In this document: positions 1 to 64,000 of the stretch, in pieces | How positions within the stretch are numbered: the stretch's first letter is position 1 | How the letters are laid out: each line of letters starts with the position of its first letter | DNA from: Pelagibius litoralis | GTDB lineage: Bacteria > Pseudomonadota > Alphaproteobacteria > Kiloniellales > DSM-21159 | DNA: 64,000 nt | Reading direction: 5' to 3' | Assembly (NCBI GenBank): GCA_029287455.1 | Contig: JARFRB010000087.1 | Location: forward strand, 1-64,000 | Program-made: the position numbers and the translations under genes | The notes under the pieces: model-generated | Told to the model about the DNA's origin: nothing | What the model saw: only the letters and a program-made list of their open reading frames with translations | Databases searched by the model: none

Positions 1-1
1 C

Positions 2-385
2 CTGCCCGAATCCTGGGAGCTTTGGCTGGACGGCGGGCATAACGCGGCAGCCGGGGCGGCAATCGCCGAGGCCTTGCGGGGATGGCCGGATAAGCCCTTG
101 AAGCTGATCTACGGCATGTTGAACACCAAGGCAGCTCGCGACTTTCTGGCCCCGCTCGCGCACCTTGCCCAAGACCTGGTCGCCGTGCCTGTTCCGGGAG
201 AGCCCGCTTCCTTGACCGCCGAGGAGGCGGCGGCTTATGCGCGAGAGGCCGGTATCCCCGCCTCGCCGGCCGATTCGGTGGCCGAAGCCCTGGAACGCCA
301 TATTTCCAGTGGGCCGGAGCCCGCCCGCGTCCTGATTTGCGGATCGCTTTACCTTGCAGGCTCGGTCTTGCGCGAGGGCGCATAG
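2..385 (+). CDS. folC: Bifunctional folylpolyglutamate/dihydrofolate synthase, C-terminal part
   Basis: Last 127 codons of a gene that begins left of the window; the reading frame is open from base 2 to the TAG at 383-385. The motif LDGGHN near the left edge (residues 9-14 of the visible part) is the hallmark of the Mur ligase-like C-terminal domain of FolC, which adds glutamates to folates using ATP in the cytoplasm. The rest looks like the C-terminal Rossmann-like domain, ending in a V-L-I-C-G-S-L-Y-L-A-G stretch typical of FolC ends. The gene runs convergently towards trxA. Only the family is certain: the N-terminal ATP-binding half is outside the window, so bifunctionality cannot be judged. 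Confidence 0.88.
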   Translation: MPESWELWLDGGHNAAAGAAIAEALRGWPDKPLKLIYGMLNTKAARDFLAPLAHLAQDLVAVPVPGEPASLTAEEAAAYAREAGIPASPADSVAEALERHISSGPEPARVLICGSLYLAGSVLREGA

Positions 386-414
386 AAAAACCCCCGCCTG
401 GCAAGGGGCGGGGG
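386..414 (-). terminator. Rho-independent terminator of the trxA transcript
   Basis: Read on the minus strand, a GC stem (CCCCCGCC pairing with GGCGGGGG) with a short loop is followed by TTTTTC. The T tract lies on the folC side, so the element terminates leftward transcription coming from trxA. On the plus strand no T tract follows, so it is not an efficient folC terminator. Confidence 0.75.
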
Positions 415-448
415 ATCGTCCAAGGTTTCCTGGTAAGGGAAAACGCTT

Positions 449-769
449 CTAAATGTTCTGCTGGACCCAGTCCTTGAGCTGGTTCTTCGGCAAGGCCCCG
501 ACCTTCGTGGCGGCCACTTGACCGTCCTTGAACAGCATCAGCGTCGGAATCCCGCGCACACCGTATTTCGACGGGCTGGCGGGGTTTTCGTCGATGTTCA
601 GCTTCGCAATGGTGACCTTGCCGTTAAGCTCCTGGGCGATCTCTTCCAAGGCGGGCGAGATCGTCTTGCAGGGGCCGCACCATTCCGCCCAGAAATCCAC
701 GACCACGGGCCCCTCGGCCTGAAGAACGTCGGTTTCGAAGCTGGTATCGCTGACTTTTGTGGTTGTCAT
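449..769 (-). CDS. trxA: Thioredoxin
   Basis: 106-residue cytoplasmic thioredoxin that reduces protein disulfides such as those of ribonucleotide reductase and PAPS reductase. The redox site W-C-G-P-C-K is at residues 30-35 (Cys31, Cys34), and the cis-proline region R-G-I-P-T-L-M follows near residue 75. The open frame extends upstream to 862, but the ATG at 769 (M-T-T-T-K) gives the normal thioredoxin length and has a GGGAA ribosome-site-like stretch before it, so I used it. It lies downstream of addA in the same direction, separated by about 110 bp, and ends in a clear hairpin terminator. This trxA-addAB arrangement beside folC recurs in alphaproteobacteria (from memory). Confidence 0.95.
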
Positions 770-880
770 ATCGTTTCCCATGACTTGTGGTCGCCCCTCG
801 ACCATGGAAGCAGCCGGTGCTGGCTCTCCTGGGGCCGCGTTCACGGAATATGACGACGACACCCGCCCTAGGTCAAGAGA

Positions 881-3800
881 TCAGGTGTTAAGTAACGAGG
901 GATCCACCATCATCAGCCGCGCCTCCTGGGTCCACAGCAGGCCGCAGCGCACCTCCCGCCCCGGGTAGACTTCGCTCAACAAGGCCTTGTACAGCGCCAT
1001 TTGGCGCAAATAGGCGGGCGCGACCTCGGATGGAGTGCGCGGGGGCGGCCGATTGGTCTTGAAATCGACGATCAGAAGTTTTTCCCGGTCCACGAAAATC
1101 CGGTCCACCTGTCCGGACACCACCTGTGGCCCATCCGGGCCGTCCACCACCCCTGCGACCGGCACCTCTGCCCGGCTTCCAGGGCCGAAAATCCCTGCAA
1201 ATTCGGGCGTTTCCAGGACAGCCAGGCATTCCTCCAGGATTTCCGCTTGCTCGTCCGGGCCAAGCGCATGCACGGGCCCGGCCAGGAAGCGGGCGCCAAC
1301 CTCCCGCCGTCGCTCGGGCGGTAAGTCCGGCAAGCTTTGCAACAGCCTGTGGATAAGGATTCCTCGCTTGAAACGGGTCCCGCCATCTCCCCGCAAGGGG
1401 GAAAGACTGGATGGCTCCGCCGCCGAGGGGCGTGAAGGCGCCAAGGGTCTTGGCGGCCTGCGTTCCGGCGGGGCTGCCAGCTTAAGCCAGCTTGGCGGGG
1501 GGATCGCGCCCCGCGACGTGACGCCCTGGGCCGCGCCGCCGGTCTGTTTCGGTTCCGCCCGCTGCGCGGTGGTTATGCGCCATCCAACGCCCGCCCAATC
1601 GGTTTCGCCGGGCGTGTCCTTGGAGAAATCGAACTCCACCGCTTCGGCCAAGCCGTCACTCAGGGCCCCTTCCACCATGTCGTACCAGCTGCCCTTAGGC
1701 GGCGCTTTCTTGCCGTGCCATCCGGCGACATAGAGCCGGTCCTCCGCCCGGGTCAATGCGACATAGAGCAGGCGCCGGTACTCCTGCTTCTGGGCGTCGC
1801 GGGCCGCCTGCCAAGCCGTTTTCGCGACCCCTTCGCGCAGGGCTTCGCGCGGCGGCCAAAGCGGCACGTCGCCCTTGAGCCAGAAGATTGGCGGCAGCCT
1901 TGTCGGCATGGAGAGTGTGTCGGGCAAGAACACGATGGGGGCTTGCAGCCCCTTGGCGCCGTGCACTGTCATGACCCGCACCGCCTGGGCGCCTACTTCC
2001 ATGTCCCGCTTGACCTCGACCCCGCCCGCCTCCAGCCAGTGCAGAAAGCCCTCAAGGGAAGGCACCTGATCGCGCTCGTAGGCAAGGGCTTGAGACATGA
2101 ACTCCTCGATGGCATCGGCGGCGTCCGGGCCCAGGCGCTCGAGCAGCCGCTCTCGCCCTCCTTGGGCCAACACCTCGGCGTAGAACTCGTAGGGGGGCAC
2201 GAAGTCGGCCCGCTCGGCGAGCCGCGCGAGATAGCCGTGGGCCTCGCGAAAGTCCGGTTCCGCCGCTCGTGCCCTCAGTGCGTCCCAGAGCCTGCCAGGC
2301 CGGTTCCAAGCCAGTTCGAAGAGTGCGTTCTCACTCAAGCCGATCAAGGGGCCCTTGAGAACCGTCGCCAGCGTCAGATCATCCCCCGGCAGCAGAAGAG
2401 CGCGGCCAAGCGCGGCCAGATCCATCACCGCGAGCTGGTCCGTCAAGACCATGCGGTCAACGCCTGCCACGGGCACGCCGCGGGTTTTCAGCTCCCGCAC
2501 CAATTCCTCCACGAATCCGGCGCGCTTGCGCACCAGCACAAGCACGTCGCCGGGCTGGATGCGGCGCCCTTGTGGCTCCAGCCAAGCTTCGTCCCCGGGA
2601 CCGGCACTTTCATCGCCGATCCAGCGCGCGATCCGCTTGGTGATGGCCTGGGCCAGGCGCGCGCGCGGGCTATTTCCGCCGGCCGGGGTGATGGGCAGCT
2701 GCCAGGGCTCGGCCTGCTCGTCCACCGGCGGCTTCACCGCGGGCCAGACCTCGACGCGGCCGGCCTGGCCGACGCGCACCGGCGTATGGTTTAGCCAGGC
2801 CCCTCCGAAGGTCAGGCCGTCGCGCGCATCTTCTCCGGCGAAGACCGCGTCGACGGTCGTTAGAACCGCGTCGGTCGAACGGAAGGAATGGGTGAGGTCC
2901 ACCGGCGCGAAGCGCCCCCCGCCCTGCTCGACCACCTGGCGAAAGTGCTCGCCCATGGAGGTGAACACCTTTGGCTGAGCCCCTTGAAAGCTGTAGATCG
3001 ACTGTTTGGCGTCCCCCACGGCGAAAATCGTGCGCGGCAGACGTTTGCCAAGGCTCTCGTAGGCGCTTTCGCCGGCGAAGAACTCGGCCGTCAAGGCCTC
3101 CACGACCCGCCAGTGATCGGAGTTCGTGTCCTGGGCCTCGTCGATCAAGAGATGTTCGATGCCCCCATCGAGCTTGTAGAGCACCCAAGGCGAAATACCC
3201 CGGGATTCCAGGAGCTTGCGGCACTCGAGGATCAGATCGTCGAAGTCGAGCACGGCGGCGGCACGCTTACCGTCCTCGTAGGCCCGCAAGATCGCCGCGC
3301 CGAGCCGCAACAGGGCGCCCGTCGCCCGCAGCAAGGCCACGGCTTTGAGCGCCTCCTGGAGAGCGAAGAGGCGCCGTGCTTCCCGGTCCATGATCTCCGC
3401 CCCCTCGGGGAACAGCTTCAGGGCTTCGGCATGTATCAACTTCTTCCGGATCTGACCTTCGCCTGTCAGGAAAGCCTCTTGGTAGGTCTCGATGCCGGCG
3501 GTCCGCTCCTGCGCGCTGGCGGCTAGCCAGTCGGATATCTTCTGCCCGTTCTCCCGGTCTTTCTTGCCGCCTTCGGCCATCGCTTTCGCGCAGCGCCGTA
3601 GGCTGGCGCCATCGAAGCTCTCCTCGGCCGCGCCGGCCGCAAGCAGCTCCGGCTCGCCAAGACCCTCGGTGACGCCAAGACGCTTGGCGAGCTCGGCGGT
3701 CACGCCGTCAACGCCGCCATGCGCTGCCAGGGACCGGGAAAGTCGGCCGCGCTGCAGGACAAGCGCACCCATCAACCCGGCGAAGTCCTGCTCGTTGACC

Positions 3801-4390
3801 TGGCGCGTGATCTCCGCGAGGGCCGAGGCGATGGCGTCTTGACCCGGATTCCCGGCAGCGGACAGAACCTGCTCGCGGGCCTGGCTAAGACGCTCCGCCG
3901 CGTCGCGCTCTTCGAGCAAGCGAAAGTGCGGTGCCACTTCTGCCTCCAGCGGGAAACGGCCAAGCAGCGACTGGCAAAAAGCGTGGATCGTCTGGATCTT
4001 CATGCCGCCGGGAGCGTCGAGCACCCGCGCGAAGAGCTGGCGCGCACGGATGAGGGTCTCCTCGTCCGCCGCCGCGCCCAGAAGTCCGCGCAAGCTGTCC
4101 TCGACGCGGGTCATGTCCAGCGAGGCCCAGTTCGCCAAGGTGCTGGCCAGGCGCTCGGTCATCTCCGCCGCCGCCGCCTTGGTGAAGGTCAAGCAGAGAA
4201 TCCGCTCCGGCCCCACCCCCGCCAGCAGCAGCCGAAGCACCCGCTCCGTCAGCACCCGGGTCTTGCCGGTCCCGGCTGACGCGCCGACCCACGCGGAGGT
4301 CGCGGGATCGGCCGCGCCGCGCTGTATTCCAGCGGCCTGCGCGGTGCGCTCCCAGGTCAGGGCCAGGGCTTTGCCGGCGTCGCTGCTCAT
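881..4390 (-). CDS. addA: Double-strand break repair helicase AddA
   Basis: 1169-residue UvrD/Rep-family helicase-nuclease subunit of the AddAB complex, the RecBCD counterpart that resects double-strand breaks for RecA loading. The Walker A motif A-S-A-G-T-G-K-T is at residues 37-44, helicase motif Ia (T-F-T-K-A-A-A-A-E-M) follows, motif II is L-L-I-D-E-A-Q-D-T, and the C-terminal PD-(D/E)XK nuclease motif reads V-D-F-K-T near residue 1108. The ATG at 4390 overlaps the addB stop as ATGA, fixing the start and implying translational coupling; an open extension to 4420 is not needed. It is the fifth gene of the tsaE-amgK-murU-addB-addA chain. A perfect DnaA-box sequence at 1348-1356 inside it is probably chance. 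Confidence 0.95.
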   Translation of the reverse strand: MSSDAGKALALTWERTAQAAGIQRGAADPATSAWVGASAGTGKTRVLTERVLRLLLAGVGPERILCLTFTKAAAAEMTERLASTLANWASLDMTRVEDSLRGLLGAAADEETLIRARQLFARVLDAPGGMKIQTIHAFCQSLLGRFPLEAEVAPHFRLLEERDAAERLSQAREQVLSAAGNPGQDAIASALAEITRQVNEQDFAGLMGALVLQRGRLSRSLAAHGGVDGVTAELAKRLGVTEGLGEPELLAAGAAEESFDGASLRRCAKAMAEGGKKDRENGQKISDWLAASAQERTAGIETYQEAFLTGEGQIRKKLIHAEALKLFPEGAEIMDREARRLFALQEALKAVALLRATGALLRLGAAILRAYEDGKRAAAVLDFDDLILECRKLLESRGISPWVLYKLDGGIEHLLIDEAQDTNSDHWRVVEALTAEFFAGESAYESLGKRLPRTIFAVGDAKQSIYSFQGAQPKVFTSMGEHFRQVVEQGGGRFAPVDLTHSFRSTDAVLTTVDAVFAGEDARDGLTFGGAWLNHTPVRVGQAGRVEVWPAVKPPVDEQAEPWQLPITPAGGNSPRARLAQAITKRIARWIGDESAGPGDEAWLEPQGRRIQPGDVLVLVRKRAGFVEELVRELKTRGVPVAGVDRMVLTDQLAVMDLAALGRALLLPGDDLTLATVLKGPLIGLSENALFELAWNRPGRLWDALRARAAEPDFREAHGYLARLAERADFVPPYEFYAEVLAQGGRERLLERLGPDAADAIEEFMSQALAYERDQVPSLEGFLHWLEAGGVEVKRDMEVGAQAVRVMTVHGAKGLQAPIVFLPDTLSMPTRLPPIFWLKGDVPLWPPREALREGVAKTAWQAARDAQKQEYRRLLYVALTRAEDRLYVAGWHGKKAPPKGSWYDMVEGALSDGLAEAVEFDFSKDTPGETDWAGVGWRITTAQRAEPKQTGGAAQGVTSRGAIPPPSWLKLAAPPERRPPRPLAPSRPSAAEPSSLSPLRGDGGTRFKRGILIHRLLQSLPDLPPERRREVGARFLAGPVHALGPDEQAEILEECLAVLETPEFAGIFGPGSRAEVPVAGVVDGPDGPQVVSGQVDRIFVDREKLLIVDFKTNRPPPRTPSEVAPAYLRQMALYKALLSEVYPGREVRCGLLWTQEARLMMVDPSLLNT

Positions 4391-7300
4391 CCGCCCTCCT
4401 CCTCGCCGGAGGCCGACCATTCCTTGATCCGTTCCAGATGCTGGTAGTCGTTGAAGGCAGGGCGGCGATCCAAGCGGGGAACGGCGAGGTAGGGCGTTTC
4501 CGGCCGCAAGAAGCTCTCGGCCAGGGCTTCAAGGCCGTTCCGTGCCTCCGTCGCCAGGTCCTCGGGATCGCCCTTCACCGGCTTCTCCTCGCCCGCGGGC
4601 TCGCCGCCGGAAAGGCGCCAGTAGACAAGCTCCCGAACCTCACCCGGTGCAATTCCCTCGAAACCGCCCTCAAGTGCGATGGCCGCTTCCAGGGGAAGCT
4701 GCGGGGCGAGGCCGAGATCCACCTCCTTGGGGGCCGGCGGCTGCCCGGTTTTGTAGTCGATCAGGCTCGTCGTGCCGTCGGCGTGACGTTCTATGCGGTC
4801 GGCCTTGGCGGTCAGGGTGAAATCGCCGAGGGTCAGGCGCCCCTTGACCTCCGTGAAGAGCTGCGGGCGCTCGAATCTGCGCTTTGTCTCCTGGGCGATC
4901 ACCCAGGAGGCGATACGCTGAAACCGGGGCAGCCAAAAGGCGTAAAGGCCGGGAAATGCCTTTAAGGGGGCGAAGGTGTCTTCCCCCGCCCGGCGAAGGA
5001 TGTCCTCCGCATCCGGGCCAAGCTCACTGGGGCAGGCGCGCAGGAAGCGCTCCAAGGCGGCGTGGACCAGGGTGCCACGGTCCGCCGCGCCCGGTTCTTG
5101 ATCCAAGGGGTCGAGGGGCGAAAGGCCAAGGATGTGGCGCGCGTAGATCGCGTAGGGGTCGCGCATCCAGCGCTCCACCTGTGTCACGGAGAGCTGGCGC
5201 GGGCGGGCGGCGAGCGGCGGCTTTGGGGCGGGTCGCTCGGCCGGCCTGACCTGCGCCGGGGTTTCCAGCGCTCGCGCTAGCTCGATATAGCCGCGGCCAT
5301 CCGCGATGCCGTCCTTGACGCCGACCGCGGAGAGAAAGGCATCCAAGCGCAGCAGCCAGCGCGACGGCGTTGCCGGCGTGCCTTCGCTGCGCAGCGCCCG
5401 CGTCAGTACGACGCGCGGCGCCCCCATCGCTTGCGCGAAGTCGTGGGCCGCCAAGCCCACGCGACGCTCCAAGGGCGCCAGCCCGAAAGCCTCGCGCATC
5501 GGCCGGCTCATCCAAGGCCCGGGGTCGCTCTCCCTTGGCCAGGTCCCTTCGTTCAGGCTGCCCAGAACCAGCAGGTCCGCGTGCAGCAGGCGCGCTTCCA
5601 GCGGCCCCAGGATGGCGACTCTCGGATGCCGCCCGTAGGCCGGCCTGAAGACCTGGTCCGCCATCAAGCTATCGAGCAAGCCGGCATAGCCCCGGCCCCG
5701 CAAGGCCCCCCTGCCCTCTGCTCCTGCTACCCCGTTGGTGCGCGCGGCCTCATCCAGGTCGAAGACGAAGCGTGCTACGGCGTCGCCCTCCTCCCCGGCC
5801 CACAGCCGGTCGGCGCCGGCCGTGTCTTCACTGCGCGCCAGGGCTTCGGCGCAGGCGATGTGCTCCGAAACGATCCCCGCCAGGCCCGGCGCCGGGCTTC
5901 CGGCGGCTTCGGCGAAGGGGCGAAGACTTGGCGCCAGCTCGGAGAGGAAGGCCAACGCGGCGCTGATCCGCTTCTCCAGGGTGCCGCGCGCGCCTGCCCG
6001 TGCCTCTTCGCGCTTCGCCTCCAGAGCGGCCGTCAACCCCTCCAATCCGGGCGCCGAACGCGGACCGCGCAACACGAGGGTTTCAAGCTCGCGCACTTGC
6101 GCCCGGAATGCCCCGGTGGAGAGGCCGCCGGCGGCGAGCGGATGCTTCAGGCAGGCCAAAAGGGCCAGGGGGGCGAAGTCCGCTTCGACCATGCGCGCGA
6201 CGAGCCGCAAGAAACTTCCGGGTGCCGTCCGCGCCAGGGGCTTGCCAGCGGAATCGTCGACCTCGACGTTCCAGCGGCGCAGCTCGGCAGCGACTCGCCG
6301 GGCAAGGCCGCGATCGGGAGTGACCAGGGCGGCTGTGCGCCCCGGCTCCTCCAAGGCCTCGCGCAGCAGCAGGGCCACCACGCCGGCCTCCTCGCCGGGA
6401 TCGGCGCAGGTGATCCGGCTGACGCCCTCAAGGGCCGCGCGAACCCGCTCTGGATCGAAGGCGGGTTTGAGCTCCGGCCACTGGGCTGTGCGCGAGGCCG
6501 GCCGGAGGGCGGCCGCTACGATGCGCGCGCGGAAGGGAATGGGGCGGGTCTCGACTGTGGTTGGCGCCTCGGGCGCCTGCCACTCCCCAACCTCGCCACG
6601 GGATAGTCCCAAGGTTTCGAGCAAGCGGTAGAGACCATGTTGCGGATGAGCGGGATCCTCGCCGATCGCGGTCCAAGTCTCGGCGTCGGCCTCCCGGTCC
6701 AGGCCGGGAAGCACCACCTCGCCCGTGGGAAGCTTCGCCACGCAGGCGAGCAAGGCCGCCGTCGAGGGTATCGAGCCGGTCGAGCCCGCAGCGATCACGG
6801 GATCCTTGGGCGGCGCGGTTTGCCAGGCCCGAATCTGAGCTTCGTGGAGCAAGCGGCGCAGTTCGGCTGCTCCAACACATCCTTGTTCCATCTGAATGGC
6901 GGGCCAATGCTCGGTCACGATGGAGAGAAACGCGAGCGTGCGCTGCCAGTGCTCGGCATAGCGCTCGGGCGCCAAGGTCTTGAGGCCCGCGAAATCCAGC
7001 CCCTCTGTTTCCACCTGATCGATCAAGCGGCCGAGCTCACCGGCCAGCAGAGAGGCTTGTTCCTCCGCGGGCGGGCTGGAACTCCCGGCGCTCCGGCTCA
7101 GGACCGCGCGCGTGAGCAGCAGGCGGCGCAGCAAGGGCGGGACGGCTGGGGGCAGGCCGAAGCCCAGGCCGTCGAGCGCCAGGGCGTCCTCGCCGCTCAG
7201 CAGCATTTCCTCCGCGTCCACATCCCCCAGGGGCTTGAACTGGGGCAGCAAGATCGGACGCCCCTCGCTGGCGCGCAAGAAGGCGTCCTGCAGGGAGCGG

Positions 7301-7476
7301 CAGGCGCGGCGGGTCGGCAGCAGAAGGGTGACGCGGTTGAGATCCAGGGGATCGGGAAAGCGGGCCAAGAGCCCGCGCGCAAGAGAATCCACGAAGGAGG
7401 CCGAGGGGGGAATCGAACTGGCTTTCGCGATGCCGTCGCTCTCTCCAAACAGCTCCCCTTGGCGCGTCTTCTTCAT
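4387..7476 (-). CDS. addB: Double-strand break repair protein AddB
   Basis: 1029-residue partner of AddA. The N-terminal half resembles an inactivated UvrD-type helicase (L-L-L-P-T-R-R-A early in the protein, as in alphaproteobacterial AddB), and the C-terminal nuclease domain carries L-I-D-Y-K-T-G near residue 906 in the order expected for a PD-(D/E)XK exonuclease. I did not see the four-cysteine iron-sulfur arrangement of the Bacillus AddB nuclease domain. The ATG at 7476 (M-K-K-T-R-Q-G-E-L-F) overlaps the stop of the upstream nucleotidyltransferase as ATGA; the open frame further upstream to 7845 runs through that gene in another frame and is not coding. The stop overlaps the addA start. 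Confidence 0.94.
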   Translation of the reverse strand: MKKTRQGELFGESDGIAKASSIPPSASFVDSLARGLLARFPDPLDLNRVTLLLPTRRACRSLQDAFLRASEGRPILLPQFKPLGDVDAEEMLLSGEDALALDGLGFGLPPAVPPLLRRLLLTRAVLSRSAGSSSPPAEEQASLLAGELGRLIDQVETEGLDFAGLKTLAPERYAEHWQRTLAFLSIVTEHWPAIQMEQGCVGAAELRRLLHEAQIRAWQTAPPKDPVIAAGSTGSIPSTAALLACVAKLPTGEVVLPGLDREADAETWTAIGEDPAHPQHGLYRLLETLGLSRGEVGEWQAPEAPTTVETRPIPFRARIVAAALRPASRTAQWPELKPAFDPERVRAALEGVSRITCADPGEEAGVVALLLREALEEPGRTAALVTPDRGLARRVAAELRRWNVEVDDSAGKPLARTAPGSFLRLVARMVEADFAPLALLACLKHPLAAGGLSTGAFRAQVRELETLVLRGPRSAPGLEGLTAALEAKREEARAGARGTLEKRISAALAFLSELAPSLRPFAEAAGSPAPGLAGIVSEHIACAEALARSEDTAGADRLWAGEEGDAVARFVFDLDEAARTNGVAGAEGRGALRGRGYAGLLDSLMADQVFRPAYGRHPRVAILGPLEARLLHADLLVLGSLNEGTWPRESDPGPWMSRPMREAFGLAPLERRVGLAAHDFAQAMGAPRVVLTRALRSEGTPATPSRWLLRLDAFLSAVGVKDGIADGRGYIELARALETPAQVRPAERPAPKPPLAARPRQLSVTQVERWMRDPYAIYARHILGLSPLDPLDQEPGAADRGTLVHAALERFLRACPSELGPDAEDILRRAGEDTFAPLKAFPGLYAFWLPRFQRIASWVIAQETKRRFERPQLFTEVKGRLTLGDFTLTAKADRIERHADGTTSLIDYKTGQPPAPKEVDLGLAPQLPLEAAIALEGGFEGIAPGEVRELVYWRLSGGEPAGEEKPVKGDPEDLATEARNGLEALAESFLRPETPYLAVPRLDRRPAFNDYQHLERIKEWSASGEEEGG

Positions 7477-8243
7477 CCGGCGGCGGCTCTCGCCTCCCGG
7501 CGCGGTTTGCCCAGCTCCAGCAAAAGCATCTCCTCCACCTCGCGCATCTCCTCCGGGCTTCCCACATGGCACCACAGCCCGTCGTGCCGCAGGCCGTAAA
7601 GCCGCCCCGCCTCCTCCGCCCTGTCGAGAAGCGGCTTCAGGGAGAAGGCACCCTCCGGGGCCCCCGCGAACAGCCGGGGATGGGCGATCTGGACGCCCGC
7701 GTAGACGAAGGGCGGCACGAAGCGTTCCTGGCGGTAGCTCAGCCGGCCGAGCGGATCCATCCGGTAGTCGCCGCCGCCGTGATAGCCGACGGCCGCCGAA
7801 GTCGGATGGAGCAGCAAGAGCGCGTCCATGGCCGAATCGTCCCAAAGCCCCGCCAGGCGCCGGAGCATCGGTGTGGCCCCGTCGAGCCAGAGAACATCGC
7901 TATTGACCACGATGAAGGGATCGTCACCCAGCAGCGGCAGCGCCTTCTTGATGCCGCCCCCGGTTTCCAGCAGTTCGGCTTCCTCCGAGAAAATGATCTT
8001 GGGCGCCAGGCGGCCCTTCAGGTGAGTAAGGATCTGCTCGCCGAGATAGTGCAAGTTGACAACCGCCTCCTCGACACTGGCATCGGCCAGGCGGTCCAGC
8101 GCGTGGTCCAGCAAAGGCTTGCCGTGGATTTCGACAAGGGGCTTCGGCTTCGTCTCGGTGATTGGGCGCAAACGCAGCCCCTTGCCCGCCGAAAGAACCA
8201 TGGCGCGCTTGGGAACACCGCCGGCGTCTCTTGGCGCATTCAT
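7473..8243 (-). CDS. murU: MurU-like N-acetylmuramate-1-phosphate uridylyltransferase
   Basis: 256-residue sugar-phosphate nucleotidyltransferase. The N-terminal signature A-M-V-L-S-A-G-K-G-L-R-L-R-P-I-T is the NTP-binding loop of the family, K-P-K-P-L-V-E-I follows, and N-S-D-V-L provides the metal-binding aspartate. Beside an AmgK-like kinase, the likely reaction is UTP plus MurNAc-1-phosphate giving UDP-MurNAc, the recycling route for peptidoglycan sugar that bypasses de novo synthesis and fosfomycin inhibition (known from Pseudomonas putida). The ATG at 8243 overlaps the upstream kinase stop as ATGA. Alternative substrates such as mannose-1-phosphate cannot be excluded from sequence alone; the assignment rests on the pairing with the kinase. 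Confidence 0.82.
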   Translation of the reverse strand: MNAPRDAGGVPKRAMVLSAGKGLRLRPITETKPKPLVEIHGKPLLDHALDRLADASVEEAVVNLHYLGEQILTHLKGRLAPKIIFSEEAELLETGGGIKKALPLLGDDPFIVVNSDVLWLDGATPMLRRLAGLWDDSAMDALLLLHPTSAAVGYHGGGDYRMDPLGRLSYRQERFVPPFVYAGVQIAHPRLFAGAPEGAFSLKPLLDRAEEAGRLYGLRHDGLWCHVGSPEEMREVEEMLLLELGKPRREARAAAG

Positions 8244-9280
8244 GTGGAGGCACCAGGGGTGCGCCGGGCCTCGGGCGGCAGGTGGCGCGCGAACCAAGCG
8301 GCGACCGGGGCTAAGATTGGATCGGCCAGATCCTGCTCCATCAATCGCCACAAACGCGGCATGTGTACGAGGTAGCGCGGTTTTCCGTCTCGCCGGGACA
8401 AGCGCGTGAAAATGCCGATGACTTTCGCGTTGCGCTGCGCGCCCAGTACGCGATAGGCGGCCTGAAAGGCAGCCGGGTCGATATCCGGACGCGCGGCCAG
8501 ATAGCGCGCCAACATGCGTTCGGCCAGGTCGCCGGGCACATCCCTGCGGGCGTCCTTTAGCAGGGAGACGAGATCGTAGGCAGGCGAGCCCAGCACCGCG
8601 TCTTGGAAATCCAGCAAGCCGCAAGCGGCCACGCCGACTCGTCCGCTCAGGGCCATCAGATTATCCACGTGATAGTCGCGCAGAACCAAGGTCTCCGGAA
8701 GCCCCGCCGCCTGGGGCAAAACCTCCCGCCAAGCGTCCAGGTAGGCCGCGCGAACCTTGGCGTTGGGCGGTGAGCCGAAGAGCGCCGACAGAGTCCAGTC
8801 GGCCAGCAGGGCCGCCTCCTCAAGCAGCATGGCTTCGTCGTAGGGCCTCAGATCGCCGGCCATGTCCGGCTGCCAGCGCTGGTGCAGGGCAATCAACGTA
8901 TCGGTGGCACCCTCGTAGAGCCCGGTTTCGTCGTCGTTGTCCGCCAAAGCAACCGTGTAGGTCCGGTCGCCCAAGTCCTCGAGTAACAGGAATCCGCTGT
9001 CCAGATCTGCCGCGAGAAGTTTGGGCGCGCTGAGTCCCAGGGCGTTCAGGCGGGCGGCGATCACAACGAAATCTCCCGGCTTTTCCTTGTCCGGCGGCGC
9101 GTCCATCAGGACGGCCGTCCCGCCGTCCCGCCGCGCGCGATGATAACTGCGGAAGGAGGCATCGGCGGCAAGCACCGAAACCTTCGCGTCGCCCCATCCT
9201 GCCCGCTTTAGAAAGCGGTGCCGGGCTTCGGCCCGGGCGTCGCTGTTTGCCGGCGCGGCTTCTCGCGGTGTCGCGCTCAT
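8240..9280 (-). CDS. amgK: AmgK-like anomeric N-acetylmuramate/N-acetylglucosamine kinase (aminoglycoside phosphotransferase fold)
   Basis: 346-residue APH-family small-molecule kinase. The catalytic loop L-R-D-Y-H-V-D-N-L-M has the H-x-D-x-x-x-N layout with Asp as base and Asn as metal ligand, and L-L-D-F-Q-D-A supplies the second metal Asp. Placed directly before the MurU-like gene with an ATGA overlap, it most likely phosphorylates the anomeric carbon of MurNAc/GlcNAc in cell-wall recycling. Its start (ATG, 9280) overlaps the tsaE stop by four bases. Older annotations call this family a tsaE-linked aminoglycoside phosphotransferase; nothing here suggests drug resistance. Confidence 0.85.
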   Translation of the reverse strand: MSATPREAAPANSDARAEARHRFLKRAGWGDAKVSVLAADASFRSYHRARRDGGTAVLMDAPPDKEKPGDFVVIAARLNALGLSAPKLLAADLDSGFLLLEDLGDRTYTVALADNDDETGLYEGATDTLIALHQRWQPDMAGDLRPYDEAMLLEEAALLADWTLSALFGSPPNAKVRAAYLDAWREVLPQAAGLPETLVLRDYHVDNLMALSGRVGVAACGLLDFQDAVLGSPAYDLVSLLKDARRDVPGDLAERMLARYLAARPDIDPAAFQAAYRVLGAQRNAKVIGIFTRLSRRDGKPRYLVHMPRLWRLMEQDLADPILAPVAAWFARHLPPEARRTPGAST

Positions 9281-9774
9281 CCGGCGGCCTCGGCGAAAAG
9301 TTTCTCAAGCCGCGGCGCCCAGGAGCCGTGACCCTCCAGACGTGCCTGGCGGGCCGCTTGTCTACCGGTATGGCTGAGGCGGAGATCAAGCCTGTCGCGC
9401 GGCAGAAGCGGGCCCAGGCGCTCAGGCCATTCGACGAGGGAGATTGCTTCGCTAAAGGCCTCTTCCACGCCCAGTTCGTAGGCGTCTTCCGGTTGCTTCA
9501 AGCGATAGAGATCGAAGTGCCAGAGGTCCTGTTCACCGCGCCGGTAGGCCTGGGCGAGCGTGAAAGTGGGGCTTGGAACCTCTTCCTGCGCGCCGGAGAG
9601 GGCATTGACGAACGCGCGCGCGAAGGCGGTTTTCCCGGCGCCGAGATCTCCCCACAAAGCAATAACGTCACCGTCGCGCGCCACGGCGGCAATGCGCCGC
9701 GCCAGCGCCGCAGTTTCTTGTTCGCTGTCTAGCTCCAAGTCGTAAGCCACGTCCGCGACTCGGCCAATCCCCAT
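9277..9774 (-). CDS. tsaE: tRNA threonylcarbamoyladenosine biosynthesis ATPase TsaE
   Basis: About 165-residue P-loop ATPase that works with TsaB and TsaD to put t6A on position 37 of ANN-decoding tRNAs. The Walker A motif G-D-L-G-A-G-K-T lies about 42 residues from the start, and S-P-T-F-T-L-A-Q-A-Y and H-F-D-L-Y-R-L are family signatures. I prefer the ATG at 9774; a GTG at 9780 is an alternative, and neither has a strong ribosome site. It heads the ATGA-linked chain tsaE-amgK-murU-addB-addA. In many alphaproteobacteria divL precedes tsaE directly; here a divergent reductase gene lies between. Confidence 0.92.
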   Translation of the reverse strand: MGIGRVADVAYDLELDSEQETAALARRIAAVARDGDVIALWGDLGAGKTAFARAFVNALSGAQEEVPSPTFTLAQAYRRGEQDLWHFDLYRLKQPEDAYELGVEEAFSEAISLVEWPERLGPLLPRDRLDLRLSHTGRQAARQARLEGHGSWAPRLEKLFAEAAG

Positions 9775-9922
9775 GAACACAATGTCTTACACGGGGCGGA
9801 GGGTGACGGCAACCGGTCGCCGGCGCCAGACCCGAAGCTCTTTCGCTTGCCAGGAACCACCGCCCTGGGCATTTTTGGGCGCGGCATGCCGCCAGTCATC
9901 CTTCCCGCCACCCGGAGCGCTT

Positions 9923-10960
9923 ATGTCCGCCCAGATCCAGACCACCGATGTAGCCATCGTTGGCGCCGGCCCGGTTGGGCTCTTCGCCGTTTTCGAATGT
10001 GGGATGCTGAAGTTGAGGTGTCATGTGATCGATGCTCTTGATGTGGCGGGCGGACAGTGCGCCGCGCTCTATCCGGAAAAGCCGATCTACGACATCCCAG
10101 GCTACCCGAGCTTGCTCGGGCACGAGCTCGTGGAGCGCCTCACAACGCAAGCCGCTCCCTTCGCGCCGGTTTACCATCTCGGCCAGCGGGTCGAGGCCTT
10201 GCATCCCGAAGGCGCGCGCTGGCGGCTGGAGACCTCCAAGGGCAAGATCATCGATGCCGCGGCGGTGATCGTCGCCGCCGGAGTTGGCGCCTTCGGGCCC
10301 AACCGGCCGCCGCTACCGGGAATTGAGGCCTACGAGGGACGGTCGGTGCACTACATGGTGACCCGGCCCGAGGCCTTTCGCGGGCAATCCGTGGTGATCG
10401 CGGGCGGGGGCGACTCGGCGCTGGATTGGTCCCTGGCCTTGGCCGGGATCGCCAAGCGCATCTACGTCATCCACCGCCGGCCAAAATTCCGGGGCGCGCC
10501 GGAGAGCGTGGCGCGGCTGCATCGCCTGGCGGAGGAAGGGCAGCTTGAACTGGTGGTGCCCTATCAGCTTCATGGGCTGGAGGGCCACGAGGGCCTGCTG
10601 GAGGCTGTGGTTGTGCGCGATCTCGATGGTGGCGAGCGCCGCTTGCCGGCCGACGTCCTGCTGCCCTTCTTCGGCCTTTCCATGAACCTGGGGCCGATTG
10701 CCGAGTGGGGGCTGGCGCTCAATCACAGTCACGTGGTGGTGGACCCAGCCACCTGTGAGACGTCGCAGCCCGGAATCTACGCGATTGGGGATATCGCCCA
10801 TTACCCGAACAAGCTCAAGCTGATCCTCTGCGGGTTTTCCGAGGCTGCGATGTCGGCCCATGCGATCTATGCCCGGCTACATCCCGACGAAGAGCTCCAC
10901 TGGGAATATTCCACCACCAAGGGGGTGCCGGGCAGCGGATTCGGCGGGTCCCCGGGATAG
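9923..10960 (+). CDS. Ferredoxin--NADP reductase, thioredoxin reductase-like type
   Basis: 345-residue flavoprotein of the TrxR-like ferredoxin-NADP+ reductase group (EC 1.18.1.2 by family). The FAD motif G-A-G-P-V-G-L is near the N-terminus, the NADP(H) motif I-A-G-G-G-D-S-A-L-D-W near residue 160, and the second FAD motif A-I-G-D-I-A-H-Y-P near the C-terminus. There is no C-x-x-C redox pair between the domains (the A-G-G-Q-C-A-A-L-Y-P segment has a single Cys), which separates it from true thioredoxin reductases. The ATG at 9923 has GGAG about six bases upstream; the longer open frame from 9773 has no support. It is the only plus-strand gene between folC and chvI and interrupts the minus-strand divL-tsaE order. 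Confidence 0.85.
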   Translation: MSAQIQTTDVAIVGAGPVGLFAVFECGMLKLRCHVIDALDVAGGQCAALYPEKPIYDIPGYPSLLGHELVERLTTQAAPFAPVYHLGQRVEALHPEGARWRLETSKGKIIDAAAVIVAAGVGAFGPNRPPLPGIEAYEGRSVHYMVTRPEAFRGQSVVIAGGGDSALDWSLALAGIAKRIYVIHRRPKFRGAPESVARLHRLAEEGQLELVVPYQLHGLEGHEGLLEAVVVRDLDGGERRLPADVLLPFFGLSMNLGPIAEWGLALNHSHVVVDPATCETSQPGIYAIGDIAHYPNKLKLILCGFSEAAMSAHAIYARLHPDEELHWEYSTTKGVPGSGFGGSPG

Positions 10961-11008
10961 GACGCCCGCCGCGCGCCGGGAAAGGCGCCGGGAAGAGGCG
11001 CGGGGCTT

Positions 11009-13174
11009 CTAAGTCCGCTCGCCGTCGGCTCCCGAGAGCTCGCCCTCGGCGGGTTCCGATTCGCTCGCGGCCAAGGACGGGCCTTCAGCCGCCGCCTCGG
11101 GGGCCACGATGGGAAGGTGGCAGGTCACCGTCGTCCCCTCGTTCACCTCCGATTCCAGATCGATCCAGCCGCCGTGCAGCTCGACCAGGCTCTTCACCAA
11201 GGATAGGCCTAGGCCGGCTCCCTGTTCGCGGTTGGTCAGCGCCGCGGCCAGGCGGCCCCTTTCGAACTTTCCGAAGACCCGCTCCCGGTCTTGCGGGTGA
11301 ATGCCCACGCCGGTGTCGGCGACGCTAAGCTGCATCTCCTCCTCGCCCCGATCAGCGCGCAACGTCAAGGTGCCGCCCTCCGGCGTGAACTTCACGGCGT
11401 TGGAGATCAGGTTGAACAAAGCCTGGGTCAAACGCCGCTCGTCAGCCTGAATTGCGCCGATTTCGGGCGGACAATCGATCACCACGGCCAAGCGCCGCTC
11501 CCGGGCGCGCTCGCGCACCAGGTTCTGGGTATTGACCAGCAGCGCGTGGACATCGACGCTTCCGCGCTCAAGCTGCAGGTAGCCCGCCTCAATGGAGGCC
11601 AGATCGAGAATATCGTTAATCAAGGTGATGAGGCGCTGCGAGGACTCGACGATGGCCTGCGCATACTCCATCTGCCGTTCGTTGAGGTCGCCGAAGTATT
11701 TATTCTCCAGGATTTCCGCGAAGCCGATGATGGCGTTCAAGGGTGTGCGCAGCTCATAGGAGATGTTGGCGATGAATTCCGATTTCAGCCGGTCGATGGT
11801 TTCCAGGGCCTCATTGCGCTCGCGCAGGGCCCGTTCGACGCGGGTGGTATCGGTGACGTCGATGAAGGTGTAGAGGCTGGCGCCATCCGGCAAGGGCACC
11901 TGCGCCCAATCGATCACCGAGCCATCCGCCCGTTCCATGCGCCCGCTTGTGTGTTCCGGCTCGGACGCGCGGGCGGCCATGCGCTCGGCATAGTCTTCCC
12001 AGTCCATGTCTTCCACCGGATATAGCGCGCGGGTGTGTTCGATGAGTTGCCGGACGTGCGGCTGGCTCTGCAGCAAATCGCCGGGCAGCTGCCAAATCCG
12101 GGCAAAGGCTGGGTTGTGGAGCTTTAACCGTCCGTCCGCTCCGTACACGGCGACGCCTTCGTAGAGATTGTCCAGGGTCTCCCGCTGGACTTCCAGAAGC
12201 GTATTGTAGGTGCGCTCCAGCTTCAGGCTGTCGGTCACGTCCTCATAGGCAAGGATGGCGCCGCCAAAGGGGTGCGGGTAGACGGTCAGGCGCAGCGTGG
12301 CTCCATCGGGCAGGTGGATCAGTTCTTCGATGGGGTCGATCAAGGTTTGGTAGCTGCGCAGGGTCTGGCGCTTGTATTCACCGAAATCGGCTTGTTCGGG
12401 CAGGCGGCGCTCTTCGCGCAGGCGTTCCCAAACGTCCGTGATGTGCGGCTGCGAGGCGAGGAAGCTCTCGTCAAGCTGCCACAAGCGGGTGTAGGCCGCG
12501 TTGAAGAAGCCGAGCCGCATGTCGGCCCGCAGGATCGCGATGCCGACGTTGAGGTTCTCCAGGACAGCCGATTGCGCCTGCAAGTGCCGGTCGAGGTCGC
12601 TTTGGAGCTCTTCCATGTCCGTCAGATCGCGCGCGTGGCCAAGCAGGGTCCCGTCCGCGAGTGGCTGCTCGGTGACCTCCAGCAAAATCCGCTGCCCGCT
12701 GGCGACCACATGGAACCGGCGGCTCTGGGGCTTGCCGGTTTCGAGCGCGGTTTTCCCAAGCTCGTGCGCGGCGGCCCGATCGGCCGCGTTGGTGAGTTCG
12801 ACGGAGTCCGCGAGCACCTTTTCCGCACTGGTATCGGCGAGCTGGGCGTAGGCGCGGTTCACGTGAATCAACTTGAGATCGGCGTCACGGACCCAGATCG
12901 GCTCGGGCAGGGCTTCCAGCCTTCCGCGCAAGGTCTCCGTGGCGCTTCGCGCGGCTTCATTTTCCTTTTGGCGCGAATCGACTTCGGCTTTCAGTCCCTC
13001 GATCCGGCGGGCGGCCGCGGTCGCTTCGCTGTCGACCTTGGTCAACTCAGCGCGCACGCTTTCCAAGCGCGACCGCAAGCGCCGGATGTGGACGGCGCCC
13101 CAAGCTGCCAGGGCTCCCGCCACGGCGATCAGGGCAATCCCGATCGGCAGAAGAGTGTCCCAGGGTGCGCTCAC
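11009..13174 (-). CDS. divL: DivL-like multi-PAS sensor kinase with tyrosine in place of the phospho-accepting histidine
   Basis: 721-residue membrane-anchored protein: one N-terminal transmembrane segment (about 8-28), a coiled coil (about 31-88), three PAS-like domains (about 85-185, 200-318, 328-445), a DHp domain (about 455-525) and a HATPase domain (about 570-690). The H-box reads I-S-Y-E-L-R-T-P-L: Tyr473 replaces the usual His, and the TAT codon at 11756-11758 confirms it. The N-box (L-I-S-N-A-V-K-F), D-x-G-x-G (V-A-D-T-G-V-G-I) and G2 box (G-A-G-L-G-L) are intact, so ATP binding is likely. This is the Caulobacter DivL pattern, where the pseudokinase links DivK to CckA and hence to CtrA. 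The start is GTG at 13174 after GGAGG. The location between ahcY and tsaE matches other alphaproteobacteria (from memory). Confidence 0.88.
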   Translation of the reverse strand: MSAPWDTLLPIGIALIAVAGALAAWGAVHIRRLRSRLESVRAELTKVDSEATAAARRIEGLKAEVDSRQKENEAARSATETLRGRLEALPEPIWVRDADLKLIHVNRAYAQLADTSAEKVLADSVELTNAADRAAAHELGKTALETGKPQSRRFHVVASGQRILLEVTEQPLADGTLLGHARDLTDMEELQSDLDRHLQAQSAVLENLNVGIAILRADMRLGFFNAAYTRLWQLDESFLASQPHITDVWERLREERRLPEQADFGEYKRQTLRSYQTLIDPIEELIHLPDGATLRLTVYPHPFGGAILAYEDVTDSLKLERTYNTLLEVQRETLDNLYEGVAVYGADGRLKLHNPAFARIWQLPGDLLQSQPHVRQLIEHTRALYPVEDMDWEDYAERMAARASEPEHTSGRMERADGSVIDWAQVPLPDGASLYTFIDVTDTTRVERALRERNEALETIDRLKSEFIANISYELRTPLNAIIGFAEILENKYFGDLNERQMEYAQAIVESSQRLITLINDILDLASIEAGYLQLERGSVDVHALLVNTQNLVRERARERRLAVVIDCPPEIGAIQADERRLTQALFNLISNAVKFTPEGGTLTLRADRGEEEMQLSVADTGVGIHPQDRERVFGKFERGRLAAALTNREQGAGLGLSLVKSLVELHGGWIDLESEVNEGTTVTCHLPIVAPEAAAEGPSLAASESEPAEGELSGADGERT

Positions 13175-13424
13175 CCCTTGAAGTCCTCCGGGCGATCCTT
13201 CGCTCCGGTGCCGCGCTCGGCGACCATCCCCTTCGCCCCCTACATTGCTCAGAGCCTTGGGAAACTTAGGGAAGCTTGCGGATCACGGCAAGAAAATGCG
13301 GCGTTGGGTATGCTATTGTTGCGCGCGTGGGCATTTCAGCCACCGCCGGCGTGTGTGCGGCGGGAGCGTCCAGGTCCTTCCGCCGCTCCCTCCGCAAGTC
13401 CCGCGCTTGCCCGGTGACAGGGCC

Positions 13425-14723
13425 TCAGTAGCGATAGTGATCTGGCTTGAACGGCCCGGCCTGCGGCAGGCCGAGGTAGGCCGCCTGATCGTCGCTTAGC
13501 TTGGTCAAGGTAGCGCCGACCTTGCCCAAGTGCAGGGACGCGACCTTCTCGTCGAGGTGTTTCGGCAAGACGTAGACGGAATTCTTGTAGGACGCCGCGT
13601 TGGTCCAAAGCTCGATCTGGGCCAACACCTGATTGGTGAACGATGCGCTCATCACGAAGCTCGGGTGACCGGTGGCGTTGCCCAGGTTCACCAGGCGGCC
13701 TTCGGACAGCAGGATCAGCTTCTTGCCGTCGGGAAACTCGATCTGGTCCACCTGGGGCTTGACGTTTTCCCAGCGGTAGTTGCGCAGGGCCTCCACCTGG
13801 ATCTCGGTATCGAAGTGGCCGATGTTGCAGACGATCGCCCTGTCCTTCATAGCGCGCATGTGGTCGATTGTGATCACGTCGGTGTTGCCGGTGGCGGTAA
13901 CGAAGAGGTCCGCCTGGGGGGCCGCCTGCTCCATGGTGACCACCTCATAGCCTTCCATGGCGGCCTGCAGCGCGCAGATCGGGTCGACTTCGCTCACCAT
14001 CACCCGGCAACCGGCGTTGCGCAGAGACTCGGCCGATCCCTTGCCCACGTCGCCGTAGCCGCAGACCATGGCGACCTTGCCCGCCATCATCACGTCCGTG
14101 GCCCGGCGCACCCCGTCCACTAGGCTTTCGCGGCAGCCGTACTTGTTGTCGAACTTGGATTTGGTGACCGAGTCGTTGACGTTGATGGCCGGGCACTTCA
14201 GCGTGCCCTGCTTGGCCATCTCGTAGAGCCGCATCACACCGGTGGTGGTTTCCTCCGAAATGCCGCGAATGTCGCCGATTGCCTCCGCCCAGCGATCCTC
14301 ATGCATGACCTGGGTGAGATCCCCGCCGTCGTCGAGGATCATGTTCGGGCGCCAGCCGTCCGGCCCCTCGATGGTCTGGTCGATCGCCCACCAGAACTCT
14401 TCGTCGCTCATGCCCGTCCAGGCGAAAACCGGCACGCCCGCGGCGGCTACGGCGGCGGCGGCGTGGTCTTGGGTCGAGAAGATGTTGCAAGACGACCAGC
14501 GCACCGTCGCGCCCAGGGCGATCAAGGTTTCGATCAGCACCGCGGTTTGGATCGTCATATGCAGGCAGCCAGCGATCCGCGCGCCCTTAAGGGGCATCTG
14601 CGAGCCATATTCCTCACGCAAGGCCATCAAGCCGGGCATCTCGGTTTCGGCGATTTCGATTTCCGTCCGGCCCCATTTGGCCAGAGAGATGTCCTTGACC
14701 TTATAGTCGGTGAATTCGCTCAT
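13425..14723 (-). CDS. ahcY: Adenosylhomocysteinase
   Basis: 432-residue NAD-dependent enzyme that hydrolyses S-adenosylhomocysteine to adenosine and homocysteine, clearing the inhibitory by-product of methyltransferases. The N-terminal substrate region ([10 protein letters not shown]), the NAD-binding motif [20 protein letters not shown], and the conserved C-terminus ending K-P-D-H-Y-R-Y are all present. The ATG at 14723 (M-S-E-F-T-D-Y-K-V) gives the usual length; the frame open to 14837 reads through GC-rich leader. About 250 bp separate its stop from the divL start. The leader holds a hairpin (14749-14778), but I could not match it to the SAH riboswitch consensus. Confidence 0.96.
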
Positions 14724-14748
14724 GCTGCTTCGGTCCCGTGGTCGGTGA

Positions 14749-14778
14749 GGGGACGGGGGTTGCGGAGGAAGCGTCCCC
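14749..14778 (-). promoter_or_regulatory. Hairpin in the ahcY 5' leader
   Basis: Perfect 7-bp inverted repeat GGGGACG (14749-14755) and CGTCCCC (14772-14778) with a 16-nt loop, ending about 26 bases before the ahcY start. I compared it with the SAH riboswitch core (G-A-G-G-A-G-C-G-C-U-G-C) and saw no match. It may affect translation or mRNA stability, or be chance in GC-rich DNA. Confidence 0.3.
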
Positions 14779-14818
14779 GTATCGACTGGATTTAGCAGCC
14801 AAGGCCCCGGCCGACAAG

Positions 14819-14909
14819 CCCAGCGGAATTGGCCCATGGGGTGTACATCCCTGGGGACATGCCCGGGGAATTCGCCCAGCGAATATACCCAGGGGATATG
14901 CCCTGCAGG
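14819..14909. repeat. Degenerate tandem repeat with a unit of about 13 bp
   Basis: Successive units begin with CCC: 14819-14832, 14833-14848, 14849-14861, 14862-14874, 14875-14887, 14888-14900, plus a partial at 14901-14909. Four consecutive units are exactly 13 bp, for example CCCTGGGGACATG, CCCGGGGAATTCG, CCCAGCGAATATA and CCCAGGGGATATG. Most contain CCCNGGGG, itself nearly palindromic, followed by an A/T-rich tail. A 13-bp period cannot keep a reading frame, so this is non-coding. It lies between the moeB-like stop and the ahcY start. Confidence 0.7.
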
Positions 14910-14930
14910 CGGTGTTGCTGGCGCTCGGCG

Positions 14931-15755
14931 CTATTGCGCCGCCGCTCTTGGGTCCGGCCCGGGTGCGAGGGAGCGGATGCTGGGCGTTTCGCCGCAGAGG
15001 GCGCAAGCGGGATCGGCCTTGGCGCGGAGCACGCGGAAGGTCGGCCCCAGGGCATCATAAAGCACCAGCCGCCCGGATAGGCCGTCGCCGATGCCGAGCA
15101 GTTCCTTCACCACCTCCACCGCCTGCATGGAGCCCATGACGCCGGCCAGCGCCCCCAGGACGCCCACATCGGCGCAAGACTGCTTCGGGTCGCCGGTTTG
15201 CGCCCCGAACAGGCAGCGGTAGCAAGGGTTGCGCGATCCGTCGTCGCCATGCCCTTGGTGCGCCTTGAAGGTCGTCAGCTGGCCGTCGAAGCGCATGATG
15301 GCGGCGGACACCAAGGGGCGCGCCGCCAGATAGCAGGCATCGTTCACCAGGTATCGAGTGGCGAAACTGTCCGACCCGTCCGCCACAAGGTCATAGCGCC
15401 CAATGAGGTCGAGCGCGTTCTCGGCGGCCAACCGGGCGGGAAAGGTTTCGATGCGGACCTGGGGGTTGATCTCGGCCAGCCGGGCCGCCGCGCTCGCGAC
15501 CTTGGCCTGGCCGATGGCGGAGGTGGCGTGAACGACTTGTCGCTGCAGGTTCGAGAGGTCCACCTCGTCGTGGTCGATGACCCCAAGCGTGCCGACACCG
15601 GCGGCCGCGAGATACATCAGCAAGGGCGAGCCCAATCCGCCCGCGCCGACCACCAGGACGCGCGCGCGCAGCAGGCGCGCCTGCCCCTCCTCGCCGATCT
15701 CCGGCAGCACGAGGTGACGCGCGTAGCGGTCGACTTCGGCGTCTGTGAAATCCAT
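14931..15755 (-). CDS. E1-like adenylyltransferase of the MoeB/ThiF/HesA family
   Basis: 274-residue ATP-dependent enzyme that adenylates the C-terminal glycine of a ubiquitin-fold sulfur carrier such as MoaD or ThiS. The nucleotide motif G-A-G-G-L-G-S-P is at about 36-43, D-x-D-x-V-D-x-S-N-L-Q-R-Q appears as D-H-D-E-V-D-L-S-N-L-Q-R-Q, and the structural zinc pairs are C-Y-R-C and C-A-L-C, all typical of MoeB. No rhodanese domain is attached, unlike MOCS3-type proteins. The ATG at 15755 is preceded by an in-frame TTG that I did not use. No carrier gene is nearby, so choosing molybdopterin or thiamine synthesis is not possible here. A CGGCGC-TATT-GCGCCG hairpin (14926-14941) overlaps the stop codon but lacks a T tract. 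Confidence 0.88.
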   Translation of the reverse strand: MDFTDAEVDRYARHLVLPEIGEEGQARLLRARVLVVGAGGLGSPLLMYLAAAGVGTLGVIDHDEVDLSNLQRQVVHATSAIGQAKVASAAARLAEINPQVRIETFPARLAAENALDLIGRYDLVADGSDSFATRYLVNDACYLAARPLVSAAIMRFDGQLTTFKAHQGHGDDGSRNPCYRCLFGAQTGDPKQSCADVGVLGALAGVMGSMQAVEVVKELLGIGDGLSGRLVLYDALGPTFRVLRAKADPACALCGETPSIRSLAPGPDPRAAAQ

Positions 15756-16114
15756 CAAGCTTCCGTCCTCGGGTTCGGGCGGAGTTTAGACCATCTTTCC
15801 CGCTCGGGAAAATGGGCGATACGCTGGAAATGTTTGGGGGGAAGTGTTCAGGGGGTGGCGTCCCGGCCCGACCGTCTGAAGGCAGGGAGGCGGCGACCGG
15901 GCCGGGACGCGCCTCTAGGGGTCAGAGGTGCCGACAGAATGCGGCGGTTCTTACTAGGCGGGCAGTTGGGCAAGAGGGGTAGCCCGCATCCCTTGCGGCA
16001 TAAGCCGCCGGGCAGGGGAGCCGCGGGGCGGCGGCACGGAACTCGCACTTGGATGTAGCCCACCCGGGCCGAAGCAGCCCGAGGGGTTGGCGCTTTCACA
16101 CATGATAAAGAGGT
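15756..16114. other. Gene-free gap between the pckA terminator and the moeB-like gene, with a strong hairpin
   Basis: About 360 bp with no convincing gene. It contains a perfect 13-bp inverted repeat, GCGTCCCGGCCCG at 15858-15870 and its complement at 15898-15910, around a 27-nt loop, followed at once by a smaller CCTCT/AGAGG hairpin. The rest is GC-rich with no recognisable promoter. An 83-codon minus-strand frame (15848-16099) runs through the hairpin and has no family features, so I do not call it a gene. It could hold a structured small RNA or an old palindromic repeat. I found no SRP RNA, 6S, tmRNA or RNase P signature. Confidence 0.5.
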
Positions 16115-16147
16115 AAGGCGCCCCGAACGGTCCGCTCGGGGCGCCTT
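16115..16147 (-). terminator. Terminator downstream of pckA
   Basis: Perfect 12-bp stem AAGGCGCCCCGA/TCGGGGCGCCTT with a 9-nt loop, starting about 20 bases after the pckA stop. On the minus strand ACCTCTTTATC follows, giving a moderate T-rich tail; on the plus strand TTGAATCC follows. The stem strength makes termination of pckA transcripts likely. Confidence 0.8.
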
Positions 16148-16168
16148 GAATCCTGATTTCTTCAGATT

Positions 16169-17779
<1,611 letters not shown>

Positions 17780-17791
17780 GCGAGTCCTCCG

Positions 17792-17830
17792 AAAAAAGCG
17801 ATGCGAGCCGTTCCCTCGCGGGACGGCTCG
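17792..17830 (-). promoter_or_regulatory. Hairpin plus T6 tract before the pckA ribosome binding site (attenuator-like)
   Basis: On the minus strand an 8-bp perfect stem CGAGCCGT/ACGGCTCG (17804-17830) with an 11-nt loop is followed after six bases by TTTTTT (17792-17797), and then directly by GGAGGA and the GTG start of pckA. This has intrinsic-terminator form but lies in the leader, before the gene. It could stop transcription conditionally or control ribosome access. No leader peptide or riboswitch fold was identified upstream. Confidence 0.5.
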
Positions 17831-17979
17831 GCGTTCTTGCGTTCCTCACTCACTATGCTTTCACCTCGTGCCGGCCGCAACAGGGGCGGCGGGGGAACGC
17901 GGTGATCTCAAAAGGTGACATGCCGCCCCCCTCGAAAGGCTTAGGGGGTCAACCAGCCCTTGCCAAAACCCTCGGGAAT

Positions 17980-18696
17980 TTAGCTTTTTCTTGCCTTCCG
18001 GGTCAGCCGGGCAAGTTCGGCGCGGCAGGTCTGGGCGTCGGTGACATTTTTGGCGAAGGCCGCACGGGCGAGCACGGCGCCACGCCTGAGATCGAAACCT
18101 TCCGCGTCGACGCCCACCATCCGCCAGCCTGCGCTCTCCAAACCCAGGATGCGCTGGGCGATGAGATCCAAGGCATCTTCGTGTTCCGCGTTCATATGGG
18201 CGAGGATGTCCGGCTCGGCGGTGGCAAGCTCCGGGGTTTCCTCGGGAAGGAGCAGCTCCCTGCTTTCCACCCAGTGAATCCGGCCGAAACCCGCGACCAA
18301 GTGGGCCCTTTCCAGCGTGACGCGATAGAGGTGGAAGTCGGCGAAGCCGGCGTAGCCTTCTGCGGCCGGGTGGCGCGACAGGAACCGCTCCAAGAGCGCC
18401 GGCGCCTCAACCTTGGAAGCGCGGCCAAGAAGCGTCACCCGCGCCCCTTCCAATGGATCGGCGCAAGCTTCGGTGCCCTCCACCAGCAAGGCGACGCGCG
18501 GATCCGCCGCGATGTTGCGGCTGTGCACCGCCAGATCGGAAAGCAAAAGCAAGGGGTTCGCCCGCCCGTCGCTGGCGAGCAGCACCAGCGAAGCATAGGG
18601 CGCGCCCTCCAGCAGACTGGACAAGGCCGCCTGGCCGGCCCGGCGCAGCAAGCCACGGGCTTCCGCCGCGGATCTGGGCTCTACCGGTGCCGTCAT
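17980..18696 (-). CDS. HugZ-like FMN-binding split-barrel protein with C-terminal DUF2470-type domain
   Basis: 238-residue protein of the pyridoxamine-5'-phosphate oxidase-like superfamily. The N-terminal half (about 12-155) is the split barrel (P-Y-A-S-L-V-L-L-A, R-V-A-L-L-V-E-G). The C-terminal segment with A-H-M-N-A-E-H-E-D-A-L near residue 165 is the DUF2470/HugZ-type domain, whose histidines bind haem in HugZ of Helicobacter. The role may be haem or flavin handling; the true substrate is unknown. It starts at ATG 18696 after an AGG-type site, divergent from chvI (139 bp apart) and upstream of pckA in the same direction, with about 200 bp between them. Confidence 0.75.
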   Translation of the reverse strand: MTAPVEPRSAAEARGLLRRAGQAALSSLLEGAPYASLVLLASDGRANPLLLLSDLAVHSRNIAADPRVALLVEGTEACADPLEGARVTLLGRASKVEAPALLERFLSRHPAAEGYAGFADFHLYRVTLERAHLVAGFGRIHWVESRELLLPEETPELATAEPDILAHMNAEHEDALDLIAQRILGLESAGWRMVGVDAEGFDLRRGAVLARAAFAKNVTDAQTCRAELARLTRKARKS

Positions 18697-18835
18697 GAAC
18701 CTGCCTGACTTGCCGAAAGGTGTCGATGTGACCGCCGCTTATGCCCTATAAACAGGGCCTTCGCGCCGAAATAAATCTCAATGGCCGCAAAAGCGCCATA
18801 GTTTTTGGATTGTATCTAGGGGCGAACAAGCACGG

Positions 18836-19561
18836 ATGACGGGCCAATTCGAAATGCAGAACACCATTGCCCTGGTCGACGACGACCGGAACATCCTGAT
18901 CTCGGTCGCCATGGCCTTGGAGGCGGAAGGCTTCAAGGTCCGCACCTACACCGATGGGTCGGAGGCCTTGCGGGGCCTGTCCAGCCAGCCGGCCGATCTC
19001 GCGGTTCTCGATATCAAGATGCCGCGCATGGACGGTATGGAACTGCTTGGCCGCTTGCGCGAGAGCACGAACCTGCCCGTCATATTCCTGACCTCGAAAG
19101 ACGATGAGATCGACGAGGTTCTGGGCCTCAGGATGGGCGCCGACGATTACATCACCAAGCCCTTCTCCCAGCGCTTGCTCATCGAGCGGATCCGAGCCTT
19201 GTTGCGCCGCGAGCGCAACAGCAAGGATGGGGGCGGGGAAACGGCCGAGGCGCCGCTGGGCCGGGGCAGCCTGGTGCTCGACCCGGCGCGGCACTTGTGC
19301 ACCTGGAAGGGCGAGCCCGTGAACCTGACGGTGACCGAGTTCCTGATCCTGCGGGCCCTTGCCCAGCGGCCCGGCCATGTCAAGAACCGCGACCAATTGA
19401 TGGACGCTGCCTATGGCGAGCATATCTATGTGGATGACCGGACGATCGATAGCCACATCAAGCGCCTGCGCAAGAAGTTCAAGGAGATCGACGACGACTT
19501 CGGACAAATCGAAACGCTGTATGGGGTCGGTTATCGCTACAAGGAAGACAAAGCGGCCTAG
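18836..19561 (+). CDS. chvI: Two-component response regulator ChvI (OmpR family)
   Basis: 241-residue DNA-binding regulator. Receiver domain 10-125 has the acidic pair D-D-D, phospho-acceptor Asp59 in [11 protein letters not shown], and Lys in K-P-F-S. The OmpR-type winged helix follows, with L-T-V-T-E-F-L-I-L and the recognition helix [15 protein letters not shown]. In Sinorhizobium, Agrobacterium and Brucella ChvI/ExoS or BvrR/BvrS controls envelope, acid response and virulence, and works beside HPrK and the PTS. Two starts are possible: ATG 18836, and ATG 18854 ([11 protein letters not shown]), which better matches the usual N-terminus; neither has a strong ribosome site. chvG follows after 86 bp. 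Confidence 0.93.
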
Positions 19562-19647
19562 CCAGGCGCCCGCCGGGGTGAGGCCGGGGTCGCGGCGGAA
19601 CCGCGGTCCGCTCGCCCAAGCGGCTCGCTTCGGCCGCGATCCGGTTT

Positions 19648-21540
19648 ATGATTGACGCCATGAACGCGGATACGCCATTCGGCCCTTCGCTTGGGCGGTT
19701 GGAGCGCGGCGGGCGCGGCGACCTGACCGCGCGGCCCGAGGACCGCCTTGATCGGCGGTCAAAGCCGCGGCAGGTGCCGCCCGATTCCGCGGACGCCTCG
19801 CCCGATCCCGATCCCGCCGCCGGAACCGTCACCGGGACCGCGCGCGGGACGGTCCCGGAGACGGCCTTAAGGGACGCTCCTGGGGATGCCCGGCCCACAG
19901 CGCGAGGTCAAAGCGCCGAGAGGCCGCAGGAGCCGATGGCTTTGCGCAAACGCCGCCCGGCGTGGCGCTCTCCGCTGACCCGGCGCATCCTGCTGATGAA
20001 TATGCTGGTGCTGGCCATCCCCGTGCTTGGCTTGCTGCACCTCGAGCAGTACCGCCAGAGCCTGATCGACTCGGAGCTGGACGCGATGACGACCCAGGCC
20101 GAAATCTTCTCCTTGGCCCTTGGTTCGACCAGCACCCGCGACAACGACAACGGTCAGCCGGCCCTGATGCACGAAACCACGCGCCAGGTCATGCGTGTCC
20201 TCTTGAACGGGACGACCCTGAGGGCGCGGGTCTTCAGCGTGGACGGCAAGCTGGTGGGCGATTCCTTCCTGCTCAGCGGGCCGGGCGGGCAGGTGCAGGT
20301 TTCCGAGCTGCCGCCACCGAACACAGCGCATGGGCCGGCCGAATGGATCGGCGACATCTACGACGAGATCGTCAACGGCCTGCCTGGGCATGAGGACTTG
20401 CCGCGCTACCGGGAAAGCGCGATCCAGCTCGCCAGTGACTACTTGGAGGTGGAGCGGGCCTTGCAAGGGGAAACCGCGCGCGTACCCCGGGTGGGCGGCG
20501 GCAACCGTTTGGTGCTGTCCGTCGCGGTTCCCGTCACGCGCTACCGTCAGGTTTTGGCCGCGTTAATGCTTTCCAAGGATGGCGCGGCGATCGATCAGGC
20601 GGTGATCGACCGGCGCCATGACGTTCTGCTGGTCTTCGCCGTCGCCTTGGGGGTTACGGTGCTTCTTTCGCTCTACTTGGCCCGGACCATCGTGGTGCCG
20701 CTGCACCGCTTGGCGGAGGCGGCGGACCGGGTGCGGCGCGGTAAGGGCAAGCGCGAGAGGATCCCGAACTTCACCCGGCGCCACGACGAGATCGGCGACC
20801 TCTCCGGCGCCTTGATCGACATGACCGAGGCCTTGCAATCGAAGCTCGAGGCCATTGAAGGCTTCGCCGCCGACGTGGCGCATGAAATCAAGAACCCGCT
20901 CACCTCGTTGCGCAGCGCGGTGGAGACGGTCGCGCGGCTGGACGACCCGGACCAGCAGCGCAAGCTGATGAGTATTATCCTCGATGACGTGCAGCGCCTC
21001 GACCGCTTGATCAGCGACATCTCCGATGCCTCGCGTTTGGACGCGGAGCTTGCGCGCGGCGAGACGGAAGTGGTCAACGTCTCCAATCTGCTCGAGACCC
21101 TCGTGGAAGTGCACCGCGCGACCCTTGGCGAGGGCGGGCCGCACTTTGACGTGGTCATGCCGGCGGATGACCGCTTGCTGGTGGATGGCATTGAGGGGCG
21201 CCTTGGACAAGTCTTCCGGAACTTGATCTCCAACGCGGTTTCCTTCTCGCCGCCCGGTGGGCGGATCGCGCTCTCGGCGACGCGCGAAACCGGACCCGGT
21301 GGGCAAGCCTGGGCGGTTATCTCTGTTTCCGACCAGGGTCCCGGGATCCCCGAGGGCAAGCTCGCCGCGATTTTCGACCGGTTTTACAGCGAGCGGCCGA
21401 AGGGCGAGAAGTTCGGCACGCATTCGGGGCTTGGCCTAAGCATCTCCAAGCAGATCGTGGAAGCCCACGGCGGGCAGATTCTCGCCGAGAACCGCCCCGA
21501 GGGCGGCGCGCGCTTCCTCGTCCGCCTGCCGGCGCGGTGA
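19648..21540 (+). CDS. chvG: Sensor histidine kinase ChvG
   Basis: Up to 630 residues. TM1 about 113-131, a periplasmic sensor domain about 135-322, TM2 about 326-345, HAMP about 346-398, H-box V-A-H-E-I-K-N-P-L with His412, N-box L-I-S-N-A-V-S-F, and ATP lid D-Q-G-P-G-I then S-G-L-G-L-S. It phosphorylates ChvI. The first 96 residues are rich in R, P, D and T, look disordered, and are longer than usual for ChvG. M97 (M-A-L-R-K-R-R-P) would give a more typical N-terminus, so the true start is uncertain. The stop overlaps the GTG start of the HprK-RapZ gene (GTGA), so kinase and carbon-sensing genes are translationally coupled. Confidence 0.92.
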   Translation: MIDAMNADTPFGPSLGRLERGGRGDLTARPEDRLDRRSKPRQVPPDSADASPDPDPAAGTVTGTARGTVPETALRDAPGDARPTARGQSAERPQEPMALRKRRPAWRSPLTRRILLMNMLVLAIPVLGLLHLEQYRQSLIDSELDAMTTQAEIFSLALGSTSTRDNDNGQPALMHETTRQVMRVLLNGTTLRARVFSVDGKLVGDSFLLSGPGGQVQVSELPPPNTAHGPAEWIGDIYDEIVNGLPGHEDLPRYRESAIQLASDYLEVERALQGETARVPRVGGGNRLVLSVAVPVTRYRQVLAALMLSKDGAAIDQAVIDRRHDVLLVFAVALGVTVLLSLYLARTIVVPLHRLAEAADRVRRGKGKRERIPNFTRRHDEIGDLSGALIDMTEALQSKLEAIEGFAADVAHEIKNPLTSLRSAVETVARLDDPDQQRKLMSIILDDVQRLDRLISDISDASRLDAELARGETEVVNVSNLLETLVEVHRATLGEGGPHFDVVMPADDRLLVDGIEGRLGQVFRNLISNAVSFSPPGGRIALSATRETGPGGQAWAVISVSDQGPGIPEGKLAAIFDRFYSERPKGEKFGTHSGLGLSISKQIVEAHGGQILAENRPEGGARFLVRLPAR

Positions 21541-22958
21541 CGGCGGTGGCGGCTCGGCGGCAAGACGGCGGCGAGACGCTCGTTCATGGGACCTGCATTG
21601 CCGTGGACACGCCCCGGGGACCGATGGCGATTCTGCTCAAAGGGCCCTCCGGCAGCGGCAAGTCGGACTTGGCTCTTCGCATGATCGACGCTGGCGCGAA
21701 ACTGATCGCCGACGATCAAGTGGTGCTGGAAAGACAGGGCGGATTGCTGCTCGCCGGGGCGCCGGATGCCCTTGCCGGTGCCTTGGAGGTGCGGGGGTTC
21801 GGCATCGCGGAGGTTGCCTCGATCGCGCACGCGCCCTTGGCGCTTGTCGCGCGGCTTGTCCGGGACGCGGAGATCGAGCGCTTGCCCGATGGAGGCTCGC
21901 TCAACCTCCTTGGCATCGAGGTTCCCGTTTTGGACATTGACCCCTTCACATTGTCGGCACCGGCCAAACTGCGCCTTGCGACAAAGGCCCGCTCGGCGGC
22001 TATAGTGCCTCCCGGAAAAGGCGAAGTCCGAGCAGGGGAGCCCGCAATGAAGGAAACCGATGCCGCCGCCCCGCCTGATTCCTCCAGCGCCAAGCCGTTG
22101 CCGGTGGTCTTGGTGACGGGGCTATCGGGGGCGGGCCGTGTCACGGCGCTCAAGGCCTTGGAGGACATTGGCTACGAATCGATCGACAATCTGCCGCTCA
22201 GTCTATTGGACCAGGCAATCTCGCAGGGTCATTTGGACCGGGCGGTGGCGGTCGGCCTGGATATCCGGGGCCGCGACTTCGCGGTGGCCCCTTTGCTTGA
22301 GCAGTTCGACCGCCTTGTCGCGAATCCTTCTTTGGACATCACATTGCTGTTCATCGACTGCGACGACGAGGTTTTGCAGCGGCGCTTCACCGAAACCCGG
22401 CGGCGCCACCCCTTGGCGCAGGAACGGCCGCTGCTCGACGGCATTGCCCACGAGCGCCGCTTGCTTGCCCCTTTGCGCGACCGTTGCACCTTGCTCGCCG
22501 ACACCTCCGAGACCACGGCCGCGGAGTTTCGCCATTTCGTCGCCAACCATCTTGCTCTGGATGATGGGCCGGGGATGGGGGTTTTCGTGACGTCCTTTTC
22601 CTTCCGGCATGGCTTGCCGCGCGAAGCCGATATCGTGCTCGACGTCCGCTTTTTGCGCAATCCGCACTATGAGAAGGAGCTCAGGCCCTTGACCGGCAGG
22701 GACCCGGTCGTTGCCGCCTACGTCGAGGCGGACCCGGCATTTGCGGCTTTTTTTTCTGGTTTGGTGGGGATGCTGGGGCCGCTGCTTCCGCATTATGAGC
22801 GTGAAGGCAAGAGCTATCTGACCATCGCGATCGGCTGCACCGGCGGTAAGCATCGTTCCGTCGCCATCGCCGAGAAGCTGGCGCACTGGTTCGTCGAGCA
22901 AGGCCGCCCGGCACGGCTGACCCATCGGGAAATCGAGGCAGGTCGGACGGGGGGCTGA
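21537..22958 (+). CDS. HPr kinase/phosphorylase fused in frame to RapZ
   Basis: One uninterrupted 473-codon frame. Residues 1 to about 150 are the short alphaproteobacterial HPrK catalytic domain (Walker A G-P-S-G-S-G-K-S at 36-43, then L-I-A-D-D-Q-V). Residues 171-473 are a full-length RapZ (formerly YvcJ/YhbJ): P-loop G-L-S-G-A-G-R-V at 195-202, D-N-L-P, and C-terminal G-C-T-G-G-K-H-R-S. HPrK phosphorylates a serine of HPr; RapZ binds RNA and glucosamine-6-phosphate in enterics, but its alphaproteobacterial role is unclear. The RapZ P-loop has R-V where K-S is usual. ATG 22047 (residue 171) has AGGGGAG seven bases upstream, so RapZ may also be made separately. The fusion start GTG overlaps the chvG stop. 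Confidence 0.88.
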   Translation: MTAVAARRQDGGETLVHGTCIAVDTPRGPMAILLKGPSGSGKSDLALRMIDAGAKLIADDQVVLERQGGLLLAGAPDALAGALEVRGFGIAEVASIAHAPLALVARLVRDAEIERLPDGGSLNLLGIEVPVLDIDPFTLSAPAKLRLATKARSAAIVPPGKGEVRAGEPAMKETDAAAPPDSSSAKPLPVVLVTGLSGAGRVTALKALEDIGYESIDNLPLSLLDQAISQGHLDRAVAVGLDIRGRDFAVAPLLEQFDRLVANPSLDITLLFIDCDDEVLQRRFTETRRRHPLAQERPLLDGIAHERRLLAPLRDRCTLLADTSETTAAEFRHFVANHLALDDGPGMGVFVTSFSFRHGLPREADIVLDVRFLRNPHYEKELRPLTGRDPVVAAYVEADPAFAAFFSGLVGMLGPLLPHYEREGKSYLTIAIGCTGGKHRSVAIAEKLAHWFVEQGRPARLTHREIEAGRTGG

Positions 22959-22998
22959 TGATACCACTTTCGATGTATAGTGTTTTACGATGCCGAAT

Positions 22999-23012
22999 TG
23001 CGTTAGAACGCA
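22999..23012. promoter_or_regulatory. 14-bp palindrome upstream of the EIIA gene
   Basis: TGCGTT-AG-AACGCA, a perfect 6-bp dyad, lies 25 bases before the EIIA start in a 79-bp gap that also contains a TATAGT hexamer at 22976-22981 without an obvious -35 partner. It could be an operator or part of a leader hairpin; no binding protein can be named. Confidence 0.25.
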
Positions 23013-23037
23013 GTTCGCGACATTTCGGGAAGAGCAG

Positions 23038-23448
23038 ATGATCGGCCTGGTCTTGGTGACCCATGGGGATCTGGCCCGCGAATTCATCGCGGCGATGGAG
23101 CATATCGTTGGACCGCAACGGAATGTGGCGGCGGTATGCATTGGTCCGGACGACGACATGGAGCAGCGCCGCCGCGACATCATTCGCAGCGTCGGGCAGG
23201 TCGAAAACGGCGGCGGCGTGGTCATTTTGACCGACATGTTCGGCGGAACGCCATCAAACTTGGCGATTTCCGTACTCGATCAAGGTAAGGTAGAGGTGAT
23301 CGCCGGCATAAACCTGCCGATGCTGATCAAGCTGGCCAGCGTGCGCGGGCAGGAACCGCTTGCCGCCGCGGTGGGGCAGGCACAAGAGGCGGGCCGCAAG
23401 TACATCAACGTGGCTTCGCAGCTTTTGAAGGACGAGCCGGCGGTTTAA
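23038..23448 (+). CDS. PTS EIIA component, mannose/fructose family (regulatory PTS)
   Basis: 136-residue EIIA-Man domain. The phosphorylated histidine is His9 in L-V-L-V-T-H-G-D-L-A, and the dimer/active-site motif T-D-M-F-G-G-T-P-S-N is near residue 70. No IIB, IIC or IID genes are nearby, so it probably ends the phosphate chain EI-HPr-EIIA in a regulatory role, as alphaproteobacterial ManX does. The ATG at 23038 follows GGAAGAG; an upstream frame to 22990 is unnecessary. It is 79 bp after hprK-rapZ and 38 bp before ptsH. Confidence 0.92.
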   Translation: MIGLVLVTHGDLAREFIAAMEHIVGPQRNVAAVCIGPDDDMEQRRRDIIRSVGQVENGGGVVILTDMFGGTPSNLAISVLDQGKVEVIAGINLPMLIKLASVRGQEPLAAAVGQAQEAGRKYINVASQLLKDEPAV

Positions 23449-23467
23449 ATCCCTTAATTGTTGGGGG

Positions 23468-23483
23468 CGGCTCGCGGGAGCCG
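23468..23483 (+). promoter_or_regulatory. Hairpin covering the ptsH ribosome binding site
   Basis: CGGCTC-GCGG-GAGCCG forms a 6-bp stem with a four-base loop ending three bases before the ptsH ATG. The GGGAG ribosome-site sequence lies in the loop and right arm, so folding would hide it. The stem is short; significance unproven. Confidence 0.35.
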
Positions 23484-23486
23484 ACT

Positions 23487-23792
23487 ATGACCGATGCCGG
23501 GGACACGGCCAACACCGATGGCGGCGCTTTTTTTCGGGAAGTCGTGATATCCAACCGCAAGGGTTTGCACGCCCGCGCGGCCGCGAAGTTCGTGAAGGTC
23601 GCCGGAGGTTTCGATGCCGATGTCACAGTGGTCAAGCGCGATCAAAGCGTGCCCGGCTCCTCGATCATGGGGCTGATGATGCTGGCTGCGGCACCTGGCT
23701 GCGCCCTGGAGCTGCGCGCCGAGGGCGTGGAGGCGCAAGCGGCGCTCGACGCTCTCGCCGACCTCGTGGAACGCAAGTTCGATGAAGACTAG
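23487..23792 (+). CDS. ptsH: Phosphocarrier protein HPr
   Basis: 101-residue HPr with a short extra N-terminus. His28 in K-G-L-H-A-R-A is the EI phosphorylation site; Ser59 in G-S-S-I-M-G-L matches the regulatory Ser46 of Gram-positive HPr and is the expected HPrK target, consistent with the hprK domain encoded 0.5 kb upstream. It is the hub between EI, EIIA and HPrK. The 3' end overlaps ptsI by 11 bp, so the two are probably translated together. Confidence 0.94.
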   Translation: MTDAGDTANTDGGAFFREVVISNRKGLHARAAAKFVKVAGGFDADVTVVKRDQSVPGSSIMGLMMLAAAPGCALELRAEGVEAQAALDALADLVERKFDED

Positions 23793-25656
23793 CGGCAAGG
23801 CAAAATCAAAGAGCAAAGGCAAGGCTGCCTCGCGACGGCGAGACCCGAGTGAGTCGGGAGCGGGTCAATCGAGACCGGGTCAATCCGGGCCGCCGCCGCG
23901 CCGGCGCGGATCGGAACGGGTCTTCGAAGGCCTAGGCGTTTCGCCCGGCATCGCGATCGGGCCGATTCATCTCAGCGAGTCCACGGAGGTGCACGCGGTC
24001 GAATACCAAGTACCTGCCGGCCGCGCCCAGGGCGAAGTTGAGCGCTTCCAGGCGGCGGCGGAGAAGGCGCTGCGCCAGCTTAAGAAGTTGAGGCGCAAAG
24101 CTTCCGAGTTTCATGGCGCCTCGGCCGAGGAGCTCGGCTACCTGCTTGAGGCCCATTTGCAGATGCTGCAATCGACGCGGCTGCAAGAGGGGGTGCGCCG
24201 GCGCATCGTCGACGGGCGCATCAACGCCGAAAGCGCGGTGATGCGTGAGATCGAGGGGATCGCGGCCGTCTTCGGCGCCATGGACGACGCTTACTTGGCA
24301 AGCCGCGGCAAGGAAGTGCGCGAGGTTGGCTACCGGATCCTGCGCAACCTAACGGAAGCTAATTTCACCAGCTTCAGAGACCTGGAGGCCGGCACGATCA
24401 TCGTCGGCGAGGATATAACGCCCGCGGATACGGCCCTGATGGATCCCAAGGTAATCGGCGGTTTCGCCTCGGCCCTGGGCGGGGCGGAGGGGCACACGGC
24501 AATCATGGCCCGCTCCTTGGGCCTGCCAGCGGTGCTCGGTGTCCCGGGATTGCTGGCCGGCGTGGAGCCTGGTGCGACCGCGATCGTCGACGGCGATCAA
24601 GGCTTGGTCATCGTGCATCCCACGAAGCGGCGGCTTGCCCACTACCAAAAGGTCCGTGACCGCCTGGCCCGCGCCAGCGCGGCCTTGGGCAAGCTCCGCA
24701 ATCTGCCCGCCGCGACCCGGGATGGCCGGGTGATCGGACTGCAGGCGAACTTGGAGCTGCCCAGCGAACTTGAGCAGGCGGCGGTTTCCGGCGCCGAGGG
24801 GATCGGCTTGCTGCGCACCGAGTTCATGTTCATGAACCGCGACGACCTGCCCGGGGAGGAAGAGCAGGCGCGGCTGCTCGGGCGAATCGTCAAGGGCATG
24901 GAAGGCCGGCCCGTGACTCTGCGCACCCTCGATGTTGGGGGTGAGAAGCTAGCCTCGGCCTTGGGCGACCATCTTGGCAACCCCGTGAACCCGGCGCTGG
25001 GATTGCGTGCGATCCGCTTGTCGCTGAAGGTGCCCGAGCTGCTGGAAACCCAGTTCGCGGCCATGCTGCGCGCGGGCGCCTTGGGGCATGTGCGCATTCT
25101 CTTGCCGATGATCTCCTCGGTGGAGGAGGTGCGGGACGCGCGCGCGATCCTGAACCGGGTGGCGGCGCGTCTGGTGCGGCAGGGCGTCGCCATCGCCGAC
25201 CCCTTGCCGCCGCTTGGGGTGATGATCGAGATCCCCGGGGCCGCGCTCGCCGCCGACAGCCTGGCCCGCGAGGCGGATTTCTTCGCCATCGGCACCAACG
25301 ATCTCATCATGTACACCCTTGCGATCGATCGCGGGGAAGAGCAGGTGGCCCATCTTTACAACCCCCTGCATCCGGCGGTTCTGCGGCTCATACAGTTCGC
25401 GATAGACGCAGCACTGCGCAACGACAAGCCGGTCTCGGTTTGCGGCGAGATGGCGGGCGACCCGCGCTATAGCTGCCTCTTCGTGGGCCTGGGCGTGCGC
25501 GAGCTCTCCATGGGCCCGAAAGCCTTGCCGCGGGTCAAGGACCGGATCCGGAAGATGGAATCGACGGCCGCCACGCAGCTCGCCTTGAGCGCCATCATCC
25601 AGCGCGATCCGGGCGAGATCGGCAAGCTGCTGGACGCCTTTAACCTGGAAGTCTAA
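23782..25656 (+). CDS. ptsI: PTS enzyme I (phosphoenolpyruvate-protein phosphotransferase)
   Basis: 624-residue cytoplasmic enzyme taking phosphate from PEP to HPr. Active His238 lies in G-G-A-E-G-H-T-A-I-M-A-R-S-L; the PEP-binding barrel shows L-L-R-T-E-F-M-F-M, E-I-P-G-A-A-L and G-T-N-D-L-I-M-Y, with Cys in V-C-G-E-M-A-G-D. There is no GAF domain, so it is EI rather than EI-Ntr (PtsP). The first 45 residues are a basic K/S/R/P-rich tail that looks disordered. The ATG at 23782 overlaps the ptsH end by 11 bp. With PckA producing PEP nearby, this system can report the PEP/pyruvate state. Confidence 0.95.
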   Translation: MKTSGKAKSKSKGKAASRRRDPSESGAGQSRPGQSGPPPRRRGSERVFEGLGVSPGIAIGPIHLSESTEVHAVEYQVPAGRAQGEVERFQAAAEKALRQLKKLRRKASEFHGASAEELGYLLEAHLQMLQSTRLQEGVRRRIVDGRINAESAVMREIEGIAAVFGAMDDAYLASRGKEVREVGYRILRNLTEANFTSFRDLEAGTIIVGEDITPADTALMDPKVIGGFASALGGAEGHTAIMARSLGLPAVLGVPGLLAGVEPGATAIVDGDQGLVIVHPTKRRLAHYQKVRDRLARASAALGKLRNLPAATRDGRVIGLQANLELPSELEQAAVSGAEGIGLLRTEFMFMNRDDLPGEEEQARLLGRIVKGMEGRPVTLRTLDVGGEKLASALGDHLGNPVNPALGLRAIRLSLKVPELLETQFAAMLRAGALGHVRILLPMISSVEEVRDARAILNRVAARLVRQGVAIADPLPPLGVMIEIPGAALAADSLAREADFFAIGTNDLIMYTLAIDRGEEQVAHLYNPLHPAVLRLIQFAIDAALRNDKPVSVCGEMAGDPRYSCLFVGLGVRELSMGPKALPRVKDRIRKMESTAATQLALSAIIQRDPGEIGKLLDAFNLEV

Positions 25657-25659
25657 CGC

Positions 25660-26142
25660 CTAGGGCAGGCCGCCCTGATCTTCGGAGCCGATCCGGCCGG
25701 GGCTGGCCTCTAGATCGCCGCGCACCCGCTTGGGGTCCTGGCCCAGCAGGCCGCAGAGGCGCTTGAACTCCTTCTCCTCCGCAGGATGATCGATGCCGTC
25801 CGCCGTCATCACCAGCCAGGCGACGCGAAGCAAGGCCCGGCTGCGCTTGAAGTCCGGCTCGTAGCGTTGAATTTTGCGATAGAGGATCACGTGGACGTCC
25901 GGCTCGCCGCGGCGCAACGCCTCGACGAAGCCGATGAAGGTTTCGCGCGCCTTGCTCAGGTCCAGCGGGCGCAGTTCCGGCACCTTGGCGAAGGCCTGCT
26001 CGATCTGCTGCAGCTCCAAGGGATGCAATTCGCCATCGGCCATCGACATCAGCGCGCAAGCGGCCATAACGGCCTTCAGAAAATCCTTATCGCGGTAACG
26101 CTGCAATTCGCCGCCGAGCTTGGTGATGAGCGATGGCCGCAT
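25660..26142 (-). CDS. TerB-like helical protein
   Basis: 160-residue, mostly helical protein with two repeated acidic motifs, M-A-D-G-E-L-H-P-L-E (about 34-43) and T-A-D-G-I-D-H-P-A-E (about 113-122). Such D-G-x-x-x-x-x-E motifs are characteristic of the TerB/DjlA-type metal-binding fold. No signal peptide or membrane segment. The start ATG 26142 follows GGGAGGA. It is the last gene on the minus strand after the peptide ABC permease, 33 bp downstream, and ends 3 bp from the convergent ptsI stop. Specific function unknown; tellurite resistance should not be assumed from the family name. Confidence 0.65.
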   Translation of the reverse strand: MRPSLITKLGGELQRYRDKDFLKAVMAACALMSMADGELHPLELQQIEQAFAKVPELRPLDLSKARETFIGFVEALRRGEPDVHVILYRKIQRYEPDFKRSRALLRVAWLVMTADGIDHPAEEKEFKRLCGLLGQDPKRVRGDLEASPGRIGSEDQGGLP

Positions 26143-26175
26143 GGGCCCGGATCCTCCCTTCGTTTCTCCAGCGCG

Positions 26176-27366
26176 CTACTTGTAGGGGTCTGCTGCGTCG
26201 CGCAGCCCGTCGCCTAGGAAGTTGAAAGCCAAGACCACGATCACCACCGGAACGCCCGGCAGCAAGAGCCAGGGATACAGCGTAATCGCGTTGATGTTCT
26301 GCGCCTCGGTCAGCAACACGCCCCAAGACGTGACGGGCGGCCGCAGGCCGAGCCCCAAGTAAGATAGGGCGGTTTCCGCCAAAATCATGTTGGGGATCGA
26401 AAGCGTCGCCGAGGCGATGAGGTGGCTTGCGAAGCTGGGCAGCAGATGGCGGCCGATGATCCGGGCCGGCGAGGCGCCCATCAACTGGGCGGCGGTGGCG
26501 AAATCCTCCTCTCGCAGGGACAGAAGTTTCGAACGCACGGCGCGCGCCAGTCCCGGCCAGTCCAACAAGGCCAGAATAAATGTGAGCCCGAAGAAGACGC
26601 CGATTGGCGACCAGGTCACCGGCAAGATCGCCGAGAGAGTCATGAAAAGCGGGATCTCCGGGAAGGAGCGCAGGATCTCGATGCTCCGCTGGGTCAGATC
26701 GTCCACCCAGCCGCCGTAGTATCCGGCCAGGCCGCCGATCACGATGCCCAGAATAAAGCTCAAGGAAATCCCGATAAGGCCGATGGTGAGAGAAATCCGC
26801 GCGCCATAGATGATCCGGCTCAGGACATCGCGGCCCAGCCGGTCCGTGCCCATCAGGAAGAGGGTGCCGTCCTTGGCCGGGCAGAAGAGATGGAAGTTGC
26901 CTTCCCACTGCCCCCAGAAACGGTATTCGTCGCCAAGACAGAAGAAGCGGATGCGCTGCGGCTCGCTCTTGTTGGGAACGTAGTTGCGGCTCAAGGTCGT
27001 CAGATCGAGCTTGTAGTCGAAGCCGTAGACGAAGGGCCCGACGAATGCGCCCTCGTGGAAGAAGCGTAAAGCCTGCGGCGGGGCGTAGATGGAGTCCGTG
27101 TTGCGGGTGTGAAGGTTGTAGGGCGCCACGATCTCGGCGATGACCACAAGAAGATAGAAGAAGGCCAGGACCAGGCCCGAAACCACCGCGAGCTTATGGT
27201 GGCGGAACTTCCACCACATGATCGTCCACTGGCCCGCCTGGTAATAGCGCTCCTGCTCGGGGGTTAGGGTGTCCTTGGTGTAGGGATTGAAGGGATCGGG
27301 GTCGACATAGTGCCCCTCACGCGGCGGCGGCGGCAGATTCCGGCGGTCGATCGGCTTGTCGCTCAT
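26176..27366 (-). CDS. Peptide/oligopeptide ABC transporter permease (DppC/YejE type)
   Basis: 396-residue inner-membrane permease. TM1 is at about 58-80, a long loop of roughly 110 residues follows, then M-G-T-D-R-L-G-R-D-V-L-S-R (the DppC-family signature) and five further membrane segments; the EAA loop reads A-A-Q-L-M-G-A-S-P-A-R-I-I. The long N-terminal cytoplasmic stretch and enlarged first loop are reminiscent of YejE-type permeases and longer than plain DppC (about 300). The start overlaps the stop of the partner permease as ATGA. The substrate cannot be inferred because no binding protein is encoded nearby. Confidence 0.85.
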   Translation of the reverse strand: MSDKPIDRRNLPPPPREGHYVDPDPFNPYTKDTLTPEQERYYQAGQWTIMWWKFRHHKLAVVSGLVLAFFYLLVVIAEIVAPYNLHTRNTDSIYAPPQALRFFHEGAFVGPFVYGFDYKLDLTTLSRNYVPNKSEPQRIRFFCLGDEYRFWGQWEGNFHLFCPAKDGTLFLMGTDRLGRDVLSRIIYGARISLTIGLIGISLSFILGIVIGGLAGYYGGWVDDLTQRSIEILRSFPEIPLFMTLSAILPVTWSPIGVFFGLTFILALLDWPGLARAVRSKLLSLREEDFATAAQLMGASPARIIGRHLLPSFASHLIASATLSIPNMILAETALSYLGLGLRPPVTSWGVLLTEAQNINAITLYPWLLLPGVPVVIVVLAFNFLGDGLRDAADPYK

Positions 27367-28361
27367 TTCGTCGCCCCTCCGCCCAGCCGGATCCGGGGGT
27401 CAAGCGCCGCGAGCGCCAGGTCGGACAGAAACACGCCGATCACCACCAGCAGGGCCTGGAACATCAGGAAGGAGCCGGCGAGGTACATGTCCTGACTCTG
27501 CAGGGCCTTCACGAGCATGGAGCCCGTGGTTGAGAGGTCCAGCACCACCGAGACGATGGCGGCGCCGGAGATGACCTGCGGCAGCAAGGAACCGATGTCC
27601 GCGATAAAGGGATTGACCGCCAGGCGCAGGGGATACTTGGCGATCACCTTCCACTCGGCCAAGCCCTTCGCCCGGGCGGTGGTGACGTATTGCTTCTGCA
27701 GCTCGTCGAGCATGTTGGCGCGCAGGCGCCGGATCATCCCCGCCGTGCCCGAGGTGCCGATCACCACCACGGGCACCCAGAGATGCGCCAAGAGGGAGCC
27801 GACCTTCTCCCAGCTCCATGGCTGGTCGATGTATTGCGGGTCGAAGAGGCCGCCGTAGGAGGTCCCGAACCACTTGTTGCCCAGATAAAGCAGGATTAGC
27901 GCCAGCAGGAAGTTGGGCGTGGCCAGGCCTAGAAATCCGATGAAGGTGAAAATGTAGTCGCCGATGGAGTACTGCCTGACGGCCGAATAGATGCCGATGG
28001 GAAAAGCCACCAGATAGGTGAAGATCACCGTGGTGGTGGCCAGCACCACGGTTAGCCAGAGCCGGTCGCCCACCACCTCGGCGACCGGAAGCTGGTACTC
28101 GAAGGAATACCCCATCTCGCCTTGCAGAAGGTCCAAGACCCAGAAGAAATATTGCTCGACGAAGGGCCGGTCGAGGCCGTACTGCTCGCGCAGGAAGGCG
28201 ATCTTGGCCGGATCCACCGCCTCGCCCTGGGCCTGCAGCTCCGCCAGATAGGTTTCCAGATAGTCGCCTGGCGGCAACTGAATGATGAAGAAAATCAGAA
28301 AGCTGATGACCAGCAAGGTCGGGATCATAACGAAGAGCCGGCGCAGGGTGTATGCCAGCAT
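27363..28361 (-). CDS. Peptide ABC transporter permease (DppB/YejB type)
   Basis: 332-residue permease with N-terminal M-L-A-Y-T-L-R-R-L-F-V-M-I-P-T-L (TM1 about 9-30), a periplasmic region containing the family motif R-E-Q-Y-G-L-D-R-P, and five further membrane segments. The EAA motif T-T-A-R-A-K-G-L-A-E-W is near residue 236. It forms a heterodimeric channel with the following gene, with which it shares a four-base overlap. Six bases separate it from the upstream dual ATPase stop, so all three are one operon. Confidence 0.88.
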   Translation of the reverse strand: MLAYTLRRLFVMIPTLLVISFLIFFIIQLPPGDYLETYLAELQAQGEAVDPAKIAFLREQYGLDRPFVEQYFFWVLDLLQGEMGYSFEYQLPVAEVVGDRLWLTVVLATTTVIFTYLVAFPIGIYSAVRQYSIGDYIFTFIGFLGLATPNFLLALILLYLGNKWFGTSYGGLFDPQYIDQPWSWEKVGSLLAHLWVPVVVIGTSGTAGMIRRLRANMLDELQKQYVTTARAKGLAEWKVIAKYPLRLAVNPFIADIGSLLPQVISGAAIVSVVLDLSTTGSMLVKALQSQDMYLAGSFLMFQALLVVIGVFLSDLALAALDPRIRLGGGATK

Positions 28362-28367
28362 TGCCCG

Positions 28368-30272
28368 TTACTCCGCCGACTGCAGGAAGGGTTCGAGGGT
28401 AGCCGTCTCCGGATCGGCCCGCACGAAGTGGCCCGACCCAAGGTCCACCAGGCGCGGATGGGTGTCGCCGCCCAGCGTGAAGGGGGCGGGCCAGGCCTCG
28501 GGCTGGGAGGCCCTGCCGTCCATCAAGGCGGTGAGATCGAGCCGGCGCTCGGGATTGGGCTCCGGCACCGCCGAAACCAGCGCGCGTGTATAGGGGTGCA
28601 CCGGGTTCTTGAAGAGAAGCTCCTTCGGTGCCAGCTCCACCAGCCGGCCGCGGCACATCACGGCAATCCGGTCGGCGATGTAATCCACCACGGCGAGATT
28701 GTGGCTGATGAAGAGATAGGTCAGGCCCAATTCGTCGCGCAGATCCTTCAACAAGTTCAGGATCTGTGCCTGGATGGAAACGTCCAGGGCAGACACCGGC
28801 TCGTCGCAGATCAAGAGATCCGGCATCAAGGCCAGTGCCCTGGCAATGCCGATGCGCTGCCTTTGCCCGCCGGAGAAGGAGTGCGGGTAGCGCTTCAGGT
28901 GGCGCACATCCAGCCCGACCAGACGCATCAGCTCCATCACCCGCTCGGCCCGGCTTTCCGGGGTTCCGATATCGTGGATGAGCAGCGGTTCGCTCAAGAT
29001 CTCGAACACCGTCATGCGCGGGTTCAGGCTGCTGAAGGGATCCTGGAACATGAACTGGATGCGCCGCCGGAACGCGACCAGATCCGAATCCGACAAGGCC
29101 AGGACATCCAGGGGCTCGCCGTGATCGTTGAAGACCACCTCGCCGCTGTCCGGGGTAAGCGCCCGCATCACGATCTTCGACAAGGTGGTCTTACCGCAGC
29201 CGCTCTCGCCCACCAGGCCGACGCATTCCCCGCGGTGGACGCTAAGGCTGACGTCATCCACCGCCAGCACCTTGTCCGAGGGCTCGCGCGAGAACCAGGA
29301 GGATTTGCGGATCGTGAAGGTCTTGGTTATGCCGGTCAGGCGCAGTAACGGCCCCGCCGCGTCACTCCCTGGCGGCCAAGGCTTCTTCTCCTCCATGAGT
29401 TTCGTGTGGCCGTTGTGCTGAATTTCGCGCAGAGGCCTCAGGCGCTCGCCCGGTTTCATGTCGAAGCGCGGAACGGCCCCCAGCAGAGCGGTCAGATAGG
29501 GGTGGCGGGGATCGTGGAAGATGTCGTCCAGCGTGCCGCTTTCCATGACCTCGCCCCGGTACATCACCACCACCTCCTCGGCCACGTTGGCCACCACCCC
29601 CAGATCGTGGGTGATGATCAGGACCGCCATGCCCAGCTCGGCTTGCAGATCCTGAATCAGTTTCAGGATCTGCGCTTGGATGGTGACGTCGAGCGCGGTG
29701 GTCGGCTCGTCGGCGATCAGCAGGGCCGGCCGGCAAATCAGGGCCATGGCAATGACAACGCGCTGGCGCAGGCCGCCGGAGAGTTCGAAGGGATAGGTCT
29801 TGAGCCCCCGCTCCGGGTTGGGGAAGCCCACTAGGCGCAGCATGTCGGCGACGATCTTCTGGCCTTCCGCGCCGGTAATGCCGCGATGCAGAGCCAAGGC
29901 TTCGCCCACCTGATCGCCCACGGTATGCACCGGGGACAAGGACGTCATGGGCTCTTGGAAGACGATGCCGATGCTGCCGCCGCGAATGGCGCGCATCCGC
30001 TCCGACTCCGGATCGAGGGCGGCGATATCGACCTGTTCGTTGTCGCGGTCGGGATCGACGAAGAGAATCCGGCCGGACTCGATGCCAGCGGTGCGCGGCA
30101 GGATCCCCATGACCGACTGGCTGACAACCGACTTCCCCGATCCGGACTCGCCAACCAGCGCAACGGTTCCCCCCGGCGGAACGGAGAAGGAGACGCCCCG
30201 AACCGCATGCAGACGCCCTTCCGGCAAGCGGAAGGCGACGTGAAGATCCTCGACGGTCAGGAGGTCAGCCAA
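28368..30272 (-). CDS. Dual-domain ABC ATPase of a peptide-type importer (YejF-like fusion)
   Basis: 634 residues with two complete ATPase domains. Domain 1 has Walker A G-E-S-G-S-G-K-S at 41-48 and signature L-S-G-G-L-R-Q-R; domain 2 has G-E-S-G-C-G-K-T near residue 360 and signature F-S-G-G-Q-R-Q-R, each with D-E-P Walker B. Both thus look catalytically intact, equal to fused DppD-DppF. The start is TTG at 30272 with a G-rich ribosome site (GGGGGGC) just upstream; no nearby ATG retains the whole first domain. Order is ATPase-permease-permease, the reverse of many operons, and the gene that should encode the periplasmic binding protein is absent from the locus. Confidence 0.9.
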
Positions 30273-30339
30273 GCAGCCCCCCGAACTTCATCGCTTGCCG
30301 AAAGCCTCGCCGGGGCATCGCGCCAGTCCGCCATACCGG

Positions 30340-30897
30340 TCAAGCTCCTTCGCCCGGCACGATCGCCGGGCGCGGCGTATCCTCGTCGGCGTGAATACCC
30401 AGGCCGAGGAGGTTTCCCGCCGTCGTCGGGTCGAGCGCGACACCGTTGCGCCGGGCCGCCTTCGCGGCATGCCAGGCGATGTCCGCGAACCCCTCGATGC
30501 GTGATTCGAACGTCATTTTTCCACCGCTTCCCGTCAACGTCAGTTGCAGGAACCCCCCATCGTTACGCCGCCGTTCCCTGCGCGTGCCAAAGTACCTTAG
30601 CTTCAGCGCGGACAAATCTTCCCAGAGCAAAGCCTTCGTGGCTAGAACCTTTATGAAGAGTCCTTGCCCATTGAGGGCAACCCGCGTGAACTGCTGCCGC
30701 AGTGTGCGGAGCCCAAATATACAGAAAATCAGGACCAGGCTCCCGAAAATTCCCACAATCCACGTCGATCCGCCGCTCGACGCCAGCACGGTGAGCCCCA
30801 AGGCCAATCCCCCGGCCGTTCTCAGGTAGTCGCCGAGCAGGGAGCGGGGCGGGTAGCGATAGAACACGGTATCGGGCTGGGGCCTATCCTCGTTCAT
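30340..30897 (-). CDS. Small membrane protein of unknown function, last gene of the glycosyltransferase operon
   Basis: 185 residues. Two hydrophobic segments (about 24-42 and 46-62) sit near the N-terminus, followed by a soluble part with alternating hydrophobic residues (R-V-A-L-N-G-Q-G-L-F-I, W-E-D-L-S-A-L-K-L-R-Y) that resembles membrane-anchored PH-like domains in layout, though this is impression only. No catalytic motif. Its ATG overlaps the stop of the upstream glycosyltransferase by four bases, so it belongs to that operon. It ends 67 bp before the TTG start of the peptide ABC ATPase. I do not recognise the family. Confidence 0.6.
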   Translation of the reverse strand: MNEDRPQPDTVFYRYPPRSLLGDYLRTAGGLALGLTVLASSGGSTWIVGIFGSLVLIFCIFGLRTLRQQFTRVALNGQGLFIKVLATKALLWEDLSALKLRYFGTRRERRRNDGGFLQLTLTGSGGKMTFESRIEGFADIAWHAAKAARRNGVALDPTTAGNLLGLGIHADEDTPRPAIVPGEGA

Positions 30898-32099
30898 GAA
30901 CCGTGCCTTTCCGCCACGGGCCTGGCCGGCGGCGGGTCCTCGGTGGCCAGACGCGCAATGATCCCCGCCGAAATCCCTGCACCTCTGGTTTCTATTTGAG
31001 GTGGCGCCCGGCGTCCACGCTCTTCCGCGTTCGACAGGGCGCGTGCGAGCCTTTCCGGAGTCAAGTCTGGCTCCTCGACAATCTCCAGCAGGCCACGCGC
31101 CGCCAGCAGCCGGGCGCGATGGAGTTGTTCGCTCTCTTGCCCACCGGAAAAGGGTGCCACCACCGCCGGTGCGCCGCTGCCCAATACCTCCAGCACGGTG
31201 TTGTAGCCGCCCAGGCTGATCGAGGCGCGGCAGCGGGCCAAAAGCGCTTGGAAATCGCGCCGGGACCTTTCGACAACGGTCCTCTCGGGCGCGGCGGCGG
31301 TCAGGTCACTGAATTCGGCTTCCGGCAGATTGGGGCCAGTCAGAATGCGCCATCGCACCTCGGCGCGCCGGTCCAGCCGCCGCGCCGCCAGGGCCACTTT
31401 AAGGAAGGGGCCGCCGAAGGCACCGCCGCCCGCCGAAACGACGACTTCGCCCTCACCCGCATTCCCCTGGCGAAGATCGCCGGCACCACCCTCCGCCGGG
31501 CTCATGGGCGGGTTGGCGATATAGCCGGTATAGGTCAAGAGGCGGCCGGCACGCGCGGCTTGCGCGAAGCTGTCGCGCAGGCGAACGAAGGCCGGGTCGC
31601 CGTGCACCAGCACGAGATCGTAAAAGCGCTCGGCGGTTTCCGCCATCCACAGCGTGCGCTCCGGCGGCTTTTCCACCAAGAGGTCGCGGATGGAGGAGAC
31701 AATCCAGGGGCGGGGCTGGCGGGCACGCGCCGCCGCCAGCAGGGGTTCCAGCTCGAAGCGGAATTTCCGACGGCCGAAAGGGTACATCTCGGTCACCAGT
31801 ACCTTGGGGGCCAGCGCCGCGAGGATCTCCAGCAGGTCGGCGCGGCGCCGCTTTTTCCAGGCCGCGTCGATCGGACGCCCTTCGGCATCAAGGACCGGAT
31901 CGAAGCGGCTGTCGGCCACCCAGGCGGCGGGAAGCTGCACGAGGCGTGCCGAACCCAACTCAAGGCCGGGCACTGTCCGGCCGCCCGACACCACCACGGC
32001 CTTCAGCCCGGCCTCCGCACAAGCCTTCGCCAGCGCCGCCGTGCGGGTGAGGTGCCCGATGCCCCAGAGGTGCTGCACGTGAAAGAGGACGTCTGTCAT
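30894..32099 (-). CDS. MurG-like GT-B glycosyltransferase (second of a paralogous pair)
   Basis: 401 residues without signal peptide or membrane segments. N-terminal G-I-G-H-L-T-R-T-A-A-L-A fits the sugar-acceptor loop of GT28/MurG-like enzymes; the C-terminal half has V-V-V-S-A-G-G-G-A-F-G-G and the donor-binding G-G-Y-N-T-V-L-E-V-L. It aligns throughout with the 35205-36437 product (shared G-x-G-H-L-x-R, Y-T-G-Y, G-G-G, G-G-Y-N-T), so the two are paralogues in one operon. The family looks like the predicted glycosyltransferases of COG4671 (from memory). Donor and acceptor unknown. Four-base overlaps join it to the phosphatase upstream and the membrane protein downstream. Confidence 0.75.
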   Translation of the reverse strand: MTDVLFHVQHLWGIGHLTRTAALAKACAEAGLKAVVVSGGRTVPGLELGSARLVQLPAAWVADSRFDPVLDAEGRPIDAAWKKRRRADLLEILAALAPKVLVTEMYPFGRRKFRFELEPLLAAARARQPRPWIVSSIRDLLVEKPPERTLWMAETAERFYDLVLVHGDPAFVRLRDSFAQAARAGRLLTYTGYIANPPMSPAEGGAGDLRQGNAGEGEVVVSAGGGAFGGPFLKVALAARRLDRRAEVRWRILTGPNLPEAEFSDLTAAAPERTVVERSRRDFQALLARCRASISLGGYNTVLEVLGSGAPAVVAPFSGGQESEQLHRARLLAARGLLEIVEEPDLTPERLARALSNAEERGRRAPPQIETRGAGISAGIIARLATEDPPPARPVAERHGS

Positions 32100-32680
32100 G
32101 GCTCCAAAGGCAGGTTAAGGGCTTCGATCTCCGCAGCTCCGCCAGGATGGATCCGGAAGCGGTGGAAGCAAGCGCTCGCGAGCTTGACCGGGGGTTTCCC
32201 GCGGAGGTCCCAACCGCTCGCATGGCAGTAAAGCGCCCGGATGATGCCGCGATGTGCGACCGCTCCGGCCGGCTCTCCGCTTGCGGCGAGGCGGGCGAGG
32301 AAGGGGCGCAGGCGGTTCAGCGCCTCGCGCGGCGTCTCTCCGCCTGGCGGTCTGAAATCGAGGCCCCGGTCCTCGTTCTCGGCCATCTCGTCGCCGAGGG
32401 CTTCACGCAGCGCGCCCAAGCGGTGCCCCTCCCATTCGCCCCAGTCCATTTCGATCAGCGCCTCATCCGGCGAGGCGTTCAGGCCCAGAAGTGCCGCGGT
32501 CTCGCGCGCGCGGGCGAGGGGAGAGCTGTGCCAGCGCCAGGTGTGCAGCGCGCCGGGCAGGCTCCAGCGGGCCACCGCTCGCCGCCCCGCCGCCGATAGA
32601 GGCCTGTCCGCGCGCCCCTGCAGGCGGCGGTCTTCGTTCCAGTCCGTGGGCCCGTGGCGCAGAATGATGAAGGGGATCAT
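32096..32680 (-). CDS. Histidine phosphatase family protein (phosphoglycerate mutase-like)
   Basis: 194 residues. The R-H-G motif is at residues 8-10 (I-L-R-H-G-P-T-D-W-N-E), followed by the R in S-S-P-L-A-R-A-R-E-T-A, E in M-D-W-G-E-W-E-G and the second His in V-A-H-R-G-I-I-R. These residues complete the catalytic set of the branch that includes CobC/GpmB-like phosphatases. Sitting between two glycosyltransferases with four-base overlaps on both sides, it may remove a phosphate from a sugar or lipid-linked intermediate; that is inference. An alternative is general phosphatase activity on a small metabolite. Confidence 0.8.
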   Translation of the reverse strand: MIPFIILRHGPTDWNEDRRLQGRADRPLSAAGRRAVARWSLPGALHTWRWHSSPLARARETAALLGLNASPDEALIEMDWGEWEGHRLGALREALGDEMAENEDRGLDFRPPGGETPREALNRLRPFLARLAASGEPAGAVAHRGIIRALYCHASGWDLRGKPPVKLASACFHRFRIHPGGAAEIEALNLPLEP

Positions 32681-33807
32681 GCGCCGGGCCTCCCCCGACG
32701 GTGGTCCGCGGCCGCGCCCCTGAGAATGCAGTCGAGCCCCTCGGCCGCCGCCGCGAACCCGTGAGATTGCCGCAGGTAGCGCGCAGCACCTTGGCCCAAG
32801 GCCCGCCGCCGACCGGAGTCTTCCAGAAGCTGCGCGATGGCCGCCGATAAGGCGTCGTCGTCGCGCGGGGCGGTGAGAAGCCCGCTCACACCGTCGGCCA
32901 CCACGGCCGGAACACCGCCTTCCCGCCCCGCGACAACCGGCAGCCCGAGCGCTTGCGCCTCCAGCAAGGCCATGCCGTAGGCTTCGTTGACCGCCGGCCA
33001 GACATAAAGATCACCAGCGGAAAAGAGGCCGTGGAGCGCTTCCGGCGGCAGCGCGCCCAGGAAGCGGACGCGCCCGCTGGGAAGGGCCGCGAAAGCCTCT
33101 TCCACCGCGCTGCGCGCCGGCCCGTCGCCAGCCAGCAGCACGACCCACTCCAAGTCCGCAAGCCGGCCCAGGGCTTCGGCAAGCAAGCGATAGGAGGCGA
33201 GCTTATCGCCCGCGCGCATCATTCCGGCGGCGATGATCCATGGGGCGTTGTCGGGCAAACCGGCCGTGGCACGCCAATGCGCCCGCGCACTCGCGCGGTC
33301 GGGGGAATCCGGGATCTCCACGAAGGGCGGCAGGTCCCTGAGCTTGGCGGAGTCGGGAAGGCAGGCCGCGTTACGGGGGTTGAGCGGGATCACGGCATCG
33401 GCCTGGGCCAAGGCATCGAGCACGGCGCGGTAGCTCATGTCCCAGGGCCCGCCGGCCCGCTTCGGCGCGACGGAGGCTTCGGCCACCACGTAGGGAATGT
33501 CCAGCGTGCGCGCCACCCGAGGGCCGATCCAATCGGGAGCCTTGTAATAGAGGTGATAAGTGAACCAAAGGTCGGGGGGCGGGCTTGCCCCCGCAACGAT
33601 GCGCTCGGCAATGCGGGCTCCCAGCTTTGCGCGGCGCGCTTGCTCGGCCGCATCGCCATCGGGCACCCGCCCGCGCAGGCGGCTGGCCAGGACGACCTCG
33701 TGCCCCGACCGCTCCATCGCGCGCCACAAGAGGCGGGCCATGTTGCGGTCGCCCGAGGGCACCGGATGATCGGGCGCTTTCATTGGCGCGTAGAAAGCGA
33801 CCCGCAT
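32677..33807 (-). CDS. GT4-family glycosyltransferase
   Basis: 376-residue GT-B glycosyltransferase. The N-terminal domain starts M-R-V-A-F-Y-A-P-M-K. The C-terminal donor domain carries G-D-G-P-A-R and the E-x7-E motif in N-E-A-Y-G-M-A-L-L-E-A, followed by G-L-P-V-V-A-G-R-E-G-G-V, typical of retaining GT4 enzymes using NDP-sugars. No membrane segments; peripheral membrane attachment is common in the family. ATG 33807 lies only six bases after the preceding glycosyltransferase stop, and its own stop overlaps the phosphatase gene. Confidence 0.83.
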   Translation of the reverse strand: MRVAFYAPMKAPDHPVPSGDRNMARLLWRAMERSGHEVVLASRLRGRVPDGDAAEQARRAKLGARIAERIVAGASPPPDLWFTYHLYYKAPDWIGPRVARTLDIPYVVAEASVAPKRAGGPWDMSYRAVLDALAQADAVIPLNPRNAACLPDSAKLRDLPPFVEIPDSPDRASARAHWRATAGLPDNAPWIIAAGMMRAGDKLASYRLLAEALGRLADLEWVVLLAGDGPARSAVEEAFAALPSGRVRFLGALPPEALHGLFSAGDLYVWPAVNEAYGMALLEAQALGLPVVAGREGGVPAVVADGVSGLLTAPRDDDALSAAIAQLLEDSGRRRALGQGAARYLRQSHGFAAAAEGLDCILRGAAADHRRGRPGA

Positions 33808-33813
33808 CGACAG

Positions 33814-35148
33814 CTATCCCGCGACCGCCCGGCCACTTGACGGCCGAACACTTGACGCCCCGCTCTCTTCAGTGTCGCCCTCTTCAACTCGGTCGGAGAG
33901 CGGCACAGCGGGGCGGAGCCCGTCGCGGTTCAAGCCGAAGCAGCCGAAGACGACCCCCATTCCGGCCTGCATGGAGAAATCCGCGCGCACCCGGGCGTTG
34001 CCCGCCGCACCCAAGCGTTGGCGCAGCGCGGGGTCCTTGATCAGGCGCGTCAGGCCCTTGGCGAGTTCGGCGGGTGCGGACGGTGGCGCCATGCATCCCG
34101 TCTCCCCCTCGATCAGCAGTTCGGGGATCGCCGAAACCCGGGTGGAGAGGCAGGCCAGCCCTTGGCTTTGGGCCTCCATCAATACGTTGGGAAGACCGTC
34201 CCGGTCGCCGTCGCCGGCAACCAAGCTGGCCAGCACGAAAAGGTCGCCGTCGCGGTAGGCCTGCAAGACCCTGTCATGTGGCTGCGCGCCAAGCCAGTCG
34301 ATCCGGTCCGCCAAGCCCAGCTCCCCGGCCAGGTGCTTTAGCTTGCGCGACAGGGCGCCGCCGCCGACGTGGGTGAAGCGCCAGGCGGTGTCTTCCGGCA
34401 AGAGGGCGAGCGCGCGCAGCAGGTCTTCGTAACCCTTCTTTGGCACCGCCCGGCCGACCGAGAGGATCCGGACCGGATCCCGCGCGTCCGATCCGTCGCG
34501 CGAAGGACGCGCGGGCGGCGCGGGAAAACGCTCGAAATCCAAGCCGTGATAAGCCAGGCGCACTTTTTCCGGATCCGCGCTCAAATCGCGGAGATGCTCA
34601 TAGCCCAGCTTCGTGCAGGTCACCAGCCAGTCGAGCTCGGCGAGCTTCTCCCGCTTCTCCCAGTCCGGCGTGGTCCAGATATCGCGGGCGTGGGCGGAAA
34701 CGCTCCAAGGCAGCCCTGTCATCAGGGCGGTGTAGCGGGCCACCGAGGCCGGCGTGTGCAGGAAATGCGCATAGAGGCGATCGACGTCCCGGGGAATTTC
34801 CGCGGCCAGGACACAGGCCTGGCCAAAGCGGCGGATCCGATTGGGTGTCAGGTCGCGGCGCAGGTCGGCCAGGAAAGCTTTCAGCGCCCTCTGGTATCCG
34901 GACAAGCCGCGTGCCCGGCGCCAGCCCGCGAAAACGCGCGCGGGTTCGCGCCACAGATATTCGGGCAGATAGGCCACGGGGGCCTGGATCTCCCGATGCA
35001 CCGGGTGCACCGCGCGGTCGGTTGGGTGGCGCAGGCTGACAAGCCGCAGATCCAGCCCCGCGCGCTCAAGCGCCAGGAGCTCCTGGGCGATGAAGGTTTC
35101 GGAAAGGCGAGGGTAGCCCTTCAAGAGGACGGCGACGGTCTGCGGCAT
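33814..35148 (-). CDS. GT4-family glycosyltransferase (WcaL-like exopolysaccharide type)
   Basis: 444 residues. The N-terminus V-A-V-L-L-K-G-Y-P-R-L-S-E-T-F-I matches the start of WcaL/AmsK-like polysaccharide glycosyltransferases; S-V-S-A-H-A-R-D-I-W is the acceptor-side motif. The donor site includes V-G-R-A-V-P-K-K-G-Y and E-x7-E-like G-L-P-N-V-L-M-E-A-Q-S-Q-G. The ATG at 35148 is used because homologue-like sequence starts there; an open extension to 35268 overlaps the neighbouring gene. The last 50 residues are extra, serine- and acid-rich and probably disordered. It is 56 bp after the first glycosyltransferase of the operon. Confidence 0.83.
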   Translation of the reverse strand: MPQTVAVLLKGYPRLSETFIAQELLALERAGLDLRLVSLRHPTDRAVHPVHREIQAPVAYLPEYLWREPARVFAGWRRARGLSGYQRALKAFLADLRRDLTPNRIRRFGQACVLAAEIPRDVDRLYAHFLHTPASVARYTALMTGLPWSVSAHARDIWTTPDWEKREKLAELDWLVTCTKLGYEHLRDLSADPEKVRLAYHGLDFERFPAPPARPSRDGSDARDPVRILSVGRAVPKKGYEDLLRALALLPEDTAWRFTHVGGGALSRKLKHLAGELGLADRIDWLGAQPHDRVLQAYRDGDLFVLASLVAGDGDRDGLPNVLMEAQSQGLACLSTRVSAIPELLIEGETGCMAPPSAPAELAKGLTRLIKDPALRQRLGAAGNARVRADFSMQAGMGVVFGCFGLNRDGLRPAVPLSDRVEEGDTEESGASSVRPSSGRAVAG

Positions 35149-35204
35149 GGTGGCATCGACTATAACAGGGCTAGGGCATTTTGCGCGGGGTACCCGGGCA
35201 AGGG

Positions 35205-36437
35205 CTACCAACGGCGCGCTTTGGCTTCGGTCAGGGGTAGCGCGCGCCGGCCGCGTTGGGCCAGCCACTGGCCAGTCAGCTTGACCATGTTCTCCCGGCC
35301 ATCCAAAAGGCCCGGCACCACGCTTTCCGACGGGCGGGGTTGCTGGCGAATGGTCTTGAGCGCCGTCGCCATGGCACGGGCATCGCGCTGCCCATCGTCG
35401 GGCAGCATGCGCAAGAGCCCAAGCTCCTGGGCGCGCGTCGCGCGGATAGCCTGTTCAAGGCGCGGCACGGTTCTGGGCACCATGATGCAGCGCTTATCGA
35501 AGGACAGGACTTCGCAGAAGGTGTTGTATCCGCCCATGCAAACCACACCCAAGGCGCGGGCCATCAGGCTTTCCACATGGGCGTTGAACGTGATCGCCTC
35601 GACTCGATCCAAGAGGTTCACCCGGCGCTGGAAGTCGGACTGCAGTTCGCTACCCATGAAGGGGCCGAGGACGATCAGCGCCGGATAGGGAATGGAAGGA
35701 TCCTCCTCATAGGCGCGCAGGACCCAATCGACGATGGCCTCGCCGTCGCCGCCGCCACCAACGGTCACCAAGATGAAGGGATCGCTGATCTTGTCGAAGT
35801 CAAGGTGCTGGGGATGGGGCGCGGAGAGGCGCCGCAAATAGCCGGTGTAGGTCAGGCGCTGGCGCACGGAAGCGGGCAGCTCGATCCCCTCCAAGGGTTC
35901 GCAGATCTGCGGCAAGCCGTAGATCCAAATATCGTCGTAGAGGCGCGGGATGGCGGGCAGGACATGCTTGCGTTCCCACTCGCTGGCCAGCATGTCGGGA
36001 TCGTCCATCACGTCACGCAGCCCGAGCACGCAAGGCGTGCCCCGCGCGCGCAACAGTTCCAGGGTTGCCTTGACCTCGCCGCGCAGGCCCAGGGGCTCCT
36101 TATCGACGATGAAGAGATCGGGATCGAAAATGTCGGCCGTGTGTTGAATGATCGACTCCCGCATGGCCAGCGTCTTTTCGATATCGATCGGCAGCTTCAG
36201 GGAGACGTAGTCGCCATCGCGCAGCTTGATCACGCCGGGGATGCGCACGAAGTCCACGCGGGCGTGAAAGTCGAAGCTTCCGATGATAGGCGAGCCCGAA
36301 AGAATCAAGACCGAGAGATCCGGGTCGGATTCCACCAAGGCGTGGGCGATCTCCCGGCAGCGCCTGAGATGGCCCAGGCCGAAGCTGTCATGGCTGTAGA
36401 TGAGGATCCGCGCCCCCAGCGGGTTTCCGTCCATCAT
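35205..36437 (-). CDS. MurG-like GT-B glycosyltransferase (first gene of the operon)
   Basis: 410 residues. G-L-G-H-L-R-R-C-R-E-I-A-H-A-L near the N-terminus and C-M-G-G-Y-N-T-F-C-E-V-L in the donor domain define a GT28-like enzyme paralogous to the 30894-32099 product. L-V-T-V-G-G-G-G-D-G starts the second Rossmann domain. Tandem ATGs at 36437 and 36434 follow AAGGGA at a good distance; a GTG at 36452 gives a less likely longer form. The gene is divergent from the ABC-exporter-like gene, with a 259-bp shared upstream region, suggesting joint control. Substrate unknown; polysaccharide or glycolipid assembly is inferred from the company it keeps. Confidence 0.77.
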   Translation of the reverse strand: MMDGNPLGARILIYSHDSFGLGHLRRCREIAHALVESDPDLSVLILSGSPIIGSFDFHARVDFVRIPGVIKLRDGDYVSLKLPIDIEKTLAMRESIIQHTADIFDPDLFIVDKEPLGLRGEVKATLELLRARGTPCVLGLRDVMDDPDMLASEWERKHVLPAIPRLYDDIWIYGLPQICEPLEGIELPASVRQRLTYTGYLRRLSAPHPQHLDFDKISDPFILVTVGGGGDGEAIVDWVLRAYEEDPSIPYPALIVLGPFMGSELQSDFQRRVNLLDRVEAITFNAHVESLMARALGVVCMGGYNTFCEVLSFDKRCIMVPRTVPRLEQAIRATRAQELGLLRMLPDDGQRDARAMATALKTIRQQPRPSESVVPGLLDGRENMVKLTGQWLAQRGRRALPLTEAKARRW

Positions 36438-36696
36438 CGTCGGTCCCTTCACTTCCCAGCGGGTCGCGCCAGCCCAGCATGCCCCCTTTCGCGCCGCCCG
36501 GACTATGCCACAGCTCGCCGTCGATGCGAAGTCTCGGATGGCTGGCCGCGCGGAAGCTTGCCCGTTTTCGCTTGGTCGTTATCTTGCGCGAGGTTAAGGT
36601 TCGCCACGTGGTGGCAATCGCATGCTCAATCCAGAGGCTCGCGGATCCGATCGCGAACCCTTGAAGGCCGCCGGAAAGTAGGACCGCGGCACGGGA
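36438..36696. promoter_or_regulatory. Shared promoter region between the glycosyltransferase operon and the ABC/cNMP genes
   Basis: 259 bp between two divergent starts. It contains a dyad GCCAC-GTG-GTGGC at 36603-36615 including the palindrome CACGTG. No -10/-35 pair good enough to name was found on either strand. This is the place to look for a common regulator of both transcription units. Confidence 0.4.
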
Positions 36697-39411
36697 ATGG
36701 AACCGAACCTTCTCAGGTACATTTGGCGGAACAGCAGAGCCGAGCAGATCCGGATTCTGTTCCTCGTCATCGTGTCGCTGCCTTTCTATTACATCTCCTT
36801 GAATCTGCCCAAGGACATCGTGAACCGCGGCATCCAGGGCCGCGGTTTCGACGGCCCGATGGACACCGAGACTTTCGGCGCGATCCCGGTTCCCTTCTCC
36901 GAGCGGATCTTTGGGGAATCGCGCATGCTTTTCGAGGGGTTTTCCCTGGAGCAGTGGCAGCTGCTGATGGCGCTCAGTTTGACCTTCCTTGGGCTGGTCT
37001 GCGTCAACGGGCTTTTCAAGCTGGTCGTGAACACCGCCAAAGGGCGTTTGGGCGAGCGCATGTTGCGGCGCCTGCGCTACGAGCTCGCCGATCATCTCCT
37101 GCGCTTCCGGCAATCGCAATTGAAGCGCATGAAAAGCGCCGAGGTGGCCACCATGGTGAAGGACGAGGTGGAGCCGCTGGGCGGGTTCATCGGCGACGCC
37201 TTCGTCACGCCGGTCTTTCTGGGCGGACAGGCGATGACGGCGATGGCCTTTATTCTGGTCCAGTCCCTACCGCTCGGCCTGGTCGCGCTGGCCATTCTCG
37301 TCGTCCAGGCCGTCCTGATCCCGAAGCTTCGGGTCAAGCTCTTGCTGCTTGGCAAGGAGCGGCAGTTGACCGCGCGCCAGCTCGCCGGCCGGATCAGCGA
37401 GATGATGGACGGCAGCGTCGAGGTCCACACCAACGACACGTCTAATTTCGAGCGCGCGGAGCTGACTTCGCGCCTGGGCAAGATCTTTGAAATCCGCTTC
37501 GAGATCTACAAGCGCAAGTTCGCCATCAAGTTCCTGAATAACTTCCTCTCTCAGGTCACGCCCTTCGTGTTCTACGCCGGCGGTGGCTTGCTCGCGATCT
37601 ACGGCTACATGGATATCGGCGCCCTTGTTGCGGTGATCGCCGCCTACAAGGATTTGCCGGGCCCGGTGCGCGACTTGATCAATTGGGAACAACAGCGCCA
37701 GGACGTGCGCATCAAATACGAACAGGTGATCGAGCAGTTTCAGTCGACCGATATCATGGAGCCCGCGCTTCAGGACCCCGATGTTCCGGTGGCGCCTCTG
37801 GAGGGCAACATATCGGCGAACTCTCTGGTCTACACGGACGAGAACGGCGACCGCCTGGTCGATGGTGTGAGCTTCGAGTTTCCGCTGGACAGTCATGTGG
37901 CTTTGGTGGGCGACGCCAGCAGCGGCAAGGATCAAGTGGCGCTGATGCTGGTCGGCCTGGTCGCGCCCACCGCCGGCCACCTGGCGATCGGTGGAAAGGA
38001 TCTTACCCGCCTGCCCGAATCGGCCCTTGGGCGCCGCATGGGCTACGCCGGCCCGGATGCCTATCTGTTTCCCCAGTCGGTGCGTGAGAACCTTGTCTAC
38101 GGTTTGCGCCACCGCCCGATCGATGAGCCCGTTTATCCGGAGTCCGAAGCGGCCGTTCACAAGTGGCGCGCGGACGAAGCCGCCCGGTCCGGGAACTGCC
38201 TTCTTGATGTCAACGCCGAATGGGTCGACCGCATATCGGCCGGCGCGCAGGATGAAGAGAGCCTCGACCGTTCACTTATCCAAGCCGTGTCGGTTGTCGA
38301 CATGGAAGAGGATATCTACCGCTTCGGTCTCAATGGCTCCATCGACCCCGAGCAGCGGCCTGGCGTGGCGCAGGATCTGTTGCGGGCGCGCGTGGCCCTG
38401 ACCGAGCGCTTGCGCGAGGTGGGGGCGGATTCCTTCGTCGTTCGCTTCGACGCCGACAAATACAATCCCAATGCGACCATGGCCGAGAACTTGCTGTTCG
38501 GAACGCCCAAGTCCGCGGACTTCGACGTAGATGCCATGGCCGACAACCCCATCGTCCTGCGTGCGCTTGATGAGGCGGAGTTGATGGATGATCTGGTGCA
38601 GAAGGGCTTCACCATCGCGCAAACGATGGTCGAGCTGTTTGCCGACCTGCCGCCCGGCCATCCCTTCTTCGAACAGTTCAGCTTCATCGACGCCGATGAC
38701 CTACCGGAGTTTCGCCAGTTGATCCAGCGGGCCGAGGCGCGCGGTGTCGCGGGGCTGGGCGACGACGATCGCCGCCGCTTGCTGCGGCTGCCCTTCCGCT
38801 ATATCGAGGCACGCCACCGCCTAGACTTGATCGACGAAACCTTGGAGCGCGAAGTGGTGACCGCGCGCAAGCTGATCGCGGCCGCGGTGGAGCGCGAGTG
38901 CCCGGACGCCGTCGAGTTCTTTGATCCGGCGTCCTACAACGCCGCCGCGTCGATGATGGACAATATTCTTTTTGGCCGCTTGGTGTTCGGGCAAGCCGAG
39001 GCGCAGGAGACAGTGGGCCGGGCCGTCACCGAAGTGCTGCGCGAGATGGATCTCAGAGAGGCGGTCTGCCGGGTCGGCCTTGACTTCCAAGTGGGCGTCG
39101 GCGGCAAGCGCTTGAACGCGACCCAACGCCAGAAGCTGGCCATCGCGCGCGCCCTGATCAAGCGGCCCGACGTGCTTGTCATCAACGAGGCCACGGCGGT
39201 GATGGACGGCGCGACCCGCGCGCGCTTGATTCACACGGTGCTAGGGTACCGGGAGGGTGCGGGCGTGGTGTGGGTGCTTGAGCGCGCGGCCATGGCCGAC
39301 CGCTTCGATGACGTGATCGTGCTGCGTCAGGGCCGTTTGATGGAGCGCGGTAAGTACGACGATCTCGCGCGCGATGGGACCACGTTGCCGCAGCTGGTTG
39401 ATGCGGATTGA
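36697..39411 (+). CDS. Atypical ABC-exporter-like protein with degenerate, expanded nucleotide-binding domain
   Basis: 904 residues. Residues 1-330 look like an ABC exporter membrane domain (segments about 18-36, 88-110, 165-207, 283-318). The ATPase domain (about 370-890) is unusual. Walker A is G-D-A-S-S-G-K-D (405-412), with Asp for Ser/Thr; the Q-loop Gln is absent (Y-A-G-P-D-A-Y-L-F); the signature is L-N-A-T-Q-R-Q (806-812); Walker B ends I-N-E-A, with Asn830 for Asp; the H-loop His is Glu862 (V-L-E-R). About 290 extra residues separate Q-loop and signature, and the E-N-L-x-x-G element occurs three times (around 465, 598 and 756). ATP hydrolysis is doubtful. It is followed after 49 bp by a cNMP-binding protein and is divergent from the glycosyltransferase operon. 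Exported substrate unknown. Confidence 0.75.
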   Translation: MEPNLLRYIWRNSRAEQIRILFLVIVSLPFYYISLNLPKDIVNRGIQGRGFDGPMDTETFGAIPVPFSERIFGESRMLFEGFSLEQWQLLMALSLTFLGLVCVNGLFKLVVNTAKGRLGERMLRRLRYELADHLLRFRQSQLKRMKSAEVATMVKDEVEPLGGFIGDAFVTPVFLGGQAMTAMAFILVQSLPLGLVALAILVVQAVLIPKLRVKLLLLGKERQLTARQLAGRISEMMDGSVEVHTNDTSNFERAELTSRLGKIFEIRFEIYKRKFAIKFLNNFLSQVTPFVFYAGGGLLAIYGYMDIGALVAVIAAYKDLPGPVRDLINWEQQRQDVRIKYEQVIEQFQSTDIMEPALQDPDVPVAPLEGNISANSLVYTDENGDRLVDGVSFEFPLDSHVALVGDASSGKDQVALMLVGLVAPTAGHLAIGGKDLTRLPESALGRRMGYAGPDAYLFPQSVRENLVYGLRHRPIDEPVYPESEAAVHKWRADEAARSGNCLLDVNAEWVDRISAGAQDEESLDRSLIQAVSVVDMEEDIYRFGLNGSIDPEQRPGVAQDLLRARVALTERLREVGADSFVVRFDADKYNPNATMAENLLFGTPKSADFDVDAMADNPIVLRALDEAELMDDLVQKGFTIAQTMVELFADLPPGHPFFEQFSFIDADDLPEFRQLIQRAEARGVAGLGDDDRRRLLRLPFRYIEARHRLDLIDETLEREVVTARKLIAAAVERECPDAVEFFDPASYNAAASMMDNILFGRLVFGQAEAQETVGRAVTEVLREMDLREAVCRVGLDFQVGVGGKRLNATQRQKLAIARALIKRPDVLVINEATAVMDGATRARLIHTVLGYREGAGVVWVLERAAMADRFDDVIVLRQGRLMERGKYDDLARDGTTLPQLVDAD

Positions 39412-39460
39412 ACGGAAGGCGGAAGCGTTCGGGTGGGATCAGGACGATCGGGAGTGTGAC

Positions 39461-39901
39461 ATGGGACTGGAACAAGAAGTTGCTATTCTAAAAAAGATTC
39501 CGCTCTTCGCGCGGATCGACCCCACGAAGCTGAAGCTCATGGCCTTCGCCAGCGAGCGGATGATCTTCAAGCCTGGCCAAGCCGTTTGCAGGCAAGGCGA
39601 CGTCGGAGACTCCGCTTTCATCATTATCGACGGCGAGGCCGACATCCTGATTGAGAGCGATGGCGGCCCCATCAAGGTCGCGAGCGTGGGGCGCAACGAT
39701 ATTATCGGCGAGATCGCCATTCTTTTGGATGTGCCCCGTACGGCGACGGTGCAGGCGACCTCCGACCTTCAGACCCTGAAAATCACCAAGGATCTTTTCT
39801 TCCGGATGGTCACCGACTTTCCGGAGATGGGTGTTGAGATCATGCGGGTCCTGGCGCATCGCCTGGACGCCACCAACGCTCAGCTTCGCGCCGCGCGTTA
39901 G
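39461..39901 (+). CDS. Stand-alone cyclic-nucleotide-binding domain protein
   Basis: 146 residues formed almost entirely by one cNMP-binding domain. The phosphate-binding cassette reads I-I-G-E-I-A-I-L-L-D-V-P-R-T-A-T-V, with the Glu and Arg that contact cyclic nucleotide ribose and phosphate, so ligand binding is plausible. There is no helix-turn-helix, unlike CRP/FNR regulators, and no membrane segment. ATG 39461 follows GGGAG at seven bases; the frame open to 39374 overlaps the ABC gene. Coming 49 bp after the ABC-like gene on the same strand, it probably acts on that protein. Binding of cAMP versus cGMP cannot be told. Confidence 0.85.
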   Translation: MGLEQEVAILKKIPLFARIDPTKLKLMAFASERMIFKPGQAVCRQGDVGDSAFIIIDGEADILIESDGGPIKVASVGRNDIIGEIAILLDVPRTATVQATSDLQTLKITKDLFFRMVTDFPEMGVEIMRVLAHRLDATNAQLRAAR

Positions 39902-39933
39902 GGCCGGTCCTCCCGCTCTTCACCGCCGCGGCT

Positions 39934-40725
39934 CTACGCCAGATCCACGATCACCGGGACGTGGTCGGATGGCTGTTCCCAAGCGCGGGTTTCGCGAAAA
40001 ATCTCCAAGCCCTGGACGCCCTCCATCAACGCGGCGCTCGCGAAGGCGTGGTCCAGGCGCCAGCCGTAGTCTTTGTCGAAGGCCTGCGCGAAGCGGTAGC
40101 CCCACCAGGTGTAAAGCGGCTGGTCCGCGGGCACGAAATGACGGCCGACGTCCGTAAGCCCGCCCGCCCGAAGCACGTCGCTCAGCAGCCCCGATTCCAG
40201 CGGTGTGTGCCCAACGCTGCGCAGTAGGCGCTTGTGGTTCCACACGTCGTTCTCGAGCGGCGCGACATTGAGGTCGCCAACCAAGAGCAGCTTGCGCCCG
40301 CGCGCCTCGACCGACGACCAGGACGCCATCTCCTTTAGGAACGCGATCTTGTGAGCGAACTTGTCGTTGACCTCGGGGTCGGGCTTGGGCCCGCCGGAGG
40401 GAACGTAGAAGTTATGCAGGCGCAGTCCGCCGGGCAGTTCGACGGAGGCGTGGCGCTTGTCGTCGCGCGCGCACCAGCGCAAGCGCTGCCGGTCCGCGAA
40501 GGGTACGCGCGAGATGATGGCGACGCCGTTATATCCCTTCTGACCTGCGACGACGTGGTGCGGGTAACCAAGGGCGGAGAGATCTTCGGCGGGAAAAATC
40601 TCCTCTGCCATCTTGATCTCCTGAAGACAGATCACGTCTGGCGCGCGCTCCTCGATCAGTCGTGCCAGGTGGTCCATTCGCTGGCGCAGGGAGTTAACGT
40701 TCCAGCTTGCGATCCGCAGCTTCAA
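39934..40725 (-). CDS. xth: Exodeoxyribonuclease III
   Basis: 263-residue AP endonuclease/3'-5' exonuclease of base excision repair. R-I-A-S-W-N-V-N-S-L-R-Q-R at the N-terminus, L-Q-E-I-K-M (catalytic Glu), L-V-G-D-L-N-V-A-P (Asp/Asn pair), W-R-L-D-H-A-F and the final S-D-H-V-P-V are complete. I used a TTG at 40725 (L-K-L-R-I-A-S-W-N), which gives the normal N-terminus; a GTG at 40797 would add 24 unlikely residues. It is convergent with the cNMP-binding gene, 32 bp away, and divergent from rpsT. Confidence 0.9.
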   Translation of the reverse strand: MKLRIASWNVNSLRQRMDHLARLIEERAPDVICLQEIKMAEEIFPAEDLSALGYPHHVVAGQKGYNGVAIISRVPFADRQRLRWCARDDKRHASVELPGGLRLHNFYVPSGGPKPDPEVNDKFAHKIAFLKEMASWSSVEARGRKLLLVGDLNVAPLENDVWNHKRLLRSVGHTPLESGLLSDVLRAGGLTDVGRHFVPADQPLYTWWGYRFAQAFDKDYGWRLDHAFASAALMEGVQGLEIFRETRAWEQPSDHVPVIVDLA

Positions 40726-40897
40726 GATACGCGCGTCCTTTCCACGATGTCGGCTTTGGGCCTTGGAATGCCCAGTTTTCCAGGTGCCCTTTGCCACGGG
40801 GCAGGGCGAGGCGAGGGGAAGATAATCGACGCAAAGGCCGATGAGAAGCCGCTTGGCGCGATCGCAACGATTTCAGCGCGTGCCGGTGCCGCTATCC

Positions 40898-40926
40898 TTG
40901 ACGCGCAGTCAAGCGGTCGTTATAAC
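40898..40926 (+). promoter_or_regulatory. Sigma-70-type promoter of rpsT
   Basis: TTGACG at 40898-40903 and TATAAC at 40921-40926 with exactly 17 bp between, about 41 bp before the rpsT start. It is one of the best housekeeping promoter matches in the window and suits a ribosomal protein gene. Confidence 0.75.
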
Positions 40927-40967
40927 CGCGCGCCTTCGAATTTTGCGAAAGAGATACAAGGTCCGTC

Positions 40968-41231
40968 ATGGCCAACCACAAGTCAGCCGAAAAGCGCATT
41001 CGCCGCAACCAGCGCCGGAGTGAAGTGAACGGGGCGCGCGTCAGCCGTATCCGCACCTACATCAAGAGCGTCGAGACGGCGATCGCCTCCGGGGACAAGA
41101 CGGCCGCCGACGCGGCCCTGAAAGCCGCCCAGCCGGAGATCCATCGTGGCGTCAGCAAGGGCGTGATGCACAAGAATACGGCCGCGCGGAAGCTTTCGCG
41201 CTTCTCCTCGCGGATCAAGCAGCTAGGCTAG
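40968..41231 (+). CDS. rpsT: 30S ribosomal protein S20
   Basis: 87-residue basic, helical protein that binds 16S rRNA early in 30S assembly. The N-terminus [14 protein letters not shown] and C-terminal [10 protein letters not shown] are diagnostic. AAGG lies before the ATG. Single gene with its own promoter; rpsT upstream of dnaA is common in alphaproteobacteria. A GC hairpin follows the stop. Confidence 0.97.
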
Positions 41232-41239
41232 TCGCCCGC

Positions 41240-41262
41240 CCGCACGCGCTCACGGCGTGCGG
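41240..41262 (+). terminator. Hairpin after rpsT
   Basis: Perfect 8-bp stem CCGCACGC/GCGTGCGG with a 7-nt loop, starting nine bases after the rpsT stop. It lacks a T tract, so it may end transcription with Rho or stabilise the mRNA end. Confidence 0.45.
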
Positions 41263-42006
41263 AAGATGGCAGTCGATCGCGCTGGGCCCTGAACGCCCAC
41301 TGTCCCGAAATCCCGCTGCCTCGAATCACCACGGAACCGAAGTTCCGGCGGCCGGAAATCCTTTGGCTCCTAAGCGGTCTGTAACCGCTGAAAATCGGCG
41401 TCAGCCCTGCGGCCGCGCGCCCTCCTCGGCTTGCGCAAACCGCCCTGCCGCCCGCCAACGGCGGCCCCGCCGCACCGCGTAAAAAAATATTTCGGCTCGG
41501 TGTGAGGATGGATTCTCCCTCTGATTTAAGGCCTTGTCGATTTGTCCTCATGTTTCAAGCCAGTGCTCCCAGGCCGTTCACCATACAGGCCTATTGCCTG
41601 CCAAACGGCCGAAGGTTACACTTTGGGTCTTGATACGTGGTTGCCATATCACAATAATTTACAAATAAAAAATCTACAAAATGTGGAACGGTAAATAGAA
41701 TTACAAAGGTTTGAGGGTGAGGGGGGCGAATACTTTCTTGAGCGCGGGCGCCAATCCGCTTCTCACTTGAAGATCGCGCTCGCTCGGGCTGGTTATAAGG
41801 GGAAGTCCGGGGCGAAACGAGCGTTTCTAGTGAGTGAGAGAGAAGATAGAAGGATCGGCGGCGCGGGAAAAGCTTGCTTGTTCGAGGGAGGACTTGAGCC
41901 GGGTTCCGGCTTGGCGGCTTGGACTTGGGTCTAGGTTCTCCCAGGGGGGGCGGTTCAAGAGTTCTCCGCGGTGGAAATCGGGGTTGGTGGAGGTCAGGGG
42001 AAGAGC
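41263..42006. other. Gene-free region upstream of dnaA with AT-rich island (41641-41710)
   Basis: About 740 bp without a convincing gene. Bases 41641-41710 have 18 G/C out of 70 (26 percent), in strong contrast to the GC-rich surroundings; a shorter A/T run lies at 41483-41494. Just upstream is a nested hairpin (41572-41610): outer GGCCGTT/AACGGCC and inner CAGGC-CTATT-GCCTG. A hairpin AGCGGT/ACCGCT lies at 41373-41389. I looked for DnaA boxes (TTATCCACA) and paired TTAA CtrA sites and found no good match, so it may be the dnaA promoter region or an unwinding element, but origin status is unproven. An open frame at 41834-42145 has no family features. Confidence 0.45.
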
Positions 42007-43503
42007 ATGGGTGCCGGGGTTTTGCAGGAGGGGAGGCCTGAGGCGGTGTCCTCGGAAACGACAAATCAATTGGCTGAGCCGTGGGCCAGGGTGCGCGGAC
42101 GCTTGCGGGCGGAAGTGGGTGATGCGGCATTTCGCAGTTGGCTGAAGCCGCTGGTTCTTCTCAGTTTGCGTGAAGGGGTCGTTCGGCTGGCGGTGCCGTC
42201 GCGCTTCATGCGCGATTGGGTCAGTGGCAACTACGCCGACCGTTTGCGCGATCTTTGGCGCGAGGAAGAGCCCAAAATTCTCGATGTCGAGATCGTGGTG
42301 CAGCCGCCCGCGCGACCGGATAACCGGGACCGCATGTCCGAGGAATTGCCTGAAAGACCCGCTGGCGCGAACCGCCCCGCCTCGCCCGCTCCGGCGCCGT
42401 CCCGCGCGCTCGCAACCTGCGGCGCGCGCGAACCAAGGATGCCCGCCCGGGATGAGGACGGCGTTCAGCGCGAGGGGGAGATGAGCGGCCCGCTCGACCC
42501 GCGCTTCACCTTCGACAATTTCATCGTCGGCAAGCCGAACGAACTGGCCTACGCGGCGGCGCGGCGGGTCGCGGAGGCGCCTGCCGTCCCGTTCAATCCG
42601 CTTTTTCTTTATGGCGGCGTGGGCCTTGGCAAGACCCACCTCATGCACGCGATCGCTTGGCATCTGCGTCAGCAGCGCCCTGAGAAGCGGGTGATCTACA
42701 TTTCCGCCGAGAAGTTCATGTACCGCTTCGTGCGCGCCCTGCGCACGAAAGACACCATGGCTTTCAAGGAAGAATTCCGCTCGGTCGACGTTCTGATGAT
42801 CGACGACGTGCAGTTCATTGGCGGCCGCGAGGCCACGCAAGAGGAGTTCTTTCACACCTTCAACGCTCTGGTGGATCAGAACCGGCAGGTCGTGGTGTCT
42901 GCGGACAAGAGCCCGAGCGACCTGGAGGGCGTCGAGGAGCGCATGCGCTCGCGTCTCGGCTGGGGGCTCGTCGCGGACATTCATCCAACTACTTACGAAC
43001 TCCGCCTCGGGATCCTGCAGGCCAAGGCCGAGCAGGTGGGGCAGGCGATTCCTCCAAAGGTGCTGGAGTTCCTCGCCCACAAGATCACCTCCAACGTGCG
43101 CGACTTGGAAGGGGCCATGAACCGGATCGTGGCGCACAATACGCTGTCCGGGCTGCCGGTTTCCTTGGAAACCACGCAAGAGATCCTGCACGACCTGCTG
43201 CGCGCCAACGACCGCAAGGTGACGATCGAGGAGATCCAGAAGCGGGTGGCGGAGCATTTCAATCTGCGCATGACCGACATGCAGTCCGCACGGCGTGCCC
43301 GCGCGGTGGCGCGCCCGCGCCAGATCGCTATGTACCTGTCGAAGCAACTCACGACCCGCTCCCTTCCGGAAATCGGGCGGAAATTCGGCGGGCGCGATCA
43401 CACCACCGTCATGCACGCGGTGCGCAAGGTCGAGGAGTTGAAGAACACGGACAATGCCTTCGCGGAAGACGTGGACCTCTTGCGGCGGATGTTGGGCGCC
43501 TGA
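42007..43503 (+). CDS. dnaA: Chromosomal replication initiator protein DnaA
   Basis: 498-residue AAA+ initiator that binds DnaA boxes and opens the origin. Domain I about 20-100; a variable proline/arginine-rich linker about 105-160; the AAA+ domain with Walker A G-G-V-G-L-G-K-T and Walker B L-M-I-D-D-V-Q-F; domain IV with R-P-R-Q-I-A-M-Y-L and G-G-R-D-H-T-T-V-M-H, the DNA-binding signature. The ATG at 42007 follows AGGGGA at a good distance; a GTG at 41971 in frame is less likely. It heads dnaA-dnaN-recF-gyrB, each with its own gap, so several promoters are likely. Confidence 0.96.
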   Translation: MGAGVLQEGRPEAVSSETTNQLAEPWARVRGRLRAEVGDAAFRSWLKPLVLLSLREGVVRLAVPSRFMRDWVSGNYADRLRDLWREEEPKILDVEIVVQPPARPDNRDRMSEELPERPAGANRPASPAPAPSRALATCGAREPRMPARDEDGVQREGEMSGPLDPRFTFDNFIVGKPNELAYAAARRVAEAPAVPFNPLFLYGGVGLGKTHLMHAIAWHLRQQRPEKRVIYISAEKFMYRFVRALRTKDTMAFKEEFRSVDVLMIDDVQFIGGREATQEEFFHTFNALVDQNRQVVVSADKSPSDLEGVEERMRSRLGWGLVADIHPTTYELRLGILQAKAEQVGQAIPPKVLEFLAHKITSNVRDLEGAMNRIVAHNTLSGLPVSLETTQEILHDLLRANDRKVTIEEIQKRVAEHFNLRMTDMQSARRARAVARPRQIAMYLSKQLTTRSLPEIGRKFGGRDHTTVMHAVRKVEELKNTDNAFAEDVDLLRRMLGA

Positions 43504-43523
43504 TCCTCCTAGGGTAAAATCCC

Positions 43524-43551
43524 TTACGATTCAGTGCCATTGTGCTATAGT
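43524..43551 (+). promoter_or_regulatory. Candidate promoter of dnaN
   Basis: TTACGA at 43524-43529 and TATAGT at 43546-43551 with 16 bp between, inside the 194-bp dnaA-dnaN gap. The -10 is strong and the -35 fair. A GATTC (GANTC, CcrM-type methylation site) overlaps the spacer at 43528-43532, which could link expression to replication if CcrM is present. Confidence 0.5.
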
Positions 43552-43697
43552 CTCCGTCCGTTTCGCGGCCCCTGGATTCGCTGAAGTGGCGCCGCGTGCC
43601 GGAACTGTCGTGGAGGCCGCGTGATCGTGAAGTGACGGAGGCGCGGATTTCCGTAAATTCAACGGGTTAAAGGCCCCTCAGGCATTTCAGAGAACTC

Positions 43698-44816
43698 ATG
43701 AAGCTGACCATCGAACGTGCCGCATTGTTGCGCTCGCTCGCCCATGTGCAGAGTGTGGTGGAACGGCGCAATACAATCCCGATCCTATCCAATGTGCTGA
43801 TCGAGGCCGGGGACGGAAGCCTATCGCTCACGGCGACCGATATGGACCTGACCATCGTCGACCTCACGAGCGCGCAAGCGAACGAAACGGGCGCCACCAC
43901 CGCGCCGGCGCACACGCTGTACGACATCGTTCGCAAGCTGCCGGAGGGTGCGGAGGTGGAAGTCGCGACCGACGCGGGCGGCGGCCAGTTGACGATAAAG
44001 TCCGGCCGCTCGAACTTCGCGCTGGCGACCCTGCCGCGAGAGGATTTTCCAACCGCCGGCGTCGCGGACTTCCCCCATGTCTTTTCCTTGCAGTCTAGCG
44101 AGGCGAAGCATCTCATCGACCGCACGCGCTTCGCTATCTCGACGGAAGAAACGCGCTACTATCTGAACGGCATCTACCTGCACGCCGCCAAGAAGGATAG
44201 CCTCGACGTGATGCGCGCGGTTGCGACCGACGGTCACCGCTTGGCGCGCTTCGAGATGCCCTTGCCGAGCGGCGCCGGGGAAATCCCAGGCATTATCGTG
44301 CCCCGCAAGACGGTGGCCGAGGTGCGCAAGCTGATCGAGGAGTCGGACGGCCCCGTCGAGGTTTCTCTGTCGGACACGCGGATACGTTTCGCGTTCGACG
44401 ATACGGTCCTGACCTCCAAGCTGATCGACGGCACCTTCCCGGATTACGAGCGGGTCATTCCCAGCGGCAATGACAAGGTCATGGAAGTCGATTGCGAGAC
44501 CTTCGCCAAGGCGGTGGATCGCGTTTCGACCATCTCCACGGAGAAAAGCCGCGCGGTCAAGCTGGCGGTTAGCGCGGGGGCGGTGCGGCTCTCGGCCACC
44601 AGTCCCGAGAACGGGAGCGCCGAAGAAGACGTGCCCGTAAAGTACGACGGCGAAGGGCTCGAGATCGGATTTAACTCCCGCTATCTGCTCGATATTGCTC
44701 AACAGATCGAAAGCGGCGGCGCCGAGTTCGTGATGGCCGACGCCGCCTCGCCGACGATCGTTCGTGATGTCGGGGACGCGAGCGCGCTCTACGTGCTGAT
44801 GCCGATGCGGGTATGA
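43698..44816 (+). CDS. dnaN: DNA polymerase III beta subunit (sliding clamp)
   Basis: 372 residues, the usual clamp length, with three similar domains. N-terminal M-K-L-T-I-E-R-A-A-L-L-R-S-L-A-H-V-Q and R-N-T-I-P-I-L-S-N-V-L are typical, and the C-terminus Y-V-L-M-P-M-R-V is the conserved end forming part of the protein-binding pocket. It tethers polymerase III and other clamp users to DNA. Starts at ATG 43698 and is followed by recF after 52 bp. Confidence 0.97.
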   Translation: MKLTIERAALLRSLAHVQSVVERRNTIPILSNVLIEAGDGSLSLTATDMDLTIVDLTSAQANETGATTAPAHTLYDIVRKLPEGAEVEVATDAGGGQLTIKSGRSNFALATLPREDFPTAGVADFPHVFSLQSSEAKHLIDRTRFAISTEETRYYLNGIYLHAAKKDSLDVMRAVATDGHRLARFEMPLPSGAGEIPGIIVPRKTVAEVRKLIEESDGPVEVSLSDTRIRFAFDDTVLTSKLIDGTFPDYERVIPSGNDKVMEVDCETFAKAVDRVSTISTEKSRAVKLAVSAGAVRLSATSPENGSAEEDVPVKYDGEGLEIGFNSRYLLDIAQQIESGGAEFVMADAASPTIVRDVGDASALYVLMPMRV

Positions 44817-44868
44817 CGGCGATTCGCGGGGCGCCATGGAATGCGGCCGCTCCGCGATTTGAGGAGCG

Positions 44869-48595
<3,727 letters not shown>

Positions 48596-48732
48596 CGCGA
48601 GGGAAGGCCAAGGCGCGCCACCACACTCCCGCCAACTTCTTCCCCCATGCTGCCCGCTGGCCTGGGCGGAATTCCTGGGAAAGCCGCCGGATATATGGCC
48701 TAAAGGGGTAGAATCGTCTAAATATCGTGGTT

Positions 48733-50913
48733 ATGTCTGGGAAACTCTCTCCACATCGCGGTGAACTGCGTGCCCAGGGCCGCCCCGCCGTCAGCGCGCC
48801 GGGGCGTGCGCGGCGCAAGGCCAAGGCGCCTTCCAAGGGAACCGCGAGTTCGTCTGGTGGCAAGGGCGGCGGCAAGAGCGGAGGGCGCGCGCGCTCCGCG
48901 GGCGCGGGCCGGAGGCGCCGCCAGACCGCACGCTCCGGCGGCCTGGGCCGTTGGATCCGGCGCCTGGTGGTCTGGGGGCTGATCGCGGTCATCTGGGGCG
49001 GCGTGGCCTTGGCGGGGGTCGTCGCCTATTTCGCCTATGACCTGCCGAAAGTGGAAAGCATCGCCGATATCCAGCGCCGGCCCAGCGTGCAGCTGGTAAG
49101 TTCCGAGGGCGAGGCCTTGGCGTCCTTCGGCGACTTGTATGGGGAGGCGGTCTGGATCGGCGACCTGCCGCCGCACCTGCCGCGCGCGGTGATTGCCGTG
49201 GAGGACCGGCGCTTCTATGCCCACCCCGGCGTCGATCCCATTGGCCTGACCCGTGCGCTGGTCGCCAACCTTCGGGCCGGCCGCGTGGTGCAGGGCGGCT
49301 CCACCCTGACCCAGCAGCTCGCCAAGAACCTCTTCCTGACGCCCGAGCGCACAATCGAGCGAAAGGTGCAAGAAGCACTGCTGGCGCTTTGGCTCGAACA
49401 GAAGTTCAGCAAGGATCAGATCCTGTCGCTTTATCTCAACCGGGTCTATTTCGGCTCGGGCACCTATGGGGTGGACGCGGCGGCCCGGCGCTATTTCGGA
49501 AAGCCCGCGCGCGAGCTGGGACTTTACGAGTCGGCGATGCTGGCCGGCCTTTTGAAGGCGCCGTCCCGCTACAACCCCGCGCGCGACGCGGATCTTGCCC
49601 ACACCCGCACGACACTTGTGCTTACGTCCATGGTGCGCGCCGGCTATCTAAGCCTGGAGCAAGCCCAGGAGGCGGCGGACAAACGCGCGCGTGGCCGGGT
49701 CGCGCTGGCGAGCCATAACCGCTATTTCGCCGATTGGGTCCTGGCTCAGGTGGAAGGCTATGTGGGCAAGCTGACCCACGATGTGGTGGTGACCACGACT
49801 CTCGACCCCAAGCTGCAATCCATCGCCGAGGAAGAGGTGCGCCGGGTGATGCTGGAGGCCGGGCCTGAGCGCGCGGCCTCCCAAGCCGCCGCGGTGGTGC
49901 TGGCGCCGGATGGCGCCATCAAGGCCATGGTCGGTGGCCTTGATTATGGCCAAAGCCAGTTCAACAGGGCAGCCCAGGCGTTGCGGCAGCCGGGCTCCGC
50001 CTTCAAGCTCTTTGTCTATCTCGCCGGCGTGGAAGAGGGTTTGACCCCGGACAGCCGCTGGACCGATGGGCCGGTCGCCATCTCCACGGCCACGGGCCCC
50101 TGGACCCCAAGGAACTATGGCGGTCGCTATTATGGCGAGGTGACCCTGCGCGAGGCCTTTGCCCGCTCGCTCAACTCCGTTGCCGTGCAGGTCGCCCAGG
50201 GCGTAGGTCCCAAGAAGGTCGCGGCCGCGGCCAAGCGCTTGGGCATCACCACACCCTTGGAGGCAACACCCAGCTTGGCCCTCGGCGCGTCCGAGGTGAC
50301 ACTGCTGGAGCTGACCGGCGCCTACGCCACCTTGGCCAACGGCGGCAATGGCGTCTTTCCTTTCGGCATCCAGCGGATCGTGTCGCGTGAGGGCGTAATG
50401 CTCTATGACCGCAGTGGCGCCGGGCCCGGACGCCTGGTGTCGCCGCGCGACCTCGGCCGCATGAACGACATGCTGCAGGCGACCGTCGGCTGGGGTACCG
50501 GCCGGCGCGCCGACCCGGGGCGGCCGGCCGCGGGAAAGACGGGCACCAGCCAGGACTTCCGTGACGCCTGGTTCCTCGGCTTTACCGCCGATCTGGTGGC
50601 CGGCGTATGGGTCGGCAACGACGACGGCAAGCCCATGAAGGAGGTGACCGGCGGCAGTCTACCCGCGGATATCTGGAAGGGTGTGATGGTGCGCGCCCTT
50701 GATGGGGTGCCGCCAAGGTCCCTGCAAGGCCCGGCGCCCGGACCAGCGGACGACGCAGCGTCGGGCGATTTCCTCAGCAACCTCTTCGATCGCCTGATTG
50801 GCGGCGGTTCGGATGGAGGAAGTGCCGGCGCGTCGAACCCGCAACGCGGCAGCTCCGATCCCGCCGCCCCCGCTGCCGGCGGCCGCCTGCCGCCAGCGGG
50901 CTCCGACCGCTAG
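48733..50913 (+). CDS. Class A penicillin-binding protein (transglycosylase/transpeptidase, PBP1-type)
   Basis: 726 residues. A basic, low-complexity cytoplasmic tail of about 70 residues is followed by one transmembrane helix (about 78-98). The GT51 transglycosylase domain has V-E-D-R-R-F-Y-A-H-P-G, G-G-S-T-L-T-Q-Q-L-A-K-N and R-K-V-Q-E-A. The transpeptidase has S-A-F-K with Ser422, S-L-N, and K-T-G-T-S. It polymerises and cross-links peptidoglycan in the periplasm. At about 730 residues it is shorter than PBP1a of E. coli and lacks its extra domain. A GTG at 48727 is an alternative start. Its stop overlaps the ggt stop on the other strand (CTAG). Confidence 0.92.
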   Translation: MSGKLSPHRGELRAQGRPAVSAPGRARRKAKAPSKGTASSSGGKGGGKSGGRARSAGAGRRRRQTARSGGLGRWIRRLVVWGLIAVIWGGVALAGVVAYFAYDLPKVESIADIQRRPSVQLVSSEGEALASFGDLYGEAVWIGDLPPHLPRAVIAVEDRRFYAHPGVDPIGLTRALVANLRAGRVVQGGSTLTQQLAKNLFLTPERTIERKVQEALLALWLEQKFSKDQILSLYLNRVYFGSGTYGVDAAARRYFGKPARELGLYESAMLAGLLKAPSRYNPARDADLAHTRTTLVLTSMVRAGYLSLEQAQEAADKRARGRVALASHNRYFADWVLAQVEGYVGKLTHDVVVTTTLDPKLQSIAEEEVRRVMLEAGPERAASQAAAVVLAPDGAIKAMVGGLDYGQSQFNRAAQALRQPGSAFKLFVYLAGVEEGLTPDSRWTDGPVAISTATGPWTPRNYGGRYYGEVTLREAFARSLNSVAVQVAQGVGPKKVAAAAKRLGITTPLEATPSLALGASEVTLLELTGAYATLANGGNGVFPFGIQRIVSREGVMLYDRSGAGPGRLVSPRDLGRMNDMLQATVGWGTGRRADPGRPAAGKTGTSQDFRDAWFLGFTADLVAGVWVGNDDGKPMKEVTGGSLPADIWKGVMVRALDGVPPRSLQGPAPGPADDAASGDFLSNLFDRLIGGGSDGGSAGASNPQRGSSDPAAPAAGGRLPPAGSDR

Positions 50914-52649
50914 TCGCCCAGCGCCACGCCCTCGCGCCGGGGGTCCGCGCCCCCAAGCAGGCCGCCGGGAGTGGACCGTATCGCATGCAATCCGCTCACC
51001 AGACCGCGCCGGTTGATCTCGTGGCCGCGCGCTTCCAGTTCCGGGGCCAAGGATTCCAAGGCGGTTCCGGCTTCCAAGTCGGTCTTGCCGTTGCGGTTGG
51101 TGAAGTTGGGCAGGGCCACGGCGGCCTGAGGGTCCAAGTCCCAGTCCAGCATCGCGATCAAGGCTTTCACCGTATAGCCGGGAATGCGGCTGCCGCCAGG
51201 CGAGCCGACAGCCGCCACAAAGGCGCCGGTGCTGTCGAACACCAGGGTCGGCGACATGGAGCTGCGCGGCCGCTTGCCGCCTTCCGCGCGGTTTGCCACC
51301 GCTTCGCCCTCGACGCTGGGACGGAAGGAGAAATCGGTAAGCTGATTGTTGAGCAGAAAACCACGCACCATCATGCGCGAGCCGAAGGCGTTCTCCACCG
51401 AGCTGGTCATGGAGATCGCGTTGCCGAAGCTGTCCGCCACCACCAAGTGGCTGGTGGACGGCGGCTCGAACTGCTCCGCCGTGACCGCCTTTTGGCGGAT
51501 CTCGCCGGGCTCGGCTTTGCCCATGCTGCGCTCCCGGTCGATCAAGGCGGCGCGCTTACGCAAATAAGTGGAGTCGAGCAGGCGGTCGACAGGAACCTTC
51601 ACGAAGTCGCTATCGGCCACGTAGGCGTTGCGGTCGGCGAATGCCAAGCGGCTTGCCTCGGCGATCAGATGCACCGCGTCGGCGGATAGGGGTGCTTCGT
51701 CCTGCAGCGCGAAATTCTCCAGCATGCCAAGGATCTGAAGAACGGCGATCCCTCCCGATGTGGGCGGGGGCATGCCGCAAATTTCGAAGCCATGGTAGAC
51801 GCGGCAAAGGGGTGTGCGCGTCTTCGCTTCGTAGGCGGAAAGGTCGGCGGACGTGATCCGGCCGGGATTGCGCTCGGCGTTTCGCACCCGCGCGACAATA
51901 TCGGCGGCGATATCCCCCTCATAGAAAGCGTCCGCTCCGGCCGCCGCCATGGCTTTTAGGGTTCCGGCGTAGTCGGGGTTCTTGAGAACCTGTCCCACCG
52001 GCTTTGGCGTGCCATCGGGCTGGTAAAAGTACGCCGCCGTTTCGGGAAAGGTGCCCAGGTGTTCATCCCGTGCGATCAAGAAGGCCAGCCGCGGTGAGAT
52101 CGCGAATCCCTCCTCGGCCAGGCGGATCGCGGGCTCGAAGAGGCGCGCCCAGGGCAGCCGCCCATGGTCCCGGTGCAGCGCCTCCAAGAGTCGCGGCACG
52201 CCCGGCACGCCAACCGAAATCCCGCCGACCACCGCCTCGTAAAAACCCATGGGTTTGCCGTCGGGACCGAGGAACATGTCGCCGGTGGCGGCCGCCGGGG
52301 CGGTTTCGCGCCCGTCATAGGCCTCGATGCTTTTCTCCCGCCCATCGAAGTAAAGCGCGAAGGCTCCACCCCCGATGCCCGAGGACTGCGGCTCCACAAG
52401 CCCCAGAACCAGCTGGGCGGCGATCGCCGCGTCCGCCGCCGATCCGCCGGCCCGCAAAATCTCCAGCCCGGCTTCCGCAGCGAGTGGATTGGCCGCGGCG
52501 ATCATGTGCCGCTTGGCTACTTGCGACGCAAGGCCGGTCCCCGCGCCCGGGGTTGTCAGGGCAAGACAAGCCAATGCAATTAGCCAGAGCGCGCGCCCGA
52601 GGTGTCGTTGGAAAGCTTTGCCGATCATGCGACGGAGCCTATCAGACAT
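50910..52649 (-). CDS. ggt: Gamma-glutamyltransferase
   Basis: 579-residue periplasmic Ntn-hydrolase that cleaves gamma-glutamyl compounds such as glutathione. A signal peptide is visible (R-H-L-G-R-A-L-W-L-I-A-L-A-C-L-A-L). Thr399 in P-P-S-T-S-H-L is the site of autocatalytic cleavage and becomes the N-terminal nucleophile of the small subunit; S-S-M-S-P-T-L and G-S-P-G-G-S-R follow as substrate-binding motifs. A second start at 52628 would still keep the signal peptide. It is downstream of a GNAT gene (26 bp), so the two may be co-transcribed. Confidence 0.94.
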   Translation of the reverse strand: MSDRLRRMIGKAFQRHLGRALWLIALACLALTTPGAGTGLASQVAKRHMIAAANPLAAEAGLEILRAGGSAADAAIAAQLVLGLVEPQSSGIGGGAFALYFDGREKSIEAYDGRETAPAAATGDMFLGPDGKPMGFYEAVVGGISVGVPGVPRLLEALHRDHGRLPWARLFEPAIRLAEEGFAISPRLAFLIARDEHLGTFPETAAYFYQPDGTPKPVGQVLKNPDYAGTLKAMAAAGADAFYEGDIAADIVARVRNAERNPGRITSADLSAYEAKTRTPLCRVYHGFEICGMPPPTSGGIAVLQILGMLENFALQDEAPLSADAVHLIAEASRLAFADRNAYVADSDFVKVPVDRLLDSTYLRKRAALIDRERSMGKAEPGEIRQKAVTAEQFEPPSTSHLVVADSFGNAISMTSSVENAFGSRMMVRGFLLNNQLTDFSFRPSVEGEAVANRAEGGKRPRSSMSPTLVFDSTGAFVAAVGSPGGSRIPGYTVKALIAMLDWDLDPQAAVALPNFTNRNGKTDLEAGTALESLAPELEARGHEINRRGLVSGLHAIRSTPGGLLGGADPRREGVALGD

Positions 52650-52675
52650 GCGCGAACCAGGTCAGCCCCTTACGC

Positions 52676-53179
52676 TCAGGTCCGCCCGGCCGGATCTATC
52701 CGCTTGCAGAAGACGCGGCTCTCGACGATGTGGCCCCGGTCCGTGAGGAGCGACGCCATCCACTCCGAATTGCCGCCGGAAAGCCCACGCGGCAAAGCGA
52801 AGTGGACCGCTTGGCAAGCAAGATGCTCCGCCCGGGCTTCTAGCTCCGCGATCAGCCGTTCCGCGACGTTCTGGCGATGAAGCAAATCCAGCACGACGCA
52901 GAGGTCGACCTGAAGAACCTGGTGATGGCGTAGGTCGCGCAGGTGTTGAAAGATCGCAAGGCCCAGGATCACGCCACGGCGGTCGCGGGCGACGAGAATG
53001 CCGCGATGGGCGGGCCGGTCGCCGGTCGCGGCATGTTGTTCTCGCACGAAGTCGCGCCAGTCGTGAAGCGTTACGTCTGGCAGGGCGTGCTGTAGAAGGG
53101 CAAAGGCCCGGTCCACGCTTTCATGAACGAGCAGGGCAACATCCACGCCGCGCGAGGAGCAGTTCGGATCGTGTCTCAT
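52676..53179 (-). CDS. GNAT-family N-acetyltransferase-like protein
   Basis: 167 residues. The middle part V-L-Q-V-D-L-C-V-V-L-D-L-L-H-R-Q-N-V-A followed by a helix and A-V-H-F-A-L-P fits strands 4-5 of the GNAT fold, and R-D-R-R-G-V-I-L-G-L-A-I-F fits the preceding hairpin. The acetyl-CoA loop is not the canonical Q/R-x-x-G-x-G/A, which weakens the assignment. No signal or membrane segment. Upstream of ggt in the same direction, divergent from the FNR-type gene. Substrate unknown. Confidence 0.55.
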   Translation of the reverse strand: MRHDPNCSSRGVDVALLVHESVDRAFALLQHALPDVTLHDWRDFVREQHAATGDRPAHRGILVARDRRGVILGLAIFQHLRDLRHHQVLQVDLCVVLDLLHRQNVAERLIAELEARAEHLACQAVHFALPRGLSGGNSEWMASLLTDRGHIVESRVFCKRIDPAGRT

Positions 53180-53274
53180 GCGTCGTCGCTTCCAAACGCT
53201 GTTTGGCCAGCCGATGCGCTCTCTCGAGCAAGACTTTCGAGGGGGACTCTGCGCAGCGAAGCCGCGCTATAGCC

Positions 53275-53288
53275 TTGACCTATGTCAA
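53275..53288 (+). promoter_or_regulatory. FNR/FixK-type binding site upstream of the fnr gene
   Basis: TTGACCTATGTCAA is a perfect TTGAY-N4-RTCAA palindrome, one transition per half from the classical FNR/anaerobox. It lies in the 207-bp divergent region, 98 bp before the FNR-type regulator start and 95 bp from the GNAT start. Autoregulation is the simplest explanation. Confidence 0.7.
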
Positions 53289-53386
53289 AGCGGAGAGGCG
53301 CGCGACGTTTCGCCCGTTGAAAAATCAAGTTGGGTAGGCCACTCTCGACTACCCGCGCAACCGCTGTGGAATATAGGCCTTCCGAG

Positions 53387-54157
53387 ATGTCAGCTTTCGA
53401 CGTCAGCCGGATTCATGATCTGGGCGCAGCAATCCCACGAGATTTGAACGCGCGCACCTCCTCGGGTGCGCCCTGCGGAGCCTGCCCGGTGCGCGGCCTG
53501 ACATTTTGCGCGCCCCTGGAAGAGCGGGAACTGGCCGAGGTCGCGCGCATCGTTAAGCACCTTACGATCCCGGCCGGTCAGCCTCTGTTCGACGAGGGAG
53601 AGCCGGCACGCCATGTCTTCAGCGTCACCGAAGGGGCCATGAAGGTCTACAAGCTGCTTCCCGATGGACGCCGGCAGGTGACTGGGTTCTTGTTTTCCGG
53701 TGATTTTCTAGGCTTGGCTCATAACGAAAGCTATGCCTACAGCGCCGAAGCCATGGTCGGTACATCGCTTTGCCGGTTTGGCCGTAGCGAACTGGAGGGC
53801 CTCTTGGAGCGTTTTCCCCAGATGGAGCGGCGGCTTTTGCACATGGCGAGCCACGAACTGGCGGTGGCTCAAGATCAGATGCTGCTTCTTGGCCGAAAGA
53901 CGGCCAAGGAAAAGATCGCCTCCTTCCTGTTGATGCTTTCGCGCAGGCAAGAGCTGCGGGGGCAGAGCGCCAATCCCATTGCCCTGCCCATGAGCCGCAC
54001 GGATATCGGAGATTATTTGGGGCTGACGACGGAGACCGTCAGCCGCACCTTCACCCAGCTGAAAACAGCGGGCGAGATCGCGTTGCTGTCCGGAAATCGG
54101 GTGGAAGTCGCGGACTCCGGTGGCTTGGCGCGCCTGGCGGAGGGAGAGGGCCTGTAG
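53387..54157 (+). CDS. FNR-family oxygen-responsive transcription regulator (FnrN/FnrL type)
   Basis: 256 residues. Cysteines C30-x2-C33-x7-C41 plus central C129 are the four ligands expected for an oxygen-labile 4Fe-4S cluster with FnrN/FnrL-type spacing. A cNMP-like beta-barrel follows, then a dimer helix and a CRP-type HTH whose recognition helix reads T-E-T-V-S-R-T-F, with Glu, Ser and Arg in the positions that read TTGAT half sites. It should switch genes on under low oxygen. ATG 53387 is chosen since the earlier frame from 53330 lacks the usual start. A matching binding site lies upstream. Confidence 0.9.
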   Translation: MSAFDVSRIHDLGAAIPRDLNARTSSGAPCGACPVRGLTFCAPLEERELAEVARIVKHLTIPAGQPLFDEGEPARHVFSVTEGAMKVYKLLPDGRRQVTGFLFSGDFLGLAHNESYAYSAEAMVGTSLCRFGRSELEGLLERFPQMERRLLHMASHELAVAQDQMLLLGRKTAKEKIASFLLMLSRRQELRGQSANPIALPMSRTDIGDYLGLTTETVSRTFTQLKTAGEIALLSGNRVEVADSGGLARLAEGEGL

Positions 54158-54280
54158 ACCTGCCGTCTTGGCACGGGACCCTCAAGATCGCGCGGCGGCG
54201 ATTGCACCTCGGCCCGGTCGGTAGTAAGCAAGGTGTCCGGGGCCAGCAGGGCCAGAGCGAACGCGAATAGGCGAATTGAG

Positions 54281-55123
54281 ATGAGCGCGCGAAGCGACAG
54301 CCAGGAGGCCAAAACCAAGCCGATCACGCCACGCGACATCTTGGCGCGTAAAGGCGGTCAGCCAATTGTTTGCCTGACAGCCTATGCCACCCACGTGGCC
54401 CGCCGCGTCGATTCTCATGCGGAACTCTTGCTTGTCGGCGATTCGCTGTGGATGGTGCTCTATGGCCACGAGACCACGCTCGGCTGCGATCTCGACACCA
54501 TGATCCGCCACGGAGCTGCGGTGACGCGCGGCGCGGCGCGGGCCTGCGTGGTCGTGGATCTGCCGTTCGGCAGCTATCAGGAATCTCCGGTCCAGGCCTA
54601 CCGGGCGGCGGCTCGGGTGCTGGCTGAAACCGGCTGCGCGGCGGTGAAGCTGGAGGGCGGCCGGGAAATGGCGGAGACCATTGCTTTTCTGGTGGCCCGT
54701 GGCATCCCGGTCTTGGCCCACGTGGGCCTCACCCCGCAGTCCGTGCGTGGGTTCGGCGGGTTCCGCGCCCAGGGCCGCACCGAGGCCGAGGCCGAAGCGA
54801 TCCTCGCCGACGCCAAGGCGGTGGAAGCGGCTGGTGCCTTCGCGGTGGTGGTCGAAGGCACGGTCGAGGAAGTAGCGCGGGAAGTCACGCGCGCGATCGG
54901 GATCCCGACAATCGGAATTGGTGCCTCTCCAGCTTGTGACGGGCAAATCCTGGTGACAGAGGACATGGTTGGCCTTTCGTCCGACTGGCGGCCGAGTTTC
55001 GTGAAGGTTTACGCCGACTTGGGTGCCGATCTGGCCGCCGCCGCCGCCGCCTATGCCGAAGACGTGCGCGAGCGGCGCTTCCCCGCGCGCGAACAGACTT
55101 ACGGCGCCCAGAAGCGGAAGTGA
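54281..55123 (+). CDS. panB: 3-methyl-2-oxobutanoate hydroxymethyltransferase
   Basis: 280-residue TIM-barrel enzyme making ketopantoate from alpha-ketoisovalerate and methylenetetrahydrofolate, the first step of pantothenate synthesis. [10 protein letters not shown] with metal-binding Asp, D-L-P-F-G-S-Y, V-K-L-E-G-G and H-V-G-L-T-P-Q-S are conserved. ATG 54281 (M-S-A-R-S-D-S) is used; the frame open to 54233 has no ribosome site. The stop overlaps the panC GTG (GTGA), so panBC are translated as a pair. Confidence 0.95.
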
Positions 55124-56001
55124 ACAGGGTGCGGGGGCGCGACGGAAGAGTCCCGGTCGTTCGAGATGTCGCCAGCCTGCGGCAGGTCGTCAAGGCTTGG
55201 CGGGCCGCGGGCGAGACTGTCGGCCTGGTTCCAACGATGGGCGGCCTGCACGACGGGCACTTGGCCTTGGCGCGCCAGGCCAAGGAGGAATGCTCTCGCG
55301 CGGTCGCGACTATCTTCGTCAATCCGAAGCAATTCGACCGCAAGGAGGATTTGGAAAGCTACCCGCGCGACGAAGCCCGCGACCTGTCCCTCCTCGCGGG
55401 TGCGGGTTGCGACCTCGTGTTCGCGCCGGAGGTTGGGGAAATGTACCCCGCCGGCTTTGTCTCAACAGTCTCGGTTTCCGAATTGACCGAGGTGCTGGAC
55501 GGCTTGCACCGGCCCGGCCACTTCGACGGCGTTACGACGGTGGTTTGCAAGCTCTTGCTCCAGGCCTTGCCGGACAGAGCCTATTTCGGCGAAAAGGATT
55601 TCCAGCAACTCACCATCGTCACCAGGATGGTGCGGGACCTGGAAATCCCAGTCACGATTCGCCCTGTGGACACAGTCCGCGAGGCCGATGGCTTGGCGAT
55701 GGCGTCCCGAAATCAGCTCCTGACGGCCACGCAGCGCCAACTCGCGCCGCTTTTCGCCGAAGTGCTGATGGAGACCGCCGAAGAGTTGGCGGGCGGCGCG
55801 GCCGAGGCGGCGCCGGCGCTCACCCGTGCCCGGCTGCGTCTTGGCCGTGGCGGCTTCACCAAGGTCGATTACGTCGAACTGCGCGCGGCCGCCGATCTGG
55901 CGCCATTGAGCCGCGCCGACCGGCCCGCGCGGGTGCTCGGCGCGGCCTGGCTGGGCAGCACGCGCCTGATCGACAATGTCCCAGTCCCCGAAAGGGGCTG
56001 A
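55120..56001 (+). CDS. panC: Pantothenate synthetase (pantoate--beta-alanine ligase)
   Basis: 293-residue ATP-dependent ligase that joins pantoate and beta-alanine. The nucleotide-binding HIGH-like motif is T-M-G-G-L-H-D-G-H, pantoate-binding F-V-N-P-K-Q-F follows, and F-G-E-K-D-F-Q-Q and M-A-S-R-N (KMSKS-like) complete the site. The start GTG 55120 overlaps the panB stop. No panD or panE in the window. A REP-like palindrome lies just downstream. Confidence 0.95.
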
Positions 56002-56015
56002 GCAGCCCCCACTCC

Positions 56016-56047
56016 CGTCATTGCCACGGCTTCGCCTCGCAATGACG
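56016..56047. repeat. REP-like palindromic element
   Basis: Perfect 9-bp arms CGTCATTGC and GCAATGACG around a loop with its own GGC-TTC-GCC stem. CGTCATTGC...GCAATGACG is the core of palindromic repeats scattered in intergenic DNA of many proteobacteria (from memory). It sits between panC and dapB, which converge, and may also work as a bidirectional transcription end. Confidence 0.65.
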
Positions 56048-56086
56048 AAGGACCGCAGCCCGTCCCGCGATAACAGGAAGAGCGCC

Positions 56087-56893
56087 TCAGATCCCCAGGA
56101 CGTCGCGCATGCCGTAAAGGCCCGGCGGCTTGCCGAAGGTCCAGCGGGCCGCGCGGACGGCGCCCTCGGCGAAAACCTGACGGGACGAGGCCTTGTGCGT
56201 GATCTCCACGCGCTCCCCTGTTCCGGCGAAGATCACGCTGTGCTCGCCGGTCACGTCGCCGCCCCGCAGGGTGGCGAAGCCGATCGTTCCTCTTTGACGC
56301 GGCCCGGTGTGGCCGTCGCGCACCCGCACGCTCGCGCTGTCCAGATCGACGTTGCGCCCGGCCGCCGCCGCTTCGCCCAGCGCCAAGGCTGTTCCGGACG
56401 GGGCATCGACCTTGTGCCGGTGGTGCATCTCGACGATCTCGATGTCGTAATCTTCATCCAAGGCGCGTGCCACTTGTTCGACCACGGCAAGCAGAAGGGT
56501 CATGCCAAGGCTCGTGTTTGCCGCGCGGACAATGCAGGCTGCCTCGGCGGCGCTCTCCAGGGCGGCGAGCTGAACCTCGCCGAGGCCGGTTGTTCCGACC
56601 ACCAGCGGGGTTCCGCTTTGCGCGGCCAGCCCTGCATGCTCTACGGTCGCTTCGGCCAAGGTGAAGTCGATGACCACGTCGGAGGCCGCGAAAAGCGCTG
56701 CCTTGTCCGAGGAAGCGGTCAATCCCAATGCGCCGATGCCCGCCAAATCACCCAGGTCGGCGCCTATCAAGGTGCTGTCGGCCCTATCCACGCCGCCGGC
56801 GATCAGCGCGCCCTCCTGAGCGGCGACCGTGGCGAGCAGCATGCGGCCCATGCGCCCTCCGCAGCCGAGGATCCCCATTCTTATGTCCACCAT
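56087..56893 (-). CDS. dapB: 4-hydroxy-tetrahydrodipicolinate reductase
   Basis: 268-residue NAD(P)H-dependent enzyme of lysine and diaminopimelate synthesis. Nucleotide motif G-I-L-G-C-G-G-R-M-G-R at 8-17, V-V-G-T-T-G-L, and the catalytic segment M-H-H-R-H-K-V-D-A-P-S-G-T-A are complete. It supplies meso-DAP for peptidoglycan. In many alphaproteobacteria dapB follows dnaK-dnaJ; here the same strand order is kept, but two plus-strand genes lie between dnaJ and dapB. Confidence 0.95.
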   Translation of the reverse strand: MVDIRMGILGCGGRMGRMLLATVAAQEGALIAGGVDRADSTLIGADLGDLAGIGALGLTASSDKAALFAASDVVIDFTLAEATVEHAGLAAQSGTPLVVGTTGLGEVQLAALESAAEAACIVRAANTSLGMTLLLAVVEQVARALDEDYDIEIVEMHHRHKVDAPSGTALALGEAAAAGRNVDLDSASVRVRDGHTGPRQRGTIGFATLRGGDVTGEHSVIFAGTGERVEITHKASSRQVFAEGAVRAARWTFGKPPGLYGMRDVLGI

Positions 56894-56962
56894 CTTTCCG
56901 TCCCCTGGCGTTGCGAGATCGATCTTTATCCTTGGGGGCTTGCCTAAACGAGCCGGCGCGCC

Positions 56963-57364
56963 ATGTCGAGCCTCATGGTTCCAATCTCACGTGGCGATGC
57001 CGCTTCGGCGGAAATCACGGTCTTCTATGATGGGGCTTGCGGGCTATGCCGCCGCGAGGTGGCGTTCTATCGCCGTCTCGACTGGCGTGGGCGCATTGCT
57101 TGGGCGGATGTGGCGCGGGACGATGCTGCCCTTCGCCTCTGCCCCATCGATCGAAAGACAGCGCTTGCGCGCCTCCACCTCGCGCGTGCCGACGGTGGTT
57201 TGGCGAGCGGCGCGGAAGCCTTCGTGGAGATCTGGCGCCGCTTGCCGGGCTTTCATCTGTTGGTGCCGTTCACGCGCCTCCCGGGCGCCCTTGGACTGTT
57301 GGAGCGTGCCTACCTGCGGTTCTTGAAGCTCCGGCCCTGGCTCACCGGGCGGGGCCGGGGGTAG
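56963..57364 (+). CDS. DCC-family thiol-disulfide oxidoreductase-like protein (DUF393)
   Basis: 133 residues. The family motif F-Y-D-G-A-C-G-L-C-R-R-E, i.e. D-x-x-C-x-x-C, lies near residue 24 in a thioredoxin-like first strand-loop. No signal peptide is seen, so it should be cytoplasmic. Partners unknown. ATG 56963 has no strong ribosome site; an ATG at 56975 is possible. It is 69 bp from divergent dapB and 37 bp upstream of the oxygenase gene, likely co-transcribed. Confidence 0.8.
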   Translation: MSSLMVPISRGDAASAEITVFYDGACGLCRREVAFYRRLDWRGRIAWADVARDDAALRLCPIDRKTALARLHLARADGGLASGAEAFVEIWRRLPGFHLLVPFTRLPGALGLLERAYLRFLKLRPWLTGRGRG

Positions 57365-57401
57365 ACTGGGCAACAGACGTTGTCCTACACATAGCGACCT
57401 C

Positions 57402-58049
57402 ATGCAGCGCAAGCCCGACCCCGAAGGATTCCTCGAACTCTGGCCGACCTTGCTTCTGCGGCGCGAGCTGCCGGGTCACGAGGCCGCCAATGCCGCGCTT
57501 GGCCAGCTCATTGCGGCCGATGAAGCTGCCAACCCCGACCTTACGACCGACTACAGGGCGGAAAACCTGCTAGGCCGCGCCCATCCGGTTCTGGATTGGC
57601 TGCGCGGCTGTATCAATAAGACCGTGGTCGACTACCTGAAGCGCTGCGGGATCGACTATCCGCTGAGCTGGACTCTGCAAGGCTGGGCGAATGTCAATCG
57701 CTTCGGCGATTATCACGATCTGCACAATCATCCCCATTCCTATCTGAGCGGCACGTATTACGTGGCGGTGCCGGCGCAGCCCTCGCGCGAGACCCTGCCC
57801 GGCCGTGCGGACCGGACGCCGGGGGCAATCGCTTTCTTTGACCCTCGCGCGCAAGCCAACATGGGGGCGATCAAGGGCGACCCGCAAATCGAGCCGGAGC
57901 ATCTGGTGCTGCCGCGGGCGGGAACGATCCTGCTGTGGCCGTCGTTCCTGCACCACCTGGTGCACCCAAACCTGGCCCGCGAGCCGCGGGTTTCCGTCTC
58001 GTTCAATGTTCTGGTGAAGGCGGGCGAGGGAGAGCTGCCAAGGCAGTAG
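57402..58049 (+). CDS. Putative 2-oxoglutarate/Fe(II) oxygenase (TIGR02466-like)
   Basis: 215 residues. The double-stranded beta-helix core shows H-D-L-H-N-H-P-H-S-Y-L-S-G-T-Y-Y, with candidate iron ligands, and later W-P-S-F-L-H-H-L-V-H-P-N with the distal His; R-V-S-V-S-F-N near the end contains the Arg expected to bind 2-oxoglutarate. The pattern matches the family annotated as putative 2OG-Fe(II) oxygenase in alphaproteobacteria and phages; substrate unknown. It is convergent with dnaJ, 19 bp apart. Confidence 0.72.
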   Translation: MQRKPDPEGFLELWPTLLLRRELPGHEAANAALGQLIAADEAANPDLTTDYRAENLLGRAHPVLDWLRGCINKTVVDYLKRCGIDYPLSWTLQGWANVNRFGDYHDLHNHPHSYLSGTYYVAVPAQPSRETLPGRADRTPGAIAFFDPRAQANMGAIKGDPQIEPEHLVLPRAGTILLWPSFLHHLVHPNLAREPRVSVSFNVLVKAGEGELPRQ

Positions 58050-58068
58050 GCGCGCCGGGACCTCGACC

Positions 58069-59202
58069 CTAGTCGGTCAAATCCTCGAAGAAATCCTTGA
58101 CCCGGGCGAAGAAGCCGTGACTTTCGGGATGATGAGTCTCGTTCTTGCCTTGTGACTCCTGGTCGAATTGCTCCAAGAGCTCCCTTTGCCGCCGGGTGAG
58201 GTTCTGCGGTACTTCCACGGCGACTTGCACGTAGAGGTCGCCCGTGGCGTTGGAGCGGAGAACCCGCATGCCCTTGCCCTTGAGCCGGAACTGTTGGCCC
58301 GCTTGGCTGCCGGGGGGCAAGGTGATGCGCGCCCGGCTGCCGTCGATGGCCGGTACCTCCACGGCACCCCCAAGGGCGGCGGTCGTCATCGGCACCGGCA
58401 TGCGGCAGAACAGATTGGCGCCGTCGCGCTGAAACAGGCGGTGCGCCTTGACCGTCAGGAAAATGTACAAGTCGCCCGGTGGCGCGCCGCGCAGTCCAGC
58501 CTCCCCTTCGCCGGCCAAGCGAATGCGGGTTCCGTCTTCCACCCCGGCCGGGATGTTGACTTGCAGGGTCTTTTCCTTCTGCACCCGCCCCGCGCCGCCA
58601 CAGGGCTTGCAGGGTTTCTCGATGATCCGCCCTTGGCCCTGACAGGTCGGGCAAGTTCTCTCGATGGTGAAAAAGCCTTGCTGAGCCCGCACGCGGCCGC
58701 GGCCCTGGCAGCTCGGGCACGCGGTCGGCTTCGATCCGGATTCGGCGCCGCTACCCAGGCAACTCTCGCAGGTGACAGAGGTTGGGACCCGGATCTGGGA
58801 GGTCTTGCCGGCGTAGGCGTCCTCCAGCTCGATTTCCATGTTGTAGCGCAGGTCGGCGCCGTGCTGCACGCCGCCGTTTCCCCGGCGGCCGCCCATGAAC
58901 TCGCCGAACATCTCGTCGAAAATATCGGCGAAGCCGGTGAAGTCGAAGCCGCCCGGCCCGCCGGGCCCGCCGCTGTTCTCGAAGGCTGCATGGCCGAAGC
59001 GGTCATAGGCCGCCCGCGCCTTGTCATCCTTCAGGATCGCGTAGGCCTCGTTGATTTCCTTGAATTTACGCTCGGCCTCGGGGTCATCCGGATTCCGGTC
59101 CGGATGGTGCTGCATGGCGAGTTTCCGGTAGGCCCGCTTGAGGTCTTCGGCCGAGGCGGTCTTTTCGACCTCGAGTGTCGCGTAATAATCCTGCTTGGAC
59201 AT
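58069..59202 (-). CDS. dnaJ: Chaperone protein DnaJ
   Basis: 377-residue type I Hsp40 co-chaperone. J domain 1-70 with H-P-D in H-H-P-D-R-N, a Gly/Phe-rich linker, four zinc repeats of form C-x-x-C-x-G-x-G ([32 protein letters not shown]), and C-terminal peptide-binding domains. It delivers clients to DnaK and stimulates its ATPase. ATG 59202 is used; the GTG one codon earlier is unlikely. It follows dnaK by about 200 bp on the same strand, with a terminator-like hairpin between. Confidence 0.96.
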
Positions 59203-59358
59203 CACTTAGCTAATCCGCGCGGGGGCACAGGGCACCCGCGGACATCCCCCCAACAATTATTTCCGCCCGGCACTCGACAAAATCATATTTGCTTCAAACA
59301 TTTGAAACGCGGCCGGACACTAGCTCAAAGCACAAGCACTTTAGCCCCGCGCCGGAAA

Positions 59359-59384
59359 GGGGCCGGCCCGTCCGGGTCGGCCCC
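59359..59384 (-). terminator. Terminator-like hairpin between dnaK and dnaJ
   Basis: GGGGCCG/CGGCCCC stem with an inner CCC-GTCC-GGG, 17 bases after the dnaK stop; on the minus strand TTTCC follows. The T run is short, so termination may be partial, allowing more dnaK than dnaJ mRNA. Confidence 0.55.
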
Positions 59385-59401
59385 TCCACACGCAGGTAAG
59401 A

Positions 59402-61342
<1,941 letters not shown>

Positions 61343-61656
61343 GCTTTATCCTCTCGTTCGCAGCAGACCCGCTTCGCGGCCTCGTCGAGCACCGTCCTCC
61401 GGGTCCCTATAGGAGAATTCACGGATCGCACCCCTCCGAAATTCGATGAAAGGGATTGAAAAGGAACCGTGACGCTTCGCGGGATATATAAGTGGTCTCG
61501 GCGAACACGCAAGCGGGGAAGCACCATGGAAGGGGGATTTTGCGGCTATAACCGCCCCTTTGGACACCTCGCTGGCGGCCAACGCCGACTCGCCGCCTGG
61601 CACCAGGTTGATTTATGATCCTCAAGTGCGGACGGGAAGACGAGGAGAGGCACCGG
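61343..61656. other. dnaK leader and divergent region to the small membrane protein gene
   Basis: 314 bp without a gene. It holds the heat-shock-type promoter described separately (61486-61513), a leader of roughly 130 nt for dnaK, and a GAGGAGAGG ribosome site at 61642-61650 for the gene to the right. No CIRCE element (TTAGCACTC-N9-GAGTGCTAA) was found. Minus-strand frames within it have no family features. Confidence 0.6.
61486..61513 (-). promoter_or_regulatory. RpoH-type heat-shock promoter of dnaK
   Basis: On the minus strand CTTG (61510-61513) and CTTATAT (61486-61492) are 17 bp apart, exactly the alphaproteobacterial heat-shock consensus CTTG-N17/18-CYTATNT (as recalled from Segal and Ron). 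The element also fits a sigma-70 pattern (TTGCGT-N16-TATATA), so both factors could use it. Confidence 0.65.
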
Positions 61657-61938
61657 GTGTTCGGAGACCATGACAAGAGCGGTGCGGCCTCCGGCCCGGG
61701 GGCAAGCCCCAAGGACGGGATCTATACGGCGATCCTCTGGCTGATGGTCGTGAACGTTATGCTCGGCGCGGGCTTGGCGCTGCTTGGCGACTTGGTTTGG
61801 CGCGACGCGGCGGTTTCGGCCTTTGGGGTGGGACTAGCCGTGGTGGCGGGCACTGTCTATTGGGTTTTCCGCTGGCTCGGCCGCCGGGAGGCCAGACGCC
61901 GGGCCGGTAAACTTCCAGCCGGGGAGGAACGGGACTGA
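61657..61938 (+). CDS. Small two-helix membrane protein, function unknown
   Basis: 93 residues. Two hydrophobic segments (about 21-45 and 50-72) with a basic C-terminus R-W-L-G-R-R-E-A-R-R-R suggest a hairpin with both ends in the cytoplasm. I chose the GTG at 61657 because GGAGAGG lies six bases upstream; an ATG at 61615 in frame is the alternative. The stop at 61936-61938 lies close to the AlkB-like gene, so the two probably share an mRNA. No family recognised. Confidence 0.6.
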   Translation: MFGDHDKSGAASGPGASPKDGIYTAILWLMVVNVMLGAGLALLGDLVWRDAAVSAFGVGLAVVAGTVYWVFRWLGRREARRRAGKLPAGEERD

Positions 61939-61970
61939 ACGCGCCCTTTTCCCTGCCGCAAGGCTTTCGC

Positions 61971-62561
61971 GTGCTGCCGGACGCCTTGGGGCCTGAGGCG
62001 CAGCAGCGGATGCTGGCCGAACTTCAGGCGGTGATCGCGGCGGCGCCGCTCTACGTTCCCACCATGCCGCGAACGGGCCAGCCCATGAGCGTGCGCATGA
62101 CCAACGCGGGGCCCTTGGGCTGGGTCACGGATCGGGCCGGCGGCTACCGCTACCAGCCCCTTCATCCCAAAACCGGCCTGCCTTGGCCGCCTATTCCCCC
62201 CTCGGTTCTGGAGCTTTGGGAGGCCTTCGCCGCTTATCCTCATCCGCCCGAAGCCTGCCTGGTCAATGTCTATGACGGCAAGGCGCGCATGGGATTGCAC
62301 CGGGACATGGACGAGGATGAACTGGCCGCGCCCGTTGTCTCGATCTCGCTTGGCGACACGGCGGTTTTCCGGATCGGCGGCCCCGCGCGGGGCGATGCCT
62401 CGCGCTCGCTCAAGCTGGCCAGCGGGGCGGTCGTCGTGCTCGGCGGGGCTGCGCGATCCTGCTTTCACGGGGTGGACAGAGTCATCGCCGGGAGCAGCAG
62501 ACAAGTGCCGGGCGGCGGCCGGATCAACGTCACTCTGAGGCGGGTCACTTCTCCGGATTGA
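61971..62561 (+). CDS. alkB: AlkB-like alkylated DNA repair dioxygenase
   Basis: About 196 residues. 2OG-Fe(II) dioxygenase with N-V-Y-D-G-K-A-R-M-G-L-H-R-D-M-D (H-x-D iron ligands), distal His in C-F-H-G-V-D-R and R-I-N-V-T-L-R-R (2-oxoglutarate Arg). It should remove 1-methyladenine and 3-methylcytosine lesions by oxidative demethylation. The GTG at 61971 is the first usual start codon, but the in-frame residues before it (S-L-P-Q-G-F-R-V-L-P) look like a genuine AlkB N-terminus; translation may begin at a CTG at 61935, overlapping the upstream stop (CTGA). Convergent with infC. Confidence 0.88.
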   Translation: MLPDALGPEAQQRMLAELQAVIAAAPLYVPTMPRTGQPMSVRMTNAGPLGWVTDRAGGYRYQPLHPKTGLPWPPIPPSVLELWEAFAAYPHPPEACLVNVYDGKARMGLHRDMDEDELAAPVVSISLGDTAVFRIGGPARGDASRSLKLASGAVVVLGGAARSCFHGVDRVIAGSSRQVPGGGRINVTLRRVTSPD

Positions 62562-62581
62562 AAGCGGGGCGGAACCCTCGG

Positions 62582-63118
62582 CTACTTCGGTGCCATCACC
62601 ATGATCATCTGCCGCCCTTCCAGCTTAGGGAACTGTTCGACCTTGGCGATCTCGTCCAGGTCGCCGCGGACGCGGGTCAAGAGCTTGACGCCGAGATCCT
62701 GGTGCACCATTTCCCGCCCCCGGAAGCGCAGGGTGACCTTCACCTTGTCGCCTTCGCCGATGAACTTGTTGATGGCCCGCATTTTGACGTCATAGTCGTG
62801 CTCGTCGATGTTCGGGCGCATCTTGATTTCCTTGACCTCGATCACCTTCTGCTTCTTGCGCGCTTCGTTGGCACGCTTCTGGGCTTCGTACTTGTACTTG
62901 CCGTAATCGAGAATCTTGCAGACGGGGGGCGATGCGGTGGGTGAGATTTCCACCAAATCAAGGCCGACGTCAAAGGCGCGCTTTTGCGCATCCTCGGTCG
63001 GCACAACTCCTACATTTTCGCCATTCTCACCGATCAGCCGCACTTCGCGGACGCGGATCTGTTCGTTTACGCGCGGGCCCTCCCGGGTCGGCGCGGCATT
63101 GAGGGGTGGTCGTGCTAT
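62582..63118 (-). CDS. infC: Translation initiation factor IF-3, probable ATA start
   Basis: 178 residues from the proposed start. N-domain [14 protein letters not shown], linker [10 protein letters not shown]-domain [13 protein letters not shown] and the end M-I-M-V-M-A-P-K are typical. IF-3 proofreads start codons on the 30S subunit. No ATG, GTG or TTG gives a sensible N-terminus; the frame can only be extended to a TTG at 63193 without a ribosome site. ATA at 63118 (then A-R-P-P-L-N-A-A-P) has GGAG eight bases upstream and gives normal length. Rare AUU starts allow IF-3 to autoregulate infC in other bacteria; ATA would serve the same way. thrS lies upstream on the same strand. Confidence 0.9.
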
Positions 63119-63150
63119 GGATGCATCTCCATTGGTTGGTTGCGGGACAT
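63115..63150 (-). CDS. Possible 11-codon leader ORF coupled to infC
   Basis: ATG at 63150 opens [11 protein letters not shown], and its TAG stop overlaps the proposed infC ATA start as ATAG. GGGAA lies about seven bases before the ATG. If translated, terminating ribosomes would be placed on the weak infC start. Very short ORFs arise often by chance, so this is tentative. Confidence 0.3.
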
Positions 63151-63223
63151 AACTAATTCCCAAAAAAATCCGCCGCCCCGTTCGTTCGCCCAAGATGTCT
63201 CGAGGGCGCTCGGCGGCGAAGAC

Positions 63224-64000
63224 TCAATCGGCGGCCTCCACCGCGGAGCGCGCTTCGGTCTTCTGGCGCGCAAGATCCGGCGGCAAGGCCTCATCCGACA
63301 GTCTAGACGCTGCCTCGTCCAGCGCAAGAAACTCTTGCTGCTTCCCGCCCAGACGGCGCAGCGCCACGGAGCCATCCTCCGCTTCCTTGCGCCCAACGAC
63401 GGCCATGACGGGAATTTTAGCGAGGCTGTGCTCTCTGACCTTGTAATTGATCTTTTCGTTGCGGGCATCGACGATCACGCGCAGCCCCGCCTGGCGGAGT
63501 CGCGCCGCCACCTCTTCGGCATAGTCGTCCGCTTCCGAGGTAATGGTCGCGACCGCCACCTGCACCGGCGATAGCCAGAGCGGCAGCCGCCCCCCGTAGT
63601 TTTCGATCAAAATTGCGATGAAGCGCTCGAAGGAGCCCAGGATGGCCCGGTGCAGCATCACCGGGCGGTGCTTCGCGCCGTCCTCGCCGATGTAGCTCGC
63701 CTCCAGCCGTTCCGGCAGCACGAAGTCGACCTGCAGGGTGCCGCACTGCCAATCCCGGCCGATCGCGTCTTGCAGCACGAATTCCAGCTTCGGGCCGTAG
63801 AAGGCGCCCTCGCCGGGGTTAAGGCTGTACTCAAGGCCCGCCTCCTCGGTCGCGGTCTTCAGCGCCGCCTCGGCCCGGTCCCAGGTTTCGTCGGAGCCTG
63901 CGCGTTTTTCCGGACGGTCCGAGAACTTCACCTTGACCTCCGGAAAGCCGAAGTCCCGGTAAATCGATTGCAGCAGTTCGCAGAAGATCTCCGTCTCGCT
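63224..64000 (-). CDS. thrS: Threonine--tRNA ligase, C-terminal part
   Basis: 258 codons visible; the gene continues beyond the right edge, with the frame open to base 64000. The class II catalytic core is present from F-C-E-L-L-Q-S-I-Y, with F-Y-G-P-K-L-E-F, the zinc/ATP-site region [10 protein letters not shown] and motif 3 [11 protein letters not shown]. The anticodon-binding domain follows (P-V-Q-V-A-V-A-T-I), ending about 30 residues past the usual end. thrS-infC is a common operon order. The N-terminal TGS and editing domains lie outside the window. Confidence 0.95.

Follow-up and report, generated by a model that had tools for sequence, protein, structure and literature searches.

An internally enlarged ABC exporter-like family of Alphaproteobacteria with degenerate ATPase motifs, a cyclic-nucleotide-binding partner and linked glycosyltransferases

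ATP hydrolysis is the defining property of ABC transporters. The 64,000-nucleotide stretch of Pelagibius litoralis DNA analysed here (the window; contig JARFRB010000087.1, positions 1 to 64,000) encodes an exporter-like protein whose ATP-site motifs depart from the usual ones, which raises the question of what such a protein does and of how its enlarged ATPase domain arose.

The open reading frame at 36697..39411 (+ strand) encodes a putative ABC-exporter-like pseudo-ATPase of 904 amino acids, which has full-length homologues. Its layout is that of the ABC exporter superfamily (type IV/ABCB fold): an ABC_membrane domain is followed in one chain by an ABC_tran-fold domain, both above the Pfam cut-off, the former matched at residues 90-314 and the latter in two stretches. 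The transmembrane domain comprises residues 86-345 (36952..37731, +). No peptidase domain was found in the Pfam search. None of the NCBIfam models claims the protein, the best one, MsbA (TIGR02203), scoring 168.8 bits where its cut-off asks for 602, and the relatives are annotated simply as ABC transporter.

The motifs expected of a functional ABC exporter (Walker A, Walker B, LSGGQ, Q-loop and H-loop) are not present as a set in this protein. The Walker A-like motif GDASSGKD (residues 405-412; 37909..37932, +) has Asp412 replacing Ser/Thr, and the position of the Q-loop Gln is taken by P453. The signature is degenerated to LNATQRQ (806-812; 39112..39132, +). In the Walker B-like VLVINE (826-831; 39172..39189, +), Asn830 replaces Asp while Glu831 is retained, and Glu862 stands instead of His at the H-loop position (39280..39282, +). 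All these departures had been listed in the first-pass annotation and were confirmed in the ORF. Eleven ordinary exporters from the same genome and its relatives served for comparison, and the motifs were canonical in 11/11 (GK[ST], LSGG[QE], DEAT). The ATPase is thus predicted to be catalytically degenerate, with loss of activity. Walker A and the signature are separated by 401 residues in the 904-aa protein and by 105-107 in the ordinary exporters; the ATPase domain therefore holds about 295 surplus residues, close to the approximately 290 counted at first.

A helical insertion (residues 481-735; 38137..38901, +) lies between the first and the third of three related elements. Element 1 (448-469; 38038..38103, +) is found at the normal Q-loop position, with Pro453 replacing Gln, and has the core S461-VRENLVYG469. 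Element 2 (580-602; 38434..38502, +; FVVRFDADKYNPNATMAENLLFG) has the core F584-D..YNPNATMAENLLFG602. Element 3 (738-760; 38908..38976, +; AVEFFDPASYNAAASMMDNILFG) has the core F742-D..YNAAASMMDNILFG760, offset by 158 residues, and keeps the normal spacing to the signature. The insertion also includes a conserved segment unique to the family (637-673; 38605..38715, +; IAQTMVELFADLPPGHPFFEQFSFIDADDLPEFR). The repeat unit of about 60 residues consists of a strand, YN..ENLFG and then a helix, and its three copies start near residues 443, 577 and 735. The likeness of copies 2 and 3 reaches about 83 residues when the preceding helix is included (99.1%).

The first-pass annotation had reported the pattern at 584-602 and 742-760 and a shorter match at 461-469. 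These repeats are borne out by HHalign profile-profile comparison on a 61-row family alignment: the second and third segments matched with 98.9% probability (E 3e-17, score 80), the first and second with 95.6% (score 45) and the first and third with 92.9% (score 39). The highest score was 17.4 among column-shuffled controls and 11.3 among other windows of the protein, by which a chance repeat was ruled out. Copy 1 follows on from Walker A without a break, and copy 3 stands about 50 residues from the signature, which is the ordinary spacing; such placement is the pattern expected from tandem duplication of the internal Q-loop/helical segment. Profile comparison revealed no significant remnants of LSGGQ or Walker B after elements 1 and 2, and the repeats contain no Walker motifs. 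As far as sequence can tell, the insertion is an ancient product of two duplication rounds of the Q-loop/ENLFG/helix unit.

AlphaFold was applied to residues 360-904, with ordinary exporter NBD fragments added as split halves; a full-length model built from two sequences had a mean pLDDT of 36 and was set aside. The model of 360-904 had a mean pLDDT of 75.8, mostly above 90 in the NBD core, whose fold is partly imposed by the added ordinary-NBD rows. The insert, modelled from two sequences and unreliable in its arrangement, is all-helical with pLDDT 33-90, lowest around element 3. VIA-align of the whole model gave a single NBD, superposed on TM287 with Z 28.9 and an rmsd of 1.9 Å over 245 residues; the modelled NBD also superposes on MsbA, TAP1 and others, and the best matches include TM287/288. 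The whole-model structure search lists NBD matches only. The structure prediction called for at first thus supports one NBD fold with a helical insertion, and a second intact ATPase inside the insertion was ruled out, since only one NBD appears in the model and Walker motifs are missing from the repeats.

The protein is not an isolated case. All 58 genomes of the first sample gave ABC matches, and a full-length homologue at 52-65% identity occurs in most families of the order. In a class-wide sample, a strong match was found in 132 of the 385 genomes, one of which (G378) has the membrane domain only. Relatives occur in Tistlia (Tistlia consotensis carries a family member), Rhizobium, Sinorhizobium, Phyllobacterium, Azospirillum and Ruegeria. 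Outside Alphaproteobacteria, where members may still exist, none were seen in the phylum sample or in plasmids, and the viral contigs searched likewise contained none. Paralogues consisting only of the membrane domain are present in unrelated contexts (loci L160-L164). A sequencing or frameshift artefact was ruled out, because the open frame and the insert recur in relatives across the class. The module had first been taken as newly built here, which is not borne out: the insert is found throughout the family, in about 130 of the 385 genomes of the class.

Motifs were counted in 138 non-redundant family members. The Walker A Ser/Thr position holds Ser/Thr in 9/138 and Asp/Glu in 113/138. Position 411 holds Lys in 86/138 and Arg in 34/138 (either in 120/138), and some members, such as L037 and L038, lack the Walker A Lys altogether. 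The second Gly of the signature is Gly in 11/138, the Walker B position 830 is Asp in 18/138 and Asn in 82/138, the catalytic Glu831 is retained in 73/138 and the H-loop His in 37/138. The motifs are thus not regained in homologues, of which only 2/138 combine Lys, Ser/Thr, Asp and Glu. Loss of the Q-loop Gln, correctly noted for this member, does not hold in the same way family-wide (Gln 33/138, Pro 49/138), unlike the other motif losses, which most members share.

The insert has a different record. The repeat anchors N598, N756 and G760 are each kept in 138/138, and other insert or repeat positions are nearly constant (N590 in 134/138, H707 in 132/138, H655 in 125/138), whereas the catalytic positions fall at the 45th-90th percentile of column variability. 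Of the large parts of the family, the membrane domain has the strongest conservation by mean column entropy (1.35 bits); elements 2 and 3 and the segment 637-670 are similar (1.3-1.5 bits), and the NBD halves reach 1.85-2.07 bits. Invariant repeat anchors against drifting catalytic positions imply that selection guards the insert and not the ATP site. Judged by sequence comparison, motor decay appears to be family-wide, with the insert anchors far more constrained than the ATP site. The earlier proposal that repeated duplication of the Q-loop/helical-subdomain element in a degenerate ABC domain gave a module kept by selection is thus supported by both the homologues and the repeats.

The same counts could be read differently. 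The protein might be a working exporter with an unusual site, in which magnesium is held not by the Walker B Asp but by the acidic residue that stands in place of the Walker A Ser/Thr; hydrolysis would perhaps be slow, and cyclic nucleotide would only tune it. The frequencies of Asp/Glu at 412 and of Asn at 830 agree with this, and Asp830 is commoner where the Walker A Ser/Thr is kept (4/9 vs 8/113; Fisher p 0.005, phylogeny ignored), so that a residue swap between Walker A and Walker B as compensation is suggested, though only suggested. Lys/Arg411, Glu831 and the two members combining Lys, Ser/Thr, Asp and Glu also point this way. However, the Gly-Gly of the signature, the Q-loop Gln and the H-loop His are lost as well, all these positions are variable, and L037 and L038 lack the Walker A Lys. 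The G378 locus, moreover, persists without any NBD. A working exporter is therefore considered unlikely, though it is the best surviving alternative.

Directly behind the ABC gene, the window encodes a cyclic-nucleotide-binding (cNMP) protein of 146 amino acids (39461..39901, +; Pfam cNMP_binding 67 bits), which is proposed as a regulatory partner and has an intact phosphate-binding cassette (GEIAILLDVPRTATV). A cNMP-binding homologue lies directly behind the ABC gene in 50/60 loci. In 6/60 the cNMP-binding domain is fused to the C-terminus of the ABC protein, as confirmed by Pfam, and overall the partner is adjacent or fused in 56/60. The cassette Arg is present in 55/55 and the Glu in 50/55, and ligand binding would accordingly be expected of the cNMP protein. 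In Rhizobium and Sinorhizobium, a nucleotide cyclase gene is found in the same gene array. Adjacency and fusion suggest regulation by cyclic nucleotide, which narrows the earlier and broader idea of a regulatory or structural module to the regulatory side.

On the other side of the ABC gene, four glycosyltransferases and a histidine phosphatase are located divergently upstream, and this order is kept in most loci. Nearest to the ABC gene is a glycosyltransferase of the GT28-C type (35205..36452, -), followed in the conserved cluster by two GT4-type glycosyltransferases (33814..35268 and 32677..33807, both -), the histidine phosphatase (His_Phos_1; 32096..32680, -) and another GT28-C type glycosyltransferase (30894..32099, -). 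An oligopeptide-type ABC importer with two permeases and a double ATPase lies farther on (26176..30272, -); Rhizobium and Sinorhizobium arrays include an importer of this type, and relatives of its ATPase adjoin the cluster in rhizobia and elsewhere. Among the 385 genomes, 125 have both the ABC gene and the nearest glycosyltransferase, 7 have the ABC gene only, 2 the glycosyltransferase only and 251 neither of them (Fisher p 8e-90, without correction for phylogeny). The co-occurrence also holds where the two genes sit 17 kb to 3 Mb apart.

In genome G378 (1.6 Mb, 91% complete; locus L165), the four-glycosyltransferase cluster is 39-51% identical to that of the window and stands divergent from a 345-aa ORF that comprises the membrane domain only, with unrelated genes next to it. 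Neither a full-length family member, with NBD or insert, nor the cNMP partner was found in this genome, the partner query having matched in three control genomes. This single case is in keeping with a membrane domain able to work in the pathway when the ATPase domain is missing, the head and the sensor having been lost together.

Survival of the membrane domain alone might also be expected of a membrane-bound scaffold or receptor, which would organise the glycosyltransferases and switch glycan synthesis by cyclic nucleotide, transport of the product being left to a different protein. The degenerate motor, the sensor partner and the tight linkage to glycosyltransferases of cytosolic type agree with such a role. 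Against it stand the conservation of the membrane domain, which exceeds that of every other large part of the protein, and the lack of a second cluster-linked exporter in most loci; this explanation is judged rather improbable. A further idea is that the protein forms the degenerate half of a heterodimeric exporter and that a gene at another place in the genome supplies the competent half. In exporters such as TM287/288, BmrCD and TAP, one half typically has degenerate sites, and TM287/288 is among the best structural matches, but the halves of known heterodimeric exporters are usually encoded by adjacent genes, a full exporter-type ORF is found near the ABC gene in only 1/61 loci (L038), and Walker A/B and signature are both degenerate in this family, so that even a hetero-pair could retain no more than a hybrid site. 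This last explanation is judged very improbable.

Motif decay, triplication, a sensor and sugar-polymer enzymes together suggest a signal-controlled rather than an ATP-driven export step. The preferred reading, to which a probability of about one half is given, is that the 904-aa protein is a pseudo-ATPase which, gated by a cyclic nucleotide, serves as transporter or gate of an envelope glycan and no longer relies on normal ATP hydrolysis. Two protomers would dimerise through their pseudo-ATPase domains; the extra ENLFG-helix units could offer the cyclic-nucleotide sensor a docking surface and also act on the membrane domain through its coupling helices. When cAMP or cGMP binds, the assembly might shift and so open or close a route for a glycan that is lipid-linked or still growing. 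ATP could still be bound structurally, since the Walker A Lys position is mostly basic (Lys or Arg), and some turnover is conceivable from the retention of the catalytic Glu and the Walker A Lys in part of the family, but it would be expected to be slow or absent. A wider proposal is advanced only tentatively: a class-wide ABC family would have abandoned ATP hydrolysis, its triplication-enlarged head serving as a cyclic-nucleotide-controlled regulator of a second-messenger-gated glycan translocator, with head and sensor lost jointly and the bare membrane domain left, as in G378, where signalling is dispensed with. If true, the family shows a motor domain turning into a regulatory domain, comparable to eukaryotic CFTR or SUR.

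The glycan concerned may be one already met in rhizobia. According to passages of Travin et al. (PMC10128002), nine genes within smb21252-smb21271 of Sinorhizobium meliloti make the phazolicin-protecting polysaccharide (PPP), an uncharacterised surface polymer that protects from phazolicin; individual mutants have been published for smb21252 and for smb21265, named 'glycosyltransferase family protein', and the adenylate cyclase gene cyaA was recovered in the same screen. On pSymB of S. meliloti 1021, the orthologue of the ABC gene (841723-844435) adjoins orthologues of three window glycosyltransferases and of the cNMP protein. The orthologous gene set stands together in the S. meliloti and R. 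etli arrays, and we infer the assignment of smb tags; the RefSeq name of the R. etli orthologue has the wording used for smb21265. From gene order and naming, not from locus tags, the S. meliloti orthologue probably belongs to the PPP set. The passages of PMC10128002 referred to here do not describe a pseudo-ATPase or repeats. The Agrobacterium tumefaciens cluster Atu2577-Atu2592 for an uncharacterised glycan, with the putative ABC exporter Atu2577, glycosyltransferases and a UDP-sugar dehydrogenase, is linked genetically to yejABEF and phenazine tolerance (PMC9790009); it may be the same system and is mentioned as a lead only. An uncharacterised alphaproteobacterial envelope glycan (PPP, possibly that of Atu2577-2592) would thus gain a specific candidate transporter, together with a second-messenger input that can be tested; the pathway has links to the tolerance of antimicrobial peptides and phenazines and to legume symbiosis.

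The ABC exporter fold, degenerate sites and cyclic-nucleotide-binding domains on exporters are already known, the last from HetC (PMC10986499). No description was found in the literature searched of family-wide motor loss combined with internal triplication and, in a glycan locus, a cNMP partner that is separate or fused at the C-terminus. The family shares the layout of membrane domain and ATPase domain with the homodimeric MsbA/ABCB exporters and differs from them in the degenerate motifs, the insertion of about 295 residues, the cNMP partner and the linked glycosyltransferases. Like TM287/288, BmrCD and TAP, it keeps degenerate catalytic residues in a stable family; unlike them, it has no adjacent competent partner, is degenerate in both the Walker and the signature halves, and carries the insertion. 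HetC of Nostoc, a peptidase ABC exporter that requires its cyclic-nucleotide-binding domain for function, resembles the family in having a domain of this type attached to an exporter, here in the chain or as a partner. In HetC the domain is N-terminal and binds ppGpp, a peptidase domain is present and the catalytic residue of the ATPase is required (PMC10986499), whereas here the cNMP domain is C-terminal or separate, the peptidase (C39) is absent, the ATPase is degenerate and the catalytic Glu is kept in little more than half of the members.

In the alignment of the ABC-exporter-like pseudo-ATPase family, Asp at position 830 (Walker B, window protein numbering) is more often kept where Ser/Thr is kept at position 412 in Walker A (p 0.005, uncorrected). 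Judged from the sequences, an acidic residue may have been swapped between the two motifs, with Asp/Glu replacing Ser/Thr at 412 and Asn replacing Asp at 830.

A version of the family reduced to the membrane domain is encoded at the same four-glycosyltransferase locus in genome G378 (L165, contig 44, 2194-3231). The family's ATPase domain, its insert and the cyclic-nucleotide-binding partner are all absent from that genome. Paralogous ABC-exporter membrane domains of about 400 aa, each lacking the ATPase domain, occur at five further sampled loci (L160:6588-7959, L161:6336-7707, L162:6328-7510, L163:6042-7317 and L164:5867-7091) among unrelated neighbours such as a Na+/H+ antiporter, a multicopper oxidase and an MFS protein. 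Two ORFs that also resemble an ABC exporter reduced to its membrane domain (L166:5689-6886 and L167:5913-6927) are more distant, with some 26% identity to the window protein, and may represent a further family.

The ABC and glycan locus lies directly upstream of genes that were recognized by eye in the ORF list and that we take to be dnaA, dnaN and recF (window 39934-46113), a position close to a likely replication origin. Elsewhere in the window, a single 473-aa ORF (21537-22958) presumably, from inspection by eye, fuses an HPr kinase fragment to a RapZ-like protein. The two genes are usually separate and neighbouring.

A conserved 185-aa protein (window 30340-30897), which had no Pfam match, closes the glycosyltransferase cluster at its far side and is kept at this place in many relatives. 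The cluster is also adjoined by oligopeptide-type (Yej-like) ABC importer genes (window 26176-30272), and a relative of the importer ATPase adjoins it in rhizobia and at other loci. A functional link between this importer and the yejABEF genetics of A. tumefaciens (PMC9790009) is possible.

Follow-up and report, generated by a model that had tools for sequence, protein, structure and literature searches.

Our results point to CN, a small protein encoded in a 64-kb stretch of DNA (hereafter the window), as the probable cyclic-nucleotide-sensing subunit of the product of the gene next to it, ABC, a presumed pseudo-ATPase lying in an envelope-glycan locus (Table 1). Sequence comparison of the two families revealed a dedicated gene pair, its fusion into one protein, an ATPase that has decayed while the sensor cassette stayed intact, a neighbourhood of glycosyltransferase and Opp-type importer genes, and linkage to cyclase genes at some loci. 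The association of such a sensor with a worn-out ATPase suggests a membrane gate that a signalling molecule, in place of ATP, may operate.

Table 1. Features of the ABC-CN locus, given as positions in the window
Feature	Position	Strand	Basis
Opp-type permease 2	26176..27366	-	domain match
Opp-type permease 1	27363..28361	-	domain match
Opp/Gsi-type importer double ATPase	28368..30272	-	domain match
GTC, glycosyltransferase, GT28 C-terminal domain	30894..32099	-	domain match
GTB, GT4 glycosyltransferase	32677..33807	-	Pfam, neighbourhood comparison
GTA, GT4 glycosyltransferase	33814..35268	-	Pfam/NCBIfam, neighbourhood comparison
GT28-type glycosyltransferase, divergent from ABC	35205..36452	-	Pfam, neighbourhood comparison
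ABC, type IV exporter-fold protein with degenerate ATPase, 904 aa	36697..39411	+	Pfam, alignment, structure model
ABC degenerate Walker A, GDASSGKD, residues 405-412	37909..37932	+	alignment
ABC NBD insertion, ~300 aa, about residues 471-770	38107..39006	+	sequence, model, fold alignment
ABC degenerate signature LNATQ 806-810, Walker B/Glu N830 E831, H-loop position E862	39112..39282	+	alignment
ABC-CN spacer, 49 bp, contains GGGAG	39412..39460	+	sequence reading
CN, stand-alone cyclic-nucleotide-binding protein, 146 aa	39461..39901	+	ORF, Pfam, AlphaFold2 model, Foldseek
CN phosphate-binding cassette, residues 82-98, IGEIAILLDVPRTATVQ	39704..39754	+	translation, alignment of 56 CN rows

CN is a stand-alone CNBD protein with an intact cassette

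PF00027 (cNMP_binding) is the sole Pfam match of CN (E 1.4e-18, 67 bits versus a cut-off of 27.5, residues 36-117) and the single one in 56/56 aligned CN rows. This alignment (A6) holds P0001 and 55 loci of an 80-locus set, which represents the best 80 of 492 relatives and is thus skewed towards the window's type. G83, E84 and R93 are present in the cassette of CN (IGEIAILLDVPRTATV), and its key positions are conserved among the 56 proteins: Gly83 in 56/56, Glu84 in 53/56 (Asp in the other three), Arg93 in 56/56, Thr94 in 55/56 and Ala95 in 56/56. In a broader set of 24 proteins, fused members among them, Arg is found in 24/24 and Glu in 22/24, the Thr and Ala following Arg are variable, and part of the fused members have a weaker cassette. 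The AlphaFold2 model (pLDDT 89.9, pTM 0.80) displays two N-terminal helices, a beta roll, a cassette helix (84-88) and a long C-helix (121-145), and its Foldseek matches are the CNBDs of CRP, PKA, PKG and CNG/HCN proteins. The HTH expected of a CRP/FNR regulator was found in CN neither by Pfam nor in the model; both the protein and its model end with the C-helix. The earlier note, made from the sequence of the window, was therefore right to describe a 146-residue stand-alone cNMP domain with the cassette Glu and Arg and no HTH. It had also located CN 49 bp after the ABC-like gene, which agrees with the ABC stop codon at 39409-39411 and the CN ATG at 39461. No promoter-like or terminator-like site was seen on the + strand between the two genes. 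A longer alternative ORF opens at 39374, but since M1 is invariant in the eight nearest rows, CN is unlikely to begin there.

In the 385 genomes searched from the window's class, CN matches at 131 places in 128 genomes, and the gene is no chance ORF, as most carriers have exactly one. It is scarcely credible that CN is a decayed, functionless regulator of the CRP family, as its missing HTH might suggest: the cassette has been kept, most carriers hold one orthologue, and the distances between CN proteins follow those between their ABC neighbours (Mantel r 0.84; see below). Besides CN, the window encodes a second CNBD (PF00027; 53564-53812, +) without the cassette Glu and Arg in the translated stretch, and this domain may consequently belong to an FNR-type regulator.

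ABC combines an exporter fold with decayed ATP sites

The only Pfam matches of ABC are PF00664 (37.7 bits versus a cut-off of 28) and PF00005, and its structure model (pLDDT 86.3, pTM 0.80) retrieves type IV exporters. The ATPase domain of ComA aligns over its full length with the model (239/239 residues over ABC 366-902, Z 30.8, rmsd 1.8); in this model, the NBD fold is complete despite an insertion of ~300 residues. Within or next to this insertion, a short motif seems to be repeated (NLVYG / NPNATMAENLLFG / NAAASMMDNILFG, residues about 455-470, 590-603 and 748-761), which looks as if part of a helical subdomain had been multiplied.

In spite of this fold, the residues that a functional type IV exporter carries in Walker A, Walker B, the signature and the H-loop are largely missing from the ABC family. 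In an alignment of 57 rows (A5: the window and 56 loci of the 80-locus set), the Walker A Lys (position 411) is Lys in 29/57, the following Ser/Thr is kept in 5/57 and replaced by Glu or Asp in 47/57, Asp remains at the Walker B position in 7/57 and Glu at the next one (position 831) in 24/57, while the second signature Gly and the H-loop His are found in 5/57 and 8/57, respectively. In contrast, all six positions are intact in 30/30 canonical exporters used as control (an exporter of the same genome and its orthologues in other genomes of the class), whose ORFs were chosen by a motif pattern already requiring the Walker A Lys and a signature Gly; the control comprises the 30 best-matching loci (73/115 genomes matched), each of which yielded such an ORF, none being dropped. 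Conservation of the two halves of the protein is inverted as well in these sequences: the mean pairwise identity is 0.585 for the TMD versus 0.43 for the NBD in the ABC family, and 0.605 versus 0.692 in the canonical orthologues. This argument is based on the orthologue control, a comparison with five paralogues being weaker. Two fused proteins from a single genome (L088 and L089; fusions are described below) no longer match PF00005, although PF00027 is still matched. ABC is thus best read as a pseudo-ATPase with an exporter membrane fold. The 'ABC-like' label given initially to the neighbour holds for the fold but had missed the decay of the ATP sites, which makes the system more unusual than previously thought.

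These data also bear on a rival explanation, in which ABC would still be an ATP-binding or slowly ATP-hydrolysing exporter that CN and a cyclic nucleotide merely tune. The complete NBD fold is in line with it, and some members have kept both GxxGxGK and the Glu after Walker B, so that ATP binding may persist in part of the family, given Lys411 in 29 and Glu831 in 24 of the 57 rows. A precedent exists in HetC of Nostoc PCC 7120, a peptidase-containing ABC exporter with an N-terminal CNBD in which CNBD, peptidase and ATPase are all essential, and whose CNBD may exert such tuning (PMC10986499). Nevertheless, we consider this explanation unlikely in view of the loss of the Walker A Ser/Thr, the Walker B Asp, the His and the second signature Gly, and of the inverted NBD/TMD conservation. 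Moreover, since the Walker and signature motifs are both degenerate, pairing with a normal half-transporter would presumably not restore an intact site. As a side observation, a 576-aa ABC-exporter-like ORF (L089, 276-2006, +) adjoins the second fused copy of genome G164 and could be a canonical partner.

The pair is conserved and, in one clade, fused

The co-occurrence of both families, which the earlier note had proposed as a check, revealed a conserved gene pair. In the window's family, CN lies directly downstream of ABC in 8/8 ABC carriers (12 genomes searched). Among the 385 genomes of the class (thresholds: E<=1e-150 for ABC, E<=1e-30 for CN), ABC is present in 127 and CN in 128, with both in 120 versus 42.2 expected if they were independent. 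The two genes are adjacent in 113 genomes, on one contig and the same strand with CN downstream, and 111 of these have <=187 bp between the matches.

Exceptions are few, and part of them proved to be linked genes below the thresholds. Seven genomes have ABC only (G033, G164, G227, G340, G118, G264 and G376), the first five of which were looked into: the first four carry a divergent CNBD fused to ABC, verified by Pfam in G164 and G227, and G118 has ABC without CN. Eight have CN only (G276, G134, G385, G184, G280, G292, G036 and G301), the first six of which were looked into: G276 contains a fusion, ABC is cut at a contig end in G134, and CN occurs without ABC in G184, G280 and G292. As for G385, a remnant of ~52 C-terminal residues of ABC lies upstream of an intact CN (locus L099, 3665-3820), and an ORF of the same locus (4-822) looks by eye like a transposase.

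In the 80-locus set, CN is located directly 3' of ABC in 80/80 cases with a median gap of 42 bp. These loci belong to Rhizobium, Mesorhizobium, Phyllobacterium, Brucella daejeonensis, Agrobacterium vitis, Azospirillum, Reyranella and Kiloniella, and also include a few MAGs labelled betaproteobacterial. In a sample of the whole phylum, ABC was detected in 27/398 genomes, all 27 within the window's class. Over these 80 loci, the distances between ABC proteins go together with those between CN proteins (Mantel r 0.843, 0/999 permutations as high), a value that includes shared ancestry. Annotated records give both genes generic names only. By all these measures of gene content and order, ABC and CN form a strongly conserved, dedicated pair.

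The association goes further at 11 loci from 10 genomes and five families, where a single ORF of 1024-1103 aa encodes ABC with CN as its C-terminal part. PF00664 and PF00027 were both present in 8/8 fused proteins scanned, two of which come from strains other than those 10 genomes: WP_012978118.1 of Azospirillum sp. B510 and WP_223118636.1 of Ruegeria sp. SCSIO 43209. In a tree of 44 rows, 13 fused rows fall on one side of a single branch (support 99/99), which argues for one fusion or split event kept since then and rules out repeated independent fusion. The conserved pair and its fusion throughout a clade thus lend genomic support to the partnership with the ABC-like protein that had been put forward from the window alone. 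Two genomes with a fused ABC-CN elsewhere also carry a second, unlinked stand-alone CN (G220:C3:124840-125271 and G310:C1:582954-583385), which scores closer to the window type.

Glycan and Opp neighbourhood

Gene sets similar to that of the window surround the pair in R. etli CFN 42 and CIAT 652, R. leguminosarum, Phyllobacterium zundukense and S. meliloti GR4. In the 80-locus set, in which many flanks are short, the GT28 gene was found at 61/80 loci, GTA at 57/80, GTC at 53/80 and the Opp ATPase at 45/80. This retention in most loci could mean that CN acts on a glycosyltransferase or on the Opp importer and stands beside ABC by operon order only. Such an assignment appears very improbable, since CN still directly follows ABC where the glycosyltransferase and Opp genes sit elsewhere or in another order, and since CN is fused to ABC and never to a glycosyltransferase in the fusions found. 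The Opp-type operon of the window (26176-30272, -) is without a gene for a solute-binding protein, whereas the Rhizobium clusters have one between ATPase and permease; the R. etli protein had no match in the window at 1e-20.

Cyclase linkage and the nature of the ligand

A class III cyclase gene is found within the R. etli, R. leguminosarum and S. meliloti clusters. In Agrobacterium vitis, in Brucella daejeonensis and at the fused loci of G050 and G388, a cyclase gene immediately precedes ABC in the same orientation. Using a cyclase profile, we detected such a gene no more than 5 kb from the pair at 14/104 loci versus 2.6 expected, an expectation based on 337 PF00211 places in 26 genomes of about 117 Mb in all (rounded sizes, summed by hand). 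Over the whole flanks of the 80-locus set, there are 25 cyclase matches in 1.18 Mb (16/80 loci), against 2 in 400 kb of random control stretches (1/20). Since the loci are not independent, this enrichment is support rather than proof. With a cyclase at 16 of 80 loci, universal linkage is ruled out; in the window's genome, none of the 17 cyclase-domain places is on the window's contig, and a search inside the 64-kb window found no cyclase. In two of the genomes with CN but no ABC (G184 and G280), a PF00211 cyclase is situated ~3 kb from the CN homologue (L095, 6718-7164, -; L097, 6190-6627, +). These homologues have an SBP_bac_5 protein (L095) or an M48 peptidase (L097) nearby, and such CN proteins may serve another partner.

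Taken with the intact cassette, this linkage points to cAMP or cGMP as the ligand of CN. A Thr following the cassette Arg is a feature of PKG domains that prefer cGMP, and its presence in CN would predict cGMP to be bound no less well than cAMP. By analogy with HetC, however, a CNBD need not bind a cyclic nucleotide: the HetC domain binds ppGpp with a Kd of 59 uM and does not bind cAMP (PMC10986499). CN could likewise be a sensor subunit of ABC for another ligand, such as ppGpp, a different nucleotide or a metabolite, and the unlinked cyclases of some lineages would fit with this. We regard a ligand of that kind as quite improbable, because the cassette Glu, Arg, Thr and Ala hardly vary, a pattern shared with domains of the PKA/PKG type, because cyclase genes are over-represented near the pair, and because CN stays close to a cyclase in the two ABC-less genomes mentioned above.

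Proposed mechanism

From the features of the pair and its neighbourhood, we infer ligand binding, physical contact, gating, transport and a type of substrate. The cAMP or cGMP would come from class III cyclases and be bound by CN through Glu84 and Arg93, whereupon the C-helix of CN would move. The fused architecture places CN next to the C-terminus of the NBD, and the separate subunit may dock near the same end, where it would open or lock the membrane part of ABC. The decay of the ATP sites suggests that the state of this part is set by the sensor and not by ATP. Gating of ABC could then control the passage of a glycan- or lipid-type product of the neighbouring glycosyltransferases, whose presence suggests a glycan or lipid-linked compound. 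In its complete form, this proposal amounts to a cyclic-nucleotide-gated channel or flippase of ABC fold: a lineage of exporters would have dropped ATP as its driver, and the binding of cAMP or cGMP by a dedicated CNBD, fused in one clade, would instead act as its switch, the substrate being a glycan or lipid of the envelope of alphaproteobacteria. We put forward this complete form as a tentative possibility, which is more speculative than the role of CN as a sensor subunit. If true, control by ATP would have given way to control by a second messenger in an ABC exporter, and the many class III cyclases of alphaproteobacteria would gain a non-transcriptional output. The occurrence of the pair in rhizobia that serve as models (Sinorhizobium meliloti GR4, Rhizobium etli CFN 42, R. 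leguminosarum) makes these ideas testable at once.

Relation to known systems

HetC is the closest described precedent and qualifies the statement that the combination could not be recognised from described transporters. This statement overlooked that HetC already joins an ABC exporter to an N-terminal CNBD that is needed for function, but it holds in other respects, as HetC keeps its ATPase, has a peptidase and binds ppGpp (PMC10986499). In the ABC-CN system, by contrast, the sensor is encoded separately or fused C-terminally, a peptidase is absent and the ATPase motifs have decayed. ABC does not group with HetC-type PCATs: Pfam detects neither CNBD nor peptidase in it, the CNBD of fused members is C-terminal, and the catalytic Glu831 is limited to the 24/57 rows cited above. 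Among open-licence PMC papers, no literature on the ABC-CN gene pair was found, HetC alone being relevant, and a search on the gene names 'redA' and 'redB' of the R. etli CIAT 652 cluster gave nothing relevant. Papers on R. leguminosarum locus tags close to the cluster bear on pRL110043, a mere candidate for the MFS gene beside the pair, and no phenotype is claimed from them.

On the membrane side, ABC shares TMD and NBD folds with MsbA-like type IV exporters, and MsbA gives its best NCBIfam score (168.8 bits). Unlike them, it is far below the 602-bit MsbA cut-off, has lost ATP-site residues and carries the ~300-aa NBD insertion. SUR2 is also among its fold matches. SUR subunits of KATP channels and CFTR are degenerate or channel-forming ABC proteins that keep ATP binding; they resemble ABC in joining an exporter fold to non-standard ATP sites and differ by having no known CNBD partner. 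CNG/HCN/SthK channels and PKA/PKG regulatory domains share the CNBD fold and cassette with CN, and in the fused clade the CNBD is likewise C-terminal to the membrane part. That part, however, has an ABC exporter fold without a cation-channel pore: it matches ABC_membrane and exporter folds, and a voltage-sensor or pore channel domain is absent from these matches.

As regards soluble proteins, S. meliloti Clr is a cAMP/cGMP-binding regulator of the CRP type with an HTH (PMC10127613). TIGR03896, a bacteriocin-type transport-associated CNBD protein, resembles CN in being a soluble CNBD protein tied to export genes; unlike its members, CN scores 39 bits versus a cut-off of 161.05, and bacteriocin-type export genes were found in none of the annotated neighbourhoods examined. 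Like CN, PDB 5d1i from Brucella abortus is a stand-alone CNBD of an alphaproteobacterium. It was rejected as an orthologue, with 29% identity to CN in the fold alignment versus 71% between the CN proteins of Brucella daejeonensis and R. etli.

Finally, the window holds a 473-aa ORF (21537-22958, +) in which an HPr-kinase C-terminal domain is followed by the N- and C-terminal domains of RapZ. As HPr-kinase and RapZ functions are usually found in separate genes, this ORF is a putative fusion.
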